A program made the translations under genes and the position numbers. The notes under the pieces were generated by a model. It made no database searches. It was not told the origin of the DNA and worked only from the letters and a program-made list of their open reading frames with translations. From the NCBI GenBank assembly GCA_019448385.1, contig JAGTXO010000032.1, positions 124,001 to 188,000 of the forward strand: a stretch of DNA of 64,000 nucleotides, written 5' to 3'. Shown here piece after piece: positions 1-64,000 of this stretch; positions within the stretch are counted from its first letter, which is position 1, and every line of letters starts with the position of its first letter. Origin of the DNA: Diacronema lutheri (Eukaryota > Haptophyta > Pavlovophyceae > Pavlovales > Pavlovaceae).

Positions 1-170
1 CCCGCTCGTGTGACGTGCACGGCGCGCTCTCGCCCGCGGCGCGCGCTGCCGTGCGTGCGATGCGGCGACGTGGCCGCGCCACCGCGAGCGCTGCGGCCGC
101 GCGTGCGCGCGCGCCCACGCGACGCCCGACGCGCGCGCGGTGCGGCTCGCGTTGTGCCCGTCCACGCCAG

Positions 171-962
171 GCATGGGCTTCACGTCCGTGTACCGCAAGT
201 TGTCGATCCCGTTCTGGTTGATTATGGGCCTTGCCTACTTTTGCGACCTGCTCGGCATGCTGTTGGGTATTAAGCTCAAGCTCAACCCTTTTGCTGTCAA
301 AATGCTCACAATGCACCGCTGGTACGCGGCGCGGCGCGGCGTGGCGTGGCGCGGCGTGGCGTGGCGCGGCGGGGCAAGGCGCGGCGGGGCGGGGCGCGGC
401 GGGGCGGGGCACGGGGCGAGGCACGGCGGGGCACGGCGGGGCACGGCGGGGCGACGTGCCGCGTGGCGCTGCGCCGCTGGTCTGCGCTGCCCGGCACACG
501 GCACGTAGACCAGCGGCGCCGCGCAAAAGCGCTGCCCGGGTTGTTGGGTTGCGCCGCTGGTCTGCGCTGCCCGGCACGTGGTTGCGCACCAGAGCGCGGC
601 CCCACGGCGCGAGACGGTGTGCGACGGCACAGCGCAGCAGCCGAGCGGCACGTGCACGCCTGCCGCCTTCAATCGCCCCTTTTCACGCGCCGCGTTTTAA
701 TCCCCGCTTCTCGCGCGCCGCGTTTCAATCCCCGCTTCTCACGCGCGCGCGCGCGCGCCCGTGTCCGCGCAGGTTCCGCATCGACGCGGCTGAGAGCGAG
801 CTCGGGTACAAGCCGGTCATCCCCTACCAGCTCGGTTGGGCCGAGACGATCACTTGGTTCCGGTACGCACTCGACACCTCTAGCGGAGGGATTGTCGGAA
901 TTGCCGGAGTCGCCACTCCCCGCGTCTTTGCGCGTGTTTCCGCCGCACCCCACGTTCACAAC

Positions 963-995
<33 letters not shown>

Positions 996-1224
996 ACCCC
1001 ACCCCGCCCCATCCCTTGTGCGCTGCCCCCCCCCACCCCCCAACCCCCCCCCCCCCCCATCCCTTGTGCGCTGCCCACCTCCGCCGTGCAGTGAGAACTG
1101 GCTGCCCAAGTTTGACAAGTCCGCGGGCGGTTACGCGGGCAAGATCGCGACGCAGACGCAGGCCAAGATTGACATCCAGGCGAGGGGCGCCGGTGCTGCT
1201 GCTGCCAAGGGCAAGTCCGAATGA
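171..1224 (+). CDS. Sterol-4-alpha-carboxylate 3-dehydrogenase (decarboxylating), C-terminal part
   Basis: Three exons read as one protein: 171-321, 773-862 and 1092-1224. Both introns start GTACGC and end CAG, and the phases match: TG|G rebuilds the Trp of HRW, and CG|T rebuilds the Arg of WFREN. The protein contains GYKPVIPYQLGWAETITWFR followed by ENWLP, the C-terminal signature of the 3-beta-HSD/NSDHL/ERG26 family, which oxidises and decarboxylates 4-alpha-carboxysterols on ER membranes during sterol synthesis. The NAD-binding Rossmann half lies outside the window, so the gene is cut by the window edge; the first exon shown probably follows an acceptor at 169-170. The hydrophobic stretch in the first exon (PFWLIMGLAYFCDLLGMLLG) is the membrane-associated part. 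The C-terminal tail (GAAAAKGKSE) is low complexity. The splice reconstruction is strong; substrate assignment rests on family membership. Confidence 0.85.
331..577 (+). repeat. Simple G/C-rich tandem repeats in intron 1 of the sterol dehydrogenase gene
   Basis: The first intron holds degenerate tandem units of the GGCGTGGCGC and GGGGCACGGC type (about 331-470). A duplicated segment containing GGTCTGCGCTGCCCGGCAC follows, seen near 478 and again near 559. Further on (680-745) a third short repeat occurs, based on CGTTTYAATCCCCGCTTCTC. These look like slippage-type expansions inside an intron; no coding use is apparent. Confidence 0.7.
964..1058 (+). repeat. Poly-C tracts in intron 2 (32 and 15 nt)
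   Basis: A 32-nt run of C (964-995), then C-rich sequence and a 15-nt run (1044-1058), lie directly upstream of the 3' splice site at 1090-1091. On the sense strand they sit where a polypyrimidine tract is expected. Similar runs recur in other introns and intergenic spacers of this window. Confidence 0.9.
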
Positions 1225-1810
1225 GGTGAGCCGAGGCCGCCGGCCGCGACGGGCGGCCCGCCACGCGCGGCGACCCGCTCGGCGAAGCAAAGATGGCGGC
1301 GCGATTCCACACATACGAGCGCGCGCGTGCTCAACCTCAGCGTCTCTCTCTCCCTCTCTCTCCTCCGCTTCTCTTTCGTCCAAACACCCTTCGCATGAGT
1401 TCGTCGAGCAGCAGCATGGCCATGAGCATGCCCGCGCAGAAGTTTTCGCACGGCAGTTCCGAGCAGGGTTCTGAGGCGCGGAACCAGGGGGCTTGCGCCG
1501 ATCCCGGAGCCGCGAGCGCGCGCGACCTGGCTGAGCATGAGGGAATTGCGTGCGCACTAGCCCGTCCATGCTTCTGGGATTGTGTCCAGACCCATGCGCC
1601 CGAGTTGCCGACTGTTGCGCGTTGCAGCATCAGCGCTCGCACGTGCATGCACACGGGAACGAGTGCTGCCGCGCGAGGCGGGCGCACGCGCCGCTGGGTG
1701 GCTACCCTTGCTTGCGCGTGCCCTATGCCGCCGCTGGCAGAGAGAGGCCGGTCGAGCGCGCGCGCGGTGGGGCGCGCGCGCCAGCCCGAGCTACGGAGAG
1801 CGCGCGCCGC
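1225..1810. other. Intergenic 3' spacer between convergent genes
   Basis: This stretch separates the end of the sterol dehydrogenase gene from the end of the proline-rich gene on the other strand. It contains a pyrimidine-rich segment (about 1335-1385, CTCTCTCTCCCTCTCTCTCC) and purine/pyrimidine simple sequence. I see no convincing coding region; the open frames here are what very GC-rich DNA gives by chance. Confidence 0.5.
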
Positions 1811-3328
1811 TCACTGCCCCGCGCCGCCGCGTGTGCTGGTTGCGACCGACGGGCGCCGCGGCTTGAACGCGGTAAATGCCGCCGCCAGCCGGCCGCGCCG
1901 CGAGCCTTCGGCTTGGGTTGACGCGCCCTCGCGCGGCGGCGGCGCGTGCGCCCCGCGCACCGTGATGGTGACGTCGCGCCCGTCGGCGGGCGAGCGCGAG
2001 CGCGAGCGCGAGCGCGAGCGTGCACGCGCGCGCCCCGCTGAACGTTGCTGGCGCTGCTCGTCGTCGCGCCGCACCTTGGCGCGCGCGCGCTCGGTGCGCG
2101 CGAAGAAGGCGAGCGCGCCGACGCACACGAGGCACACGCAGCCGGCGGCGACGCTCACGCCCACGACGAGCGCGACGCTCAGCGCGCCGTCCTCGAAGGG
2201 GTCGGGCCCGCCGGGCGGCTGGGCCTTGCCGCCGCCGCCGCCACCGTTGCCGCCGCCGCCACCGCCGCCGCCGCCGCTGCTGCTGCCCGACGCGCCACCC
2301 GACGACTCGGCCATCTCGAATGTGACCTGCATCTGGCCTGGCACGACCTTGGCGCCGACGAGCTCCTCGAAAAGTGTCATGTTGTCCGCGAGGAAGCGCG
2401 AGAGGCGCGCGGCAATCTGGCTTGGCGTTCGCGCATCTGACTTGGGAACGTCAATCTGCGACTGCGTCGCGACCGAGCCCGCCCGCACGAGGAGGATGGA
2501 CATCCACTGAACGGGCGTGTCGGCGGCAAAGGAGACGCCGTCCTTGAATCGGCGGCGATCGAAGCTCACCGGCTCGCCCTCGAGCGTGATGCGCACGAGC
2601 ACCGCGCCGGTCGTCGCATCGTCGCCGCGGATCCCGCCCGTCGGCGACGGCGGTGGTGGCGGCGCGGGCGCACGTCCCGGCGGAAACGAGGGCGGCGGCG
2701 GGCGGCTCGGCGGCGACGGCGGATGACTTGGCGGCGGTGGCTCGAGCGGCGGCGGACTAGGCGGCGGGCGGCTGGGTGGGCTGCTCGGCGTGGGCGGCGG
2801 CCGCGGACTCGGTGGGCTGGGCGGACTGCTCGGCGGCGACGGCGGCACACTCGGCGGCGGCGGTCGCGACGGCGGGCTCGGCGGCGGGCTGGGCGGCGGC
2901 GGGCTGGGCGGCGGGCTCGGCGGCGGCGGCGGCGGCGGGTTAGGCGGCGGTGGGTTGGGCGGCGGGCTCGGTGGCGGCGGGCTGGGCGGCGGGCTGGGCG
3001 GCGGCGGGCGGGGCGGCGGGCTCGGTGGAGGCGGCGGCGGCGAAGTTGGCGGGCTGGGCGGCGGCGGGCTCGGCGGTGGGCTGGGAGGCGGTGGCAGCGG
3101 CGGCGGGCTGGGCGGCGGACTCGGCGGAGGCGGCGGCGGCGGGTTGGGTGGCGGCGGGTTTGGTGGCGGGCTTGGTGGCGGCGGGCTTGACGGCGGGCTG
3201 GGCGGCGGCGGGCTTGGCGGCGGGCTCGGCGGCGGCGGCGGTGGCGGGCTGGGTGGACTCGGCGGTGGCGGACTCGGCGGCGGGCTGGGCGGCGGGCTGG
3301 GCGGCGGCGGGCTGGGCGGCGGGCTGGG

Positions 3329-3359
<31 letters not shown>

Positions 3360-4435
3360 GGGCTCGGCGGCGGCGGCGGCGGCGGGTTCGGCGGCGGCGG
3401 GTTTGGCGGTGGGCTCGGCGGCGGCGGGCTCGGTGGCGGGCTTGGAGGCGGCGGGTACGGCGGCGGGCTCGGCGGCGGGCTCGGCGGCAGGCTCGGCGGC
3501 GGCAGTGAGGGTGGCTGCGGGCTGGGCGGAGGCGCCGGGCTCGCGATGACCGGCACAACGGGGGGCGGTGGTGGGCTGGGTGGCGGGCTTGGTGGCGGTG
3601 GTGGCGGCGGCAGCGGCGGTTCGGCGACCAGCGGCGCGACGGGTGGCGGGCTGTGCGGTGGTGGCGGGCTTGGCGGCGGGCTCGGCGGCGGGCTCGGCGG
3701 CGGGCTCGGCGGCGGCGGCGGCGGTGGCAGCGGCGGTCCGGCGATCAGCGGCGCGAGGGGCGGCGGGCTGTGCGGCGGTGGCGGGCTCGGCCGCAAGCGT
3801 GGCGGTGGACGTGGCGGTGACGGGCTCGGGGGCAGAGGGCTGAGTGCGCCGGGCGCGGGCGCGGGCGGCGCGGGGCTCGGCGGCGGGCTCGGCGGCGGCG
3901 GGCTGGGCGGAAGGCTCGGCGCAGGCGCCGACGGCGGCGGAGCCGGTGGCGGTGGGCTTGGCGGCGGGCTCGGCGGCGGAGGGTCTGGTGGGGGACTCGG
4001 CGGCGGGCTCGGCGGCGGAGGCGATGGCGGAGGTGGACTCGGTGGCGGACTCGGCGGCGGGGGCGACGGCGGAGGCGGGCTCGGTGGCGGGCTCGGGGGC
4101 GGACTCGAGCGCGCCTCGACATAGTCGAGGCACCGGTGCGTGAGGTAGCGGCCCGAGGGCTTGTACATTGTGATCGCTTGGCATGTCTTGGGTGAGCAGC
4201 ACGGCGTGAGCGCGCTGCACGTCGCAAGCGCGTCGTCGATACATGGAGACGGACTTGGAGGCGCGGACGGCGGCGCGGACGGCGGATGGTGCGCATAGTT
4301 GAGGAGCGCGCGGCGGCTGGGCGAGAAGAGCTCGGGCGCGCGTTGGGTGGCTTCCACGTCGGAAGGCGCTTCGCCGCGCGCGCATTCGCCGCGCGCGAGC
4401 GCGAGCGCGACGATGAGGATGCGGCGCGCTAGCAT
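1811..4435 (-). CDS. Hydroxyproline-rich (extensin/pherophorin-like) type I membrane protein
   Basis: A single open frame of 874 residues. It opens with a hydrophobic signal peptide (MLARRILIVALALARGECA). A Cys-rich module follows at about residues 65-107 (CIDDALATCSALTPCCSPKTC and HRCLDYV). A very long SPPPPSPPPSPPP region covers about residues 110-610, typical of arabinosylated Hyp-rich cell-wall or scale glycoproteins. After it comes a non-repetitive domain (about 620-715, VRITLEGEPVSFDRRRFKDG), a Gly-rich linker, one membrane helix (ALSVALVVGVSVAAGCVCLV) and a basic Arg/Ser-rich cytoplasmic tail. The layout suggests a surface protein with a rigid stalk held by one membrane span. The folded domain before the helix is unidentified. 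The start is the first ATG before the signal peptide. The opposite strand has a long Gly-rich open frame that is only the mirror of the Pro repeats. Confidence 0.8.
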
Positions 4436-4848
4436 GAGCCGCTACGTGCGAATATCGCTTTGGCGGCAGCTTTTTGGCCGCCAAAACGCGGGACGCTTTT
4501 CTATTCCGGGACGCCGCACGCCCATTTTCGGACCGCGCGACTGCGGACGAGCGCGACAGTGCCGGACCTAAGTCGGGCGGTTATGGACTTTTCTTCCAGT
4601 GCGGTGGAAAAGTACATCGCGTACGGCACGCCCGCCGCGTCACGCCGCCAACGGCGCGCGTCTGCACCCGCGGCTCCGGTCGGAAGAGGCGTCCTCGCCC
4701 TCGCTGGTCGCTATGCCGCGTTCGGTCCACGCGCGGTCCCACGGCGTCTCCCGAGCGAGTCCGCGTGACTGCCGTGACTGACTCACTTGGGGGTCTGGTC
4801 CGAGTTGGGCGCGCCCGTGCGCGGGAAAAGTCCGATGGTGGCCGCGAG
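4436..4848. promoter_or_regulatory. Divergent promoter region between the proline-rich gene and HIRA
   Basis: 413 bp between two divergent start codons. It contains two short inverted repeats: TTTGGCGGC paired with GCCGCCAAA (about 4458-4487), and CTTTTC paired with GAAAAG (about 4589-4613). They could form small hairpins or be paired factor sites. No TATA-like element is clear. The role is inferred from position only. Confidence 0.45.
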
Positions 4849-7800
4849 ATGAGCACGCTTGAGGCTGTGTGGGGCAAGGCAGAGTGCGTTTCGCACGAGG
4901 GCAAGCCGATCTTCTCGCTGCACGTGCATCCCGACGGCACGCGGCTCGCGACGGCCGGCGGCGACGGCGTCGTCCGCGTGTGGGACCTGCCCGCCATCCT
5001 CGCCGACCGACCCGAGGCGGAGAGCGCCGTCGCGGTGCTCGACGCGCACGCGGGCGCGGTGAACGTGGTGCGCTTCTCGGACGGCGGCGCGGCGGGCTCG
5101 GCGAGCGAAGGCCCATTCCTTGCCTCGGGATCCGATGACCATACCGTCATCGTCTGGCGCCGCGCGCCCGACGGGGCGCGCGCGCCGCCGCCGGCGTTTG
5201 GCGCGCCGGCGCGTGCGCCCGACCGCGAGCCGTGGCGCATCGCGTGCGTGCTGCGCGCACACACGGGCGACGTGGCCGACTTGGCGTGGGCGCCATCTGA
5301 GCTCACGCTCGCCTCCGCCTCGGTCGACGGCACCGTCCGCGTCTGGGACCTCGCCGCGCTCGGCGGTGGCGCACGCGCCGGAGGCCGCGCCGGCGCCGTC
5401 GCCATGCTGCCGCCCGTCGCGACACTCGAGCCCCACGGCAGCTGGGTGAAGGGCGTGGCGTGGGACCCGCTCGGCCAATACCTCGCCACGCAGGGCGACG
5501 ACCGCTCCGTCGTCGTCCACGAGCGCCTGCGCAGCTGCGCAGCGGCGCGAGAGTGTGCGCGTACGAGCGCGCCTTTCCGGGGCGGCACCTCCCGGACTTT
5601 TTGCCGTCGGCTCTCCTTCTCGCCGGACGGCCGCTTCCTCGCGTGCCCGCACGCCTACACCAAGCCGGCGCACGTCGGCGTCGTCCTGCGCCGCCCGCAC
5701 GCCGCCGGCGCGCGCGCCGCCGATCGGCCGGCGGACGGTGGCGGCGCGGACGGCGGCGGCGGCGCGGACGGCGGCGGCGGCGCGGACGGCGGCGGCGGCG
5801 CGGACGACGGCGGTGGCGCGTGGCGGACCGACTACGAGTTTAAGGGGCATCGCGCGCCCGTGTGCACGATGGCGTTCTCGCCCGCGCTCTACGCGCGCTG
5901 TGCCGCCTCGCCCGCGCCGGCACTGTCCGGCGAGCGCTGTCCGGCGGGCACTGTCCGGCGGGCACTGTCCGGCGCGCGCGGCGCCAGCGGCGCGAGCGGC
6001 GCTGGCAACGCGAGGGGCGACGCTCTTGCGGAGGATGGCGACGACAGCGTTGCCGATGGCGCGAACGTGCTCTGCGCGTGCGCTGTCGGCTCGCATGACG
6101 CCTCTTTTTCAATTTGGCTCACGGCACAACCGCGTCCCGTCCTCGTCGGCGCGGGCGTCTTCGAGGGCGCGATCAACGACGCCGCGTGGGCGCCGGACGG
6201 GCGGATGTGCTTCTTCGCGTCCCTTGATGGCACCGTCGCGCAAGTCGCCTTCGCGCTTGACTCGGCCGGTTTCGTCATCCTCGACCGTGCGGCGCGCGCG
6301 CGCGCGCTCGCGCGCGCGGCGGAGGCGTGCGCGCACAGCGGCGGCGTGGTCGGCGCGCACGGCGTGGTCGGCGCGCCTGCTGCCGCGCCATCGCCATCGT
6401 CGCCGCCGCCGTCGTCGTCGCCGCCGCCGCCGTCGTTGCCGCCGCCGCTGCCGCCGCCTCCATTCTCGGGTGCGGCCGAGGTGGCAGCAGGGCGCCGGCC
6501 TGCGTCGGCAAAGCGCCGCATCACGCCGCAGCTCGTGAGCGCGACGTGTGTGCGCGGGCTGGAGCCGCCGCCGCCGCGGCCGGCGGCAACGGTCGGGCCC
6601 GGCGCGAAGCGGCGCATCACGCCGCAACTGATCGGCGCGCCGGGCGGAGGCGCGCTGGCGCTGCTGCCGTTGTCGGCGCCGGCGGCCGCGGACGCGCGCG
6701 CCGCGCGCGCGTGGCCCGTCGCAGTGGCCGGCGGCGATTTGGGCAAGCGCGCGCGCCGCACCGACGGCGAGGCGCAGGCGGCGGTGGACGCCGAGATCGC
6801 GCTGACGGGCGGCAACAGCCCAGCTGACGGCGACGACGCAGCGCGGGCGGCGGGCGCAGGCGCTGATCGCCGGCAGCGCGCGTCGCCCGAGCGCAGCGCG
6901 CCTCTCGCGGCGGACGCGATGGGCCTGTTGCCCTTGCTCGAGCCCGCCGTGCCGCCTGTGGCCGGCGGCGCACTCTGCGCAGCCTTTTCGCTGCGTCCGC
7001 CGCCGCCGCTGGGCGACGGCCACGGCGTGCGCGCCGGTCCGGCGGAATGCAGTCCGGGCGGCGTCGCGGATGCGGTGGGCTGGACAGTTCTCGCGCGCGC
7101 CGAGGCGCCGATCGGCGACAGCGCGCGCGGTGCGATGGCGACGAGCGTGCGCGCCGCGCGCGCCGGCGTCGACGCGTGGGCGGCGCGCGTGCGCGGCGCG
7201 GCGATCGCGATCGTCGCCGCGCCGGGTTTCGTCGCGGTCGCGTGCGCCGACGGTGCGCTGCACGTGCTCTCCGCGCAGAGCGGCGCGCTGTGCGCGCCGC
7301 CGCTGCTCCTGCCCGCGCCGCTCGTCTTGCTCTGCGCCGATGGGGGCGCGCGCGCGCTCTGCGCGCTGTGCGCCGATGGCGCGCTCCGCGTCTGGCAGCT
7401 CGCGTGCGGTGATGGCGCGCACGTGGCGCTCGCGCTTGTGCACAGCTCGTCGGTGCTGCCTGCGCTGCGCGCGGCGCGCGCGCCAATTGCGCGCATACTC
7501 CTGCTGCGCGGGGCGCGCGCCGCGTGCAAAGACGCTGCCGGCGCAGAGCGCGCCGCGCGCGCGGACGACGACGACAACGCAGCGCCCGGCCGCGCGACGA
7601 CGCGCGACAACGCAGCGCTCGAGCCGGCGCTGGTCACGGCGAAAGGGCAGGCCTTCATCTACTGCGCGGCGCTTGATTGCTGGCTCGTCGCGCCCAAAGT
7701 GCCGGTCGCGAGCGCGCCGGCCACGTCCATGGAATGTCCAGCGGTGGCCGCGCGCGCGCACCGCGCGTCCGACGCTCGCACGATGGCGGACGCGGGCGCG

Positions 7801-8668
7801 TCGGCGGCGGAGGATGGGCACTTCGCGCCGCTGCGCGCGCTGCACACGGCCGCGGCCGAGGCCGCGCCGCGCGACGATGGCGCGCACGACGGCGGCGGCG
7901 ACGACGGCGACGGCGGCGGATCGCGCGAGCCGAGCGGCGGCGTGCCGGACGAGGGAGCGCGCCAGCTCGACGAGTTCGGGTGCGCGCCGTGCTTGCCGCA
8001 GCACGCGCTGCGCGGGGTTCGCTCGGTGGGCGAGTGGCTGCCGATTGTCTGCGCCGTGCATGTGCCGCGTCGCCCGCCCCGCGTCCGCTGCTCGCGAGGC
8101 CGTGCGGGCCGGCCGGCCGCATCAGCGCCATCGCGATTGCCATGCCGCGCGCGCACCGCGCGCCGCGCTCTCGGCTGAGCCCCGCCGCCTTCTCTCCTCC
8201 TTTCCCGCGCGTGGACACGCCTCACGCTCCTCCCTGCCTGCGCCCTGCCCTTCCGTCCCTTCCTTTTTCTTCCGTCCTCTTTCCTCGCCCAGCCGCATCG
8301 AGGGCTGCATGTGCGCGGCGGCCTCGCTCGGCTCAGCCGACGAGTACGCGGCGTGGGTGCGTGCGTACGCCTCTGCGGTCGCGCAATATCACGACGAGCC
8401 GCGAGCACACGAGTTATGCCGCGCGCTGCTCGCCGCGTGCGAGGCCGAGGGCGGCGGCAGCGGCGGAGGTGGCGGCGAGCGACCAGGTCTCGGCGAGGCC
8501 GCGGGCGCGAGCGGTGGACTGGTTGGCAGGCCCGTCGACAGGCGCAGGTCCTTGGCGTTGGGCGCGCAGAGCGCGCGCAGGTTGCTTGAGCAGGACGTGC
8601 TGCCCGCGCTCGCGACAAGCGCCGCGCTCCGAGGCCTCGTCGAGCGGCTCCGCCGTGCTTTGCAGTGA
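4849..8668 (+). CDS. HIRA: Histone chaperone HIRA (H3.3-H4 deposition, WD40 + Hira domain)
   Basis: Exon 1 runs from the ATG at 4849 to about 8033 and exon 2 from 8293 to 8668. The acceptor at 8291-8292 follows a textbook pyrimidine tract; the donor at 8034 is the in-phase choice but is less certain. The start gives MSTLEAVWGKAECVSHEGKP, which aligns with the HEGKPIFS start of HIRA. Seven WD repeats cover about residues 15-470 (WVKGVAWDPLGQYLATQGDD; AVGSHDASFSIWLT). They are followed by two RRITP motifs (nt 6511 and 6607), the type of motif that binds ASF1. The TUP1/Hira domain comes next (about residues 780-960), and the C-terminal helical segment LGSADEYAAWVRAYASAVAQ lies on exon 2. HIRA is the WD40 scaffold of the replication-independent H3.3 chaperone complex with UBN and CABIN-type partners. 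Long Ala/Pro/Gly inserts make it larger than animal HIRA. Confidence 0.9.
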
Positions 8669-8758
8669 TGACCTGAATTCGGCATTCCCGCCTTCGGGCG
8701 AACGCTTTTCAATCCAAATCCCTCACTTCACGTTAACCTACGCGTGAAGCGGGCGGGG

Positions 8759-11245
8759 ATGCTGGGGTGGGGACGCGCGCGGGAGGCGGAGGGCGGGATG
8801 GGCGCGACGCCGCAGGGCTGGCCGGATCTCGAGCTCGGGCCGCCGCTGCCAGCGGCGTGCGAGCTTTGGACGGTCGGCGCGGGCGCCGACGTCGAGCGAG
8901 GGCCGCCCCCGCACGTCGAGCTCGCGCTCGTCTGTGTGCGCAAGCTCCGCGCCGCGCTCGGCGCCGCGCCGGGCGATGGCGGCGCGGCGCGCGTGCTCGA
9001 TTCGCTCGCGACGTCGACCGAGTTGCTCGTCGAGCCGCGCGACGCGTTGGGCCTGCCCTTCGCGCTCGTGTCCTACCGGCAGGAGGCGCGGCCGGGCGAC
9101 GCGCATCGCCTCGACGCGCGCGCGCTCGCCGGCATCGTGCTCGCGGCCGAGCGGCTGCGCGTGCACGCGGTCTGGCTCGACGCGTGGTGCTTCCGTCAGC
9201 CCGGGCCCTACGACCACCGCCTCTTCGTCGCGACGCTCTCCGACGTCGTCACGCACATGGCTGCCGTCGTCTGGCTGCCGCGCTCGCGCACTGACGTTAC
9301 ACTCGGCACCTACCAGCATCGGCTGTGGACGACGCTCGAGGCGATCGCCGTCGTCTCGCGCAGCGTGCCCGTTGCGATCGCGGGCGTCGGGCTGTCGCGC
9401 TTCCAACGCCGCCTCGCCGCGCTCGGCTCACTCACGCCGCTGCTGCCCGGTGACGCTCGCATCGTGCGCGCCCCCCCGTGCGCTCGCGCGGCGAGCGCGG
9501 GCGGCGCGCCCAAGCTGCGCACCGCGCCGCACGCGCACGACGAGCCGATCGGCGAGCTCGCGCGCCTCAATGGCGCCTTCTACGCGAGCGCGCCGCTCCT
9601 CACCCTACTGCGTGCGCTCGACGCGGCGGCCGCGACGAGCGCCGGCGACGCTGCCGACGGGCGCGCGTGCATGGCGGCCGCGGTCGCCGCTGGCGCGCGC
9701 GTGTGCGCTTCGCTGTGCGCGCTCTGGCTCGTGCTGCGCGCGCTTGTTCCCGAGCAGACGCTCCTCGCCTCGCACGGCGCGCGCGTGCTGGGTGCGATGG
9801 TCGACGCGGCGCGCGCGCCCGCCGGAACGCCGACCGGCGCGTCAGCGCGCGCCGCGCGCCGCGCGCCAGCGGCGGCGGCGGCGAACGCGCGCGCCAACGC
9901 GCGCGCGGCGGAGCTGCTCGGTGAGATGCACGCCGCGCTGCCGACGCTGCCGTGCCTCGACCGGATCGACGCGGTGACGGTCAAGCAGCTCGCCAATGCG
10001 CTCGCCGCCGGTCGCGCGCGCGCGACGCGCGCCGCGCGCCGCGCGCCGCTCGCGCGCGACGCGCGCGACGCGGCCGCGGCGGTTGGCGAGGGCGCCATCG
10101 ATCTGGAGCACCTGATCTTCGCATCGTACTGGAGCGCGCGGCTCGAGCCGACGCAGCACGCGTCGCTCCGCGGCGCGCGCAGCCCGCTCGAGTGGTTGCG
10201 CGCGCGCGGCGTGCCGCCTCCGCTGCGCGGCCTCGGCACGTCGTGGCTTGAAGCCACTCATTGCACGACTGGCGCGGCCGCCGACTGTCTTGCGGTGCGC
10301 CAGCTCCGCCTGCTTGGCTGGCGGTTCGTGACGGCGCCGACGCCCCGGCTCTCGTGCCCCCTCGGCGATGTCACCGGCCTCGCCGTCTGCAGCACCACGG
10401 CGCTCGACGCGCCGCGCGGCGCGCGCGAGCTCTGCATGGCGGACGCCGCGCCGCGCGCGCCGTGGGCGCGCGCGGCGCTGCGGCGCGGCGGCGGGTTGTG
10501 GCTCCTCTTCGGCGCATTCGCGTGCGGCGAGGTACTCGCGCCCGTCGGCGCCGCCGGCGACGCGCGCGTGCTCACCGCCGTCGGCGCGTCGGCGCTTCGT
10601 CTCGCTGCACTCGTAGCCGCGCTCTGCGCAGCCGGGTTGGTGTGCGCGGTGCTCGTGACGGACCTCGGGCGCGAGCTGCGCGTGCGCCCTCTGCCTGCGC
10701 CGCTGTTGCCCGCGCCGCAGGGCGCGGCCGAGGCGCTGCTCTTCGCAGCCGCGCTCTGTACACTTGCGCTCCCGACCGTGCTCGCCCTGAGCGTCGAGCT
10801 TGCCGGCGGGTCGGAGCGCGAGACGCGCGCGCCGTCGGGCGCGCCCGCGCTCGCGGCGCTGGGGCGCGCGGCAGTGGACTGTGCCGAGTACGCGCCACCG
10901 TGGGCGCGCGGCGCCGAGCTGCGCGTCGAGGCCGCCGCGGCGCTCAGCCCAGCGTCGGGCCTCGTGCATGCGGCGGGCGCACATGGGGCCCTGGCCGCGG
11001 CGCGCGCGGGTGCGGCTCGCGCGGGCGCGGTGTGGGCGTGCGCGTGGGCGCGGAGCGAAAATGCTCGGCTCGTCGCGCTCACGCTCGCGCTGCGCGCGCG
11101 GCTCTACGCGTGCGCGCTCATCGCGATCATCGTCGCCCTCCCACTTGCGGTGCATACACTTGCGCGCGCTCTCCGCGCGGGGCGCGCGGCGGCGCGCGGC
11201 GGCGGCGATGGCGACGATGGCGACGCGAGCTGGCGCATCGGCTAA
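8759..11245 (+). CDS. HET/TIR-like multi-pass membrane protein, function unknown
   Basis: One open frame of about 828 residues, 90 bp after HIRA. Residues about 60-230 contain VWLDAWCFRQ, then a spacer, VVWLPRS and YQHRLWTTLEA. This follows the scheme WLD-x2-C-x2-Q ... RLW-x3-E shared with the protein encoded at 54.2-56.5 kb and with HET/TIR-like domains common in algal and fungal genomes. Hydrophobic helices lie near residues 318-338, 578-595, 612-636, 660-683 and 780-805, so the C-terminal half is membrane-embedded. Such domains are often linked to self/non-self or stress signalling; that role is inference here. The ATG at 8759 is the first in frame; MGATPQGW at 8798 is the alternative. No close family is recognised. 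Confidence 0.6.
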   Translation: MLGWGRAREAEGGMGATPQGWPDLELGPPLPAACELWTVGAGADVERGPPPHVELALVCVRKLRAALGAAPGDGGAARVLDSLATSTELLVEPRDALGLPFALVSYRQEARPGDAHRLDARALAGIVLAAERLRVHAVWLDAWCFRQPGPYDHRLFVATLSDVVTHMAAVVWLPRSRTDVTLGTYQHRLWTTLEAIAVVSRSVPVAIAGVGLSRFQRRLAALGSLTPLLPGDARIVRAPPCARAASAGGAPKLRTAPHAHDEPIGELARLNGAFYASAPLLTLLRALDAAAATSAGDAADGRACMAAAVAAGARVCASLCALWLVLRALVPEQTLLASHGARVLGAMVDAARAPAGTPTGASARAARRAPAAAAANARANARAAELLGEMHAALPTLPCLDRIDAVTVKQLANALAAGRARATRAARRAPLARDARDAAAAVGEGAIDLEHLIFASYWSARLEPTQHASLRGARSPLEWLRARGVPPPLRGLGTSWLEATHCTTGAAADCLAVRQLRLLGWRFVTAPTPRLSCPLGDVTGLAVCSTTALDAPRGARELCMADAAPRAPWARAALRRGGGLWLLFGAFACGEVLAPVGAAGDARVLTAVGASALRLAALVAALCAAGLVCAVLVTDLGRELRVRPLPAPLLPAPQGAAEALLFAAALCTLALPTVLALSVELAGGSERETRAPSGAPALAALGRAAVDCAEYAPPWARGAELRVEAAAALSPASGLVHAAGAHGALAAARAGAARAGAVWACAWARSENARLVALTLALRARLYACALIAIIVALPLAVHTLARALRAGRAAARGGGDGDDGDASWRIG

Positions 11246-11306
11246 TATTCACTCTTCAATTTATTTTTCTCCTTCTCAAAGAATCTCACATTTGAAAATA
11301 TCCGCG
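11246..11306 (+). promoter_or_regulatory. A+T-rich leader upstream of the cytochrome b561 gene
   Basis: A 61-bp A+T-rich island (for example CAATTTATTTTTCTCC) in otherwise extreme GC-rich sequence. It separates two same-strand genes and probably holds the upstream gene's 3' end together with the promoter or leader of the next gene. Confidence 0.4.
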
Positions 11307-11999
11307 ATGCTGCTCGCACGTGTCGGCCGCTTCGCCTCGCTCGCGCGGCCGTTGGCGTGCACAGCGTCCGCGGCGAAGCCGCCGCCCGAGCTCGTCTTCT
11401 TGACCGCGCGCCGCGCATACTCTATCCCCGCGCGCGAGTCCAGCTACCTGCTAGACGCGACCGGCGTGGAGACCTATTCGCCCGCGGCGTCCTGGCTGCA
11501 CTGGGCGATGGCCGCGGGCGTTTTGACGATCGTCGGCACGGTCAAGCTCGCACAGAATTCGACGGCCGAGCAGCGCAAGCGTTGGGGCTGGTCCAAGGCC
11601 GACCTGATGCACCTGCACAAGTCCGTCGCGCTGCTCATGGCGGCGGCCATTGTGCCGCGCGTCGCCGTCCGGCTGCTCTCCTTCGCGCCACCCCTGCCGG
11701 CCGGCCCGGCTCTCGAGCACGCCGCGGCGCACACGTCGCACGCCGCCATGTATGCCTTCCTCCTCGGCTTGCCCGCCTCCGGCATCGCGATGGCCTACTT
11801 CTCGGGCAAGGGGCTGCCCTTCTTCAAGTACACGCTGCCCGGAGCCAAGGTGGCGGACGGCAAATTGGCCAAGAAGTTCTACGGCTGGCACAAGCAGCTC
11901 GGTCAGCTCTTCGTCTACCTCGTGCCGCTGCACATCGGAGCAACGGCGCTGCACGCGTGGAAGGGGCAGAACCTGTTCACGCGCTTCCGCTTCAACTGA
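11307..11999 (+). CDS. Mitochondrial-type cytochrome b561 (bacterial CybB-like)
   Basis: 230 residues from the ATG at 11307. The N-terminus (MLLARVGRFASLARPLACTA, rich in Arg, Ser and Ala) looks like a mitochondrial transit peptide. The rest matches the four-helix di-heme cytochrome b561 family: SWLHWAMAAGV (helix 1 His), LMHLHKSVALLMAAA (helix 2), HTSHAAMYAFLLGLPASGIA (helix 3) and HKQLGQLFVYLVPLHIGATA (helix 4). The conserved His residues that bind heme b are present in each helix. The loop YFSGKGLPFF is also typical. Such proteins move electrons from quinol in the inner membrane. It is intronless. Confidence 0.85.
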   Translation: MLLARVGRFASLARPLACTASAAKPPPELVFLTARRAYSIPARESSYLLDATGVETYSPAASWLHWAMAAGVLTIVGTVKLAQNSTAEQRKRWGWSKADLMHLHKSVALLMAAAIVPRVAVRLLSFAPPLPAGPALEHAAAHTSHAAMYAFLLGLPASGIAMAYFSGKGLPFFKYTLPGAKVADGKLAKKFYGWHKQLGQLFVYLVPLHIGATALHAWKGQNLFTRFRFN

Positions 12000-12028
12000 C
12001 TGATTGACTCTGGCACGCGCGCCACCGT

Positions 12029-12325
12029 GTGCCCACGGCGGCCGCAAGCGTGAGCGTGAGCGGCAGCGTCGAGGATGCGCTTCGCGCGCTTGCCGACGGA
12101 GCGCACTACGTCGGCGTCGGCGCGATGTTTGCCAGCCCGACCAAGCCGGACAAGGCCGCCGTCGGCCTCCCCATGCTCGAGCAGATGCGCGCAGCCCTAG
12201 GGGGCCAGCCGATTGTCGCAATCGGCGGGATTGGCGTCGACACCGCGCCCGCGTGCATCGCGGCGGGCGCTGATGGCGTCGCGCTCGTCTCCGCCATCTT
12301 TGGAGCGGACAGCGTGCGCGACCGC

Positions 12326-12328
<3 letters not shown>
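12029..12328 (+). pseudogene. Thiamine-phosphate synthase (ThiE) fragment
   Basis: About 100 residues match the C-terminal half of ThiE: VSGSVEDALRALADGA, YVGVGAMFASPTKPDKAAVG, PIVAIGGIGVDTAP and AAGADGVALVSAIFGA. ThiE couples the thiazole and pyrimidine moieties to make thiamine phosphate. There is no ATG; the open frame starts from a GTG only 30 bp after the cytochrome gene. The N-terminal half with the pyrimidine-phosphate site is missing, and the fragment runs straight into a 38-nt poly-G run that replaces the last residues. It is either a gene remnant or a mis-joined sequence. Confidence 0.75.

Positions 12329-12366
<38 letters not shown>
12329..12366 (+). repeat. Poly-G tract (38 nt)
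   Basis: A run of 38 G joins the ThiE fragment to the 3' end of the methyltransferase on the opposite strand. It is the longest homopolymer in the window and is abutted by gene sequence on both sides, so it may mark an assembly joint as well as a biological tract. Confidence 0.9.
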
Positions 12367-12367
<1 letters not shown>

Positions 12368-13312
12368 TCAAAAGGCGATCGTCGGCGAGTTGATCCCCGG
12401 CCAGCGGAGGTGCACAGGCACGCGCAACATGCCGCTCGCGCGGTTGGTATGGCACATGCGCTTCCTCACGGCGGTGTCCATCTTGAGCCGGCGCACGTAC
12501 TCATGCAGGCGAACTTCCGTCTCCGTGCGCCGAAGGGACGAGTGCGCGAAGAGCGTGTCGCCAAAGTACGTCAGGCACGTGACGAACAATTAACCCCTGT
12601 CGCCGAGATAAAGGACGAGCTCATATGGCGGCCGCTCGATCGTGAGCAGCGAGAAGGTATATCGAGCCAAGTCGAGGCCGAGCATGATTGCATGCTCCAT
12701 CCCCTCCACGTCGAGCGAGAGGTAGTCGATGCGCGTGGGCGCGCGCAGGTGATCAAGCACCGCAGTCAGCGTGACCGTCGTCATCGCGCCTCGCCGCGCG
12801 GAAGTAGCCGAGCGCGCGGTCGTAACGTTTGGGGCGTCGATACCACCATACTCGGCGTCAAACCGAAATTGGACCACCTGGTTGGCGCGCTCGCCCACAA
12901 CAGCCGCCACCACGGCGCATCGTCGATGGGCGAGGCGCCACAGATATGCCGGGTTCGCCTCGATGCAAATACCATCCCAACCGTGGTTCTTCTCGAGCGT
13001 GAACGTGTTGGACAAGTGCATCGCGTCGTTGGCGGCGAGGTCCACGAAGAAGCCCGACGCGCGTCCTCCGAGGATCAGACTGACCGCAAGGTCCTGCCCC
13101 GACTGCGAGCTCGTCATCGGGTTGCGCGCAGTCAGCGCCTGCGCGCCGACGAAAAAGTGCACAGGCTTAAACCCGTCCACGCGGCGAGCCTCGTCGGCCG
13201 GAAGCGTCGTGCGGCTGAATGCACGCGCCTCCTCCGAGTCGCCCGGGTACGACACGCGCGCACGGACGAGCAAAAGCAAAGAGCAACATATTACTATCTC
13301 GTGCTTCGACAT
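12368..13312 (-). pseudogene. FkbM-type methyltransferase split by an in-frame TAA
   Basis: The frame starts at ATG 13312 (MSKHEIVICCSLLLLVRARV, a signal peptide or anchor) and stays in one frame to 12368. A single TAA at 12592-12590 interrupts it. Before the stop are SSQSGQDLAVSLI, FFVDLAANDAMHLSNTFTLE, WDGICIEANPAYLWRLAHR and IDYLSLDVEGMEHAIM, the SAM-binding signature of the FkbM family, which O-methylates sugars or other small molecules. After the stop the same frame continues with FVTCLTYFGDTLFAHSSL, the family's C-terminal segment. In relatives I recall, the stop position is a Tyr, so a TAY-to-TAA change would explain it. No splice pair removes the stop. The upstream end abuts palindromic repeats at 13.33 kb. 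Either a recent pseudogene or a protein shortened by about 74 residues. Confidence 0.75.
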
Positions 13313-13332
13313 CCGGGGACCCCTCAGCTTTT

Positions 13333-13402
13333 TAATTTGGGAGAATCGCACTTTTCGGCGCAAAAAACGTGGCGCGCCGCGCGCGCACTTTTCGGCGCAC
13401 AG
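13333..13402 (+). repeat. Left copy of a long inverted repeat built on GCACTTTTCGGCGC palindromes
   Basis: About 60 bp starting TTAATTTGGGAGAATCGCAC and including CAAAAAACGTGGCGCG, with two palindromic units. It matches the reverse complement of 19441-19512 almost exactly. The pair brackets 6.2 kb (13.33-19.51 kb). A single further unit lies at 15180-15196. Confidence 0.8.
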
Positions 13403-13503
13403 AACGTGTTTGCCGCACGTTTGGTATGGGGGGTTCGGCTAGTATTGGCCCGCCGTTAGCGTTGGCCCGCGTTCGTGTTTTTGCGCGGGAGACGCCCAAG
13501 TCC

Positions 13504-14538
13504 ATGGGCGGCTCGAGCGGGCGGCTCGGAGGCCAGCTCGGCAGTGCCGCGCGCAACAAGGCAGCCGCCAGCAAGGCCGTGCGGGTCGATGTCGTCCAAG
13601 CACCGCGAGGGCGTCTCTCGACGGGCTCGGCGGGGTCGGCGGAGTCGACGCGGGCGGCGGCGGGCCCGGCGCAAACACCATCGGACGCGTTCGCCTTCAT
13701 GCAGCGGGCGATCGCCGACGGGCAGCAGGCGGCGGCGCTCGAGGCAGAGCTCGCCCGCGTCAAGGCAGAGCTTGACGTGCTCAAGGCGGCGGAGGCGGCG
13801 CGCTCGGCGCGCTTGCGGAGAGCGCTGTCGGCCGCGCCGGCCGGCCACACGCGCGGGCAGGGCTCTGCAGCCGCGCAAGCCACGGCTGTTCAAGCCGCGC
13901 GCGTCCAGTCGGCGGCGCCGCTCGTCATCGGCCGCAACAAGCAGGCGCGCCGGGTGCTCGCGTCAGTCTCGCGCGGCCAGGAGCTGCTCATCAAGCCCAA
14001 GGCGTCGTACTGCCAGTACACCTTTGCGGACGTCTGCGACCTGTGCACGCAGATCACCAACGGGGAGCTCACACTTGCGGAGATCAGGAGCAGCCCGGGC
14101 GCGTACAAGGTGCCGCGCAAGACGCTCGAGCGCTGGCTTAAGAAGCGCGAGCGCGACGGTGCGCCGCTCTGGCTCGTGAGGCGCGACGAGCAGAGGCGCA
14201 CGACGCTGCCTAAGTCTGGCGGCGGCCTGGTGCTTGGCGACGCCGTGGAGAAGAAGCTCATGCTCACGATCGCCGATGGCGCGCTGATGCATTGCCCGTA
14301 CCGCTACGTTGAGATCGTCGAGCTGGTCCGCGGCACCGCGATCGAGCTCGGGTGCGTCGTCAAGAAGACGGGCTTACCTTACACGCAGGTGACGGACAGC
14401 TCTGTCGTCGCGCGCTGCTGCCCGTCGTGCGACATGATGCTTGTCGCGGGTCTGCCTGCGCCCGACGAGAATGGCCACATCTGGTGCGACGAGTGCGGAG
14501 GGGCCCTCAGCGGCGATGAGTCCGCGCCTAAAATCTGA
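13504..14538 (+). CDS. Helix-turn-helix protein of the TA-flanked element (transposase N-terminus?)
   Basis: 344 residues from ATG 13504; an ATG at 13426 lies inside the terminal repeat and is less likely. A coiled coil spans about residues 70-110 (QQAAALEAELARVKAELDVL). Residues about 175-235 look like a DNA-binding helix-turn-helix (FADVCDLCTQITNGELTLAE then VPRKTLERWLKKRERDG). A second helical segment follows (VEKKLMLTIADGALMHCP), as in the Psq plus CENP-B double HTH of pogo-type transposases. The C-terminus holds two CxxC pairs (RCCPSCDMM and WCDECGG), a likely zinc ribbon. No DDE/D catalytic residues follow. The reading is based on layout, not on a close match. Confidence 0.5.
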   Translation: MGGSSGRLGGQLGSAARNKAAASKAVRVDVVQAPRGRLSTGSAGSAESTRAAAGPAQTPSDAFAFMQRAIADGQQAAALEAELARVKAELDVLKAAEAARSARLRRALSAAPAGHTRGQGSAAAQATAVQAARVQSAAPLVIGRNKQARRVLASVSRGQELLIKPKASYCQYTFADVCDLCTQITNGELTLAEIRSSPGAYKVPRKTLERWLKKRERDGAPLWLVRRDEQRRTTLPKSGGGLVLGDAVEKKLMLTIADGALMHCPYRYVEIVELVRGTAIELGCVVKKTGLPYTQVTDSSVVARCCPSCDMMLVAGLPAPDENGHIWCDECGGALSGDESAPKI

Positions 14539-14654
14539 TTCTGGCTGCATCAGCATGCGGCCGCGACCGCGCCTGCGGCCACGGGCACCTGCCGCCAGCC
14601 GCCTGCCGCTGAGTGCCGGCCGGCTGCGCATGAACGGTTGCGCGGCATACTAGC

Positions 14655-14886
14655 GGCTCATTGGTGGTCGAGTCGTGGTCCTTGAGCACTCTATGTTCGC
14701 TCTGTGTGGACTCGGCGAGGAGCCACGCGCAAGCAGCGCATTCACGACTTCACGTGCGCCGCGTGACAGTGTCCACGCTCGACCACCACCACGACGGTGC
14801 GCGCGCGGCTGCGCGTGGCAGGCGCATCGTGCATGGCCTCCGAGCGGTTCATTGGTGGTCGAGTCGCCGCCCTTGAGCGCTCTGCA
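14655..14886 (+). repeat. Pair of direct repeats inside the TA-flanked element
   Basis: A segment reading CATTGGTGGTCGAGTCG then CTTGAGC-R-CTCT occurs at about 14659-14693 and again at about 14848-14886. An inverted CTCGACCACCACCACGA lies between them (about 14778). They sit in the 3' non-coding part of the element, where subterminal repeats bound by a transposase are often found. Confidence 0.6.
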
Positions 14887-15202
14887 TGAAGCTGGGAAGA
14901 GGAGCGCGCTCAGCGCGCGCCATGCGCGCGCCCGGTCAGTGTTGGCCCAGAGGAGATTTTTTGGGTCAGTTTGGGCGCGCTGTCGCGGCGCGAGGTGAGC
15001 TCGGTGGCCGAGTTCGCCAGTGGCAAAGTTAGCGAGACGGACGTGCCCAAGCCGTTGCCGAAAGCGCGAGGTCTCACGCCCAGCCGGACGGGCGTCAGCC
15101 ATGTTGGCGTTGCGACTGGTTTTGGCGGTTATCGTGGGCCAATACTTGCCGAACCCCCCATAAGTCCGGATCCGGACTCGCACTTTTCGGCGCAGAACTT
15201 GC

Positions 15203-15845
15203 ATATTCGCATAAGCGCGCGAAGATGGTGTGGCGCGCCTTTACTTGCCGTGCGTCGCGCGTGCCCGCGCCAAGTCAGTGGCTTCGAGCGAGGCGGGTTG
15301 TGGTGCACGCGTGGGCTGGGACATTGTCTGCACGCTTTCGCAGCGCATGTTGCTTGTTGTTCGCACGAGCCGCGAGCCGTTCCGCGAGCCGTATCGGCTC
15401 GCGCGGCGCGGCGCGCCAGGGAAGTGCGCGAGCGCGCGCCGGGTGAGCACGCGCGGGCGATGCAGGGGCGATGCAGTGCGCATGGACCCCTCGCACCAGC
15501 GCACGCGGCTATTACCTCACGTGCGCGCGCACGTGCACTCGCGCGACTGCGCGTGCGCGCGTGGTCGCTCGAGTGTTTGCACTCGCCGTGAACGAGGTCA
15601 CGCGCGCGCGTGGTGTGCGTGTGCGAGTCGCGCGCGTGCGACACGAGGGTGTGCGCCTGTGCACATTCATGCACAACGCGCGTGCGCTTGCCGCGCATCG
15701 CTGCGTGCACGTGCACGTGGATAAATGAGCAGCAGCTAAGCGCTCTGCGTGCCCCCGACGTGGTCAAGAGGGTGCAGGGCACGCGAGAGCTCGCGGGAAG
15801 GATGGCTCACCACTGCACGGTCCTCCTCGACAGCGCGGAACACGT
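15203..15845. other. Stretch without a recognisable gene
   Basis: Very rich in alternating GC and in GTGCGCGT/ACGTGCAC type simple sequence. Short open frames on both strands have compositionally random products. I see no gene, RNA or element end here apart from the repeat unit near 15180. Confidence 0.5.
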
Positions 15846-16073
15846 CTACCAGGTGGGCAGGCTGAGCAGCTCGCATCCGGGCGGCTTGCAAACGTCGAGC
15901 ACGACAGAGCCGACGAGCTGGTCGGAGTCCACGCACTCGGGCGCGATCAGCAGCGCGAAACGCCGCGTCGACGCGCTGCCCGCCGCCACGTCGCGCTCCA
16001 TCACCATGTCGTCGCCCATGATGGCGGTGAGCGGCTCGAGCTCGGCATAGGCCTCGTCGGCGTCGTCGACCAT
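15846..16073 (-). CDS. RWD-domain-like protein fragment
   Basis: From ATG 16073 the product is 75 residues: MVDDADEAYAELEPLTAIMG, then FALLIAPECVDSDQLVGSVV and LDVCKPPGCELL. The start resembles the first helix and strands of RWD domains (RWDD1/GIR2 type, which bind translation-factor partners), but the domain is cut after about half its length. The frame ends CTG|GTAGAC, a possible 5' splice site, so further exons may exist, but none was recognised downstream. Gene fragment or first exon; weakly supported. Confidence 0.35.
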   Translation of the reverse strand: MVDDADEAYAELEPLTAIMGDDMVMERDVAAGSASTRRFALLIAPECVDSDQLVGSVVLDVCKPPGCELLSLPTW

Positions 16074-16111
16074 CACGCGAGGCAGCGATGCGACTGTTTG
16101 ACACGTCTTTG

Positions 16112-16360
16112 CGTGCTGGGCTGAGCGCAGCTTAGCGTGCTTCCTGTTTGCGCAGCGCGCAGCGTGCCGCGCGCTCCCCGCCGCGCCGCGCGCACGCACA
16201 TGCCTGCAGCGCACGGCGGCTCGACACCGCTAACCTTTTGTGCCTCTTGCTCCGCGCCCTCGCGCGCGCGGCACGCGGTGGGTTCGCTGATGGTCTGCGC
16301 GCTGATGGGCTGGGCGCAGCTTAGCTTGCTCTGCCCAGCGCAACACGCCGCGCGCCGCGC
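16112..16360 (+). repeat. Direct repeat around GCGCAGCTTAGC
   Basis: GGGCTGAGCGCAGCTTAGCG (from 16118) is repeated as GGGCTGGGCGCAGCTTAGCT (from about 16307). Each copy is followed by partly similar GC-rich sequence. It lies just upstream of the decayed Fanzor-element copy and may belong to its boundary. Confidence 0.5.
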
Positions 16361-16376
16361 GCGACCGCGCGAGCGC

Positions 16377-18470
16377 GCGAGCGCGATTGGCGGCTCTTGC
16401 CCAGAGAGGTGCGCGCGGCGCGGCTGCTGCCGCTGTCGCCCCCGCCGCCGTTGCGTGCGCCGCCACACGCGCCGCCATGCGGCTAAAACGCTCACGCGCC
16501 CGCGGCCTGGTGCGCTGCACGCTGCGCGCAGGTATCGCGCCTCGTGCGCCTCACCGCGGGCGCCATCTGGGAGACACTCGGGTGGGAAGAGCTGTACGTG
16601 CACCTCGAGGCGTTGGACCTAGCCGCTCAAGTGGATCGCCCGAGGCCGCTCAGTTGTCCCGCCAACGTCCGACGCGCGCGGCCGAGCTGCTCGCCGCGGC
16701 CGCGCGCGGCAGAGCCGACGGGGCGGATGCCGCGCGCGCGCTGCTCGGCGGCACGCCGCGCCTGCTCGTCGTGCTCCCCTGGGTGCCCGTCGCCGCGCCG
16801 TCCGGCGAGCCGCCGCGCCCGGTCGGGCTGCTCGTCGCCGACCGGCCGACGGACGACTCGCGCCCCGCCGCGCTCGTGCGCTACGACTTTGCGCCGCTCG
16901 ACGCGGACGTGGCCGTCGCGGTCGGCGCGCATGCCGTCGCGCTGGCCAATGCGATCTGGCCGCTGCTCGCGGCCGAGGGGGAGCCGCAGCCATCGCCCGT
17001 CGTGCGCTCGCAGCCGCGCGGCGGCGACGATGGCGCGCGTGCGCTCGCAACATTCGCGTGCCTCGACGCGCTGATGACCGCCGGCGTCGGCGCGCACGGC
17101 CTCGCGGGCGGCGCGGGCATGCTGCCCGCGCTGGTCGCGCGAGGCGCCGCGGCCGTCCAGCGCGAGCGGCAGCTGCGCGCGGTCGCCGAGAGGCTGGGCG
17201 GCACGGTCGCTGGCTGGCCGGACACGGGCGCGAGCGCGGCGGGCGCGAGCGTCGACGAGGAGGCGCGCACGTACGAGGTCGGGGCGGTCATCGGCGAGCT
17301 TTTAGTTCCGGATCAGGTGGCTGGGCTACGACGAGAGCGCCGACACGTGGGAGCCTGAGGCCAACGTGGGCAGCGACCTCGTCGCCCAGTTCCGCAAGAC
17401 GTGCGACGAGCAGAAGCGGCGCGCGGGCGGATCGGGCAGCGGCAGCGGCGGCGCGGGCGCGGCGTCGGCATTGGCGTCGGCGCCGCTTCGCGCGCACGGC
17501 GTCTCGGGCGCCGCGGGCAAGCGCGCCGCGGCGGGTGCCGCCGCGCGCGCGCGCGACGCCGCGGGCGCGCTCGCGCCGAGCGTTCCCCGCGCGCGCGGCG
17601 TCGAGAGCGCGCGCGTGGACGAGCCCGCTGCGCCGAGCGCGCGCGCCGCCGGCGGCGCGACGGCGCGCACGCGCGGCAGCGTGCTCCCGGGCTTCGTGGT
17701 CAGGCGCTCGACGCTCAACGCGGGGCCGCAGGCGGTGACGGCGCAGCCCGGTGCGCGGAAGGAGCAGCGGCGCATCGCGGCGGCCGTGCACAGGCTCACG
17801 ACACAGGCGTACCGCGTCATCAACAAGGTGGTGCGCGACGAGGCTGCGGTGGCGAGCGCGCAGGCCGCCGGCGCGGCGTCGGGCGGCCCGTCGACCAGCG
17901 TGCACACGTCGACCACGATGGACAGGGGAACCGTCCGCGCGATCTTCTCGGCGATCGGCTGGCACAAGGACGAGAGCACGTACGGTGCAGCCCCCCCCCC
18001 CCCCCCCCCCCAACCCCCCCCGCCGAGCAAGCCGCCGCGCAGACCAAGGCGGCGACGGCGCGCGCCGTCGGCGAGATAGCCGAGGGCGTCCAGCCCGTCT
18101 GCGCGGTGGGCCTCGCGCAGATCCTCAGGGAGGAGGCGACGCAGGTGTCCACCGCGTGCCTGGTGCACCCATCGCGCGTCGAAAACGGGCTGCTCCGCGA
18201 CGTTGTCCGCGCGGCAGTCGAGCGCGACGAGGCGCTCTTCGCGCGCCCGAGATGTAGCGAAACGCGCGCGTGCGCGAGCTGCGCGAGCGGCTGCTGCGTG
18301 GCGACGTGGCGGGCGCGCGCGCCAACTGCCTCGCCGCGCTCAACGACTACCTGCCCGACATGGTCCTCCACGGCATCGACTACGGGTGCACGCCCACGTG
18401 GAACTACAACCGACACACGACGCGCTACTTCCTCGTGCAGATCCGCAACCTGCAGCACGTGGCCTCTGGT
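16377..18470 (+). pseudogene. Decayed, rearranged copy of the Fanzor element gene
   Basis: Two blocks match the large gene at 28-43.6 kb. Block A (16377-16640) corresponds to 41787-42025: the last intron with its GCGCAG acceptor and the start of the Fanzor core (SAIW; LKALDL; KW). Block B (16667-about 18468) corresponds to 39857-about 41672, more than 95% identical by eye. The block order is reversed relative to the intact gene. The copy is dead: 33 bp are lost inside the chromodomain (near 17300) with a frame break, a poly-C run replaces coding sequence at 17991-18021, and small indels break the frame near 18255. It shows that this family has more than one copy in the genome. Confidence 0.85.
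17991..18021 (+). repeat. Poly-C tract that replaced coding sequence in the decayed copy
   Basis: A 21-nt C run, AA, then 8 more C lie where the intact paralogue (41201-41221) reads GCCCCGAGGCAAGCCCGCC. The flanks on both sides are identical, so the tract arose within this copy (or in its assembly) after duplication. Confidence 0.85.
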
Positions 18471-18540
18471 TGCCTGCTGCAATCCCGCCGCATCGCTTTG
18501 CAAACGAAAACGCTGGCTTCGTCGCGCGCTCAAGCACGCC

Positions 18541-19083
18541 TGTTTTGATCGACGGGTTCAACCAGAGGCCATCCACATCGGATGGAAGCGAGCCGTCCAT
18601 TGGCGCCCAGTGGTCGTGTTTTTCTGGCCGCATTGCGACGCTGAGCGACGAGGACAAGGAGAAGATGTGCATCAGTTGGCAGTCTTTCCGCAGGTGCGCC
18701 GTGTGCAAGTGCCACATTCACACAGCGTTCAGGTGCCCAGACGTACGGCAGGGTGACGAGGAGGGAGAGCTCTTTTGTGCGCATTGCTTTGCCCTCAACA
18801 ACTTGAATGGTTCTTGGCGTGACCTCCCGCTAGGTGGCGGCCGACAGTATGCCAGAAGTTTTGGACGTCTCGGCCGGCGACGACAGCGACTTCGCTCCCT
18901 GCGCGCAGAAGGACAAACAGCAGCGACCCACACCGAGCTGGTGGCCTTGGTGCTGGTCATGGCGGGGCGTCGAGCCGACAGCTTCAGGCGTGCACAGTCT
19001 GCAAGCAGCAGGGGCACAACTGCATGCAGCAGGGGCACAACATGCGCACTTGCCCTGTCCAGGCTCAGCGCCGGGGCATTTAA
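18541..19083 (+). pseudogene. Zinc-binding fragments of a mobile-element protein
   Basis: Two cysteine clusters in different frames. The first (about 18660-18790) reads CAVCKCHIHTAFRCP and ELFCAHCFALNN. The second (18991-19083) reads CTVCKQQGHN then GHNMRTCPVQ, the zinc-knuckle pattern C-x2-C-x3-GHN-x-RTC seen at the C-termini of Mutator-like transposases. Neither is part of a complete gene. It follows the decayed element copy directly. Likely transposon debris. Confidence 0.5.
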
Positions 19084-19129
19084 GGGTCATGTCAGGGGCG
19101 CTCGTAAGCAAGCGGCGGTATGATGCAGC

Positions 19130-19376
19130 GTGCCATGGGCGAGCTGGATCGTACACACACGATTGCTAGATCGCACGACAGTCGCTGAGCGCCGAATTGT
19201 AGACCATCGCATCGTGCGGCGTAAAATACTAACGACGCTTACAGGCGGGTCAGCAGGAGGGGCGCGCACGGGGCCGAGGCGTGACGGAGGGAGCGAGCAA
19301 AAGGGCGCACGCAACATCAGGCCGAAATCAGGGCGTCGACCCTGTGCACGCCGGCAGCGGGAACGGCAATACGCAC
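19130..19376. other. Spacer with mixed repeats, no gene seen
   Basis: Lower GC than its surroundings, with a short run of A+T around GTAAAATACTAACG (about 19220-19236). No reading frame or RNA signature is convincing. It leads into the palindrome array. Confidence 0.4.
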
Positions 19377-19515
19377 CATGCGCCGAAAAGTGCGCACCAT
19401 GCGCCGAAAAGTGCGCAAAGCGCGCACTTTTCGGCGCAGACGCCATCGTGCGCCGAAAAGTGCGCGCGCCACGTTTTTTGCGCCGAAAAGTGCGATTCTC
19501 CCTTTTAATTTTCAA
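19377..19515 (+). repeat. Array of GCGCCGAAAAGTGCGC palindromes; right copy of the long inverted repeat
   Basis: Five units of the core CGCCGAAAAGTGCG (or its complement CGCACTTTTCGGCG) lie at about 19380, 19397, 19423, 19450 and 19477 in mixed orientation, two of them joined by CACCAT. The last 70 bp are the reverse complement of 13333-13402. The core is an imperfect palindrome (GCGC ... GCGC arms around an A4/T4 stretch). Confidence 0.85.
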
Positions 19516-20545
19516 ACAGAGAAACAGAGAACCATGAGGGAGGTCTCCCATGAGCGCCACCCTCAAGCGAGCGCATGGAGAAGACACTGCGCGCGGGCGC
19601 GCGACTGGACGCGCGCTGCGCGGCGAGCGGAGCGATGATCCGCAGGCGCGCATGGATGAGCTGCGCATGGCCTCGCGCGGCCATCGTGCCGACGTGCGAG
19701 ATGAGCACCCGCCGCGCGGTCGCCGCGGCGGCCGCCGCGCTGAGGCACGAATGCGAGTGCACTTTGCGCCCCGCCGCCGCAGAGATGTCAGCGATGAGGC
19801 TGTAGAGGCCGGCACTGCCCTCGCCAAAGCCGCCCACGACCGCACCACGCACGGGCGCCACCGAACGGTACTTGGCCTCGATCGGGCCGATCGTCGCGTT
19901 CTCGGTGCCCGCGCCCGCCTGCGCAAGGCCAAACGCGCGGTCAAGCGCGCGCGCCTTGCGCAGGTACTCCGGGGCGATGGCGCGCTCGCGTCGGGCGACA
20001 CCGTCGTGCGCGCCGGACGGGTACCACGATTCGCAGAAGCTGATCGTCTTCACCTCGACGAGCTCGAGGCCACGCGCGGCATCGTGCTGGAGTGTAATGT
20101 TCGGCACCGGGACGCGCGAGCGTCGTGCTGTCCCCGTGCGCGCGCCCATGGCGTCGAGCACGTCCTGCGGGATGGCTGAGCGGTAGAACGAGCTGTCCTC
20201 CTGCCGCGCGTAGCAGCCAGCGTTGCGCGCGGCCGTCGTGAGCTGTTCGACGAGCGGATCATGCCGGTAGCGGGCCTCGTGGTCGCCGCACGCTGACGCC
20301 GTGACGAGGTTGTCGCCGTGCCGATCCACCGTGCCGTCGCCCGCGCGACCGGCGACGTGGAGGCGCTGGCCGACAAACGGTGCGCACGCGGGGCTCGGCG
20401 CGGCCACATACCGCGCAAAGCACTCGCGAAAGTCCTGCGGGCGCAGCCGCTCGTGCGCGGGCAGGCACGAGAGGAACGCACGTGACAGCGGGTCAGCGGC
20501 AAGGATGGCGGCGCGCGCGCGCGACTGCAAAGGTACGCCGGTCAC
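19505..20545 (-). pseudogene. Mobile-element PD-(D/E)XK nuclease-like protein, 5' incomplete
   Basis: About 346 codons, opening at GTG 20545 without an ATG, so the 5' end is missing or on another exon. The central part reads RVPVPNITLQHDAARGLELV then EVKTISFCESWY, giving the D ... E-x-K core of PD-(D/E)XK nucleases. It continues EYLRKARALDRAFG and GPIEAKYRSV, then VVGGFGEGSAGLYSLI. As I recall, this combination appears C-terminal to reverse transcriptases or alone in mobile elements of algae and oomycetes. The C-terminus reads into the palindrome array and is probably not native. Called a remnant because no polymerase or other partner domain is found next to it. Confidence 0.55.
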
Positions 20546-20675
20546 AAGCTCCGTGAAGCGAGAAGCGGACGCGTCCTATTGGTTATTATTTTTGTGTTTC
20601 ACAATATACTTTTTCAGGCCTTTGAATCAAGAATTAAGAAGAAGTATAAATACAAGAAGACTAAAGAAGACTAGT

Positions 20676-22358
20676 ATGGAAGTGTCACCGCTCGAGGGCG
20701 CGGCGCTCGCGCTGTCGGCGATGTTCTTTGTCGCGCTCGCGCTGCTCGTCAAGATCGACGCACTTCGCCGCGCATGCCCACGCTTTCTCGGCGCCGCGCC
20801 TGCCGCCACGCCCGATCCGCACGACGCGGCGTACAACTTTCAGATGGCGCTCAAGATCCGGCGACCGCGCCTCAACGACGACGATGCGGGGCTGGACGAG
20901 ATGGATCTCGCGCTCGGCGATGCGCTGGTACGTGTCTCCGTGCCCTTTTGTCGCAGCTCGTTCAGCTGGGCCGTCGAGTCCGTCGCCGTCGATTCGGAGG
21001 GCGGGGCGCGCTCGCAGCAGGCGCACCACTCGGTTGAGTCCCTCGCGACGCCGCTCGGCGGCGGCGGCGAGACGCGCGCGAGCATGCGTGCATCGACTAG
21101 CGACCCGATCTCAAGCGTGCCGCAGGCGCCCGCCGCCGGCGCTGCCTCCGTCTTCCTCAAGTCGGACGCGGACGGCACGGTCTGGCTGCGGTGGATGGGC
21201 GATCCCGCGCCGATTTTTGAAGTGCACGCGTCCGCGCTCCACCGGACGGTGCTGCGCGCGATCCCGCTCTCGCTGCTCGAGGTGCAGCGGCTCGCGCAAG
21301 AGCGCGCGCACTTCCTCGTCGCGCTCGAATATACACGCGAGCGCGCGCTGCTGGAGATGGGCGGCGCAGACAGCCCACTTGTCGAGCTTGCGGTTCCATA
21401 CCTCGAGTTCCGGCTTCGACCGGACGCTCAGCTCACCGTGCGCGGCGCCGCGCCGCGCGAGCGAAGCCCGGTCTCCCATCTGCGCTCGTCCCCCCCCCCC
21501 CCCCCCCCCCCCCCGTCCCCATCCCCCTCTCCCCTGCCAGAAAACCCATCACACTCATGTGGCCTCCCCCCATGCATTGCCCGCGCCACGCGGGCCGTCG
21601 CGCACGCCCCTTCACTCGCAGTTTGCGCCGGGATCCGCCGACTTTGATGGCGGGCGTGCGTCCAGCCGGCCGCTCGGCGCACTAAGCAGGGCGCTTCTTG
21701 CCTGCGACCGTCTGCTCAGCGAAAAAGGTGTGTGCAAGTGGCACGGCGCCACGGCCACAGCGCTGCCCCGGACAGCGCTGCCCCGGCAGCGCAGCACGCG
21801 CTGTTCGCGCCGCGCCTCGCCTCGCCCCGCACAGCGCCGACTGAACGCCAGCCCACGGCCGCTGCGCGGACTCCGCCATGCTGTCCGGGGCGGGCCACCC
21901 TCTGCACTCCGGACGCCAAGCTCTTCATCCGCGCTCTCCGCCCCTTGGCCCTCGGGACCGACCGCGGCGCCCGCCGCCATCGTTGCTCACACATCGCCCC
22001 GCCAGGCCTCCCAGAGCTCACCGTCGGTGTCGAGGCCTCCATCTCCGCAGCCGACGCGGCCTCGCTCGGCCTCGCAAGGCTACGGGCAGCGGCGGTTCGT
22101 CAAGCGGTGCTCGCGCACATCCACACGCAGATCGGCGAGCGCGGCGCGACCGGCCCGCCGGCCGACGGTTCGCACGCGTCGAGGCTCGTGACGCGCGCGT
22201 ACGGCCGGCGCAGCTGGGTGCGGCCCGGAGAGACGAGCATAAGGGTGCGTGCGCGCGCCGCAACGAGCCTCGCGACCTGCGATGAGCCTGGCGACCTGCG
22301 CACGCCCTCCAAGCACCGCAACGCACGCGGACCCGGGGCAGACCGCCAAGCAGCGTAG
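20676..22358 (+). CDS. Membrane-anchored protein of unknown function (three exons)
   Basis: Exons 20676-21437, 21622-21727 and 22006-22358 join with consistent phases. Donors are GTGCGC and GTGTGT; acceptors are CGCAG and GCCAG. The protein has about 406 residues. One membrane helix is near the N-terminus (ALALSAMFFVALALLVKIDA), followed by a globular part (FQMALKIRRPRLNDDDAGLD; LVELAVPYLEFRLRPDAQLT) and a basic C-terminal region (LPELTVGVEASISAADAASL). Intron 1 holds a 25-nt poly-C run. The A+T-rich leader (20575-20675) is unusual for the window and may be its promoter. The last exon has one possible further donor (AGG|GTGCGT near 22242), so the C-terminus is not certain. No family recognised. 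Confidence 0.6.
21490..21514 (+). repeat. Poly-C tract (25 nt) in intron 1
   Basis: Run of 25 C inside the 21438-21621 intron, about 105 nt upstream of its acceptor, followed by C/T-rich sequence to about 21540. Confidence 0.9.
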
Positions 22359-22373
22359 TCCGCTCAAATCCCT

Positions 22374-22405
22374 CCCCCCCCCCCCTTCCCCCCCCCCCCC
22401 CCCCC
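22374..22405 (+). repeat. Poly-C tracts (12 and 18 nt) just after a stop codon
   Basis: Two C runs separated by TT begin 15 nt after the TAG at 22356-22358. They are followed by TTTCCCTCGTTTTCAAAAAA (22406-22425). A similar CGTTTTTAAAAAAC motif follows the stop codon at 44.67 kb, so this may be a 3'-end signal. Confidence 0.7.
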
Positions 22406-22474
22406 TTTCCCTCGTTTTCAAAAAACACTATATACGGCGCGGTCCGGGCTGGTCCGGCCAGTGTAAGGCTGAGA

Positions 22475-22492
22475 GTACGACCCGGGTCGTAC
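22475..22492. other. Perfect 18-bp palindrome
   Basis: GTACGACCCGGGTCGTAC, perfectly self-complementary, in the spacer after the membrane-protein gene. Nearby (22594-22662) a weaker inverted pair, TTCGGGGTCG and CGACCCCGGAA, is present. It could be a dimer binding site or a cruciform; nothing else here identifies its use. Confidence 0.6.
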
Positions 22493-22699
22493 AATCAAGG
22501 GTTAAAAGCCAGCCAATGAGCGCTCGAGGGGTCGGGGCGAGGCTTATGACGAGCCTAGGACCGAGACACCCTCCTGACCGGCCGATTTGGAGTAGAATTC
22601 GGGGTCGAGCGGGCGCGGCGGACGGAGGGCCCGAGCCGGGCCGACGGAGGGTCCGACCCCGGAATGCGGGCGACCGGAAGGGCTTGGGTGATTTACGCC

Positions 22700-23146
22700 T
22701 AGTAGAATAGAATGGCGGATTCCGGGGGGGCTCGCAACTGGCATCGCGCAAGCTGAGGCCCCCTGACTGACCGGACCGCGCCGAGTGCGCGTGCACCCCG
22801 TGGAGGGCGCGGCCAGTCGGACACTCTTCGCGACTGAGCTCGCCGCGGCATACCGTGCGCTGCGCCGGCGCGCTACTTGCCGTTGGCCGAGCTGCGGGTG
22901 TTGCGCACCGCCGTGTTGCGCAGCCAGCGGCTGGATGCGCCGGTGGCCGGAACCTTGGCGCGCTTTGGCTAAGCGACCTCGGCCTGCACAGACTCGAACG
23001 CGTGCGTAAACTCGAGGCGTTGCAGGTGGCGAGCACGTGAGTTCGCGTAGGAGGTCTTGTACTCGGTGGCCTGACTGTCGACCGACGAGAGCTTGGGCGA
23101 GTTCGGCGGCACGTTGGCTCACTTGGGCTCGGTGCGCGGCTCTGCC

Positions 23147-23179
<33 letters not shown>

Positions 23180-24117
23180 CTTCGGACTCGCTGCCCGGCT
23201 CTGCCTGTGCGGGCGCGATGCACTCGGACTCGATGCCCGGCTCTGCCTTCGTGGGCGCGGTCGCGGGCACGGGCGCGCCCTCGACCCCGTCGCGGTTGAA
23301 GACATCGAACTCGACGCACACGCCGTGGTCCTTGAAGTCGGTGGCCTCGCTGTCGTTCGCGTAAGCCTCGGGCGAACTCGCAACGAGCGACGACATCTCG
23401 GCGTGGAGCCAGCACATCTCATGCTGCACCGCGTGTTCAGGTTCTCGAGCGCTCCGTTGAAAGAGTCACTCTCACCGAGGCGCTCGCTGCATTACACCAG
23501 ATAGCCATCGAGCTTGTGAGCGTGCTCGTGCGCCCGTGCGAGGTCCTTGGAGAGCGCGTCGGCGCGCGCGCACATGCCGTCGCATGACTTGGCCGGTGTC
23601 ATGCTGTGCTTCCAAGGCCTGGTGCTCGGCGTTGAGCGTGTCGTGATCCTCGCGAACGAGCTGCAACCAGCTGCAGCAGCCGCGCGACGCCGCTGTCGCC
23701 GACGATGCGCTGGAGCATGTGGCCCATGAGGTGTGCGCGGCACGTGGCGAGCGCCACATTTTTGCGCAGCAGCGCGAGGATCCGGGCGCCGCGGACGAGC
23801 CGGCCCATGCACTTGAGCGCGTAGATTCGGCCGCACATGCACGCGCCGACGACCGAGTCGGCGGGCCCGCCGTCGAGCCAAAAGTTGGCCTCGGCCGCAT
23901 CGCGGCGGCGGGCGACGCGCTGAAGGATGCGCACGCGGTAGTGCCGGTCGACGAGCAGCTCGTCGCCGAAGATCTCGTCGGGCAGCAGCTCGGAGACGTT
24001 CTGGGGGTACATGCTGTGCGAGCGTGCACGCGACGAGATCTCGTCGGGCGTGCCGTCCGTTCGTTCAGAGCAGAGCGCGTCGGACCGGCAGACAGACGAT
24101 GCAGCGCGCGAAGGCAC
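22700..24117 (-). pseudogene. Coiled-coil protein remnant, frameshifted
   Basis: Coding-like sequence on the minus strand in successive frames. From about 24117 it reads SELLPDEIFGDELLVDRHYR, WLDGGPADSVVGACMCGRIY and LLRKNVALATCRAHLMGHML. A frame change then leads into VREDHDTLNAEHQALEAQHD (coiled coil) and another into ADALSKDLARAHEHAHKLDG, ending in a stop near 23500. Further down, EMCWLHAEMSSLVASSPEAY and DHGVCVEFDVFNRDGVEG continue in yet another frame. No single frame covers it. I do not recognise the family. Its position next to the helicase remnant and the MITE suggests mobile-element origin. Confidence 0.4.
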
Positions 24118-24427
24118 CTGCGGCGCGCGGCGTGGCCTCGCGTGCCGTCACGAAGCCGCCTGCGCGCACTGCGGAGGCGGCGAGCGCGACGAGGGCGGGC
24201 GCGGACGAGGTGCTGAGCGGCGTCACGTACGCGCCCTCGCTCGCCGAGCTCGACGCCGCGGCGCTGACGATGCGCGCGGCGTACCACACCGACCGCCCCT
24301 GAGACGATGCGCGGCGCCCGCGGAGGACTGGTCCGTTGGCGCGCAAACCGTGGGCGAAAGGGCGCGAAGCCAACGGCCGTCCGCGCACGTTCAAACGCGC
24401 GCATACGGGTGGCATCCTCCCACCTTC

Positions 24428-24749
24428 GGCGCCGCTTTCCAAAAGGGTGTAGGGTGTAGGGTGTAGGATGCAAAACAAGCCCTCCCCACATTTGGGCCCG
24501 ACGTCATTCCTTCTTCGAAGCCGTGACGTTACTCACATACGAGTACCTTTACTTAGTGTAGGATGGATCTATTCTCTAAGTATTTGCATAGTGTAGGGTG
24601 TAGGATACGTACGGTTATGAAAGTCCCATAGGGGGGAGAAGGAATGACGCTGTGACGAAAGAAGGAATGACGTCGGGCCCAAATGTGGGGAGGGCTTGGT
24701 TTGCATCCTACACCCTACACCCTACACCCTTTTAGAAAGCGGCGGCGCC
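24428..24749. mobile_element. 322-bp MITE with about 85-bp terminal inverted repeats
   Basis: The left arm (24434-24513) and right arm (24657-24743) are near-perfect complements. Each arm starts at the outer end with a gcgccg...CTTTC box, then AAAAGGGTGTAGGGTGTAGG (GGGTGTA three times), GATGCAAA, CAAGCCCTCCCCACATTTGG and GCCCGACGTCATTCCTTC. The centre is A+T-richer and repeats the GTGTAGGGTGTAGGAT and GAAGGAATGACG motifs. It has no coding capacity. It separates the coiled-coil remnant from the helicase remnant. Confidence 0.85.
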
Positions 24750-24754
24750 TCGGA

Positions 24755-24803
24755 GCATGGCGGCTCGACAGCATGGCGCCTCGACAGCATGGCGTCGTCC
24801 AGC
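24755..24803 (+). repeat. 16-bp tandem repeat
   Basis: CATGGCGSCTCGACAG is repeated about 2.5 times immediately right of the MITE. Confidence 0.75.
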
Positions 24804-24899
24804 GTCACGCCGCGTCGTGGTCCTGCCGCTCCTCCGTGGCGCACGGATGGCGCTCCTCCGTGACGCAGCCGAACGACGCCGCGGCGTCACGGCCCGGGC

Positions 24900-27163
24900 G
24901 CAGTCGCCATCCTGGACGCCACGGATGGCGAACCGGTCGACGAGATCCGGCACGAGGACGTCTGCGCCATCGCCACGCAGCTCGACTGCGTCTACACGGG
25001 GCTCACGGGCTCGATGTTTGGCACCAAGTGGAACGTGTGCGGGGTCATGCTCCCGAAGCGCGCCGAGCAGCGGCCGCAGCCCGGCTCGGACGCCTTCGCC
25101 TCGTACAGCGTGGCCGCCTGGGCCGACACGTTCGACTCCACGGGGCTGTACGTGCCCGACGAGCGCGAGCGCGCGGCGGCGCTCGCGGCGGTGGCCGGTC
25201 TGCGCACGGCGCGCGCGCCGGCCGGGCCGGGCGGGCGCGAGCTCGCGCGCGCGCAGGGCTACGATCGCGCCGAGCAGGCTGCGAGCGCGGCGGCGGCGCG
25301 CGCGGCGATGGCCGAGACCGGCCAGCAGCGCGCGCTCCACGGCGCGGTCGTCGACTCGGCGCTGCGCGGCGTGGGCGACCGGCTGCACTTTTGCGACGCG
25401 CCGGGCGGCACGGGCAAGACGTTCGTCGAGCGCGCCATCATCGCCGCCGTGCGCGCGGATGGGCACGCGGTCGTCGTGTGCGCGTCCTCGGGCGTCGCCG
25501 CCACGCTGCTGCCCGACGGCCGCACCTTCCACTCGACCTTCAAGGTGCCCGTCGGCGCCGACTCGGACGGGCAAGCCGTTCAATGGCGTGCCGCGCTCCG
25601 AGCGCGGGCGCTCCGTGGCCGCCGCGGCGAATGATCGTGGGGGACGAGGCGCCGATGCAGAAGCGGGGCCGCCTCGACTCGCTCGATCGGTGTTTGCGCG
25701 ACGTGACGGGCGTCGACGAGCGCTTCGGCGGCAAGACGTTGCTGCTCGCCGGCGACTTTTGCCAGTGCTTGCCGGTGGTGCGGCGCGGCTCGCGCGCGCA
25801 GATCGTGCGCTCCTGCCTCGAGTACTCGGCATCGTGGCAGCACGATCGGCCGTACGCCTTGGTCGAGAACTCTCGCGCCTCGAACGCGGCGCGCGACACG
25901 GGCGACGCGCTCGGCGCGGGCGAGTGGGCGAAGCTGCCGCGCAGCCTCGGCGACGGCGCCTTTCCCGCGGCGGTGCCGCCTGCGGGGGCCATGCCCGGCG
26001 CATTCCCGCTCGATCCCGTGCAGCTGCCCGAGGCGTCTCGGCCTACCCGGCGGAGCTCGTAGCCACTCGCCTCCTCTCGCTCGGCGAGGGGCTGTGCAGC
26101 GGCACGCGGCTGGTCGTGCGCGGCGTGCGCGCCGGCGGCCGGCTGCTCGAGTGCGCGCGCCCCGGCGCGGCCGCCGGGCGCGACAGCACCGTGCTCATCG
26201 CGCGCATCGACCACCACTCGCCCGACGAGGGCACGTTCGCGTTTGCATGGCTGCACCGCCAGTTCCCGGTGCGGCCGGCGTAACAAGGCGCAGGGTCAAG
26301 CGCTCGGGTGCGCGGGCGTGTGGCTCGCCGAGCCGTGCTTCACGCACGGCCAGCTCTACGTGGCCGCTTCGCGCGTCGGGCACGCGTCGCGCATCCGCTT
26401 TGCGCTTGGCCCGGACCATGTGACGCGCACCGTCGTCTTCAAAGAGGTGCTCCGCGCGGTCAGCGGTGGCGAGGCGGCGGCGGCGGCGGCGGCATTCGCC
26501 GCGGCCGCCGTCGCCGCCGCGCGCGAATGCGCGGCGGCGGCGCGCGGTGGCGGCGGGCGCGGCGGGCGCGGCTCGGACGGCGCGCGCGGCGCCGGCGGCG
26601 GGCGGCGCGCTGGCGGCGGGCGCGACGCCGGCGCGCGGTGCTGCCCAGCACCCGCCGGCGCGACGCCCGTCGCGCCGCTCGCGGCCGACACGCAGCCGGC
26701 GGGTGCTCGCCAACACCGCGCGCCGCGCGACTGGCCCGCGTACCTGCGCGCCCTTCTAGGGCGCGCAGGGCGGCGCCAATGCGGCCGGCAAGCAGGGGCC
26801 TCAAGCCGGCGCGCTGCCCGACGCCGCGTGGGTCGCCGCCGCGCGCGTGCCGTCGGCGCTGCCGCCGTCCGGCGTCGCGCTCGCGCCGCTGCCGCAACCT
26901 CAGCCGCCGCCGCCGCCGCCGCCTGCCGGCAAGCAGGGCAAGCGCGCAGCGGCGGCGACGGCGGTGCGCGGCCCGGCGAGCAAGCGGTAGCGGTGCCGCC
27001 GAGCCGGGGGCGGGCTCCGTGGGCGACGCGGCTTGGCCCGCCACTCGCACCACTCGCGCCGGGCGCGCACAACGCGCCGTGGTCCGCTGCGTGGCCGAGC
27101 GAAAATGCGGTCCTGGCACGCCATGCGGGAGAGGCCGTACAGCGCGTGAGCTTGGGCCCGTGA
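24900..27163 (+). pseudogene. Pif1-family DNA helicase remnant
   Basis: Helicase motifs occur in order but in shifting frames. Walker A is DAPGGTGKTF and motif Ia is CASSGVAATLLPDGRTFHST (one frame, to about 25570). Then KPFNGVPRSERGRSVAAAAN follows in a second frame, and Walker B VGDEAPMQKRGRLDSLDR with LLAGDFCQCLPVVRRG in a third. GLCSGTRLVVRGVRAGGRL returns to the second frame, and motif VI NKAQGQALGCAGVW with FTHGQLYVAASRVGHAS follows after a small deletion at 26280. Two single-base shifts lie near 25575 and 25632, and the segment between motifs III and V is missing. It cannot make an active helicase. An Ala/Gly-rich tail continues to 27163. Pif1-like helicases are carried by Helitrons, Cryptons and other large eukaryotic elements; it is co-oriented with the large gene that follows. 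Confidence 0.8.
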
Positions 27164-27191
27164 TTTATTACTCATGGATTTATTACTCATG
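27163..27191 (+). repeat. 14-bp A+T-rich tandem duplication
   Basis: ATTTATTACTCATG occurs twice in succession. It is a small A+T-rich island between the helicase remnant and the large gene, and could be part of a promoter. Confidence 0.6.
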
Positions 27192-28153
27192 CCATGGCGT
27201 CGCGCCACGATTACGCCCGTGGCCCCGGCCGCCAGCCTCGCGCCGCTACGCCGTGTCGTCGCGGCCGGCGCACACAGCGAACTGTGTGTCCGCGGCACAT
27301 GCCCGGCTGCTCGCGAGCTGCAAGCTTGCCGAACTGCTCGCGCTAAAATGGCGCGTTGCGGGCGTGCCCGCGCACCGCGCGTATGTTCCGCGCGTTCCAG
27401 GCGCGCCGCGCCGCGCGCCGAAGCGGCGCGCGGCGCACGTGCGGCCGCGAGCCGAAGAGGGGCCGGCGCGACCGGCCGCGAGGCAGACGCAGACGCTCGG
27501 CGTGCCGGTCGACGCGTCGTCCAAATCCGCGTCGGGCGGATGCGCGCCTAGGCCGGCGCTGCGTGCAATCGGCGCGGGTCGCCGCCGCATGACGAAGCAT
27601 GCTTCCATCCGGTGCTCGGCCACGCGCTCGGGCGTAACGTTCGCGCCTGTTCGGCCGAGGCGCACTCGCCGTCCCCTCGCGCCGGCAATGCGCGTGCGTG
27701 CCAGCACGCCGGCAGCGGAGGATGCCACGGCAGCGGCGAGCGGGTCCCCGCCGGTGTGCCGCTCGGCGCCCCGTCACGCGCAACGCGCGCGCCGCCCGCT
27801 GAACGCGCACAATTGCCTGGGCAAGATCGTCCCGCGCTCACGCCGCCGTCGCATCGTTCCATGCATGGCGCCCGGCTCGTCCGTACCGCTTTCGGGCAGT
27901 GCCGCGACGCCCTTTTTCAAAGGCGGGTGCCGCGCTGATTCGTCATCGGCCACCATCCATCTGGCCCTCTAAAGCCGGTTTGCGCGTGGGCGCCCGTCCG
28001 GTGCGAGAAGCGGCTCGCGTCCTCGCGCGGGGCGCCTCCGCGCCAGGCGCCCGGCGCGCGCTCGTCTTGCCGCGCCACCACGCTGATCTGCGCCCAACCC
28101 TCGCTCGCCTATTCCCCCGTCGTTTCTGCTGCGTAGCCCGCAACAGCGCGCGC
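27192..28153. other. Region between helicase remnant and the large polyprotein gene
   Basis: Open frames exist on both strands but none gives a recognisable product. Some may be 5' exons of the large gene; for example the frame of its first exon is already open from 27899, without an ATG. I cannot decide. Confidence 0.35.
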
Positions 28154-31100
28154 ATGACGCGTGCACGGCGCAGCGCCTGGAGCAACTTCCGAGTCGTCGG
28201 CCGGCAGCCTGTGGGGGGCGCGTTCATCGGCCCGATGTGGCCGGTGAGAGTGCCCGACGTGCCGCGTGGTGAGCGCCTGCACGGCTCGCCGGGTTCGGCG
28301 CGTTCCCAGTCGGCCTCTCTCCGACCCGCCGTAAACCTTGCGTGCGCACCCCGCACACCCGGCGCTGCGCGGCGCGGCGCAGGCGTGAAAAACGAGGGCA
28401 ACGCGTGCTACGTGAACGCCCTCGCGCAATCGCTCGTCGCCTTGAACGTGCTCCGTCCGATGCCCCGCTCCGCTTCGCGCCGTGCGGGAAGAGTCGAGAA
28501 GGCGCTTTTTCGGGACTTTGGCACGCTGCTCGAGGACACCGAGGCGCCGGCACAGCTGTGTCTTGTGTCCGTCGTCGACGTCATCTTGGGCCGTGGCACG
28601 CGAGGGACGCAGCAGGACGCTGCTGAGTTCTTCCAGATGCTACTCGGCCGAGTGCCCGGGCTCGCTGCTGCCTTCGAAGACGACAGACGCGTAGTGCTCG
28701 AGCCGATCGCTGTGGCCTCGAGCGAGCGCGGTGAGGGCATCGCCATCCTCGTCAGCATTGGCGGCGATGCGGCGCGCACGCTCGCACACGCTCTGGGGGG
28801 CGTCGCTGGGCCGCCGCAGGGTGGCAGCCCGGACGCGTGCCGCTCGGACGTGCTCATGCCAGCCAGCATTGCCGTCGAGGTGCCGCGCACGACGCGCGGC
28901 AATGGCTCGCAGTGCAAGAACAAGCACGCGTTCGTGTGCGCGCCGCGGCTGCTACTCGGCGGGCGCGACTACCTCCTCGTCGCCGCCGTCGTGCACTTGG
29001 GCGAGGAGTCGACGAGCGGGCACCTTGTCGCCATCGTGCTCCGCAACGGGGCTTGGTTTCTGTGCGACGACGACAACGTGCGGCGGCGCGCACGGCCGCT
29101 TGGCGCCGCGACCGGCGGTTGATCGCAGCCGCAGCCGCCCCGTCCTCCCGCGCGGCACGCGCGCGTGGCCTGAAAGCTCGCGCCGCGCGCCTGCCGCACG
29201 CACGCGCGTTGCCCGCGCAGATGCACAACTTGTCTCAGTCCGACGCGCTGGCGTGGGCAAGTGGTGCGAGCATGCTCTTCTACAGCCGGCTCGACGCGGA
29301 ACCGTTGGACCCGGCGCTGGGCTCAGCGTCACCGCCGTCGGCCGCATCGCCTGCGTGGCCGAGCTCGGCGCCCGACGCGCCGACCCTGTCGGCAGCCTGG
29401 TCGCGGGTGCGGCAGATGGCAGCGGTGCCAACAGATGCGACGATCGGCATCGCGGAGACGGCTGCAGACACCTCTGCGGCGGCGATCGGCCCAGCTGCGT
29501 GCGAGGCCCGCCAAGTTGTCTCCGCGACGCGCGCATTGCCAATGGCGGTGAGTGCCTCGCACGCGCACGCCGTCCGCTGTCCACAGCGTGGCGCCCGGCG
29601 CTTGCGTTCGCGCCAGGTAAAGTTTGCGCGTATAGCGTGCAGCACCCTCACGCATCCCCTACGCCTCCCGCCCGCCCGACCTCTTGCCCGCCGGCCGCGC
29701 GCAGGACCAGCGCACGCCAATTGTTGGGCGCGGCCAAATCTGGGCATGCGCAAATTTTGAGCCGGCAGCGGAGGGCGGGGATGCGCAGCACAACTGGCGC
29801 AAGCGCACGTGGTGCCCGCAGCACGAGCAGCGCGAGCAGCGCGAGCAGCGCGAGCAGCGCGAGCAGCGCGAGCAGCGCGAGCAGCGCGAGCAGCGCGAGC
29901 AGCGCGTGCAGCGCGTGCAGCGCGAGCAGCGCGAGCAGCGCGAGCAGCCCTGGCAGCCAGCGCGGCCAGGCCTCGGCGCGGGCGCTGGCGTTCGGCCCGC
30001 TGCTCTGCCGCCGAGCCATCCGCGCGCCAGCATGCGCGCGAGCAACCGCTTCGAGCCGCTCTTGTTGGCCGAGGCGGACGTGCCCGCCACCGAGCCCGCC
30101 GCCGCCCAGCCCGCCGCCCAGCCCGCCGCCGAGCCCGCCGCCAAGCCAGCCGCTGCCAAGCCCACCGCCGAGCCCGCCGCCCAGTCCACGGCCCAGCCTC
30201 CCACCGTGCCTGACGCCAAGCCAGCCGACCAGCCCGCCGTCAAATGCGCTGCCGCCAAGCGCGCTGACGACCGCATTGCTGCCGCTGAGGTAGGCGCCGT
30301 CGCCGCCACGCTTGCCGCCGCCACCGAGCCTGGCGGCGTTGCCGAGCTCGCCGCCGCCGCCGACGAGGGCTGCAGGGCGCGTGCCGACGCGCTCGCCAAG
30401 CGCGAGACCCGCCGCGCGCTCCACCGCGAGCAGCTTTTTCGCGAGGACAAGCGCGCGGCCGGCCGCCTGATCGAGCAGTGCGCGCTGGGCTCTGCGGACG
30501 ATGCAGCGCGCGCGCGCGCCCTGCTCGAGCGCGTCAAGGCGCGTGGCCACGCGCTGCCTCCGCACCTGCTGCGGTCGCTGCGCGACCTCGCGTCGCCGCG
30601 GCTCGCGCTCGCCGCTGAGGCGGCGGGCGTGCTCGCCGCGTCCGAGATGGGCGAGGCGGACGCACCTGCGGAGGCGCGCGCGCTACTCATGCACGCCGAG
30701 GCCGTGGGCGCCCACCTGCCCGCGCACACAGAGCTCGCGCTGCGCCGCGCCTGCATCCCCACCGCCGAGCAGGCGGAGCTGCTCGCGACTGCGCGCGAGC
30801 TGCTCGCGCCGCGCGACCCCGAAGGCTCGGTGGCTCCGGCGGGCGCGCGTGCCGAGTGCGACGGCGCCGCGCTCGGCACTCGCGCGCGCGAGCTCCTCTC
30901 GCGACTCGACGAGGCGCACCTCGACGTGCAGCCCTGCATTGCGCGGCAACTGCGCCGGCTCGCCGCCACCGAGCCAGACGCAAGTTCGAGCGCTGCGCTC
31001 GCCGCCACGCCCGGCACCGCCGGTCGCGCGGCCGCCGAGCCGCGGCGCGCGTGGCGCCCGCGCGGGTGGCGTCTCGCGGTAGGCGCAAAGGGTGCGCGCG

Positions 31101-32997
31101 CGCGCGCGCGCGCCGCGGCTGCTCCGCTCGACACGGCGCCGCCCGCGGCGGCCGGCGCCGTCCCGCCGCTCGAGCCGCAGCCCGAGCGCCGTGCAGCCGA
31201 CGCCGCGGCCGCCGCAGCGGCGCCGGCGGCCGGCGACGACGGCGTGGCACGCGCGCTCGCAGCCGCAGCGCGCGGCGACGGCCTCGACGGCGTCGATGGC
31301 GCCGACGACCTCGTTTGCGCGCCGTGCGACCGAGGCTGCGCGCACGCACGCGACGGCGGCTGCTGCGAGCCTGCCGCGCGCAGCTCGCCCGACCAGTGCC
31401 CGCGCGCACCGCCGCGGCGCGCACGGCGGGCGGCAAAGCGCGCGCGCGACCGGCTGCGGAGATCAATCGACAGGTCAGAGCGGGCTGTCGGCCGCCGATT
31501 GCGTGGCGGCGACGCGCGCCGCGAGCGCAAGCGCAGGTGCGCGACGGGCGGCCAGCACGCACCGCAGCCGCTCCGCCGCGCGAGTCGCAGCCCGCCGTCG
31601 CGCACCGATCGGCCCTCGGCCGAGCATGCCGCCGAGCCTGCCGCCGAGCCCGACAGCCCCCACCGCCGCCCGTGTGCCGGTGCCGCCGTCGCCGTCGCCA
31701 CTGTCCGGTGCGCCGTCGGCATCTTCGCGAGTGTCGTCGCCGCCTCTGCCGTCCGGGCCGCCATTGCTCCGGCCGCTCGCCCGTCTGCAGCCACCGCCTT
31801 TTGGCTCGTCGCCGTGTGCTCGGCCGCCGCATGGGCCGCCTTCGCCTCCGCCGCCCGCCCGACCGCCGCCTTGGCCGCGCCGCAGCCTGCCACGCAATCG
31901 TCGGCCGCCGAGCCCACCGCCGCCGCGCCAGCCCCCGCCCAGCCCGCCGCTGCCGAGCCAGCCGCTGCCCAGCCCGCCGCGGCCGAGCCCGCCGTGGCGC
32001 AGCGCGACGTCCAGTCCGCCGCCCCGGCGCTGCTCGCGTGGGCGGGCGACGCGGCTGCGCTCCGGCTGGCCGATGCCGCCGCGCGCGCCGGCATCCCGCA
32101 GGCAGAGGTGGACTGCATTGCGGGCGGCGACATGCTCGCCTCCACTGTGGACGCTTGCTGCGAGGTCGTGCTGCGCGTGCACGGGCAGGCCGGCGAAGGG
32201 CGCGTCTGCCACGTACCGCTTGCCGCTCAGCCCGCGGTGTTCCAGGACGGCGCCGAGCGCGCCGCGCTGCTGCACCGCCTGCACAGCGAGGCGACGACGC
32301 AGGCGGTCATCGGCATGTGGAGCCCGCCGGGCGGGCGCGGCGGTGCGGGCAGTGACGATGGCACGCCGCCCGCCTCCGGCCATTTCACCGCGTTGCGCCT
32401 CGTGCGCGTCGCGCGCGCGGGCGAGCATCGCTACGACGCGGTGCTTGTCGACACGCTCGCGTCGCCGAGCAGGCAGGCGCTCAAGCGTGCCAGGTCGATA
32501 ACCGCCACGCTGCACGCGGCGGGCCTCGACGTCTTGCCCGTGCGCCGCGCGCGGCTGCTCGACAACGCGGCGCAGCGTGGCGCGACGTGCGGCCTCGCCG
32601 TGGTGGGCGCGCTCAACGACGCCGCGCTCGCTGCGGCGGGCGGTGCATCCGCGCCGCGCACGTTCAGCGTGGCGGACATGTACGCTGTTGGCGAGCACCT
32701 CCGCGTCGCGTTGACTGGCGCGGTCAGCGGGCGTGCGCCGAGCGGCGCCTGCGCCGGGGCGGGCGCGGTGCGCGGCGGGGGCAGCCGCGATCGCGCTGCC
32801 GAAGCGCCGCGGCAGACGCGCGGCGCCAAGGCCGCCGCAGACGCCGCCGCCGCTGCCGCCGTTCCGCCGCCGCCGCCACCTCCGCCGCCCGCGCTGGGCG
32901 CCGCCGCCGCCACCACCACCGCCGCTGCCGCTGCTGCCGCCGCCGTGGCCGCGCCGCCACCGCCGCCACCGCCGCCGCGTGCCGGCGACGAGGGCGA

Positions 32998-33043
<46 letters not shown>

Positions 33044-36000
33044 GCCGCGCGCACGTTCTTGAAGCTCGCGCCCAGGGCGCGCGCGGCCGCCTCGGCGCGT
33101 GAGGCGTTGCGCGCCGCGTGTGCGCGCGCGGACGCGGCGGCGTCGTCACACGCGTCGGCGCCGCACGCGCCCGCCGGTGCGCGCCGCCGGCGGCGCGCGG
33201 GCGCAGGCGAGCTGGCGCTCGCGGCTGCGCGCGCGCTCGCCTCGACGGAGCACGGCGATTTGACGGACGACGCGCTCGAGGCCGCCGTCGAGCAGGAGCT
33301 GGGCGACGAGCGCGGCCAACTGCTGCTGTGCACGCGGGGCGCAGCGGCGCAAAGGCCCGCGCTTTGCCGGCTCCTGAAGCACGCGTGCGCGTCGGCGCGC
33401 GCGGCGAAGCGCGCGCAATTCACGGTGTTCGTCGTGCGCGCGGCCACGCGCGGCGAGCGGGGGGGCGCCGCCGCGAGGCGCGTGGACTCGGTGGTCGAGC
33501 TGTCGTGCGCGCTGCACGAGAAGGCGGGCGCGCTCGGCGGCCTCCAGAGCGTCTGTGTGCGTGGCTTTGCCCTCGAGCGCCGCCGGACACTCGACGGTGG
33601 CGCCGAGGCCGGCGCGTCCGCCATCGGCCAGGACGAGCAGGTCGAGGCAGAGGCGGGCGAGGCGTCCGTCGCCGGCGTGACGATGGCCAAGCAGCTGCGT
33701 CAGTTTGCCGAGCAAGCTGCCCGCGACGACGTGCTCTTCCGCGTCGCCGTGTCCGAGGCCGACGCCCACGCCCGGCTGGCGCGCGTTGCGGGTGACGATG
33801 TCGGCGCGTACAGCGTCGTGCTCGCAGTCGCCGGGCTCGTCTGGCTGGCCAAGGCCGACGAGGTTGCGCCGGCGGCCGCCCGGTCCGCCGCCGCGCCGCC
33901 CGCCGCCCCGCCTGCTGCCGCCACGTCCGCCGACGCCGAGCGCGACGCCTCGCCTTCCGACCGCCTGCGCGCGCTGACGCTCGCCGTGCGAGTCGCGCTC
34001 GCGCGCGGCGTGCTGCGCCACCTCCTCGCCGACGCGTCGCCGGGCGCGTCCGCGACCGCTGGCGGTAGTTGCGCGACGCCCGTCGAGGCGGCCGCGTCCG
34101 ACGCCGCGCCGCCCGCCACGGGCGTCGTGACGAGTGGCGTCGCGGCGGGCGCTGTGGCGGCCGCACCGGCTGCTGCGGGCGGTGCGACGGCGGGTGCATC
34201 GCCCATCACGCGGCCGGCGAAGCGCGCGCGGCGCACGCTCACCGCCGCTCCAGCCGCCTCGGCCGTTGCGGCCGCTGGAGGCGCACGCGCTGGCGCACGC
34301 GGCGCGGCCGGCGCGCCTCGCGCGCGCGCCGCGCGCGCGCCGGCCGAGTACGTCTGGCTTGCCATCGCGCGCCGGATGCTGGCGGCGCGACACGCGGCGG
34401 CCGCGGGCGGCGACTTTGTCGCGTCGTGCGTCGCCGCGATGCAGGCCGAGTACGGCGACGGCTGTGCCGTCGTCGTCGGCGACGCGCCTGATGACGCCTT
34501 GGTCGAGGCTGCGGCGGCGGCGCTGCTCGAGGGCAAGCACGCGGCGGTGAGCCTCGGCTGCGTCGACCGGCCGGCGGTGCTCGTCGTGCAGCGCGCCGTG
34601 GACGCGCCCACGTCGCGCGTGCACGGGTGGTGCGCGCACGCGGCGGGCGCCGCCGAGTTTGACGAGGGCGCCGCGCACGGCGTGTTCAACGCGATCGTCG
34701 AGCGCGCGTGGGCGCTGCGTCCGGACCCGGCTGACGGCAGCCCGCCGCCCACGCGCACGTGGGAGGTCGAGCAAATCGCTGGCGACGCGCCCGACCAGGC
34801 GGGCGTGGCCGCGCTGCGCGTGCTCTACGCGCTCGTCGCGGCGCACGGCCGCTACCGCTCGGCCGCCGCGCTCTTTGGCGCGATCGCGCAGCTGCACGCG
34901 CCCGACGCCGCCGGCGCGCGCGCGGAGGTCGTCGCGGCGGCGTGCGCGGTGCCGCACGGCGCGCGGCCGGGCGCCGCGCCGGCGGCCGCGCGGGACGACG
35001 CGAGGGAGCGCGCATGGGAGGGCGCTCAGATCGCCGCGCTCGCCGTCGGCGCGGACGCTGCGCGCAGGCGTGTCGCGCCCGTGCGCGCGCTCGTCGACGC
35101 GCTCGGCACGCCACCGACCTCGGCGATCACGGGCGGGCCGGCGGTCCGGCTCGCGGGCGCGGGCGACGGCGGCCACGGTGCACGGTGGGTGGGCGGGCAG
35201 GCGGCGACGCCCGCCGAGCAGCTGCCGAGGGAGCTGCTGCGCGCCTACCACGAGGCGGTGCTGTGCGTCACGCCCGGCAGCCTCCAGCTCGACTCGGCGG
35301 CGCTCGACGCGGTCACGCGGCCGCGCGAAAACGACACGCTGGAAGGCCTCCTCGCGCGCGTCAGCTGGCAGTGCGGCGCGAGGGCGAGCACGTGCGCCAT
35401 GCTCGCCACGTTTTCCGAGCAGGCGGGCACCGGCTCGCGCGTCGCGCTCAAGGCCCTCCGCACGAGCTCCGACCTGGCCGGGCTGACGGCGGCTGCGGTC
35501 GGGCAGCAGGCGCCGCAGACGCCGCCGCCGCCGCTGCTCGTGATGCTCGGCCGCTGCCCCAGCCCGCTCGTCGGCGGCGGCCTCTTCCCGCCCGACCGCG
35601 CGACGGGCGAGCCGGCGGTGCACGCGGCGACGTCCGAGCTCGCCGTCGAGCTGCTGCGCGACGCGCGCGCGCTGGCCGGCACGGACGGGCGGCTCGTCGT
35701 GCTGTGCCTCGAGGCGTCCAACCCGCTCTGGTTCTGCCCCAAGGTGCGCGAGCTCGAGCTGCCGCGGACGCGGTCGGACGGCGTGCGCGCGTCCGGCTGC
35801 ACCTGCCCTGCGACGTGCAGCGATGCGCGCGGCGCGGCGGGTGGCGCTGCCCGCGGCGCATCGACGCGGCCGGCGGCGCGCGCGATCAACAAGGCGGTGC
35901 TCGACCACTTCGTCGCGCTTTTCGGCCGCGAGGGCTTCGCGACCTTTGAGTTTGCGGGCGGCGGCGAGGCGAGCTGGCTGTGCGACAGCGCGGCCGGCAC

Positions 36001-39000
36001 GACGACCGTCGCGGCGTGCGCGTCGCTCCCGCCGCGCATGGGCGATGGGCAGCTGGCCATCCGGCGGCACACGCTCGGCACGGGCGCCGGCGCGCCGGCG
36101 CACGCCGTCGTCTCGCTCCGCGTCGCGCACGTGAGCCACGCCATCCGCCGCGCGGCGGACGACGGCGGCGCGCGCGCCGAGCGGATGGCGCGCGCCGCGC
36201 GCGCGTTTTGCGATGTGGCGGCCGCGCTGCGCGTCGACGCGATCCTGGCGGAGGTGCCCGAGGACCGCCCGACGGGCACGCCCTTCCTTGGCGGGCTGCT
36301 CGAGTTTTGGAACAAACGCCACGGGAGCTCGACGGCGCCAGCCACGCTCGCGCTCGGAGACGTGCGCGAGGTGGCCAAGCGGACGGCCGACGCAGCGGCC
36401 GGCCGAGCGGACGAGGTCCCTGCGGCTGGCCGTCCGCAGGTCGCGGCGCGCGCGTGCGCTGGCGCGATTGGCGGCGGCGCGGGCGCGGCGGGCGCCTCGG
36501 ACGCTGCGCCGCGTGCACTGGCGGGCGCGTCGGGTGCGCGCACGGACGGCGGCCCTGCCGACGCACCGCGCCAGCTGGAGAGCCGCTACGGCGAGGCGAG
36601 CAAGCTCGACCTAGCCCAAGATTCCACTACGGGCCGCGTCCTCGACGCTCGCGAGGCCCAGGACCGCGCGCGCGTGCCTGCTGCGCCCGACGGCACAGCG
36701 CTGCGCCGCGTGCTCGACGCCGTCGGCGCGGGCGCGCCCGCGCAGCGCAGCCCGCGCTGGCACGACGAGCGATGGGAGGAGGTCACGGGCAGCAAGGTTG
36801 GCGACGTCGTGAACGACAACGCCGGCGTCGCGCACGAGACGCTCACCGACGAGTACGTGCACCGGCGGCGGCGCGAGGTGCGGACCAAGGCGACGACCGC
36901 GGGCATCCTCGGCGAGGCCGTCGCGCTGCGCAAGCTGGCGGCCGCGTACGGCATCACCGTCGTGTGCAACCTGCCGATGGTGCGTGCGGACCCGCACGAC
37001 AAGAGCGCGCCGTTCGCCTTCTCGCCGGACGGGCTCGCCATCCTCCCCGAAGACAACGAGCAGGTCCTCGTCGAGGTGAAGACGCTCACCAAGGCGGGCG
37101 CCACGGCGCACGAGGACGGGCCGCCGCAGCCGCACCGCGATCAGCTGCAGCTCGGCATGCACGTCCTCGGCGTGCGCAAAGCGCTCTACGTGCAGTACCT
37201 CAGGCACGAGGACCGGATCGTCGTGCACGTCGTGACGCGCGGCGCCGGCTGGCTTGCATTCGCGCAGCCGAGGGTGCAGGCCTTCTGGGCGCGCGTCGTC
37301 GAGCGGCGCGCGCGGCTCGAGCGCGCGCGCGCCGACCACCCGGCTGCGAGCCGGCGGCACCGGCGGCAGCAGACGCCGGCCGGGCCGCCGCTCGTGCTCG
37401 CGCTGGACGGGCGCATCCCCGCCGCGCGCGCCGCCGCGCTGCACGCCGTCGCGCACGGCACCGCGAGCGCGGCGGCGGTGGCGGCGACGGCGGCGACGGG
37501 CGACGCGACGGCGTTGCAAGACGCGATCGCGGCGCTGCGCGCGCCCGTCGGCAATGCGGCGATCGCCAGCGCAGCGCGTGCGGAGCGCGCGGCCGTCGAG
37601 CGGGCGATCGCGTACCTCGGGCAGCCGGCGGGCGACGCCGCCGCCCGCGGCACGGCCGAGGCGGCCGAGGAGGAGAGGACGGTCGACGCCGACATCTGCG
37701 CGTTGCTGCACCAGCTCGGCGCGAGCGTGGCGCACGTGCACGTCGAGGACGCGGATTGCGTCACGCGTGAGCACTGGGGCGGGGCGGTGCTCGCTGCAGC
37801 GGGCGACCCGTCGAGCGCCCCCGCCATTTCGAGCGTCATCGTCGCGCACATCGTGCGCCTCGCCGGCTTTGGCGTCGAGCTCCCGCAGTCGATTCGCGTC
37901 GCCCCCAGCACGGCCGACTGGCACGAGGGCTGGCTCGACGTGCAGTGCGTGCTGCTGCGCACGCGCCGGCGCGGGCGGCGCGACGACGACTTTGTGGCCG
38001 TCGTCAGGCGCGGTGGGCGCTGGTTTGCGTGCGAGCCCGGCCGCGCGCGGCGGCTGCAGTGGCGGTCGGTCCTGCGCCGCGCGCGCGGCGGCGTCGACGG
38101 GACCGGCGAGGAGGCGTTCGCGGTCGTCTACGTGCGGCGCGGCGACGCGGCCGGCGACGCGGCTGGCGACGCGCAGGCCGAACGGGCGCGCGGCGGGCGC
38201 GCGCGCAGGCGCACGCGCGGCGGCACGCGCAAGCGCAAGCGCGGCGCCTCCGCCGGGCTCGAGGCGGCCGCGCCCGCCGGCGCGCCGGCGGGCGCTGCTC
38301 ACCGCCCGCCCGCCAGGCGTGCCACGGTCGCCGCGCGCACCACGCGCTCTGTGACCGACGCGCGGCACTCGGCGCCTGCCGCCACGGTTGCACCTGTCTT
38401 CGACTGGCGCGCCGGCCGCCCGCCCCCTGCCGCCGCCGCCGCCGCCAAGCGCGGCCAGGCGCTCGAGCCGGGGCAGTTCGCGCGGCCGCGTGGGCGCGCG
38501 CCATGGGGCAAGGTCTGGGACAGAGTCTCGGGTGCGTGGGCGGACAAGCCGACTGGTGCTGCCGTCGCCGCCGCGCCGCCGCCGCTGCCGCCCGCCGCCG
38601 CGCCGCCGCCCGCCGCCGCGCCGCCGCCCACCGCCGCGCCGCCGCCCGCCGCCGCGCCGCCGCCCGCCGTCGCGCCGCCGCCCGCCGCCGCGCCGCCGCC
38701 GCCGCCGCCACCGGCGGCGCTCGGCCGCCGGCAGCACGTCGGCGCGGGCGGCAGCGCGGCGGGCCGGCGGCTCGCGGCCATCGCACGGCGGCAGCGCGGC
38801 GTGCGCGCGCCGCCGCCCGCCGCGCGCTTCCTCGCCACGCTGCCGCCACCGCCACGCGACGGCCTCGCGCGCACGAGCAAGCAGGCGCGCGCGAGGCGCA
38901 ACGCGGACGGACGGCCGGCGCACGCGCGCGCGGCCAACGCGCGCGCCTTCTACCGCGGCGTGGAGCTCGGCGTGCACGCGACGCGCGCCATCGTCGACGC

Positions 39001-42000
39001 GCGCCACGCCGACCTGCCGCAGGCCGTCTTCGTGGCGGAGGCGCGGGCGATCGTCGCGCGCTCCGCCGGCGGCGGCGCGCTGCTCGCGCCGGACGACGTG
39101 CGCGACCTGTGCGACGCGCAGACGGACGCCGATCGCGCTGCGATCTGGGCGTCGGTGGGCGCGCACGAGGCGACGCGCATCTTCGCGCTCGTCACGCGCA
39201 ACGCGAGCTTGGCGGGCGCGGCGCTGCTCGTGCTGCACACGCCGGCGGGCGCGCCGGCGCGCGCGCTCGGGCTCGTGGCGACGCGCTCGCGCGCGCCGTC
39301 GACGGGCGCGCCGCGCGACGCGCACAGGGCGCTGGTGCAGCGGTTGGACGTGCTGATGGACGCGATCGCCGCGGCGCGAGGCGCGTCGCCGCTCGAGCTC
39401 GAGCTCGCGCTCGCGCCCGAGCCGCAGAGCGCGTGCAACGCGCGTGCGGCCGCGCTGCTCTGCCTGCAGGCCGTCGCGGACGCGAGCGGCCGTCCCGCCG
39501 CTGAGGACGCGCTGGCCGCGCTCGACGACGCGCGCGGCATCGACCGGCACTGCCACGCCGTCCGGCAGCAGATCGAGGCGAAGCTCGCGTGGCGGCGCGC
39601 CGACGGCGCCGTCGGCGTTGACGGCGCCGACGGCGCGCCCGCGCTCGCGCCTGCCGCCGCACCGCCGGCGTGCGCGCCGGCGCACGCTGCCGGCGAGGCG
39701 GCGGTCGACCAGGCGATCGTCACGCGGGTGCGCGACGCGCTGCGCGCGTGGGCGACGACTGGCACCGCGCCCAGCGCGGCGGTGCTCGACGACGCCTGCG
39801 CCGCGTACACGGCGCGCGCACGCGCGCGCAAGGACGCGCGCACGGCGCTGGGCCCGACGCGCGCGGCCGAGCTGCTCGCCGCGGCCGCGCGCGGCGGAGC
39901 CGACGGGGCGGATGCCGCGCGCGCGCTGCTCGGCGGCACGCCGCGCCTGCTCGTCGTGCTCCTCTGCGTGCCCGTCGCCGCGCCGTCCGGCGAGCCGCCG
40001 CGCCCGGTCGGGCTGCTCGTCGCCGACCGGCCGACGGACGACTCGCGCCCGGCCGCGCTCGTGCGCTACGACTTTGCGCCGCTCGACGCGGACGTGGCCG
40101 TCGCGGTCGGCGCGCATGCCGTCGCGCTGGCCAGTGCGATCTGGCCGCTGCTCGCGGCCGAGGGGGAGCCGCGGCCATCGCCCGTCGTGCGCTCGCAGCC
40201 GCGCGGCGGCGACGATGGCGCGCGTGCGCTCGCAACGTTCGCGTGCCTCGACGCGCTGATGACCGCCAGCGTCGGCGCGCACGGCCTCGCGGGCGGCGCG
40301 GGCATGCTGCCCGCGCTGGTCGCGCGAGGCGCCGCGGCCGCCCAGCGCGAGCGGCAGCTGCGCGCGGCCGCCGAGAGGCTGGGCGGCACGGTCGCTGGGT
40401 GGCCGGACACGGGCGCGAGCGCGGCGGGCGCGAGCGTCGACGAGGAGGCGCGCACGTACGAGGTCGAGGCGGTCGTCGACGAGCGCCGCAAGGCAGGCAA
40501 GAAGGTGACGTTCCAGTTCCGGATCAGGTGGCGGGGCTACGACGAGAGCGCCGACACGTGGGAGCCTGAGGCCAACGTGAGCAGCGACCTCGTCGCCCAG
40601 TTCCGCAAGACGCGCGACGAGCAGAAGCGGCGCGCGGGCGTATCGGGCAGCGGCAGCGGCGGCGCGGGCGCGGCGTCGGCATTGGCGTCGGCGCCGCTTC
40701 GCGCGCACGGCGTCTCGGGCGCCGCGGGCAAGCGCGCCGCGGCGGGTGCCGCCGCGCGCGCGCGCGACGCCGCGGGCGCGCGCGCGCCGAGCGTTCCCCG
40801 CGCGCGCGGCGTCGAGCGCGCGCGCGTGGACGAGCCCGCTGCGCCGAGCGCGCGCGCCGCCGGCGGCGCGACGGCGCGCACGCGCGTCAGCGTGCTCCCG
40901 GGCTTCGTGGTCAAGCGCTCGACGCTCAACGCGGGGCCGCAGGCGGTGACGGCGCAGCCCGGTGCGCGGAAGGAGCTGCGGCGCATCGCGGCGGCCGTGC
41001 ACAGGCTCACGACACAGGCGTACCGCGTCATCAACAAGGTGGTGCGCGACGAGGCTGCGGTGGCGAGCGCGCAGGCCGTCGGCGCGGCGTCGGGCGGCCC
41101 GTCGACCAGCGTGCACACGTCGACCACGATGGACAAGGGAACCGTCCGTGCGATCTTCTCGGCCATCGGCTGGCACAAGGACGAGAGCACGTACGGTGCA
41201 GCGCCCCGAGGCAAGCCCGCCGAGCAAGCCGCCGCGCAGACCAAGGCGGCGACGGCGCGCGCCGTCGGCGAGATGGCCGAGGGCGTCCAGCCCGTCTGCG
41301 CGGTGGGCCTCACGGAGATCCTCGAGGCGGAGGCGACGCAGGTGTCCACCGCGTGCCTGATGCATCCATCGCGCGTCGTGAACGGGCTGCTCCGCGACGT
41401 CGTCCGCGCGGCAGTCGAGCGCGACGAGGCGCTCGTCGCGCTGCCCGAGATGCAGCGAAACGCGCGCGTGCGCGAGCTGTGCGAGCGGCTGCTGCGCGGC
41501 GACGTGGAGGGCGCGCGCGTCGGCTGCCCCGCCGCGCTCGACCGCCACCTGCCCGACATGGTCCTCCACAAGATCGACTACAAGTGCACGCCCACGAAAA
41601 GGTGGAACTACGACCGGCACACGACGCGCTACTTCCTCGTGCAGATCCGCACCCTGCAGCACGTGGCCGAGGGGCAGGCGCTGCTCTGCCGGCTCGCGCA
41701 CATCCACACGCAGCTGACCGGACGGCCGCCGCGGTACAATGTGGCGCCGCTGCGCACGCACAATGTGCGCGCGAGGCGTGGCTGCCGCTGCCGCCGCCGA
41801 GCGCCCAAGCGCGCGCGCCGCCGCCGTGCGCGCCGCCCCGCGGCCAGGTTGGTCACGCGCCCGCGCGCTCGCGCGCCGCGCGCTGCGCGCAGGTGCCGCG
41901 CAACGTGCGCCTCGCCGCGAGCGCCATCTGGGTGACGCTTTCGGATGACGAGCGCAAGGAGCTGCGCGCGCGGCTCAAGGCGCTGGACCTGCGCGACCAC

Positions 42001-43617
42001 GATGGCGAGCCGATCAAGTGGACAGGCACAAACGGCAACACCCCGCCGATGTCGGACGTGCGCGTCAGGTACGCGGTCTTTGCGACGCGCTTCGACATCT
42101 CCAACCGCGTCTTCGACTACGCCGGGCGCGAGCGGCCGCCGGCCGATCTGCCGTGGCACGCGCGGCGCTCGTGGGTTGGCCTCGCGCCGCTGCCGCGCGT
42201 GCCGCTCCCGGGCCGGCAGCCCGTCAAGTCGGTGGTGACAGATGGCGTCGCCGTGCACGCCGTCGGGACCGTCCTCGTGCCGAAGGCGCAGGCGCCGGCC
42301 GGCGGCTCGGGCGTCCTGCACCGCTGGCGCCGGCCGGACGGGCGCATCGCCGTCGCGCTCGGCTCCGAGCTGCGGCGGGCGATCGACGTCGAGGCGGCGG
42401 TCGTCGTCGCGGCCGACCCGAACATGGGCAACATCACCACCTACTCTGCGCACGTCGGGCGGGCGGCCGTCTGGCGGCAGTTCACGCAGCGCGCGCGCGC
42501 GCGCGCCGCGGGCTTTGCGCGCGAGACGGCCAAGACCAACGCGGCGCGGCGGCGCGTGCGCAAGGACGGGCGCGGCGAGGAGTTCAGCGTGGAGGCGGAC
42601 GAGGCGCGGCTTGGCGAGGCGCACAGCGCCAAGGTGCTCGGCGAGGGCGAGTTCCACGCCTTCCACCGCGAGAGCGCGCGGGTGCGCGAGCGCGCCGCCG
42701 AGCACGTGTACGACGCGCCGGCGCGCCGGAAGGAGCGCTGGCGGCGCGACAGCGGCGGGCGGTCCAACGCGGCGCGCGTCGCCGAGGCGCTCATCGCGGC
42801 GCACTGTGTCGACGGCGTGACGCGCGACCGGCTGCTCGTGTGCGTGGGCAAGTGGCTGCGCGACCACAAGGGCGCGCAGCCCAAGGGCGCGCCGCCCGCC
42901 TTCCAGGTGGGGCTGCTGCGCGAGCTGCGGCGGCGCGGCGTCGCGGCCGTCTTCGTGCCCGAGCCGTACACGTCGATGCACTGCTCGATGCCGCGGCTCG
43001 CCAAGGGCGGCAGGCTGCAGCGCTGCGGCGCGGAGCTCGCGCAGAACCCGCGCCTGCCCGTGGCAAAGGGCGGCACGCGCACGGTGCACGCGCTCGTCAT
43101 CTGCCCGGCGTGCAACGGCGGCAAGAAGCCCGTGCACCGCGACTACAACGCCGCGCGCAACATCTTCTACGACGTGCACGACATGGCGGCGCACGCGGCC
43201 GGGCGCGACACCACGTCGACGCCTGAGCGCTTTGCCCTCGTGCTCGCCTGGTGGGCGCGCGGCGAGGTGTGGGAGCGTGAGGAGCGCATGGTGCACGGCG
43301 AGGGCGACGACTGCGACGACGAGTGCGACGGCGACGACGAGGGCGACGACGAGGGCGACGACGACGACGACGACGATGGCAGCGGCGACGGCGGCGGCGG
43401 CGAGGGCGACGGCGACGGCGACGGCGACGGAGGCGGCGGCGGCGACGACGACGATGACGGCGGGGGAGGCGGCGGCGGCGACGGCGGTGGCGACGACGGC
43501 GGCGGGCGCGGCGGCGGTGGCGGCGGCGGCTCTCGCGCCCGCACCCCCGCCCGCGGAGCTGCCAGCGCCAGTGCCGGCGGCGGCAGCGCGCGCGGGCCGA
43601 AGCGCGGCCGGCGTTGA
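28154..43617 (+). CDS. Giant mobile-element polyprotein: USP - Ulp1/adenain-like protease - YqaJ exonuclease - chromodomain - Fanzor nuclease
   Basis: Reconstructed as four exons: 28154-29077, 29221-29616, 29705-41764 and 41893-43617. All three introns are phase 0 (donors GTGCGG, GTAAAG, GTGCGC; acceptors CGCAG), and each restores a domain: the USP C-terminus, the passage into the long exon, and the Fanzor core. The product is about 5,034 residues. The 12-kb third exon has no stop, and recognised domains share one frame along its whole length, so it is not a chance opening. The start ATG (28154) is uncertain; upstream exons are possible. Domain order suggests deubiquitination or self-processing (USP, cysteine protease), DNA end resection (YqaJ), chromatin targeting (chromodomain) and RNA-guided DNA cleavage (Fanzor). 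It belongs to a family, since a dead partial copy lies at 16.4-18.5 kb. I know of no described protein with this set of domains. Confidence 0.75.
28384..29290 (+). other. Ubiquitin-specific protease (USP, peptidase C19) domain
   Basis: The Cys box VKNEGNACYVNALAQSL has its catalytic Cys codon at 28406. QQDAAEFFQMLLG is the conserved QDAxEFF element. The His box SGHLVAIVLRNGAWFLCDDD has His at 29021 and Asp at 29066-29072. The domain end ASMLFYSRL comes only from the second exon, through the 29078-29220 intron, which confirms that splice. All catalytic positions are present, so activity is likely. The zinc-ribbon fingers insert is short or absent. Confidence 0.85.
29825..29949 (+). repeat. 9-bp minisatellite encoding (Glu-Gln-Arg)n
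   Basis: GAGCAGCGC is repeated about 13 times, with two units changed to GTGCAGCGC. It is in frame in the large gene and gives an EQR tripeptide repeat, probably a charged extended or helical linker after the USP domain. An Ala/Pro/Glu-Pro-rich linker (EPAAAQPAAQPAAEP type) follows at about 30090-30260. Confidence 0.9.
31995..32740 (+). other. Adenain/Ulp1-like (clan CE) cysteine protease domain
   Basis: Catalytic residues occur in clan-CE order: His in SGHFTALRLV (codon 32381), Asp in AVLVDTL (32450), Gln in NAAQRGATC (32573) and Cys in ATCGLAVVGAL (32588). The His-to-Cys spacing is 69 residues and Gln precedes Cys by 5, close to adenovirus protease and Ulp1. Such proteases are encoded by Polinton/Maverick, KDZ and some other elements, where they process virion or transposon proteins or remove SUMO. 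Assignment rests on motif order and spacing. Confidence 0.6.
34350..34990 (+). other. Possible second, catalytically dead protease-like domain
   Basis: The segment AVVVGDAPDDALVEAAAAAL, KHAAVSLGCVDRPAVLVVQR and VEQIAGDAPDQAGVAALRVL can be laid over the protease domain at 32 kb, with QAGVAALRVL over ATCGLAVVGAL. The catalytic Cys position would then be Ala. It could be a duplicated, inactive copy used for binding. Speculative. Confidence 0.3.
36640..37300 (+). other. YqaJ-type PD-(D/E)XK exonuclease (lambda-exo-like) domain
   Basis: Conserved elements in order: QRSPRWHDERWEEVTGSKVG, AGILGEAVALR, FAFSPDGLAI (Asp codon 37028), VLVEVKTLTK (Glu 37073, Lys 37079) and HRDQLQLGMHVLGVRKALYV. These match the YqaJ/lambda exonuclease fold that digests one strand of double-stranded DNA ends to prepare recombination. 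All metal-binding and catalytic positions are present. Confidence 0.85.
40451..40616 (+). other. Chromodomain
   Basis: RTYEVEAVVDERRKAGKKVT, FQFRIRWRGYDESADTWEPE and NVSSDLVAQFRK give a complete chromodomain. The aromatic-cage candidates are Y (YEVEAV), W (IRWRGY) and the Trp/Glu of DTWEPE, which in HP1/Polycomb-type domains bind methyl-lysine on histone H3. Chromodomains of mobile elements often steer insertion to heterochromatin. In the decayed copy at 17.3 kb this domain has lost 11 residues. Confidence 0.9.
40908..43617 (+). other. Fanzor (eukaryotic TnpB-like RNA-guided nuclease) region
   Basis: The alpha-helical N-terminal part (AVHRLTTQAYRVINKVVRDE; HPSRVVNGLLRDVVRAAVER; DMVLHKIDYKCTP) continues across the 41765-41892 intron into the core. 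RuvC-I Asp is in VVVAADPNMGNITTY (codon 42415). RuvC-II Glu is in FVPEPYTSMHCS (42961). RuvC-III Asp is in VHRDYNAARNIF (43141). A Cys set (HCSMP, QRCGAE, ICPAC) between II and III forms the zinc ribbon of the TnpB/Fanzor family. All three acidic residues are intact. The C-terminus is an Asp/Gly-rich tract ending in the basic GPKRGRR, a likely nuclear signal. Family members use an RNA transcribed from the element's 3' end as guide. Confidence 0.85.
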
Positions 43618-44030
43618 CGCACGGCCGAGCCGCGCAGCGGTCGACGCTTTGCGGGCTCTGCCCAGGTCGCGCGCGGCTGGCGACGCGTGCCGCGCGCGGC
43701 ACGACCGTGCACGCCGCCACCCGTGGCCGAGCGCGCCGCACCAGCCGGCCCGCTCCAACCGCCGTGCGGATCACGGACGCTCGCTACGGCTCGTCGGCGC
43801 GCGTCACCTGCGCCGGCGGCCACGGCGCCGTCTGCTCCGGCCTCGTCGCGAGCAGCCCGACCGCTGCTCGCCGCCCGCACGCCGCCGCAGCAACGCTGCG
43901 CGTCGTGCTCCCCCGCTCGCCAAACGCGAAGAGCTCCCTCACAAGGACGTCCTTCCGAACGGCCCGCGCTGCACTCGGGGCGCGATCGTGCCCCTGATCG
44001 GATTTGGCTTGACCATCTATACTGCTGACG
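43618..44030 (+). other. 3' flank of the Fanzor gene, possible guide-RNA region
   Basis: About 400 bp after the stop codon. In Fanzor/TnpB elements the guide RNA overlaps the 3' end of the nuclease gene and this flank. There is GC-rich inverted sequence near 43670-43720 (CGCGCGGC against GCCGCGCG) that could fold, but I cannot define an RNA or the element end. A 127-codon open frame (to 43997; VRITDARYGSSARVTCAGGH) is not recognised. Confidence 0.3.
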
Positions 44031-44036
44031 CCGCAG

Positions 44037-44666
44037 GAGGTGCGCGAGCTCGCAGAGGCGCGCAGCCGCGCCGCCGCGGCTGCGGGCGCACCCGCGCGGC
44101 CGATCGCGCCGCAGCGGCGGCGCAAGATTCAGCAGCTCGTGCGCGCGTGGGCGGCGCAGCGCAAGCGCGAGAGCGAGAGCGTGTTCGCGCACCTCGCGAC
44201 GCCGCGCCCTCTCCTGCTCAGACCGGGTGGTGGCCGCTCGCGTGGAGTGCAGCGCTACAGTTTCGGCAACGATGGCGGCGGTAGCAGCTCGGCTGGGCTT
44301 GCCTTCGTCTCCAACGATGGCGGCGGCGGCGGCGGTGGCGGCGACGCGCCGTTCCGTCGCGCGGCGGCCGCTGCCGCAGCCGCCGCCAGCAGCCGGTCAG
44401 CGCACGACACGCCGTTACTGCGCGCGCGTGGCACGTCCCTCGCACGCCGGGTCGACGATCTGCGCTCGCGCGTGCGTGTCTTCCAGTCGGTGGAGGTGTT
44501 GCTGAGCGCGACGGGCGGCGGTCGGATCGCGCACGCCAAGGAGGTGCGCCGGCTGCGCACGCAGCGCGCCGCGGCGGCAGCGGCGGCGGCGGGCGCCGCG
44601 CGCGGGCGCGAACGGCGCGCTGAACGCACGTCGGAGCGGCGTGCAACTGTAGAGCGGCGGGTGTGA
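44037..44666 (+). CDS. Hypothetical basic protein with Ala-rich linkers (start unknown)
   Basis: About 209 codons to the TGA at 44666. The frame is open from 44013 but has no ATG near its beginning. The sequence GACGCCGCAG|GAGGTGCGC at 44036 looks like a splice acceptor, so an upstream exon may exist. The product starts QEVRELAEARSRAAAAAG, then RKIQQLVRAWAAQRKRESES, has Gly- and Ala-rich linkers, and ends with VDDLRSRVRVFQSVEVLL and a very basic tail. Helical and probably nucleic-acid binding, but unrecognised. Whether it belongs to the Fanzor element or the host is unclear. Confidence 0.4.
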   Translation, partial: EVRELAEARSRAAAAAGAPARPIAPQRRRKIQQLVRAWAAQRKRESESVFAHLATPRPLLLRPGGGRSRGVQRYSFGNDGGGSSSAGLAFVSNDGGGGGGGGDAPFRRAAAAAAAAASSRSAHDTPLLRARGTSLARRVDDLRSRVRVFQSVEVLLSATGGGRIAHAKEVRRLRTQRAAAAAAAAGAARGRERRAERTSERRATVERRV

Positions 44667-44707
44667 CCGTATGAGGCTGTTCTCGTTTTTAAAAAACAAA
44701 GGGGGGG

Positions 44708-46114
44708 TTAGCAGAACGTGGGAAGTCGCTCGGGCGCGACCGCGCACGCGACGGTCTGCGCGGGCGCGAGCAGCGCCATTGCGACTCCAAAGCCGAGCAT
44801 TACGAGCGCCGGGCCGAGCTCGACGGCCGACGCACAGACCGCGCCGCGGTTTTTGAAAAGCCACGGCGAGAAGCCCGAGCGGTTACACCGCAGCCAGAGC
44901 GCGGGCGGGAGGACGAACGCGACGATCACGCCCGCGCAGCCGCCGGTGAGCGCCATCACGATGCCGAGCTGCACGCGCGCCGCCGCGAGCCCGAATGACG
45001 CGCCAAAAATGCACAGCGTGAGCACGACGTGACGCACTGCGCCGTTGGATTGCACGCTCGCATGCCCGTCGTTGCCCGCAAACGCGAGCTCGTTACAGAC
45101 GTGGCGCACGACGAAGAAGGTGGTCGGGTAGGTGAGGGCCATCGAGAGCGCGTAAAGCGCGCGCATGCCGAAGACCGCCGCCGTGTCCGACGGGTAGTCG
45201 TTGAGCAGATTGTCCGTGCAACGCTCACGAAACGTCAAATAGCCCAAAAGTGCGAATGAGCCGCAGATCGCAAGGGACGTACCGAGCGAAGCGGCGGAGA
45301 GGAGCGACCAGCGCGCCTCGCTCGGCTTGCGCAGCGTCGCGAAGAGCAGCAGCGCCGTGTCCGTGTTCACGAAGGAGAAGGCGATCGTGCCGAACGCCGA
45401 CGCGGCGCCGACGGACGCAAACCGCATCGCCGGCGGCGGCGCGGCCGGCGCGTCGGGCGCGCGCGCGAGCGCGCCGTCGAGCGCAAAGTACTGCCAGCCG
45501 ACAAAGGCGGCGAGGAGGATGCACAGCGCCACCGAGAAGGCGGACCAGCGCTCGAGGGCGCTCAGGTCGCGCTGCAGGCAGAGCGCGAGGAGGAGCGGGG
45601 CGTGCGCAAAGAGCACAGCCTCGCGCATCGCGCCGTCGTGCGGGCCGAGGGCGGGCCAGACCTGCTCGACGGCGCGCGCGGCGGCGTCGGTCATGATGAG
45701 CAGGTACGAGACGCATGCGCCAAAGTCGAAGACGAGGAGGCTCGCGCACACGAGCACGTAGCCCGGCCGGCCGAAGACCGCGTAGCACGCCTGCTCGTAC
45801 GTCGTCACGCGCAGCTCGAGGCTGAGGCGGACGAGCAGGCGGATGGAGTAGTGGCTACCCGCGCACGCGAGCACCATCATGCCGAGGCCGAGCGCCACGC
45901 CCGAGCGCTTCAGCGTGTGCGGCAGCCCGACGATACCCGCGCCCACGACCGTGTTGACAAAGTTGGCGCCGACGCGCAGCATGCGCGACTGGTGCGCGTG
46001 CGCGCCGAGCGCGGCGGGCTCGCCGCCGCGCCGGGCGGTGGACGAGAAGGCGAGCTGCACGTACGGGTCCGCGCTCGCGTCGGTGATGTCCGTGCCGAGC
46101 GCGTCCGGCGCCAT
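44708..46114 (-). CDS. Amino-acid/auxin permease family transporter (SLC38-like)
   Basis: 468 residues from ATG 46114 (MAPDALGTDITDASADPYVQ), the first Met after which the cytosolic N-terminus and eleven hydrophobic helices follow. The first helix carries ANFVNTVVGAGIVGLPHTLK, the signature of AAAP/SLC38 transporters, where the GAGI bend forms the substrate site. Other helices: GLGMMVLACAGSHYSIRLLV, YVLVCASLLVFDFGACVSYL, GTIAFSFVNTDTALLLFATL and GASFGLAAARVQLGIVMALT. These proteins move neutral amino acids with Na+ or H+ across plasma or vacuolar membranes; the specific substrate cannot be read. The start lies 93 bp from that of SF3A2 on the other strand, so the two share a short divergent promoter. 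Confidence 0.85.
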   Translation of the reverse strand: MAPDALGTDITDASADPYVQLAFSSTARRGGEPAALGAHAHQSRMLRVGANFVNTVVGAGIVGLPHTLKRSGVALGLGMMVLACAGSHYSIRLLVRLSLELRVTTYEQACYAVFGRPGYVLVCASLLVFDFGACVSYLLIMTDAAARAVEQVWPALGPHDGAMREAVLFAHAPLLLALCLQRDLSALERWSAFSVALCILLAAFVGWQYFALDGALARAPDAPAAPPPAMRFASVGAASAFGTIAFSFVNTDTALLLFATLRKPSEARWSLLSAASLGTSLAICGSFALLGYLTFRERCTDNLLNDYPSDTAAVFGMRALYALSMALTYPTTFFVVRHVCNELAFAGNDGHASVQSNGAVRHVVLTLCIFGASFGLAAARVQLGIVMALTGGCAGVIVAFVLPPALWLRCNRSGFSPWLFKNRGAVCASAVELGPALVMLGFGVAMALLAPAQTVACAVAPERLPTFC

Positions 46115-46207
46115 CCCTCGCGTACCGCCCCAAAGGGCCGTCCTGCTGCCGGCTTTCCGAGGTGCCACAGCGGAGCCGGAGCGGAAGAGCCTTTCCCGGC
46201 CGGTGCC

Positions 46208-47304
46208 ATGGATCGCGACTATGGCTCCAAGCCGGGCTCGGGCGGCGTCGCGTCGGCCCAGCAGCAGAACATCGACCGGCGCGACCGGCTGCGACAGCTG
46301 GCGCTGCAAACGCTCGACATCTCCAAGGACCCATACCTCCTGCGCAACCACCTCGGCTCGTACGAGTGCAAGCTCTGCCTGACGCTGCACAACAATGAGG
46401 GCAACTACCTCGCGCACACGCAGGGCAAGCGCCACCAGGAGAACGTCGGGCGCAGGCTAGCGCGCGAGGCGCGGGACAACCCGGTGCTCCCACTTGCGCG
46501 CACCAAGAAGGTGCACACGCGCAAGACCGTCAAGATTGGCCGGCCCGGCTACCGCGTGACCAAGCAAATCGAGCCCGACACGCAGCAGCGCTCGCTCCTT
46601 TTCCAGGCGAGCGCAGCGGCCGGTCCGGGGCGGTGGGTGCACGTCTTCGAGCTGCGCTGCGCGGCGTGCAGTGGCGCGCGCGTGCGCTGCGGCGCTCGCC
46701 CTCTGCGTGCGACGCTCGCGTGGCCACCGTGCAGCGCTAGGCCGCATGCCGTCCGCGTCATCGGCCGCAGCCGGCCGACGCACGTGCGCGCGCCCCGCGC
46801 AAATCCCCCGCGGCCTCAGGTTGAATACCCGGAGATCGAGGAGGGGTTGCAGCCACGCCACCGCTTCATGTCGGCGTACGAGCAGAAGGTCGACGCGCCG
46901 GACAAGGACTTCCAATACGTTCTCTTTGCCGCCGAGCCGTTACGCGCGCGCTCTAGGCCCTGGCGCCGGCAGCGCAGCCCATGTCGGACGGACGCGTGGC
47001 GGGTTGCATGCTAGCACTGCGTGCGCGGCCGCGCCGGGCGCGAGCTGACGCGTCGCACGCCCCCCACCCCCCCCCCCCCCCCCCCCCGCCCCCCGCGAGC
47101 GCCAGGTATGAGACCATCGCGTTCAAGGTGCCCAACGTGGAGGTCGACAAGTCGGAGGGGAAGTTTCAGACGTCATGGGACGCGGACTCCAAGACTTTCT
47201 CTGTGCAAATGTTCTTCAAACGGCCGCCGAGCTCGGCGCCGTCGGGCGGGGGCGGGGGCGGCGTGCGCGCGCCGCCGCCACCGCCGCCAGGGCCGCCGGG
47301 GTGA
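46208..47304 (+). CDS. SF3A2: Splicing factor 3A subunit 2 (SF3A2/Prp11)
   Basis: Exons 46208-46606, 46820-46938 and 47106-47304 encode 238 residues. The sequence follows SF3A2 closely: GSGGVASAQQQNIDRRDRLR, then LGSYECKLCLTLHNNEGNYL and AHTQGKRHQENVGRRLAREA (the C2H2 zinc finger), VKIGRPGYRVTKQIEPD, VEYPEIEEGLQPRHRFMSAY and YETIAFKVPNVEVDKSEGKF. SF3A2 is a U2 snRNP component needed for branch-point engagement. Intron 1 appears to use a GC donor (TTCCAG|GCGAGC) because only that keeps LLFQ|VEYPE. Intron 2 starts GTTACG and contains a 21-nt poly-C run 17 nt before its acceptor. A short Gly/Pro-rich tail ends the protein. Confidence 0.95.
47067..47087 (+). repeat. Poly-C tract (21 nt) as the polypyrimidine tract of SF3A2 intron 2
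   Basis: Run of 21 C ending 17 nt before the AG at 47104-47105. It occupies the exact place of a polypyrimidine tract. Confidence 0.9.
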
Positions 47305-47452
47305 TACAGGACGTAAGCGTGAGCTATTTTTATTTTTAAATTTAAGGCCCGTTCTCTCAACGAGTAGGGAAAACGTTTCAATTAAACGATGCGAGCTTGA
47401 GCGTTGCGCTCGGACGCCTTGCGAGCGCCAGGTACGAGACCCTGCACATCGA

Positions 47453-48370
47453 ATGTGCGTAGCGCGACTGGCGCTGGTGGTGCTCACCGTCCACGTCGCG
47501 CGCGGTCAGTGGCCACGCAGCATCGCGCGAGCGCGCGCCGCGCCGCACGCGCGCACGCCGATACAGCGGCGGCGGCCGGCGGCGACGCGCAGCGTTGGCC
47601 GGCCGCCGCCGCTGAGCACGCGGTCGCGCGAGCCATGGCCGCAATGGCTGTCACCGCGCGCCGCAAACCTCTCCGCGGCGTGCGATCCCTTTGCCACGCG
47701 CGCGGGACGCTGGTTGCCGTTCGGCCACTGCGCGCTCGTCGGCGGTTCGCCGTCGGTGCTGCGCGAGCCGCGCGGCGCAGAGATCGACGCGCACGATTCG
47801 GTGCTGCGTGTGAACGCGCACGGCCTCGCGCCCGCGCTCGCGCCGCACGTTGGCCGCCGCACCACCGCCTTCTTTCTCGTCGGCACCGAGCCGATGATGA
47901 GCGTCGCGCGCAACCGCTCCCTCGCGACCGGCGCGATCTTTGCGCCGCGCTTCCACGCCGCGTACGAGGCGCTGCGGCGAGAGCAAATGCCCGACCGAGG
48001 CGGGCCGCAGCTGCTCGCGCTCGCCGGGCCGTGCGTTCGCTACCGCGCCCGGCGGATCGCGCTCCGCCCGCCGACGACCGGGTTGGAGGCCGTGTTGTTC
48101 GCGCTGCTCGCGTGCGATTCCGTCGACCTGTACGGCTTTGGCGAGGCGAGCATGCCGGACGGCAGTGTGCACGTGGACGCAGTGGACGTGAAGCGCGAGA
48201 GGCACGCGCGGCAGACGCTTTTTCAGTTCCACGGCATCGCGCACGAGCGCCAGCTCATCCGCAAGTGGACGGCCAACGCGGCGAAGGCCACCGCCGCCGA
48301 CGCGCTCGGCGTCGCGCCGCTCGAGCCGCGCCGGCCGCGCCTCCGGCTGATGCCAACGAGGCGGCGCTGA
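47453..48370 (+). CDS. Sialyltransferase-like glycosyltransferase (GT29)
   Basis: 305 residues starting MCVARLALVVLTVHVARGQW, a short N-terminal hydrophobic segment that acts as signal or Golgi anchor. The large motif reads CALVGGSPSVLREPRGAEID then AHDSVLRVNAHG. The small motif reads RPPTTGLEAVLFALLACDSV then DLYGFG. A His-containing end motif is FQFHGIAHERQLIRKW. These are the L, S and terminal motifs of GT29, which transfers sialic acid or a related nonulosonic sugar from CMP donors. In algae the donor could be Kdo. It is intronless and ends with a basic tail. The leader contains a 21-bp near copy of the SF3A2 exon-3 acceptor. Confidence 0.75.
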   Translation: MCVARLALVVLTVHVARGQWPRSIARARAAPHARTPIQRRRPAATRSVGRPPPLSTRSREPWPQWLSPRAANLSAACDPFATRAGRWLPFGHCALVGGSPSVLREPRGAEIDAHDSVLRVNAHGLAPALAPHVGRRTTAFFLVGTEPMMSVARNRSLATGAIFAPRFHAAYEALRREQMPDRGGPQLLALAGPCVRYRARRIALRPPTTGLEAVLFALLACDSVDLYGFGEASMPDGSVHVDAVDVKRERHARQTLFQFHGIAHERQLIRKWTANAAKATAADALGVAPLEPRRPRLRLMPTRRR

Positions 48371-48747
48371 CTCGCTGAAGCGAGGCTATTGTACACCCGG
48401 GCAATACTGTACAAAGGTCAATTGTCTGGGGGGGGGGGGGGGGGGTCTGCAATCTGTCGCACGACGGACCGAGTGTCCGTCGACGCCAACGCCAGCGGCT
48501 CAGGACTGACTCGAGGTTGCCATCGCTCACGTGCAGCGCGGGCGCATGCCGCGACTTGCCCGCAAGGCGGCGAAGCGCGCGGCAGCTCGATTGCCTGGTC
48601 GCAAGCGCACGTTGGACCTCCAGGCCGGCATGCGCCGGCGCCCGGCGCTGCACAAGAGCACTGGGGAACTCGAGTCAGTCCTGAGTCCTGCGTCAGTCTG
48701 ACGAGGGATGACGAGCCAGTGCGTTTTTAATAAAAGCCTTCCGCCGC
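48371..48747. other. Intergenic region with 18-nt poly-G tract
   Basis: Includes a poly-G run (48428-48445), and ACTGACTCGAG (from about 48506) with its inverted counterpart CTCGAGTCAGT (about 48670-48680). It ends with GTTTTTAATAAAAGCC, which may be the promoter or leader of the following gene. No coding region seen. Confidence 0.5.
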
Positions 48748-49359
48748 ATGCAGACGCCGGGCCAGCGCAAGGCCGAGCCGGCGGAGGGCGTGCCCGACCT
48801 GATCGCCGAGCTCGTGCAGCAGCTCGCGGCCGAGTCGCGCGGCCATGCTGTCAAGGCCTCGAGCCTCGGCGCGAAGATCGTCGAGCAGACGCAAACGACC
48901 GAGCTTCTGCGCAATGAACTCGAGGCCGTCCGTGCCGAGCTCGGCGCGTCGCGCGCAGAGTCGACGCACCTCGCAGGCTCGCTGCGCGACGTGATCGATT
49001 CGTTCGCGCTCGCATCAGAGAGCAACCTTGCGCCGCCTCCGCGCGCGCATCTTCCCGACTTTGACGCTTCGGCGCTCTGCGCCAACCTGCGAGCAGACAT
49101 TGAGGCGGAGCTCGCGACTGCGCACGAGCGCGACCTCGCAAAGCTGCGCACACACCTCGACGGCGCACGCGGCGAGGTGCGCACACTGCAGGACGTTATC
49201 AAGGTGCTGCAGAGCGACGTCGCTGCGCACGTCGCCGCCAAGAAGGAGCTGCGCGCAAAGCTCACACATGCTGAAGTCCAAATCGCGTCGCTGACGGCGC
49301 TCGTACCGCTTTGCGCGCAGCGGCACTTCTCGGCGGCCGCCGTCGAGCTGCGTGACTGA
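48748..49359 (+). CDS. Coiled-coil protein, function unknown
   Basis: 203 residues from ATG 48748. Two coiled-coil blocks: IAELVQQLAAESRGHAVKAS to about residue 75 (TTELLRNELEAVRAELGASR), and residues about 115-180 (RDLAKLRTHLDGARGEVRTL; AKKELRAKLTHAEVQIASL). A Pro-containing linker separates them (LAPPPRAHLPDFDASALCAN). No other domain, no signal or membrane segment. Acidic/basic heptads suggest dimerisation or a scaffold role. An A+T-rich leader (TTTTTAATAAAAG) precedes the start. Unrecognised family. Confidence 0.6.
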   Translation: MQTPGQRKAEPAEGVPDLIAELVQQLAAESRGHAVKASSLGAKIVEQTQTTELLRNELEAVRAELGASRAESTHLAGSLRDVIDSFALASESNLAPPPRAHLPDFDASALCANLRADIEAELATAHERDLAKLRTHLDGARGEVRTLQDVIKVLQSDVAAHVAAKKELRAKLTHAEVQIASLTALVPLCAQRHFSAAAVELRD

Positions 49360-49621
49360 AGCGTAGCGCGCACCTGGCGGACGGGTGAGCCGGGCATGCC
49401 GTCAGGCGCACTGAGCGATGCACCAAGGATCCGCTGCGCAGCCGCACGCGCGTGCCGCAGGGTGAGTCTGGACGGTGCTTGACCGACTGGCTTGTGCCGA
49501 GGGACGGGGTCGACCAACGAACTTGTGGAATGCCCGGGCTTGACGATCGGCTCGTGCCGCGTGTGACGGCGGTGCCCCGTGCGCCTGTGCCAATTGCCAC
49601 ACGGCACTCGGCTCCATTGCG

Positions 49622-50410
49622 TCACCAGCTCCCATTCATCACCGCGAGGCAGCCATTCTCGTCCGAGCACGGGAAGGTGACGAATCCGCACACGCCGCCG
49701 TCGCACGCCGTGGTCTTCACCGGCCGGTACGTCCGGTCAAACCAGGCATCGCGGCCCGTGTCCACGCGCGCCTTTGCGTACGCCTGCGGCTGCGCGCGGT
49801 ACCAGCACTGCGCCGCCGCGGGCGCAGGGACCCAGCTCGGCAGCAACGCGCCGTCGGCCGCGCCGCCGCGCGCCGCCGACGCCTCCGGCGCGGGCAGCAG
49901 CCGCACCTCGGTTGCGATCCGCCTGCCGCGGAAGAGGCCTGATGCATCGAGCCGGCGGAGCGACTCGACCGCGTCGGCGCGCTCTGCCTCGCTCGCCGCC
50001 CAGATCACGCTCGGGCCGACGATGCCAAACTGGCCCTCGCCAGCGGCGCGCGTCGGGTCGATCGCGCGCCAGAACGCACCGAGCACGCGCCGGTAGCGCA
50101 CGCGCGTCGGGTCGTACACGACACGGAGCGCGGGCAGCTCACTCCCGTCGGCGAGGCGGACGGCGCCCACCTCGCTGCTGCGCACGCCGAGATATACGAT
50201 CTCGTCGAACGCGGGCTGCAGGAACCGCGCGTCACCAGCGCTGAACGTCGCGCTCGCGAGCGCGCCTCCACCGCCGCCGTCCGCGGCGCGGCCGCCGCGA
50301 GCCGGCGCAAGGGCCAGAGCGGCGGCCGCGCCCGCGCGCAGCACCGCCGATCGCCTGCCGCATGTCAACGCCGCCGGGAGCATGGCGATTGCGATCATCC
50401 TCGCGGCCAT
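49622..50410 (-). CDS. MsrA-like protein lacking the catalytic cysteine, plastid/lumen-targeted
   Basis: 262 residues from ATG 50410 (MAARMIAIAMLPAALTCGRR). Two targeting segments are visible: a short hydrophobic start, and RRSAVLRAGAAAALALAPAR, which has the twin-arginine plus hydrophobic layout of thylakoid-lumen (Tat) signals. The mature part resembles peptide-methionine (S)-S-oxide reductase: ATFSAGDARFLQPAFDEIVY, LRVVYDPTRVRYRRVLGAFW, AIDPTRAAGEGQFGIVGPSV and RIATEVRLLPA. In active MsrA the first motif is GCFWG; here it is GDARF, so the nucleophile is absent. It is probably a non-reductase relative. The start is 17 bp from that of the glycosyltransferase on the other strand. Confidence 0.65.
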   Translation of the reverse strand: MAARMIAIAMLPAALTCGRRSAVLRAGAAAALALAPARGGRAADGGGGGALASATFSAGDARFLQPAFDEIVYLGVRSSEVGAVRLADGSELPALRVVYDPTRVRYRRVLGAFWRAIDPTRAAGEGQFGIVGPSVIWAASEAERADAVESLRRLDASGLFRGRRIATEVRLLPAPEASAARGGAADGALLPSWVPAPAAAQCWYRAQPQAYAKARVDTGRDAWFDRTYRPVKTTACDGGVCGFVTFPCSDENGCLAVMNGSW

Positions 50411-50427
50411 CGTATGGACACCCGTGC

Positions 50428-52173
50428 ATGACCTCCTCCCGGCCAGCCGTGACGAGCCGGCACTCACGCGCGCTCGAGGCGGGCGGGCACGCCGCGGCGG
50501 TGGACGCGGCGGAGGACGACGACGCGCGACCACGCCAGCGTCGCTTGCGGAGCGAGCGCGCGCGCCGCGCGCTGCGGTGCGGCATGGCGCTCGGGCTCGC
50601 GGCGCTCGGCGCGCTCGCGCTGCTGGCGCTGTCCGCGCGCGCGGCGTGCGAGTGCGCGAGCGTGATGGGTGACGCGCCGGAAGGGCCCCTCCCCGAGGTG
50701 CACTGGCGGTTGCCCGTTGGCTGCGACTTCTCCGGCTTCTTCACCGAGGTTGTCGCGGGCTTCTTGCCCGCGGCCGCCGCGCGCCCGGCGCTCGCGGTCC
50801 GGCTGCTGCACGGCCGCTGCCCCGACGAGTTCCTCGACGGCAAGCTGGCGCCGGGCGAGGCGGCAGCGTACCGGGCGTGCCAGCTCGACGAGACGCGCGC
50901 CGACGAGCGCGCCGCCGGCACCGTGCGCATCGAGCACGGCGACCCGTGCGGCATCCGGCCGTGGGGCGCAGCGGCCGGTGCGGGCGGGCCATTGCTCGTC
51001 GTCTCGCGCTCAATGTCAGAGGGCGCGATGCCGGCGGAGCAGGCGGCGTGCATCAACGAGCTGGCTGATGAGGCATGGGTGCCCACCGCCTGGCACGTCG
51101 CCACGTTCCGCGCCGCAGGCGTGCGCGTGCCCGTGCGCGTGCTGCCCGAGGCCGTCGACGTCCGACTGTTCGCGCCGGACGCTTCCGACACGTTCCTGTC
51201 GGACCTCGGTTCGGACACGGACGCGGACGCGCTCAGCGCGGCGGCGGCGCGCGAGCGCGACGTGGCCGGCCTTGATGCCCTTGACGGCGCCGACCGCACC
51301 CTCTGCACGTGCGCGCCCGCTGCGGTGGGCACGCACAGCGTGCGCGCCGCAGCCGCGGCCGCGGCCGCGAGCGCGCGCGCGCCCGCGCGGCCGGTAGCCG
51401 GCGCAGCCGCCGCGGCGCGCGCGCCGGCGTACACGCGCGACGCGTCGCGCTTTGCATTCCTCTCCGTCTTCAAGTGGGAGGCGCGCAAAGGGCCCGACGT
51501 CCTCCTCGATGCGTACTGGAGAGCGTTTGCGGGCCGTGCGGACAGCGTCGCGCTCGTGCTGCGCACGTGGGTTCCTCCGTGGGAGGAGGGGCCGCTCACG
51601 GCGGACGAGCGCGTGGACGAGGCGGCCGCGCGCTTCGGCGCGCCGCGCGCTGAGCTGCCACGCGTCGTTGTGCTCGACGCTGAGCTCTCCCGCGCCGCGC
51701 TTGCCGACCTGTACCGCGCCGTCGACGCGTTCGTGCTCTCGACACGCGGCGAGGGGTGGGGCCTGCCGGCGGCCGAGGCGATGGCGAGCGGCCTGCCGAC
51801 GATCATCACCAACTACTCCGGCCCGACCGCGTTCGCCGACGCGACCAACGCCGTGCCGCTCCGGTGCACGGCCGTAAGCACCGACGGGCTGGGGGGGTGC
51901 GAGCCGGACACCACCGAGCTCACGCGACTGATGCGCGCGCTCGTCGACGACCGGCCGGCCGCGCGCGCGATCGGCCGCGCGGCGCGGCGCTCGATTGTGC
52001 GCCGCTTCGCGCCCGAGATCGTCGCCGCGCTGCTCGAGCAGCGGCTACGTGACGCGCTCGCACACCGCGCGAGCGTGCCGGCGAGCGGGTCACCGGCGGC
52101 CGCCGCGCTCGTGCGCCACGGGCTCGCGTGGCCGGCGGCTGACGAGGATGGCGTGCTGGCGTTCACCGAATAA
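50428..52173 (+). CDS. GT4-type glycosyltransferase, type II membrane protein
   Basis: 581 residues from ATG 50428; an upstream ATG at 50362 would overlap the neighbour's coding start. A basic cytosolic N-terminus precedes one membrane helix (MALGLAALGALALLALSARA), as in Golgi glycosyltransferases. The nucleotide-sugar half contains FAFLSVFKWEARKGPDVLLD, then VDAFVLSTRGEGWGLPAAEA and MASGLPTIITNYSGPTAF, with the E-x7-E motif (GEGWGLPAAEA) of retaining GT-B enzymes of family GT4. An Ala-rich insert separates the two lobes (about residues 305-345). Donor and acceptor cannot be told. It diverges from the MsrA-like gene. Confidence 0.8.
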   Translation: MTSSRPAVTSRHSRALEAGGHAAAVDAAEDDDARPRQRRLRSERARRALRCGMALGLAALGALALLALSARAACECASVMGDAPEGPLPEVHWRLPVGCDFSGFFTEVVAGFLPAAAARPALAVRLLHGRCPDEFLDGKLAPGEAAAYRACQLDETRADERAAGTVRIEHGDPCGIRPWGAAAGAGGPLLVVSRSMSEGAMPAEQAACINELADEAWVPTAWHVATFRAAGVRVPVRVLPEAVDVRLFAPDASDTFLSDLGSDTDADALSAAAARERDVAGLDALDGADRTLCTCAPAAVGTHSVRAAAAAAAASARAPARPVAGAAAAARAPAYTRDASRFAFLSVFKWEARKGPDVLLDAYWRAFAGRADSVALVLRTWVPPWEEGPLTADERVDEAAARFGAPRAELPRVVVLDAELSRAALADLYRAVDAFVLSTRGEGWGLPAAEAMASGLPTIITNYSGPTAFADATNAVPLRCTAVSTDGLGGCEPDTTELTRLMRALVDDRPAARAIGRAARRSIVRRFAPEIVAALLEQRLRDALAHRASVPASGSPAAAALVRHGLAWPAADEDGVLAFTE

Positions 52174-52187
52174 CTCTGTCCCCACAT

Positions 52188-52229
52188 GGGGGGGGGAGGG
52201 GAGGGGGGGGGGGGGGGGGGGGGGGGGGG
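52188..52229 (+). repeat. Poly-G tracts between convergent genes
   Basis: Three G runs, the longest 27 nt (52203-52229), fill the short spacer between the convergent GT4 and LipB genes. Confidence 0.9.
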
Positions 52230-52245
52230 ATGCTGGTGCGTCGGA

Positions 52246-52977
52246 TCATTTCTCCGCGCCCGCGAGCTGCGCGCCCGCGAGCAGCTCGGCCGCATCGACG
52301 CGCACCATCCGCCGCGCGTATATTTCGCCGAACGCGCGCTCCAACTTGAGCGCCGCCTCCTCCGCTGTCGGCGCGTCCGGCGTGCCCTCGACGCCGAGCT
52401 CGCGCGCGACCGACGTGACGCCGCGGTCCTTGAGCCCGCACGGGACGATGAGATCAAACGCGCGGAGGTCGGTGCACACGTTGAGGGCGAGGCCGTGGCT
52501 GGCGACGCGCTGCGTCACGCGTACGCCCACCGCACCGAGCTTTCGCTGCCCAATCCACGCGCCCGTCTCCTCGGGCCGGCGGCCGGTCGCGCGCAGGCCG
52601 AACGCCGCCGCCGCGTCGATCATCACGTCCTCCAGCCCCTCGACGTAGCGGCGGACGCCGGGATGAACCATCTCGGAGAGGTGGACGATTGGGTACGCGA
52701 CGAGTTGCCCGGGCCCGTGGTACGTCACGTCGCCGCCGCGGTCGCACAGCTCGACCGTCGCGCCGATCGCGCGGATGGCGTCCGCGCCGGCGACAATGTT
52801 GCGCTCGGCGGCTTCGCGCCGCTTGCCCAGGGTGAAGACAGGCGGGTGCTCGAGCAGAAGGAGCGTGTCGCAGATCCGCCCGGCGAGCCGCTCGCGCACG
52901 AGCGCGGCCTGCAGCTCCAGGCCGCGCGCGTAGCCCACGCGCCCGAGCCACGCGGCTCGACACGGCGCTCCCGCCAT
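52246..52977 (-). CDS. Lipoyl(octanoyl) transferase (LipB/LIPT2)
   Basis: 243 residues from ATG 52977 (MAGAPCRAAWLGRVGYARGL). The family signatures are complete: LLLLEHPPVFTLGKR, RGGDVTYHGPGQLVAYPIVH, GAWIGQRKLGAVGVRVTQRV with the active-site Lys in RKLGAVGV, HGLALNVCTDLRAFDLIVPC with the active-site Cys in IVPCGLKDRGVTS. The enzyme moves octanoate from acyl-carrier protein to lipoate-dependent enzymes such as pyruvate dehydrogenase and glycine cleavage H protein. No clear transit peptide precedes the first motif; an upstream in-frame extension exists but lacks a good ATG. Intronless. Confidence 0.92.
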   Translation of the reverse strand: MAGAPCRAAWLGRVGYARGLELQAALVRERLAGRICDTLLLLEHPPVFTLGKRREAAERNIVAGADAIRAIGATVELCDRGGDVTYHGPGQLVAYPIVHLSEMVHPGVRRYVEGLEDVMIDAAAAFGLRATGRRPEETGAWIGQRKLGAVGVRVTQRVASHGLALNVCTDLRAFDLIVPCGLKDRGVTSVARELGVEGTPDAPTAEEAALKLERAFGEIYARRMVRVDAAELLAGAQLAGAEK

Positions 52978-53031
52978 TTTTGTCGCACTCGACCACAAAA
53001 CGGTGTGGACGGAGGACGTGCCGTCCGCGAG

Positions 53032-54186
53032 ATGCCGCCCTACACCATCTGGCTGCGCCACGAGACGGCGCGCCACGAGACGCGCACGCCGCTCACGCCC
53101 GACGGCTGCGCCGATCTACTTGCATCCGGCCGCATCCGCGTCGTGGTCGAGCGCTCGCGCGCGCGCGCCTACGAGGACAGCGAGTACGCACGCATCGGCG
53201 CCGAGCTGCACGAGCCGGCCGAGTTGGCGGATCCGGGCGCGTGGCGCGCGCAGCCCCATAAGCCGGGCCTTCTGATCGTTGGTCTCAATGCGCTCGGTAC
53301 GCCCGAGGAACACGACGCGCTCACAATCATCAATGACCACGCGCTCTTTGCGCGCGTCTTGAAGCCCGGCTCGGTCGGCGCCGCGCGCGTGCTGCGCGCG
53401 TGGCGGCGTGGCGCAGAAAGCGTGCAGGCGCCGCCATTGCTCTATGACTACGACAGCCTGCACGACACGGCCGGCCGTCTCGTCGGCGCAACCATGTCGC
53501 GCCCCGCGGGCTTTGTCGGCGCCGCGCACGGCGTTCGCCATTGGTACCACTCGCGCCTTCGCGACAAGTGTGGCCGTCCGCTCCACCTGCCACCGCCCGC
53601 GCTTGCGAGCGCGCGGTCGTGCGCCGAGCTGCTGCCGCCAATCCGGCAGCTCGCCGCACAGTCCGGCGCACCGGCGCCGCGCGTGCTCGTCGTTGGTGCG
53701 CTCGGCCGCACCGGGCGTGGCGCGGTGGACGCGTGCTATGGGCTCGGCGCGGACGTCGTCGAGTGGGACCTGCCGCAGACGAGCGGCGGCGGCCCCTTTG
53801 ACGAGCTGCTGCAGTACGACGTGGTCATCATCGCGGTCGCGCTGCGCAGCGCCGTCAAGCCTCTCCTCACAGACGACCTGATCGACGCATCGGGCGAGCA
53901 GCGCCGGCTGCGCGTGATCGTTGACGTGAGCTGTTCCGTCGATCAGCCGCTCGTCAACGCGCTGCCGATCTACGCGGCCAAGGCGAGTTGGGAGGCGCCG
54001 GCGGTGCGCGTGCGCCACGCGCCTCCGCTCGACGTCATCGCCGTCGGATCGCTGGCCAGCGCCGTCGGGCGCGAGGCGTCGATCGGCTTCTCGGCCGCGC
54101 TCGTCGGCGCGCTGCGCGATTTTCCCGACGGGCGCGGCTGGGAGAGCGCGCGCGGCGCGTTTGAGCGCGCGATGCAGGCAGCGTGA
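53032..54186 (+). CDS. Saccharopine dehydrogenase (lysine-forming, LYS1)-like protein
   Basis: 384 residues from ATG 53032 (MPPYTIWLRHETARHETRTP). It follows fungal Lys1 along its length: IWLRHETARHETRTPLTPDG, LLYDYDSLHDTAGRLVGATM, GFVGAAHGVRHWYHSRLRDK, the Rossmann strand RVLVVGALGRTGRGAVDACY, EWDLPQTSGGGPFDELLQYD, LRVIVDVSCSVDQPLVNALP and IAVGSLASAVGREASIGFSA. Lys1 makes lysine from saccharopine in the alpha-aminoadipate route. However, the GLKEMPE and VHEH segments that carry the Lys and first His usually held to be catalytic read GLNALGT and INDH here, so catalysis may differ. The start is 54 bp from that of LipB (divergent). Confidence 0.8.
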   Translation: MPPYTIWLRHETARHETRTPLTPDGCADLLASGRIRVVVERSRARAYEDSEYARIGAELHEPAELADPGAWRAQPHKPGLLIVGLNALGTPEEHDALTIINDHALFARVLKPGSVGAARVLRAWRRGAESVQAPPLLYDYDSLHDTAGRLVGATMSRPAGFVGAAHGVRHWYHSRLRDKCGRPLHLPPPALASARSCAELLPPIRQLAAQSGAPAPRVLVVGALGRTGRGAVDACYGLGADVVEWDLPQTSGGGPFDELLQYDVVIIAVALRSAVKPLLTDDLIDASGEQRRLRVIVDVSCSVDQPLVNALPIYAAKASWEAPAVRVRHAPPLDVIAVGSLASAVGREASIGFSAALVGALRDFPDGRGWESARGAFERAMQAA

Positions 54187-54243
54187 GCCATGCTCTATGC
54201 GTGCGAGTGAGCATGAGTCAGGCATACGCGTCACACAGGATTC

Positions 54244-56493
54244 TCACGGCGTGCTTGAGCATTTGAACACCATGCACTCGCCGCGCGCCCTCGTGTGCGC
54301 GCCCGACGTCGCGACCGAGCTGCTGCCGCCGCTCGCAACAGTCGAATTGCTCGAGCGCTGCTGCGTGCCCTGCGCGCACTCGCCGCCGGGGCCAGCGCGC
54401 GCCGGCTTGGCGTGGCGCGAGACGGTGGTCGCGACGCACTGTCCCCCGCCAGTGCGCGCCACGCGCGCGGCCCACGGCGATGGCGGCGGCAAGGGGTTCG
54501 TGGATGCGCTTCCCTGCAACCGCGCGGGCGAAAAGAAGCGGCTGCGGGGTGGCGCGGGCGACGCTCGGGCGCTCGCAGCGGCGCTCGAGCCCGCGCTTTT
54601 GCTGCGCGGAACGAGGGTGGCGCTAAGCCTCGACGAGCTCGCGGCGCGCGACGGTGACAGCGAGCGCCGCACGCCCACCGGCGGGTCGCTATCGGCGCTC
54701 ACGCGCGAGAAGGTTCGCGAGGAGCGGCAACCGCCCGCCTGTGGCTCGGCGGCTGCCGCCGCGGCGAGTGCGCATGCAGCGATTGCACGCGCCTGGCATC
54801 GCGCGAGCACGCCGCGCAGCTTTGCATTGAAGACGTCCAGGTCGCCCGCCGACGCCTCGATCACCTCCATGAGCCGCTCGTAGACAGCCGCATCCGAGCA
54901 ACGCGTGTTGCGCACGTCGAACGCGCGAATCTGGGCATCGAGCGACTGCAAGTCGGCGACCGGGGGGGGGGGGGGGGCAGTGCAGCGTCGTCCGAGGCAT
55001 CGTCGACGTCTGCGGCGGCTGCGGCGGCACTCGCGCCAGTATGGGGGACCGCGTCGGGCGCGCTCGCCGCTGCGCCCTCGCCGGTGTCCGCGAAGTCAAG
55101 CTCGAGGATCTCGGCAGCGCACTCGCCGCCCGCAGACGTTGCGAGCTACACCTCGAGCTCGACGGCGCACCAGAGGCGGGAGAGGTAGGTGGGCCCGACG
55201 AGCATGACGAGCGAGTTGCAGCCTGCAAGGTAGACCGGCAGGCATGCAAGGTTGTCGCCGATTGACTCTTGATCGACGCACAGCCGGTCGAGCCAGATGA
55301 GCGGCTCGCGGCCGTGCTTCGCGACAAACGCCGCCCGCCACGCCTGCAGAGCGCGCCACTTGCTCGCGGCCTGGTCGGTCCACGAGTGGGACACAAAGCC
55401 GTCGCACGCCCCTAGCTCGCACGCGCTTGAAAGCTGCTCGTACAACGCTTTGTTGGGCGTCGAGCTCGCGATCGCCTCGGCGGTCACATCGCACGCGCGG
55501 ACCGCCCGAAACGTGCGGCGCGCGAGCGCGGCGACGTCGGCGGTGGAGCGGTCCTCAATGAGCGAGGCGATGGCCGCGGCGGTCGACGCCCCTTCGTCGC
55601 GAGCGGCGAGCCACGCCTGCACGCGCGCGTGCGACTGCGGCGAGCACATCACCTCGCCGAGGATGAGGAGCTCTAGTGCGCACACGCCGAGCGTTGCCCA
55701 CAAGAGGTGCGTGCGTGCGCGCACGAGGCCGAGGGCGGCAGCCGTCAGCCAGCGACCGCCAAACGATGCGGCAACAACGCGGTACACGCGACCCGTATCG
55801 CGCACCGACTCCTCGAGCAGGTCGCGCGCGCGCCGCGCACGCTGCAGGAGCCGGCGGAGCGAGCGGGCGAGGAGCGCAAGCGCGGCGACCATCGGGGTCG
55901 TCGACAGGGCCGCGGCGACGACGACAAACACGCATGGGCATCGTTCCTGTGGCACGGGCGTCTCGGCTATGTGGCACGCGCGCGGCGCAGCGCCGAGCGA
56001 GCGCGCGGACGCGAAGCCAACGAGCTGCTCGAAGGATGAGAACGGCTACCACGAGCGAGTTGACCGACGAGACGGCGAGAAGGAGCTGCACCGCGTCAAC
56101 CATGAGGCGGCTGCGTGCGTTCAGCGCAAAGAGGATGACCGGCGCCGCCGGAATGGCGAGCGTGAACCCGAGGTACACCGTGTCGAGCGAGAGCCCGAAG
56201 AAGAGCAGCCGTGCGACCGCGAGGCCCACGGCGACGGTCGTGAGGGTCGCTGCGATGACGAACGCGGGGAGGATGATGCGCCGGCCAAAGCGGCGCCCCT
56301 CGGCGCGTGCGTAGTCAAGCCGTCGTCGAATGTGTGTGGCCTCCTCCGCGCCGAGCGTCGGGAGCGGCCAAGGTACGTGCGTCCGCGGACATGTTGGTCC
56401 GTCCTGGCTTGCAGCTGAATTTGTGAACCTTCCCGGAACCCCCGATTCCTCTTCGACTACCTTTAAAGAAATGAAGGTGTTGCGCAGTGACAA
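54244..56493 (-). CDS. HET/TIR-like membrane protein (three exons)
   Basis: Exons: start about 56493 to 56050, then 55946-55152 and 54945-54244. Intron 1 (GTAGCC...CCACAG) and intron 2 (GTGTAG...TTGCAG, with a 16-nt poly-C run on the sense strand) are both phase 0. Intron 2 removes an in-frame TAG. Exon 1 has about three membrane helices (RIILPAFVIAATLTTVAVGL; YLGFTLAIPAAPVILFALNA) and exon 2 two more. The soluble domain reads CDGFVSHSWTDQAASKWRAL, LIWLDRLCVDQESIGDNLAC, LAGCNSLVMLVGPTYLSRLW and CAVELE, then exon 3 SLDAQIRAFDVRNTRCSDAA. This family is common in algae. Role in signalling is inferred. The ATG is not evident; the frame opens at a TTG. Confidence 0.7.
54962..54977 (+). repeat. 16-nt poly-G (poly-C on the sense strand of the HET-like gene) in an intron
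   Basis: Lies 17 nt before the TTGCAG acceptor of intron 2 on the minus strand, so it again takes the place of a polypyrimidine tract. Confidence 0.85.
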
Positions 56494-56526
56494 GGCACGG
56501 TGTCGTTCGACTCAAGCCCCTCCGCC

Positions 56527-57219
56527 ATGATGGCGGCCACAATGGCGGCTCGGAAACGGCAGATCGTCGAGGGTGAGGCCGGAGCCCTCGCCGCCGAGCG
56601 GCAAGTCAGGCAGCCGGAGAGCGCGCCGCTACACGGCGTTGTACGCGGTGCCGCGCAGGCCGACGGTGCCGAGGCGCCCTTTGTCGCGCAGCTCCGCTGG
56701 CAGGGCACGCGCTACACGCTTGGCGAATTTGGCACGGCGCTCGATGCGGCGCGCGCGTACGACTGGGCGGCGCGAATGATCGGCGGCGGCAAGCCGCTCA
56801 ACTTTGCAGTGGACGAGGAGCTCGGCGAGCCGCCGCAGACCGCGCACGCCGAGCGGCTGCTCGCGCGCGTGGCGCTGAAGCGCGCGGCCGTCGATGCCGC
56901 CGCGGCCGGCGCACGCGGCGTGGGGCACGCGCCGCGGTACGCGGGCGTGATGCCCAACAAGAACAGTCCGAGCAGTCCGTTTAAGGCGGTGTTCGCCTGG
57001 CACGGCGTGCAATATCACCTCGGCAGCTTCGACAGCGCGCTCGCGGCCGCAAAGGCGCACGACTGGGCTGCGCGGCTCGTCGCGGACGGGCGCGCGCTCA
57101 ACTTCCCCGGGTTTGCCGAGCTTGGCCACCCGCCACGCTCGGCGTCGGTTGACGAGCTGCGCGCGGCGCTTGCCGAGACGCGTGAGGCGCTGCCCGCGCG
57201 GCCCGCCAGAGCGCGCTAG
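56527..57219 (+). CDS. Protein with two AP2/ERF-type domains
   Basis: 230 residues from ATG 56527. Two AP2-like units: residues about 40-98 (FVAQLRWQGTRYTLGEFGTA then LDAARAYDWAARMIGG and KPLNF), and about 140-200 (FKAVFAWHGVQYHLGSFDSA then LAAAKAHDWAARLVADG and RALNFPGF). The W-x-G-x-x-Y-x-L-G-x-F-x-x-A-x-x-AA pattern and the final LNF are AP2 hallmarks; these domains bind GC-rich DNA. The linker between them (VMPNKNSPSSP) is short. A likely transcription factor. It diverges from the HET-like gene with a shared upstream region of lower GC (about 56400-56526). Confidence 0.8.
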   Translation: MMAATMAARKRQIVEGEAGALAAERQVRQPESAPLHGVVRGAAQADGAEAPFVAQLRWQGTRYTLGEFGTALDAARAYDWAARMIGGGKPLNFAVDEELGEPPQTAHAERLLARVALKRAAVDAAAAGARGVGHAPRYAGVMPNKNSPSSPFKAVFAWHGVQYHLGSFDSALAAAKAHDWAARLVADGRALNFPGFAELGHPPRSASVDELRAALAETREALPARPARAR

Positions 57220-57262
57220 TGCGTGTGCCCAGGGCTTCTGTCTCCTTCAAGGCTTCACACCA

Positions 57263-58294
57263 TCATGGGCGCGGCTTGGGCGCGAGCGCGGGCGACGGCG
57301 GGTCGATGACAGGTCCGCCGTCGCCGTCACCACCGCCCGCCGTGAAGCGTAGCGCGGCGCTGCGCGCAAACTGGCGCGCGTATTGGCCTGGCGGCACGGT
57401 CGCCTGAGGCTTGGGCGCGCACGGCAACTTGAGCAGCCACGCGAGCCGCGTGCACCACGTCCAGCGCTGCAGAAAGTCGATGATCGAAACGTAGAACACG
57501 TACGTCGCGTCGGCGCGCCGCACGACGAGTTGGCGCCGCCCGTCCACGTCGGGCACGGGAGAAAGGGGGGACAGAAGGAGGATGCCGACGACGAGCGAGT
57601 AATCAATAAGGCCCCGTGCGGCGAGGAGCGCGCTGTCGGCGGCGGTCATAGCGGCAATACGGCGCGCGGCGGCGATCCCAACGGCGAAGCGCACGCGAAA
57701 CGCCGCCTCCTTGCCGCGCACGTAGCGAACGCGCGCGGCCGTCGCACAGCCGGGCAGCATATCGCACCCGTACCAGCACGTGTGCCAATGCCACCAGCGC
57801 TTGTGCGCCTCTGCGATGCGCTCGCCGTCCTCCTCGACGAGCTTGTCGTCGCGGTTGCCCTTGAGGTCGTACCGCCGGTGCCAGCGCAGCCCGGGTGCGG
57901 CCGGCAGTGCGTTGAGCATGGCGAGGTACCGTCTGCCCGCGCGCTCAAAGTGCAGCAGCAGCGGCGAGAGCAGCGAGTCAGGCGCAAGCATGCGCGCACA
58001 CAGCGCGGCGGCGTGGAAGCGGAGCGACGCATGGTCGCCCGCGCTCAGCTCCTTGACAAGGTACCGCCCGTCGGCGCTGTGCCCGATCCGCTGGCCGCCC
58101 TTGCCGCCCGATGGTCGCAGCGCGCGCAGGTCGAGCCCGCGCGCGAAGCCGTCGGGCACGCCGTGCGCGGCGCGGACGCGCGCAAAATGCTCGTCCGAAT
58201 GTGTCCAGCACATCTCGCCGCCAACGTTGACGATCGCGCACGCGGGCGACGACTCGCCCTCCGCCAGCGCTGTGAGCACACCGTCCTGCCGCAT
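57263..58294 (-). CDS. Phosphatidylinositol-phosphate kinase (PIPK catalytic core)
   Basis: 343 residues from ATG 58294; an in-frame ATG at 58369 is the alternative. Motifs in order: GRYLVKELSAGDHASLRF (ATP-site Lys), RRYDLKGNRDDKLVEEDGER (the RYDLKGS motif, here with Asn), ADSALLAARGLIDYSLVVGI (the MDYSLLLGI catalytic and metal region, here LIDYSL) and YVFYVSIIDFLQRWT (the IIDxLQ metal motif). PIPKs phosphorylate PI4P or PI5P to PI(4,5)P2 at membranes. The protein is short, with no MORN repeats or other regulatory domain. It ends with a Gly/Asp- and Pro-rich tail. Its start is 163 bp from that of the NEK kinase (divergent pair). Confidence 0.85.
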   Translation of the reverse strand: MRQDGVLTALAEGESSPACAIVNVGGEMCWTHSDEHFARVRAAHGVPDGFARGLDLRALRPSGGKGGQRIGHSADGRYLVKELSAGDHASLRFHAAALCARMLAPDSLLSPLLLHFERAGRRYLAMLNALPAAPGLRWHRRYDLKGNRDDKLVEEDGERIAEAHKRWWHWHTCWYGCDMLPGCATAARVRYVRGKEAAFRVRFAVGIAAARRIAAMTAADSALLAARGLIDYSLVVGILLLSPLSPVPDVDGRRQLVVRRADATYVFYVSIIDFLQRWTWCTRLAWLLKLPCAPKPQATVPPGQYARQFARSAALRFTAGGGDGDGGPVIDPPSPALAPKPRP

Positions 58295-58457
58295 CCGTCC
58301 ACTTCTCTGGGCGGTCGAGGTAAACTCACCCGGCGGTTGCCCTGACCGAAACGGCCGAAAGCGTGCCATACAGCGCGGGCGTGAGCGTGGCGAGCTCGTG
58401 CGGCCGAGTCCGTGCACGCGCAGCATGCGCGCGCAGCCCGGCGCGGGCGCAAGCCCG

Positions 58458-61400
58458 ATGGACCGGTACCGCCGCGAGCGCGTGATCGGCAAGGGCGCCT
58501 TTGGTTCGGCGCTCCTCGTCTCCGACCGCCACTCGGGCGCCAAGCTCGTGATAAAGCAGGTCGACGTCTCCAAGATGGGCGCTAAGGAGCGCGACGACGC
58601 GAAGAAGGAGGTGAAGCTGCTCGGCTCGTTCAAGCACCCCAACATCGTCCGCTACCGCGAGTCCTTCATCGACCAGGGCATGCTGTGCATCGTGATGGAC
58701 TATGCGGACGGCGGCGACTTGCATCGGCTGCTGCAGGAGCAGCGCGGCGCCTTCCTCGCGCAGGAGCGCGTGCTCGACCTGTTCGTGCAGATCTGCCTTG
58801 CGCTCAAGCACATCCACGACCGCAAAGTCCTGCACCGCGACATCAAGTCGCAGAACATCTTTCTCACCTCCAACCGCCGCATCGTCAAGCTCGGCGACTT
58901 TGGGATCGCGCGCGTCCTCACAAACACGCGCGAGCTCGCGCGTGAGCGCCGCGCCGCCGCGCCGCGCCGCGCCGCGCCGTGCGCGCTGCGCGCCGCACAC
59001 ACGCCTCCTTACCCGCCGCTCGCGCCGCCTTTGCGCGCGTAGGCACGGCGTGCGGCACGCCCTACTACATGTCACCAGAGATCTGCGACGGTAAGCCGTA
59101 TAACGACAAATCGGACGTGTGGTCGCTCGGCTGCCTGCTGTACGAGATGCTCACGCTGCGCTGCCCCTTCGACGCGCGCGACATGCGTGGCCTCGTCATC
59201 AAGATCCTGCGCGGCCACTTCCCGCCGCTTCCGCCCACCTATTCAAAACCGGTCCACGATCTCGTCAACAGCCTCCTTCGCCGCTCGCCCACTGACCGCC
59301 CGTCCGTGAACGAAATCCTGCGCATGCCGCTGCTCCGCGCGCGCATCGACTCGTTCCTCTCGCAGGAGGTCAAGGTGGACGAGTTCTCGCACACCGTCCT
59401 CCATCGCAACCCGTCGCACAACAAGGCCGCGCTGCCGCCCTCGGAGCTCGGCGGCGGCGGCGGCAGCAGCGGCGGCATTGGCGGCGGCGCTGGCGGCGGC
59501 GCCGGCCGGCCGAGCAGCGGCGGTGGCGGCGGCGGCGGCGGTGGCCACGTATTCGCCGCGCGCTCACCGCTTGGCATTGGCGGCGCGGGCTACGGCTGCG
59601 CGGGCGTGAACGGCGTGGCGCCACCAGCCGCTCCGCCCGACCTGCGCGAGCGGTACGCGGCGCAGAAGCGCGCGCGCGACGAGGCGGAGCGGCTTGCCGC
59701 GGAGCGGCGCGCGGAGGCGGCGCGCGTCGTCGCCGCCGAAGCCGAGGCGCGCCGCGCGCGCGCAGCCGCCGCCGCGCAGCTCGCGATGGACGAGGCGGAC
59801 AAACGGGAGCGCGCGCGCATCGTGGAGCGAGGCCACGCTGACCGCGCAGCCGCGGCCGCGCGCGAGTTGGCGGAGCGGCGCGCGCGCGCGCGCGAGGCGG
59901 AGGTGGCCGCCCGAGCACGCGCGCGCGCTGAGGAGAGCGCGCGGCAACTCGCCGCCGCACGCGCGGCGGCGGCGGCGGCGGCTGCCGTCGTGGCGGCGGA
60001 CGGCGGCGGCGGCGGCGGCGGCGGTGGGGGTGGCGGCGGGGACGGGGGCACGCCGCGCGGTGGCGGCTTCGACGCAGGCGGCGGCGTCGTGTACGTCGCG
60101 CACCGCGCGCCACCGCCTTCCGCGCCGCCGCCTGCGTCAGTCGCGATGTCGGCCGCCGCCGCCGCCGCCGCCGCTGCCGCCGGCGCGGACGGCGGTGGCG
60201 TGGCGGCGGCGCTGGGCGCTGCAGCGCCGGCGCGTGCGCGCGCCGGCGGCGGCGCGGACGGCGGCGGCGGCGCGCCTGGCTTCGCCGCGCGGCTGGCGGA
60301 CATGGAGGCGCAGCGCGCCGCGCTGCTGCTCCGGCGCGAGGCGCTCGCCCGCCGCCGGCAGGAGGAGGAGGCGCGAGCGCACGCTGAGCGCGAGGCGCGA
60401 CGCGCGGCGTACCGCGCGCGGCTCGGCGGCGGCGGCGGCGACGCGCTCGCCGCGGGCGCGGCGCGCGGCTTTGGCGGCGGTGGCGGCGTCGGTTCGGCGG
60501 AGGCGGAGGCGGCGGCGGCGGCCTACGAGCTGCGCGCGCGCGAGTGGCACGAGCGGCAGGAGGCTGCTGCGCGTAACCGTCGGCGCGGCGCCGACCCCAT
60601 CGTTGCTGACGATGGCGGCGACGGCGACGCGGGCGGTGATGGCGGCGGCGGTGGCGGCGGCGCTGGCGGCGGTGGCGGCGGTGGTGGCGGCGGTGGTGGC
60701 AAGGCGACGCCGAGCCGGCAGCAGCGGCAAGCCGCCGCCAACATCGCTGCCGGCGGCGCGGGCGCGGGTGCGGGCGGCGTCGGCGGCACGCGCCAGTTTG
60801 GAGGCGAAGGCAGCGGCGGCGGCGGTGGTGCCGCCGCTGCCGCTGACGGCAGCGACGGCTATGTCGGCGGCGGCGGCGGCGGCGGTGGCGGTGGCGGTGG
60901 CGGTGGCGGTGGCGGTGGCGGTGATCTGCCGAGCGCGATGGGCGGCGATCTCGCAGAGCGCCGTCGAATCTGGGAGGAGAATAGGCTTGCCGTGCAGCGC
61001 AACCGGATGCGTGTCGCAGCCTCCGAGGCGTCTGCCGAGTCCAACGAGGGTGCGCCTGACGTGCCGGGCTGCGCCGGCGCGCCGCTCGCGCCCGGCCGGC
61101 CGCCGGCCGCCGCTGCAGCCGACGGCGGACAGGGCGGCGACGGCGGACCGAACGCCGGGGAGGACGCCGATGGTGACGGCCTTACGCCCGCACAGCTCGC
61201 CGCGCGCCGCCGGCAGGAGCGGCGGGAGCGGGAGGAGGCAGCGTACCGCGCGCAGGCCGATCGAATCCGTCGCGACAACTTTGCGGCCAAGCAGCGGGCG
61301 GCCGCGCGCATGCATGGTGAATATCACGACGACCTCACTGCCGCCGATGCGGTCGCCGGCGCCGCGGATGTCCGCCTGACAGGCCCGGACAGGCCCGGAC

Positions 61401-63434
61401 CACCCGAGTGCGCGGGCGCAGGCGCGGGCGCGCCGCCTCCGCACACGCGCCCGCCCGCCGGGCCGTCCGCACGCGCCAACGCAGCCGTTAACGCAACCGT
61501 TAACGCAGCCGTTAAGGCAACCGTTGGCGCAGCCGGCGCGCCGCCGCTTGGCCTCGCGCACGCGCGCGCGCCGTCGCCGTCGGCCGGCTCGGCGCGCGGC
61601 ACGCCCGCCGGCACGCCGCGTTCGTCTCGCGCGCTGCTTGCGCGGCAGGGCTCGGCGGGCTCGGCGGTCGACTATGCCGAGATCGACGCACGCGCCGCCG
61701 CGGCCCTCGAGAAGCTCAAGTTGATGGGCGCGCTCCAGCGCGCGGCGGCGGACGCGGCGGCGGATGTGGCGGGTGGAAGCGCGGGCGGCGGCGCGGGCGG
61801 CGCGGGCGCGCCGCTCGTCCCGTCCGAGCTCGTGCGCGGCGGCGTGGCGCAGCCGGCGGCGCGGCCGCAGCCGCAGCCGCAGCCGCAGCCGCAGCCGCAG
61901 CCGCAGCAGCAGCAGGCGCTTCCGCCGTCCATTGCTCAGCGCATAGAGCAACGCCAGCTCGAGCTCGCCGCGCAGCGCGCCGAGCGCGCCGGACGCGGCG
62001 GCGACGGCGGCGCCGGCGTGGCGCGCGCGCGTGCGCGCTGGGATGCCGCGCCCGGCGTGGCGGACGCTGTTGCGGAGCGGCTGCGCGGCGCGGGCGCGGA
62101 GGCTCCCACGGCGTACGCGCTCGCGCCGCCCAACACGACGGCGGCCGCCGCGATCGGCGTGTCCGCTGCGCGCGCGCGCGCGCCGCGCGCGGCCAACACC
62201 GCGGCCAACAACGCGGCCAAGGGCGATGACGCGCACGTGCAACTCGCGCGCGCCGAGCCGACGGCGGTGGGTACGAAGCCCTTCACTGACGCAACGCTTG
62301 GCGTGCCGCTCGTTGACTGGGCAGCCAAAGCGCTCGCCGCCGCGGCCAATGCAGACGCAGGCGCGCACGATGGCGGCGGCGGCGGCGGCGGCTGCGGCGG
62401 TGTGCGCGCCCGCGCCGCTCGTGGCGTCGGCGCGGGCGGCGCGGGCGGCGCCGACGGCGAGCAGGACGATGGCCAGAGCCCCGAAGATCGCGAGAGGCGC
62501 CGTGGCGGGGAGGGCGGCACCGACGGTTCCGATGATTCGAACGATGACGACGTGCGCTCGCGCGCCACAGCCTTCGCGCCGCGTGCGGTGCCGCGCGTCC
62601 GCCCCCTCTCTCACGCCCTTGGCCCCGCCCCACCCCACGCCACCCTCCTCCCCGTGCCCGGCCACCGCCGCGCAGCCGTCCGCGTCCGCCCTGCGCGCGA
62701 TCGCCGAGGAGCAGAACTTCCACGACATGCTCGAGACGATGCTTAACCTCTCGCTCGAGCTCGAGGCGTCGCAGGACGGGCACACGGACGACGGCGCGGA
62801 CGCGGACGACGCCGACGCGGACGCGCACGCGCACGATGCCAGCGGCGGGCGTGGAGACGACGAAGGGGGCAAGGAGCGCGGCGCGCGAGGCGGTGGCGGC
62901 GCGCGCGCGCGCGACGGCGCGTCGGACGGGCGGCTCGCCGAGCCGATGCGCGGAGCCGCCACGCCCGCGGTCGGCAGCGAGGCGTTCGTGCAGAACATTG
63001 CGCGTTTGCGCGTGCATCTCACTGCACAGCTCGGCCACGAGCGCTTCAACGCCGCATATCAGAGGTGCGTGCGCGCGCGCGCGTGCGCGCGCGCCGGTCC
63101 TGGCGCCACGCGGCGCAGACGCGCGCGCGCCGAGCGACGCGGCCGCGAGGGCGCACGGCCGCGCGGCCACGCGGCGGATGGCCGGGGCTGCGCGGCTCGC
63201 GCGAGCGAGCGAGCCGCCGTTTGGCATCTTCCCGCCCACCGCCCCTCCGCGCCTTGCCCCGCTTCGCGCAGGCTGCTCGCCGTCGCCGAGGAGGAGGACG
63301 ACGACAAGCTCGCGCGCGACGTGAACCGGCTGCTGGGCGAGGAGCATATGGACGCGCTCGGCGACATCCTCCACTTGATCGACTGCGAGGAGCAGCGCGA
63401 GCTGCACGCGGGGCTAGGACGGCGCGGACGGTAG
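58458..63434 (+). CDS. NEK-family (NIMA-related) protein kinase with long low-complexity tail
   Basis: Exons 58458-58941, 59043-62551, 62676-63064 and 63272-63434 join cleanly (phases 1, 0, 2) to 1,514 residues. The kinase domain is at the N-terminus: YRRERVIGKGAFGSALLVSD (Gly loop), LVIKQVDVSK (Lys), KVLHRDIKSQNIFLTSNRR (HRD), KLGDFGIARVLTNTRELAR, then TACGTPYYMSPEICDGKPYN and DRPSVNEILRMPLLRARI, all typical of NEK1/3/5-like kinases that act at basal bodies, cilia and in the cell cycle. An Ala/Arg/Glu helical region and many poly-Gly, QP and Ala repeats follow. The C-terminus (HLTAQLGHERFNAAYQRLLA; GEEHMDALGDILHLIDCEEQ) matches the conserved end of NEK1-type proteins. Poly-Gly encoding is frequent, so length may vary between strains. 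Confidence 0.9.
61486..61533 (+). repeat. 12-bp degenerate tandem repeat within the NEK tail
   Basis: Units of AACGCARCCGTT occur four times and encode Asn-Ala-Ala-Val/Asn-Ala-Thr-Val. At 61866-61905, (CAGCCG)n encodes Gln-Pro repeats followed by poly-Gln. Both are in frame. Confidence 0.7.
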
Positions 63435-63498
63435 CCATCACGCGCGCGGAGGTGCCTTCAACGCCGTCGTGACGGAGTCAGCGGCGCTAGTACCGGTC

Positions 63499-63837
63499 TC
63501 AGCCACCCGTCACGACGGCGTAGAAGGCGGCCGAGGCGAGCATCAGGGCGACGAGCACGCCTGCCGCGTATGGCAGCAGGTATGCCGCGAGGCTGGTGGG
63601 GCCAGAGGGCGGGCTGCCGCTGGGCGTCAGCGCGTCGCGCGCGCGGTCCTCGCCGGGCCCGTCGCGCCCTCGTCCGGCGTCGTCGGCAGAAGCGCGGCAT
63701 CGACGGTACGCGTGCGCGGGCGGTGCGCAACGGGTCGGCTGCCACAGCTGCGCGGCCGGCGCCCTCAGCACGAACGCGTGCGACGGCAGGGCGAGAAGGA
63801 CGACGCACATCGCCTCTCGTAGCGCGGCCGCCGCCAT
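63499..63837 (-). CDS. Small plastid-targeted single-span membrane protein
   Basis: 112 residues from ATG 63837. The N-terminus MAAAALREAMCVVLLALPSH is a signal peptide, and the mature part begins AFVLRAPAAQLWQPTRC. Phe directly after the cleavage site, then basic and hydroxylated residues, is the bipartite ASAFAP-type leader that imports proteins into secondary red plastids. The C-terminus has one membrane helix (LLPYAAGVLVALMLASAAFY). The region between is polar (DDAGRGRDGPGEDRARD). No family recognised; small thylakoid or envelope subunits look like this. The start is 32 bp from that of the aldo-keto reductase (divergent). Confidence 0.65.
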   Translation of the reverse strand: MAAAALREAMCVVLLALPSHAFVLRAPAAQLWQPTRCAPPAHAYRRCRASADDAGRGRDGPGEDRARDALTPSGSPPSGPTSLAAYLLPYAAGVLVALMLASAAFYAVVTGG

Positions 63838-63869
63838 CGCTCGTCTCCCGACGTGCGGACGCCGAAATA

Positions 63870-64000
63870 ATGACGCTCCCAGCCTGCGCGCAGCTGCCCG
63901 GCATGCCGATGGTCGGCCTGGGCGTGTGGAAGGCGCCGTCCGACGTGACCGCGCAGGTCGTCTATGACGCCGTCAAGCTCGGCTACCGTCATCTCGACTG
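63870..64000 (+). CDS. Aldo-keto reductase, N-terminal part (cut by window end)
   Basis: 43 residues from ATG 63870: the first segment LPGMPMVGLGVWKAP and the strand-helix VVYDAVKLGYRHLD are the N-terminal signature of aldo-keto reductases. The Asp at the end (GYRHLD) is the conserved catalytic-tetrad Asp region. These enzymes reduce aldehydes and sugars with NADPH in a TIM barrel. The remainder lies beyond the window. Confidence 0.85.
   Translation, partial: MTLPACAQLPGMPMVGLGVWKAPSDVTAQVVYDAVKLGYRHLD

Follow-up and report, generated by a model that had tools for sequence, protein, structure and literature searches.

A probable Fanzor within a giant polyprotein of a young, high-copy mobile element in Diacronema lutheri

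We analysed a 64,000-nt stretch of the genome of the alga Diacronema lutheri (the window), which holds a very long open reading frame with several recognisable domains, and asked to what gene this frame belongs, whether that gene travels in a mobile element, and what a Fanzor nuclease at its end may do there. Our best overall explanation, to which we assign a probability of roughly 0.7, is that the locus is a giant, high-copy DNA element, here in its 21.6-kb form, with Fanzor-assisted copy-in. The element and the gene structure as reported here are held with greater confidence than this explanation as a whole; the copy-in mechanism taken alone is a tentative proposal. Feature coordinates are collected in Table 1.

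Table 1. Features of the element copy in the window and of a related fragment (positions of the window; strand given where assigned).
Feature	Positions	Strand	Basis
Older fragment of the element's family, broken and rearranged	16300..18464	+	similarity to element
Whole mobile element, 21.6-kb form	22428..44022	+	end mapping across other loci, end-pattern counts
Perfect 18-nt palindrome near 5' end	22475..22492		hairpin scan
Inverted repeat (arms 24427-24515 and 24659-24747)	24427..24747		repeat search
PIF1-like helicase region; lacks the N-terminal part present in C26	24928..26600	+	PF05970
Deubiquitinase-like (USP) gene; exon 1 at 28154-29077, exon 2 from 29221 to about 29616	28154..29616	+	spliced UCH match
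Polyprotein exon 1 from the frame's first ATG	30032..41764	+	codon usage; start site inferred
Clan-CE-like protease candidate	32246..33055	+	H..D..Q..C order by eye
YqaJ / lambda-exonuclease-like domain	36758..37168	+	PF09588, TIGR03033, sister copy
Chromodomain	40457..40609	+	PF00385
Polyprotein intron, GTGCGC..GCGCAG	41765..41892	+	codon-usage frame switch, splice letters
Polyprotein exon 2: Fanzor core and acidic/glycine-rich tail	41893..43617	+	Fanzor motif, TNB domain
405-nt 3' non-coding end, candidate guide-RNA region	43618..44022	+	position only

To delimit the element, we searched the genome for copies (43,492,796 bases in 103 contigs). The 3' limit fell at 44022-44030 in 27 of the 29 other loci aligned to the window, the remaining two being cut by contig ends, and the 5' limit fell at 22374-22428 in all 39 other copies scored, out of 278 candidates. 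The end letters of the element are CTATATAC and CTATAC. Allowing up to 2 mismatches, the 5' end pattern occurred 214 times in the genome and the 3' end pattern 217 times, with 0 occurrences of the controls. These near-equal counts argue for movement of the whole unit and against one-ended spread, and together with the sharp ends at 22428 and 44022 they bear out the mobile element that a sequence-only reading of this DNA had proposed. In the window, then, lies a copy of a very large mobile element that has recently multiplied to high copy number and whose copies are near-identical. Host-type genes lie on both sides of it (WD40/HIRA-like, SF3A2-like, transporter, glycosyltransferases and others). 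Upstream, the older fragment is 94% alike to 39854-41668 over 16669-18464, with indels of 26, 14, 1 and 6 nt, and near 16.3-16.6 kb it holds part of the start of the Fanzor exon, placed before the chromodomain stretch.

Pairing of 5' and 3' ends on contigs C1-C50 yielded a partner for 26 of the 51 listed exact 5' ends; the other 25, whose partner was unlisted, mismatched or past a contig end, were left out. The 26 paired lengths comprised 11 at 31.0-31.1 kb, 5 at 29.1-29.2 kb, 2 at 26.0-26.5 kb, 7 at 21.4-21.6 kb and 1 at 12.7 kb, and these discrete length classes show that several forms multiplied. Based on the mean length of these 26 paired copies (27 kb), 214 copies would sum to an estimated 5.8 Mb, or about one tenth of the 43.5-Mb genome.

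The window copy (form B) was compared with the copy on contig C26, which represents the 31-kb form (A). The two are 99.7% alike over the first 2.4 kb (22428-24805) and 90-96% alike across most of 24928-29580; a B-specific stretch (29580-32010) then replaces 10.2 kb of A, and from 32010 onward they are 98.6% alike, with 102 of the 134 mismatches falling within the first kilobase. The 4.1-5.1 kb compared in each of C71, C88 and C75 showed the structure of form B again, which ruled out a one-off deletion. Two further sampled copies, C34 and C5, represent a third form, like A without positions 6971-14708 of c26rc, the USP stretch included. As A, B and the C34/C5 form differ by blocks, parts have been exchanged between element forms. 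The sequence-only reading had missed the ends of the element, its copy number, its helicase gene and the shortness of the window copy relative to the 31-kb form. The first 2.4 kb possibly holds a further gene; minus-strand ORFs there gave no match in a Pfam scan. The inverted repeat recurs in 40/40 scored copies of that stretch. Hairpins with arms of at least 7 occur in 52 of 143 element tiles, so the 18-nt palindrome could be a chance feature.

The uninterrupted 12-kb reading frame of the sequence-only reading was confirmed at 29636-41935 on the forward strand (4,099 codons). In DNA as GC-rich as this, long frames arise readily (one of 1,787 aa lies on the reverse strand), so frame length by itself says little. 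To score codon usage, a model was trained on 1,467 codons from those regions of eight host ORFs that Pfam recognises. Of the 19 tiles of 600 nt between 30228 and 41627, 16 favoured forward frame 2, and between 41628 and 43427 all 3 such tiles favoured forward frame 1; in 90-nt tiles the switch sits around 41765-41892, which supports the third of the introns proposed earlier. The donor and acceptor letters of this intron seem to persist in the decayed copy near 16.3-16.6 kb. Codon usage speaks for a single gene, predicted to run from about 30.0 to 43.6 kb with this splice, and counted from its first in-frame ATG the polyprotein of the window copy would have about 4,485 aa. In form A (C26) this coding signal extends over about 12.3-31.2 kb, with a frame change near 16.1 kb; if this change is an intron, as its letters suggest, the product would have about 6,200 residues. 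Between A and B, dN/dS of the polyprotein was 0.54-0.58 and the indels inside it sum to multiples of three; indels relative to two B copies were 9 and 3 nt. Comparisons with few changes gave 0.91 and 2.76 (C34-C26) and 0.79 and 1.83 (C5-C26), and this range of 0.79-2.76 would weigh against strong selection on the polyprotein.

Upstream lies the deubiquitinase-like gene. The Pfam UCH profile matched ORF 27803-29122 unspliced (7.3e-15, 57.2 bits), and after removal of the first proposed intron (29078-29220) it matched at 1.1e-16 and 61.6 bits (cut-off 23.9) and reached the profile end (254/254); C and H boxes were present as read by eye. Donor and acceptor of this intron are kept in C26, with a 1-nt indel inside the intron, and it can be retained. 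The sequence-only reading had gone further and joined the USP, the polyprotein and the Fanzor in a single three-intron gene coding for about 5,000 residues. Its USP and first intron are real, GT/AG letters stand at the second intron (29617-29704), and the parts share strand and order. Against it, coding scores are weak or negative over 29028-30227 (at best -0.04 and 0.02), and coding signal is absent around the second intron; about 3 kb with negative scores separates the USP from the polyprotein in C26; USP exon 2 carries a 1-nt indel at 29559 relative to C26; C34 and C5 lack the USP stretch; and the USP shows no visible constraint between A and B (dN/dS 1.06, about 31 silent and 86 amino-acid changes). 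With the first ATG of its frame at 30032, the polyprotein needs neither of the first two introns. We therefore consider the single gene very improbable, and the USP is probably a separate gene that is not fused to the polyprotein. The earlier gene model is partly wrong: its first and third introns are supported, its second intron and the joining of the USP are not.

Within the polyprotein, the chromodomain was matched well above cut-off by PF00385 in the 4,099-codon frame (4.9e-12, 46 bits, cut-off 25.1), and its best PDB sequence match was the CDYL chromodomain (7.1e-9). The YqaJ profile (PF09588) scored 15.8 bits (0.017) in the window copy and 16 bits in C26, under the cut-off of 22, and 28.2 bits, over it, in the sister copy L001; a lambda-exonuclease family profile (TIGR03033) gave 1.7e-5 for the window copy, below its cut-off. 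The window copy and L001 both have SPDG..VEVK, which we take to be the PD-(D/E)xK residues of YqaJ and lambda exonuclease. The sequence-only reading was right to propose a giant polyprotein whose gene unites the Fanzor, a chromodomain and a YqaJ-like nuclease, and of its four domains named for Pfam profiles, UCH and Chromo scored over cut-off in the window copy and YqaJ below it. The fourth, a clan-CE protease (Ulp1/C48), had no Pfam match at E<=1; the candidate's structure model is weak (pLDDT 47.6), so its lack of a Foldseek match at E<=0.001 is uninformative, and the protease has neither profile nor fold support. In form A, the N-terminal part of the polyprotein (L046/L049, c26rc from 12303) also shows a clan-CE-like H..D..Q..C order by eye; it has no Pfam match to a clan-CE protease.

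The C-terminus of the polyprotein is a probable RNA-guided DNA-cutting enzyme of the Fanzor kind. Pfam Cas12f1-like_TNB matched ORF 40570-43617 (4e-6, 27.3 bits, cut-off 26.3), and NCBIfam guided_TnpB scored 12.1 bits against a cut-off of 100. The Fanzor motif D-X(125,275)-[TS][TS]-X-X-C4 zinc finger-X(5,50)-RD, a pattern given in the excerpts of PMC3627910 and searched with zinc-finger spacings set in this analysis, is present with a D-to-TS spacing of 184 residues; it occurred in 0 of 5000 shuffles and in 0 of 115 other window ORFs of at least 250 aa. D at 42415, E at 42961 and D at 43141 would be the catalytic residues. The structure model of the core was too weak to use (pLDDT 36.1). Searching the genome with the core, we found 99-100% identity in 91/91 scored copies (the best 91 of 419 candidates). 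Across 29 loci, 27 sites varied at 40393-41764 (20 amino-acid-changing, 7 silent) and 4 at 41893-43617; these loci were picked for identity in the core, so this difference cannot show constraint on it.

To learn how the element moves, we scanned 26 of its ORFs or pieces and found no transposase, recombinase, reverse transcriptase or capsid/packaging family. A PIF1-like helicase was matched by PF05970 in ORF 24671-26059 (2.7e-23; C26 counterpart 1e-24). The helicase is fuller in form A: the stretch of C26 at c26rc 3430-4537 has no window match, and an N-terminal part in form A looks by eye like a single-strand-binding protein. As the PIF1 profile in C26 is split over two frames (positions 6-83 and 76-219), an intron or a frameshift presumably lies there. 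An integrated or decayed large DNA virus could also combine these functions, as large DNA viruses carry YqaJ-like nucleases and helicases too. A literature listing for PMC3620924 pairs YqaJ with Mimiviridae. We consider a virus extremely improbable here, given that the 26 scanned ORFs or pieces hold no capsid or packaging family and that two scans of viral contigs returned no relative.

Insertion sites were compared in 43 left and 47 distinct right flanks, which share no fixed motif beyond a C before TATATAC. This C replaces other letters in the repeats hit, and it is best read as the first base of the element; copies with G or T in its place also exist. A DDE cut-and-paste transposon was rejected: no consistent target-site duplication was seen by eye in 22/22 copies with both flanks, and the two ends of the element are not inverted repeats of each other. 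Separately, a small repeat with TAAGCGYCGTTAGTAT (window 19226-19367) occurs at 960 places in the genome at <=1 mismatch (control 0), and 5 of the 43 sampled left flanks (L040, L050, L057, L069 and L095) end within or just after TAAGCGYCGTTAGTAT, at varying points; this repeat is an insertion hot spot for the element. In six contigs of the assembly (G000 C1, C3, C12, C14, C32 and C33) the sequence stops no more than 1 base from the 3' terminus of the element. Chromosome ends were rejected as the reason, since host DNA adjoins this terminus in 22/22 copies examined on both sides, and these contig ends are probably an assembly effect.

We also considered a rolling-circle, Helitron-like element whose Rep was lost or has diverged and in which the Fanzor is a passenger. 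The PIF1-like helicase and the lack of target duplication fit such an element, and the excerpts of PMC3627910 and PMC9741609 place Fanzor1 in Helitron2 and deubiquitinases in Helitrons, respectively. However, no HUH Rep domain was found in the element, and the single PF14214 match in the genome lies outside it, in C63, at a locus whose similarity to the window is limited to about 70 bp past the element's 3' end (44052-44116) and which has nothing in common with C26. That locus (L070, G000 C63:34238-37519) has a Helitron-like Rep match at 8.3e-23, with frames broken up around the match. Helitron termini (5' TC, 3' CTRR) are absent, the element ending in CTATAC; there is no A/T or T/T insertion site, flanks being variable; and no terminal asymmetric inverted repeat was found beyond chance (115 of 500 shuffles were as good). 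The fold z-scores of the element ends were -1.78 and -1.29, with the 18-nt palindrome on the 5' side. Lacking Rep, Helitron termini and a terminal asymmetric inverted repeat, the element was not assigned to Helitron or Helitron2, its helicase notwithstanding, and a Helitron-like origin with lost Rep appears unlikely. By the features tested, the element fits none of the compared superfamilies.

A protein search with the Fanzor part returned 1 protein, 99% alike over 61% of the query, and a search with P0001 1950-2560 found no relative among 1,520 candidates scored. Among the matches listed from open-licence PMC literature, no paper was recognised as describing this element. The closest described systems each share part of it. 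The Chlamydomonas elements CRe-1/2/3 are Fanzor1-bearing transposons of the Helitron2 group; as given in the excerpts of PMC3627910, they likewise combine an alga, an intron-bearing Fanzor gene in a DNA element and the absence of target duplication (in CRe, for full-length insertions), whereas the present element is 12.7-31.1 kb long, joins its Fanzor to a chromodomain and a YqaJ-like nuclease, and is without their asymmetric inverted repeats and TTTT target. Helitrons and Helentrons with deubiquitinase domains also unite helicase and deubiquitinase in one element, but have VTD/OTU in the RepHel protein (excerpts of PMC9741609), whereas here the USP is in its own gene and Rep was not found. 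Burro giant retrotransposons, in the excerpts of PMC6431247, similarly encode ubiquitin-related domains in a polyprotein of very large size (4,873 aa); they are LTR retrotransposons, whereas the present element has no reverse transcriptase among the scanned ORFs. SpuFz1 and other tested Fanzors share the core motif, but the excerpts of PMC10432273 mention no chromodomain or other fusion for them, whereas here the core ends a giant protein.

How the Fanzor would contribute is proposed by analogy with the RNA guiding of TnpB and Fanzor (PMC10432273, in excerpt). No transposase was recognised among the scanned ORFs; the element may move as a unit through a recombinase or Rep that has diverged beyond recognition, or through one supplied in trans. 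The Fanzor would take up RNA from the element's 3' end, with the adjoining host DNA as guide, and would cut vacant or sister sites, into which repair would then copy the element. Helicase and YqaJ nuclease could process DNA ends, the chromodomain could direct the complex to methylated chromatin, and the USP, if active, may protect element proteins. The Fanzor's location, 405 nt short of the 3' terminus, agrees with an RNA-guided mechanism; the ordinary RNA fold of the last 200 nt (z -1.29) and the lack of a conserved TAM-like motif in 43 left flanks give it no help. Both of the latter suit a possible alternative, in which the Fanzor is mere cargo of a giant element moved by another enzyme and has no part in its spread. 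Against this speaks the 99-100% identity of the scored core copies, 90 of the 91 being free of internal stops and one having a stop, although these are the best scorers and young copies. Returning to Fanzor-assisted copy-in, its most far-reaching version, an undescribed superfamily of giant eukaryotic elements in which a Fanzor itself drives the copying from within a polyprotein of about 4,500-6,200 residues that reads chromatin and processes DNA, seems somewhat unlikely to us.

The giant element at this locus is real, young and abundant, and the polyprotein that carries its Fanzor is an unusual one. The element bears on the question of why transposons carry Fanzors: about two hundred copies occur in a small algal genome, and in this young, very abundant family a chromatin reader and a nuclease-like domain belong to the same gene as the Fanzor. 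Its many natural insertions with known flanks are material for testing guide, target and copying. If the Fanzor does drive the copying, such copying would have given rise to about one tenth of the host's genome.
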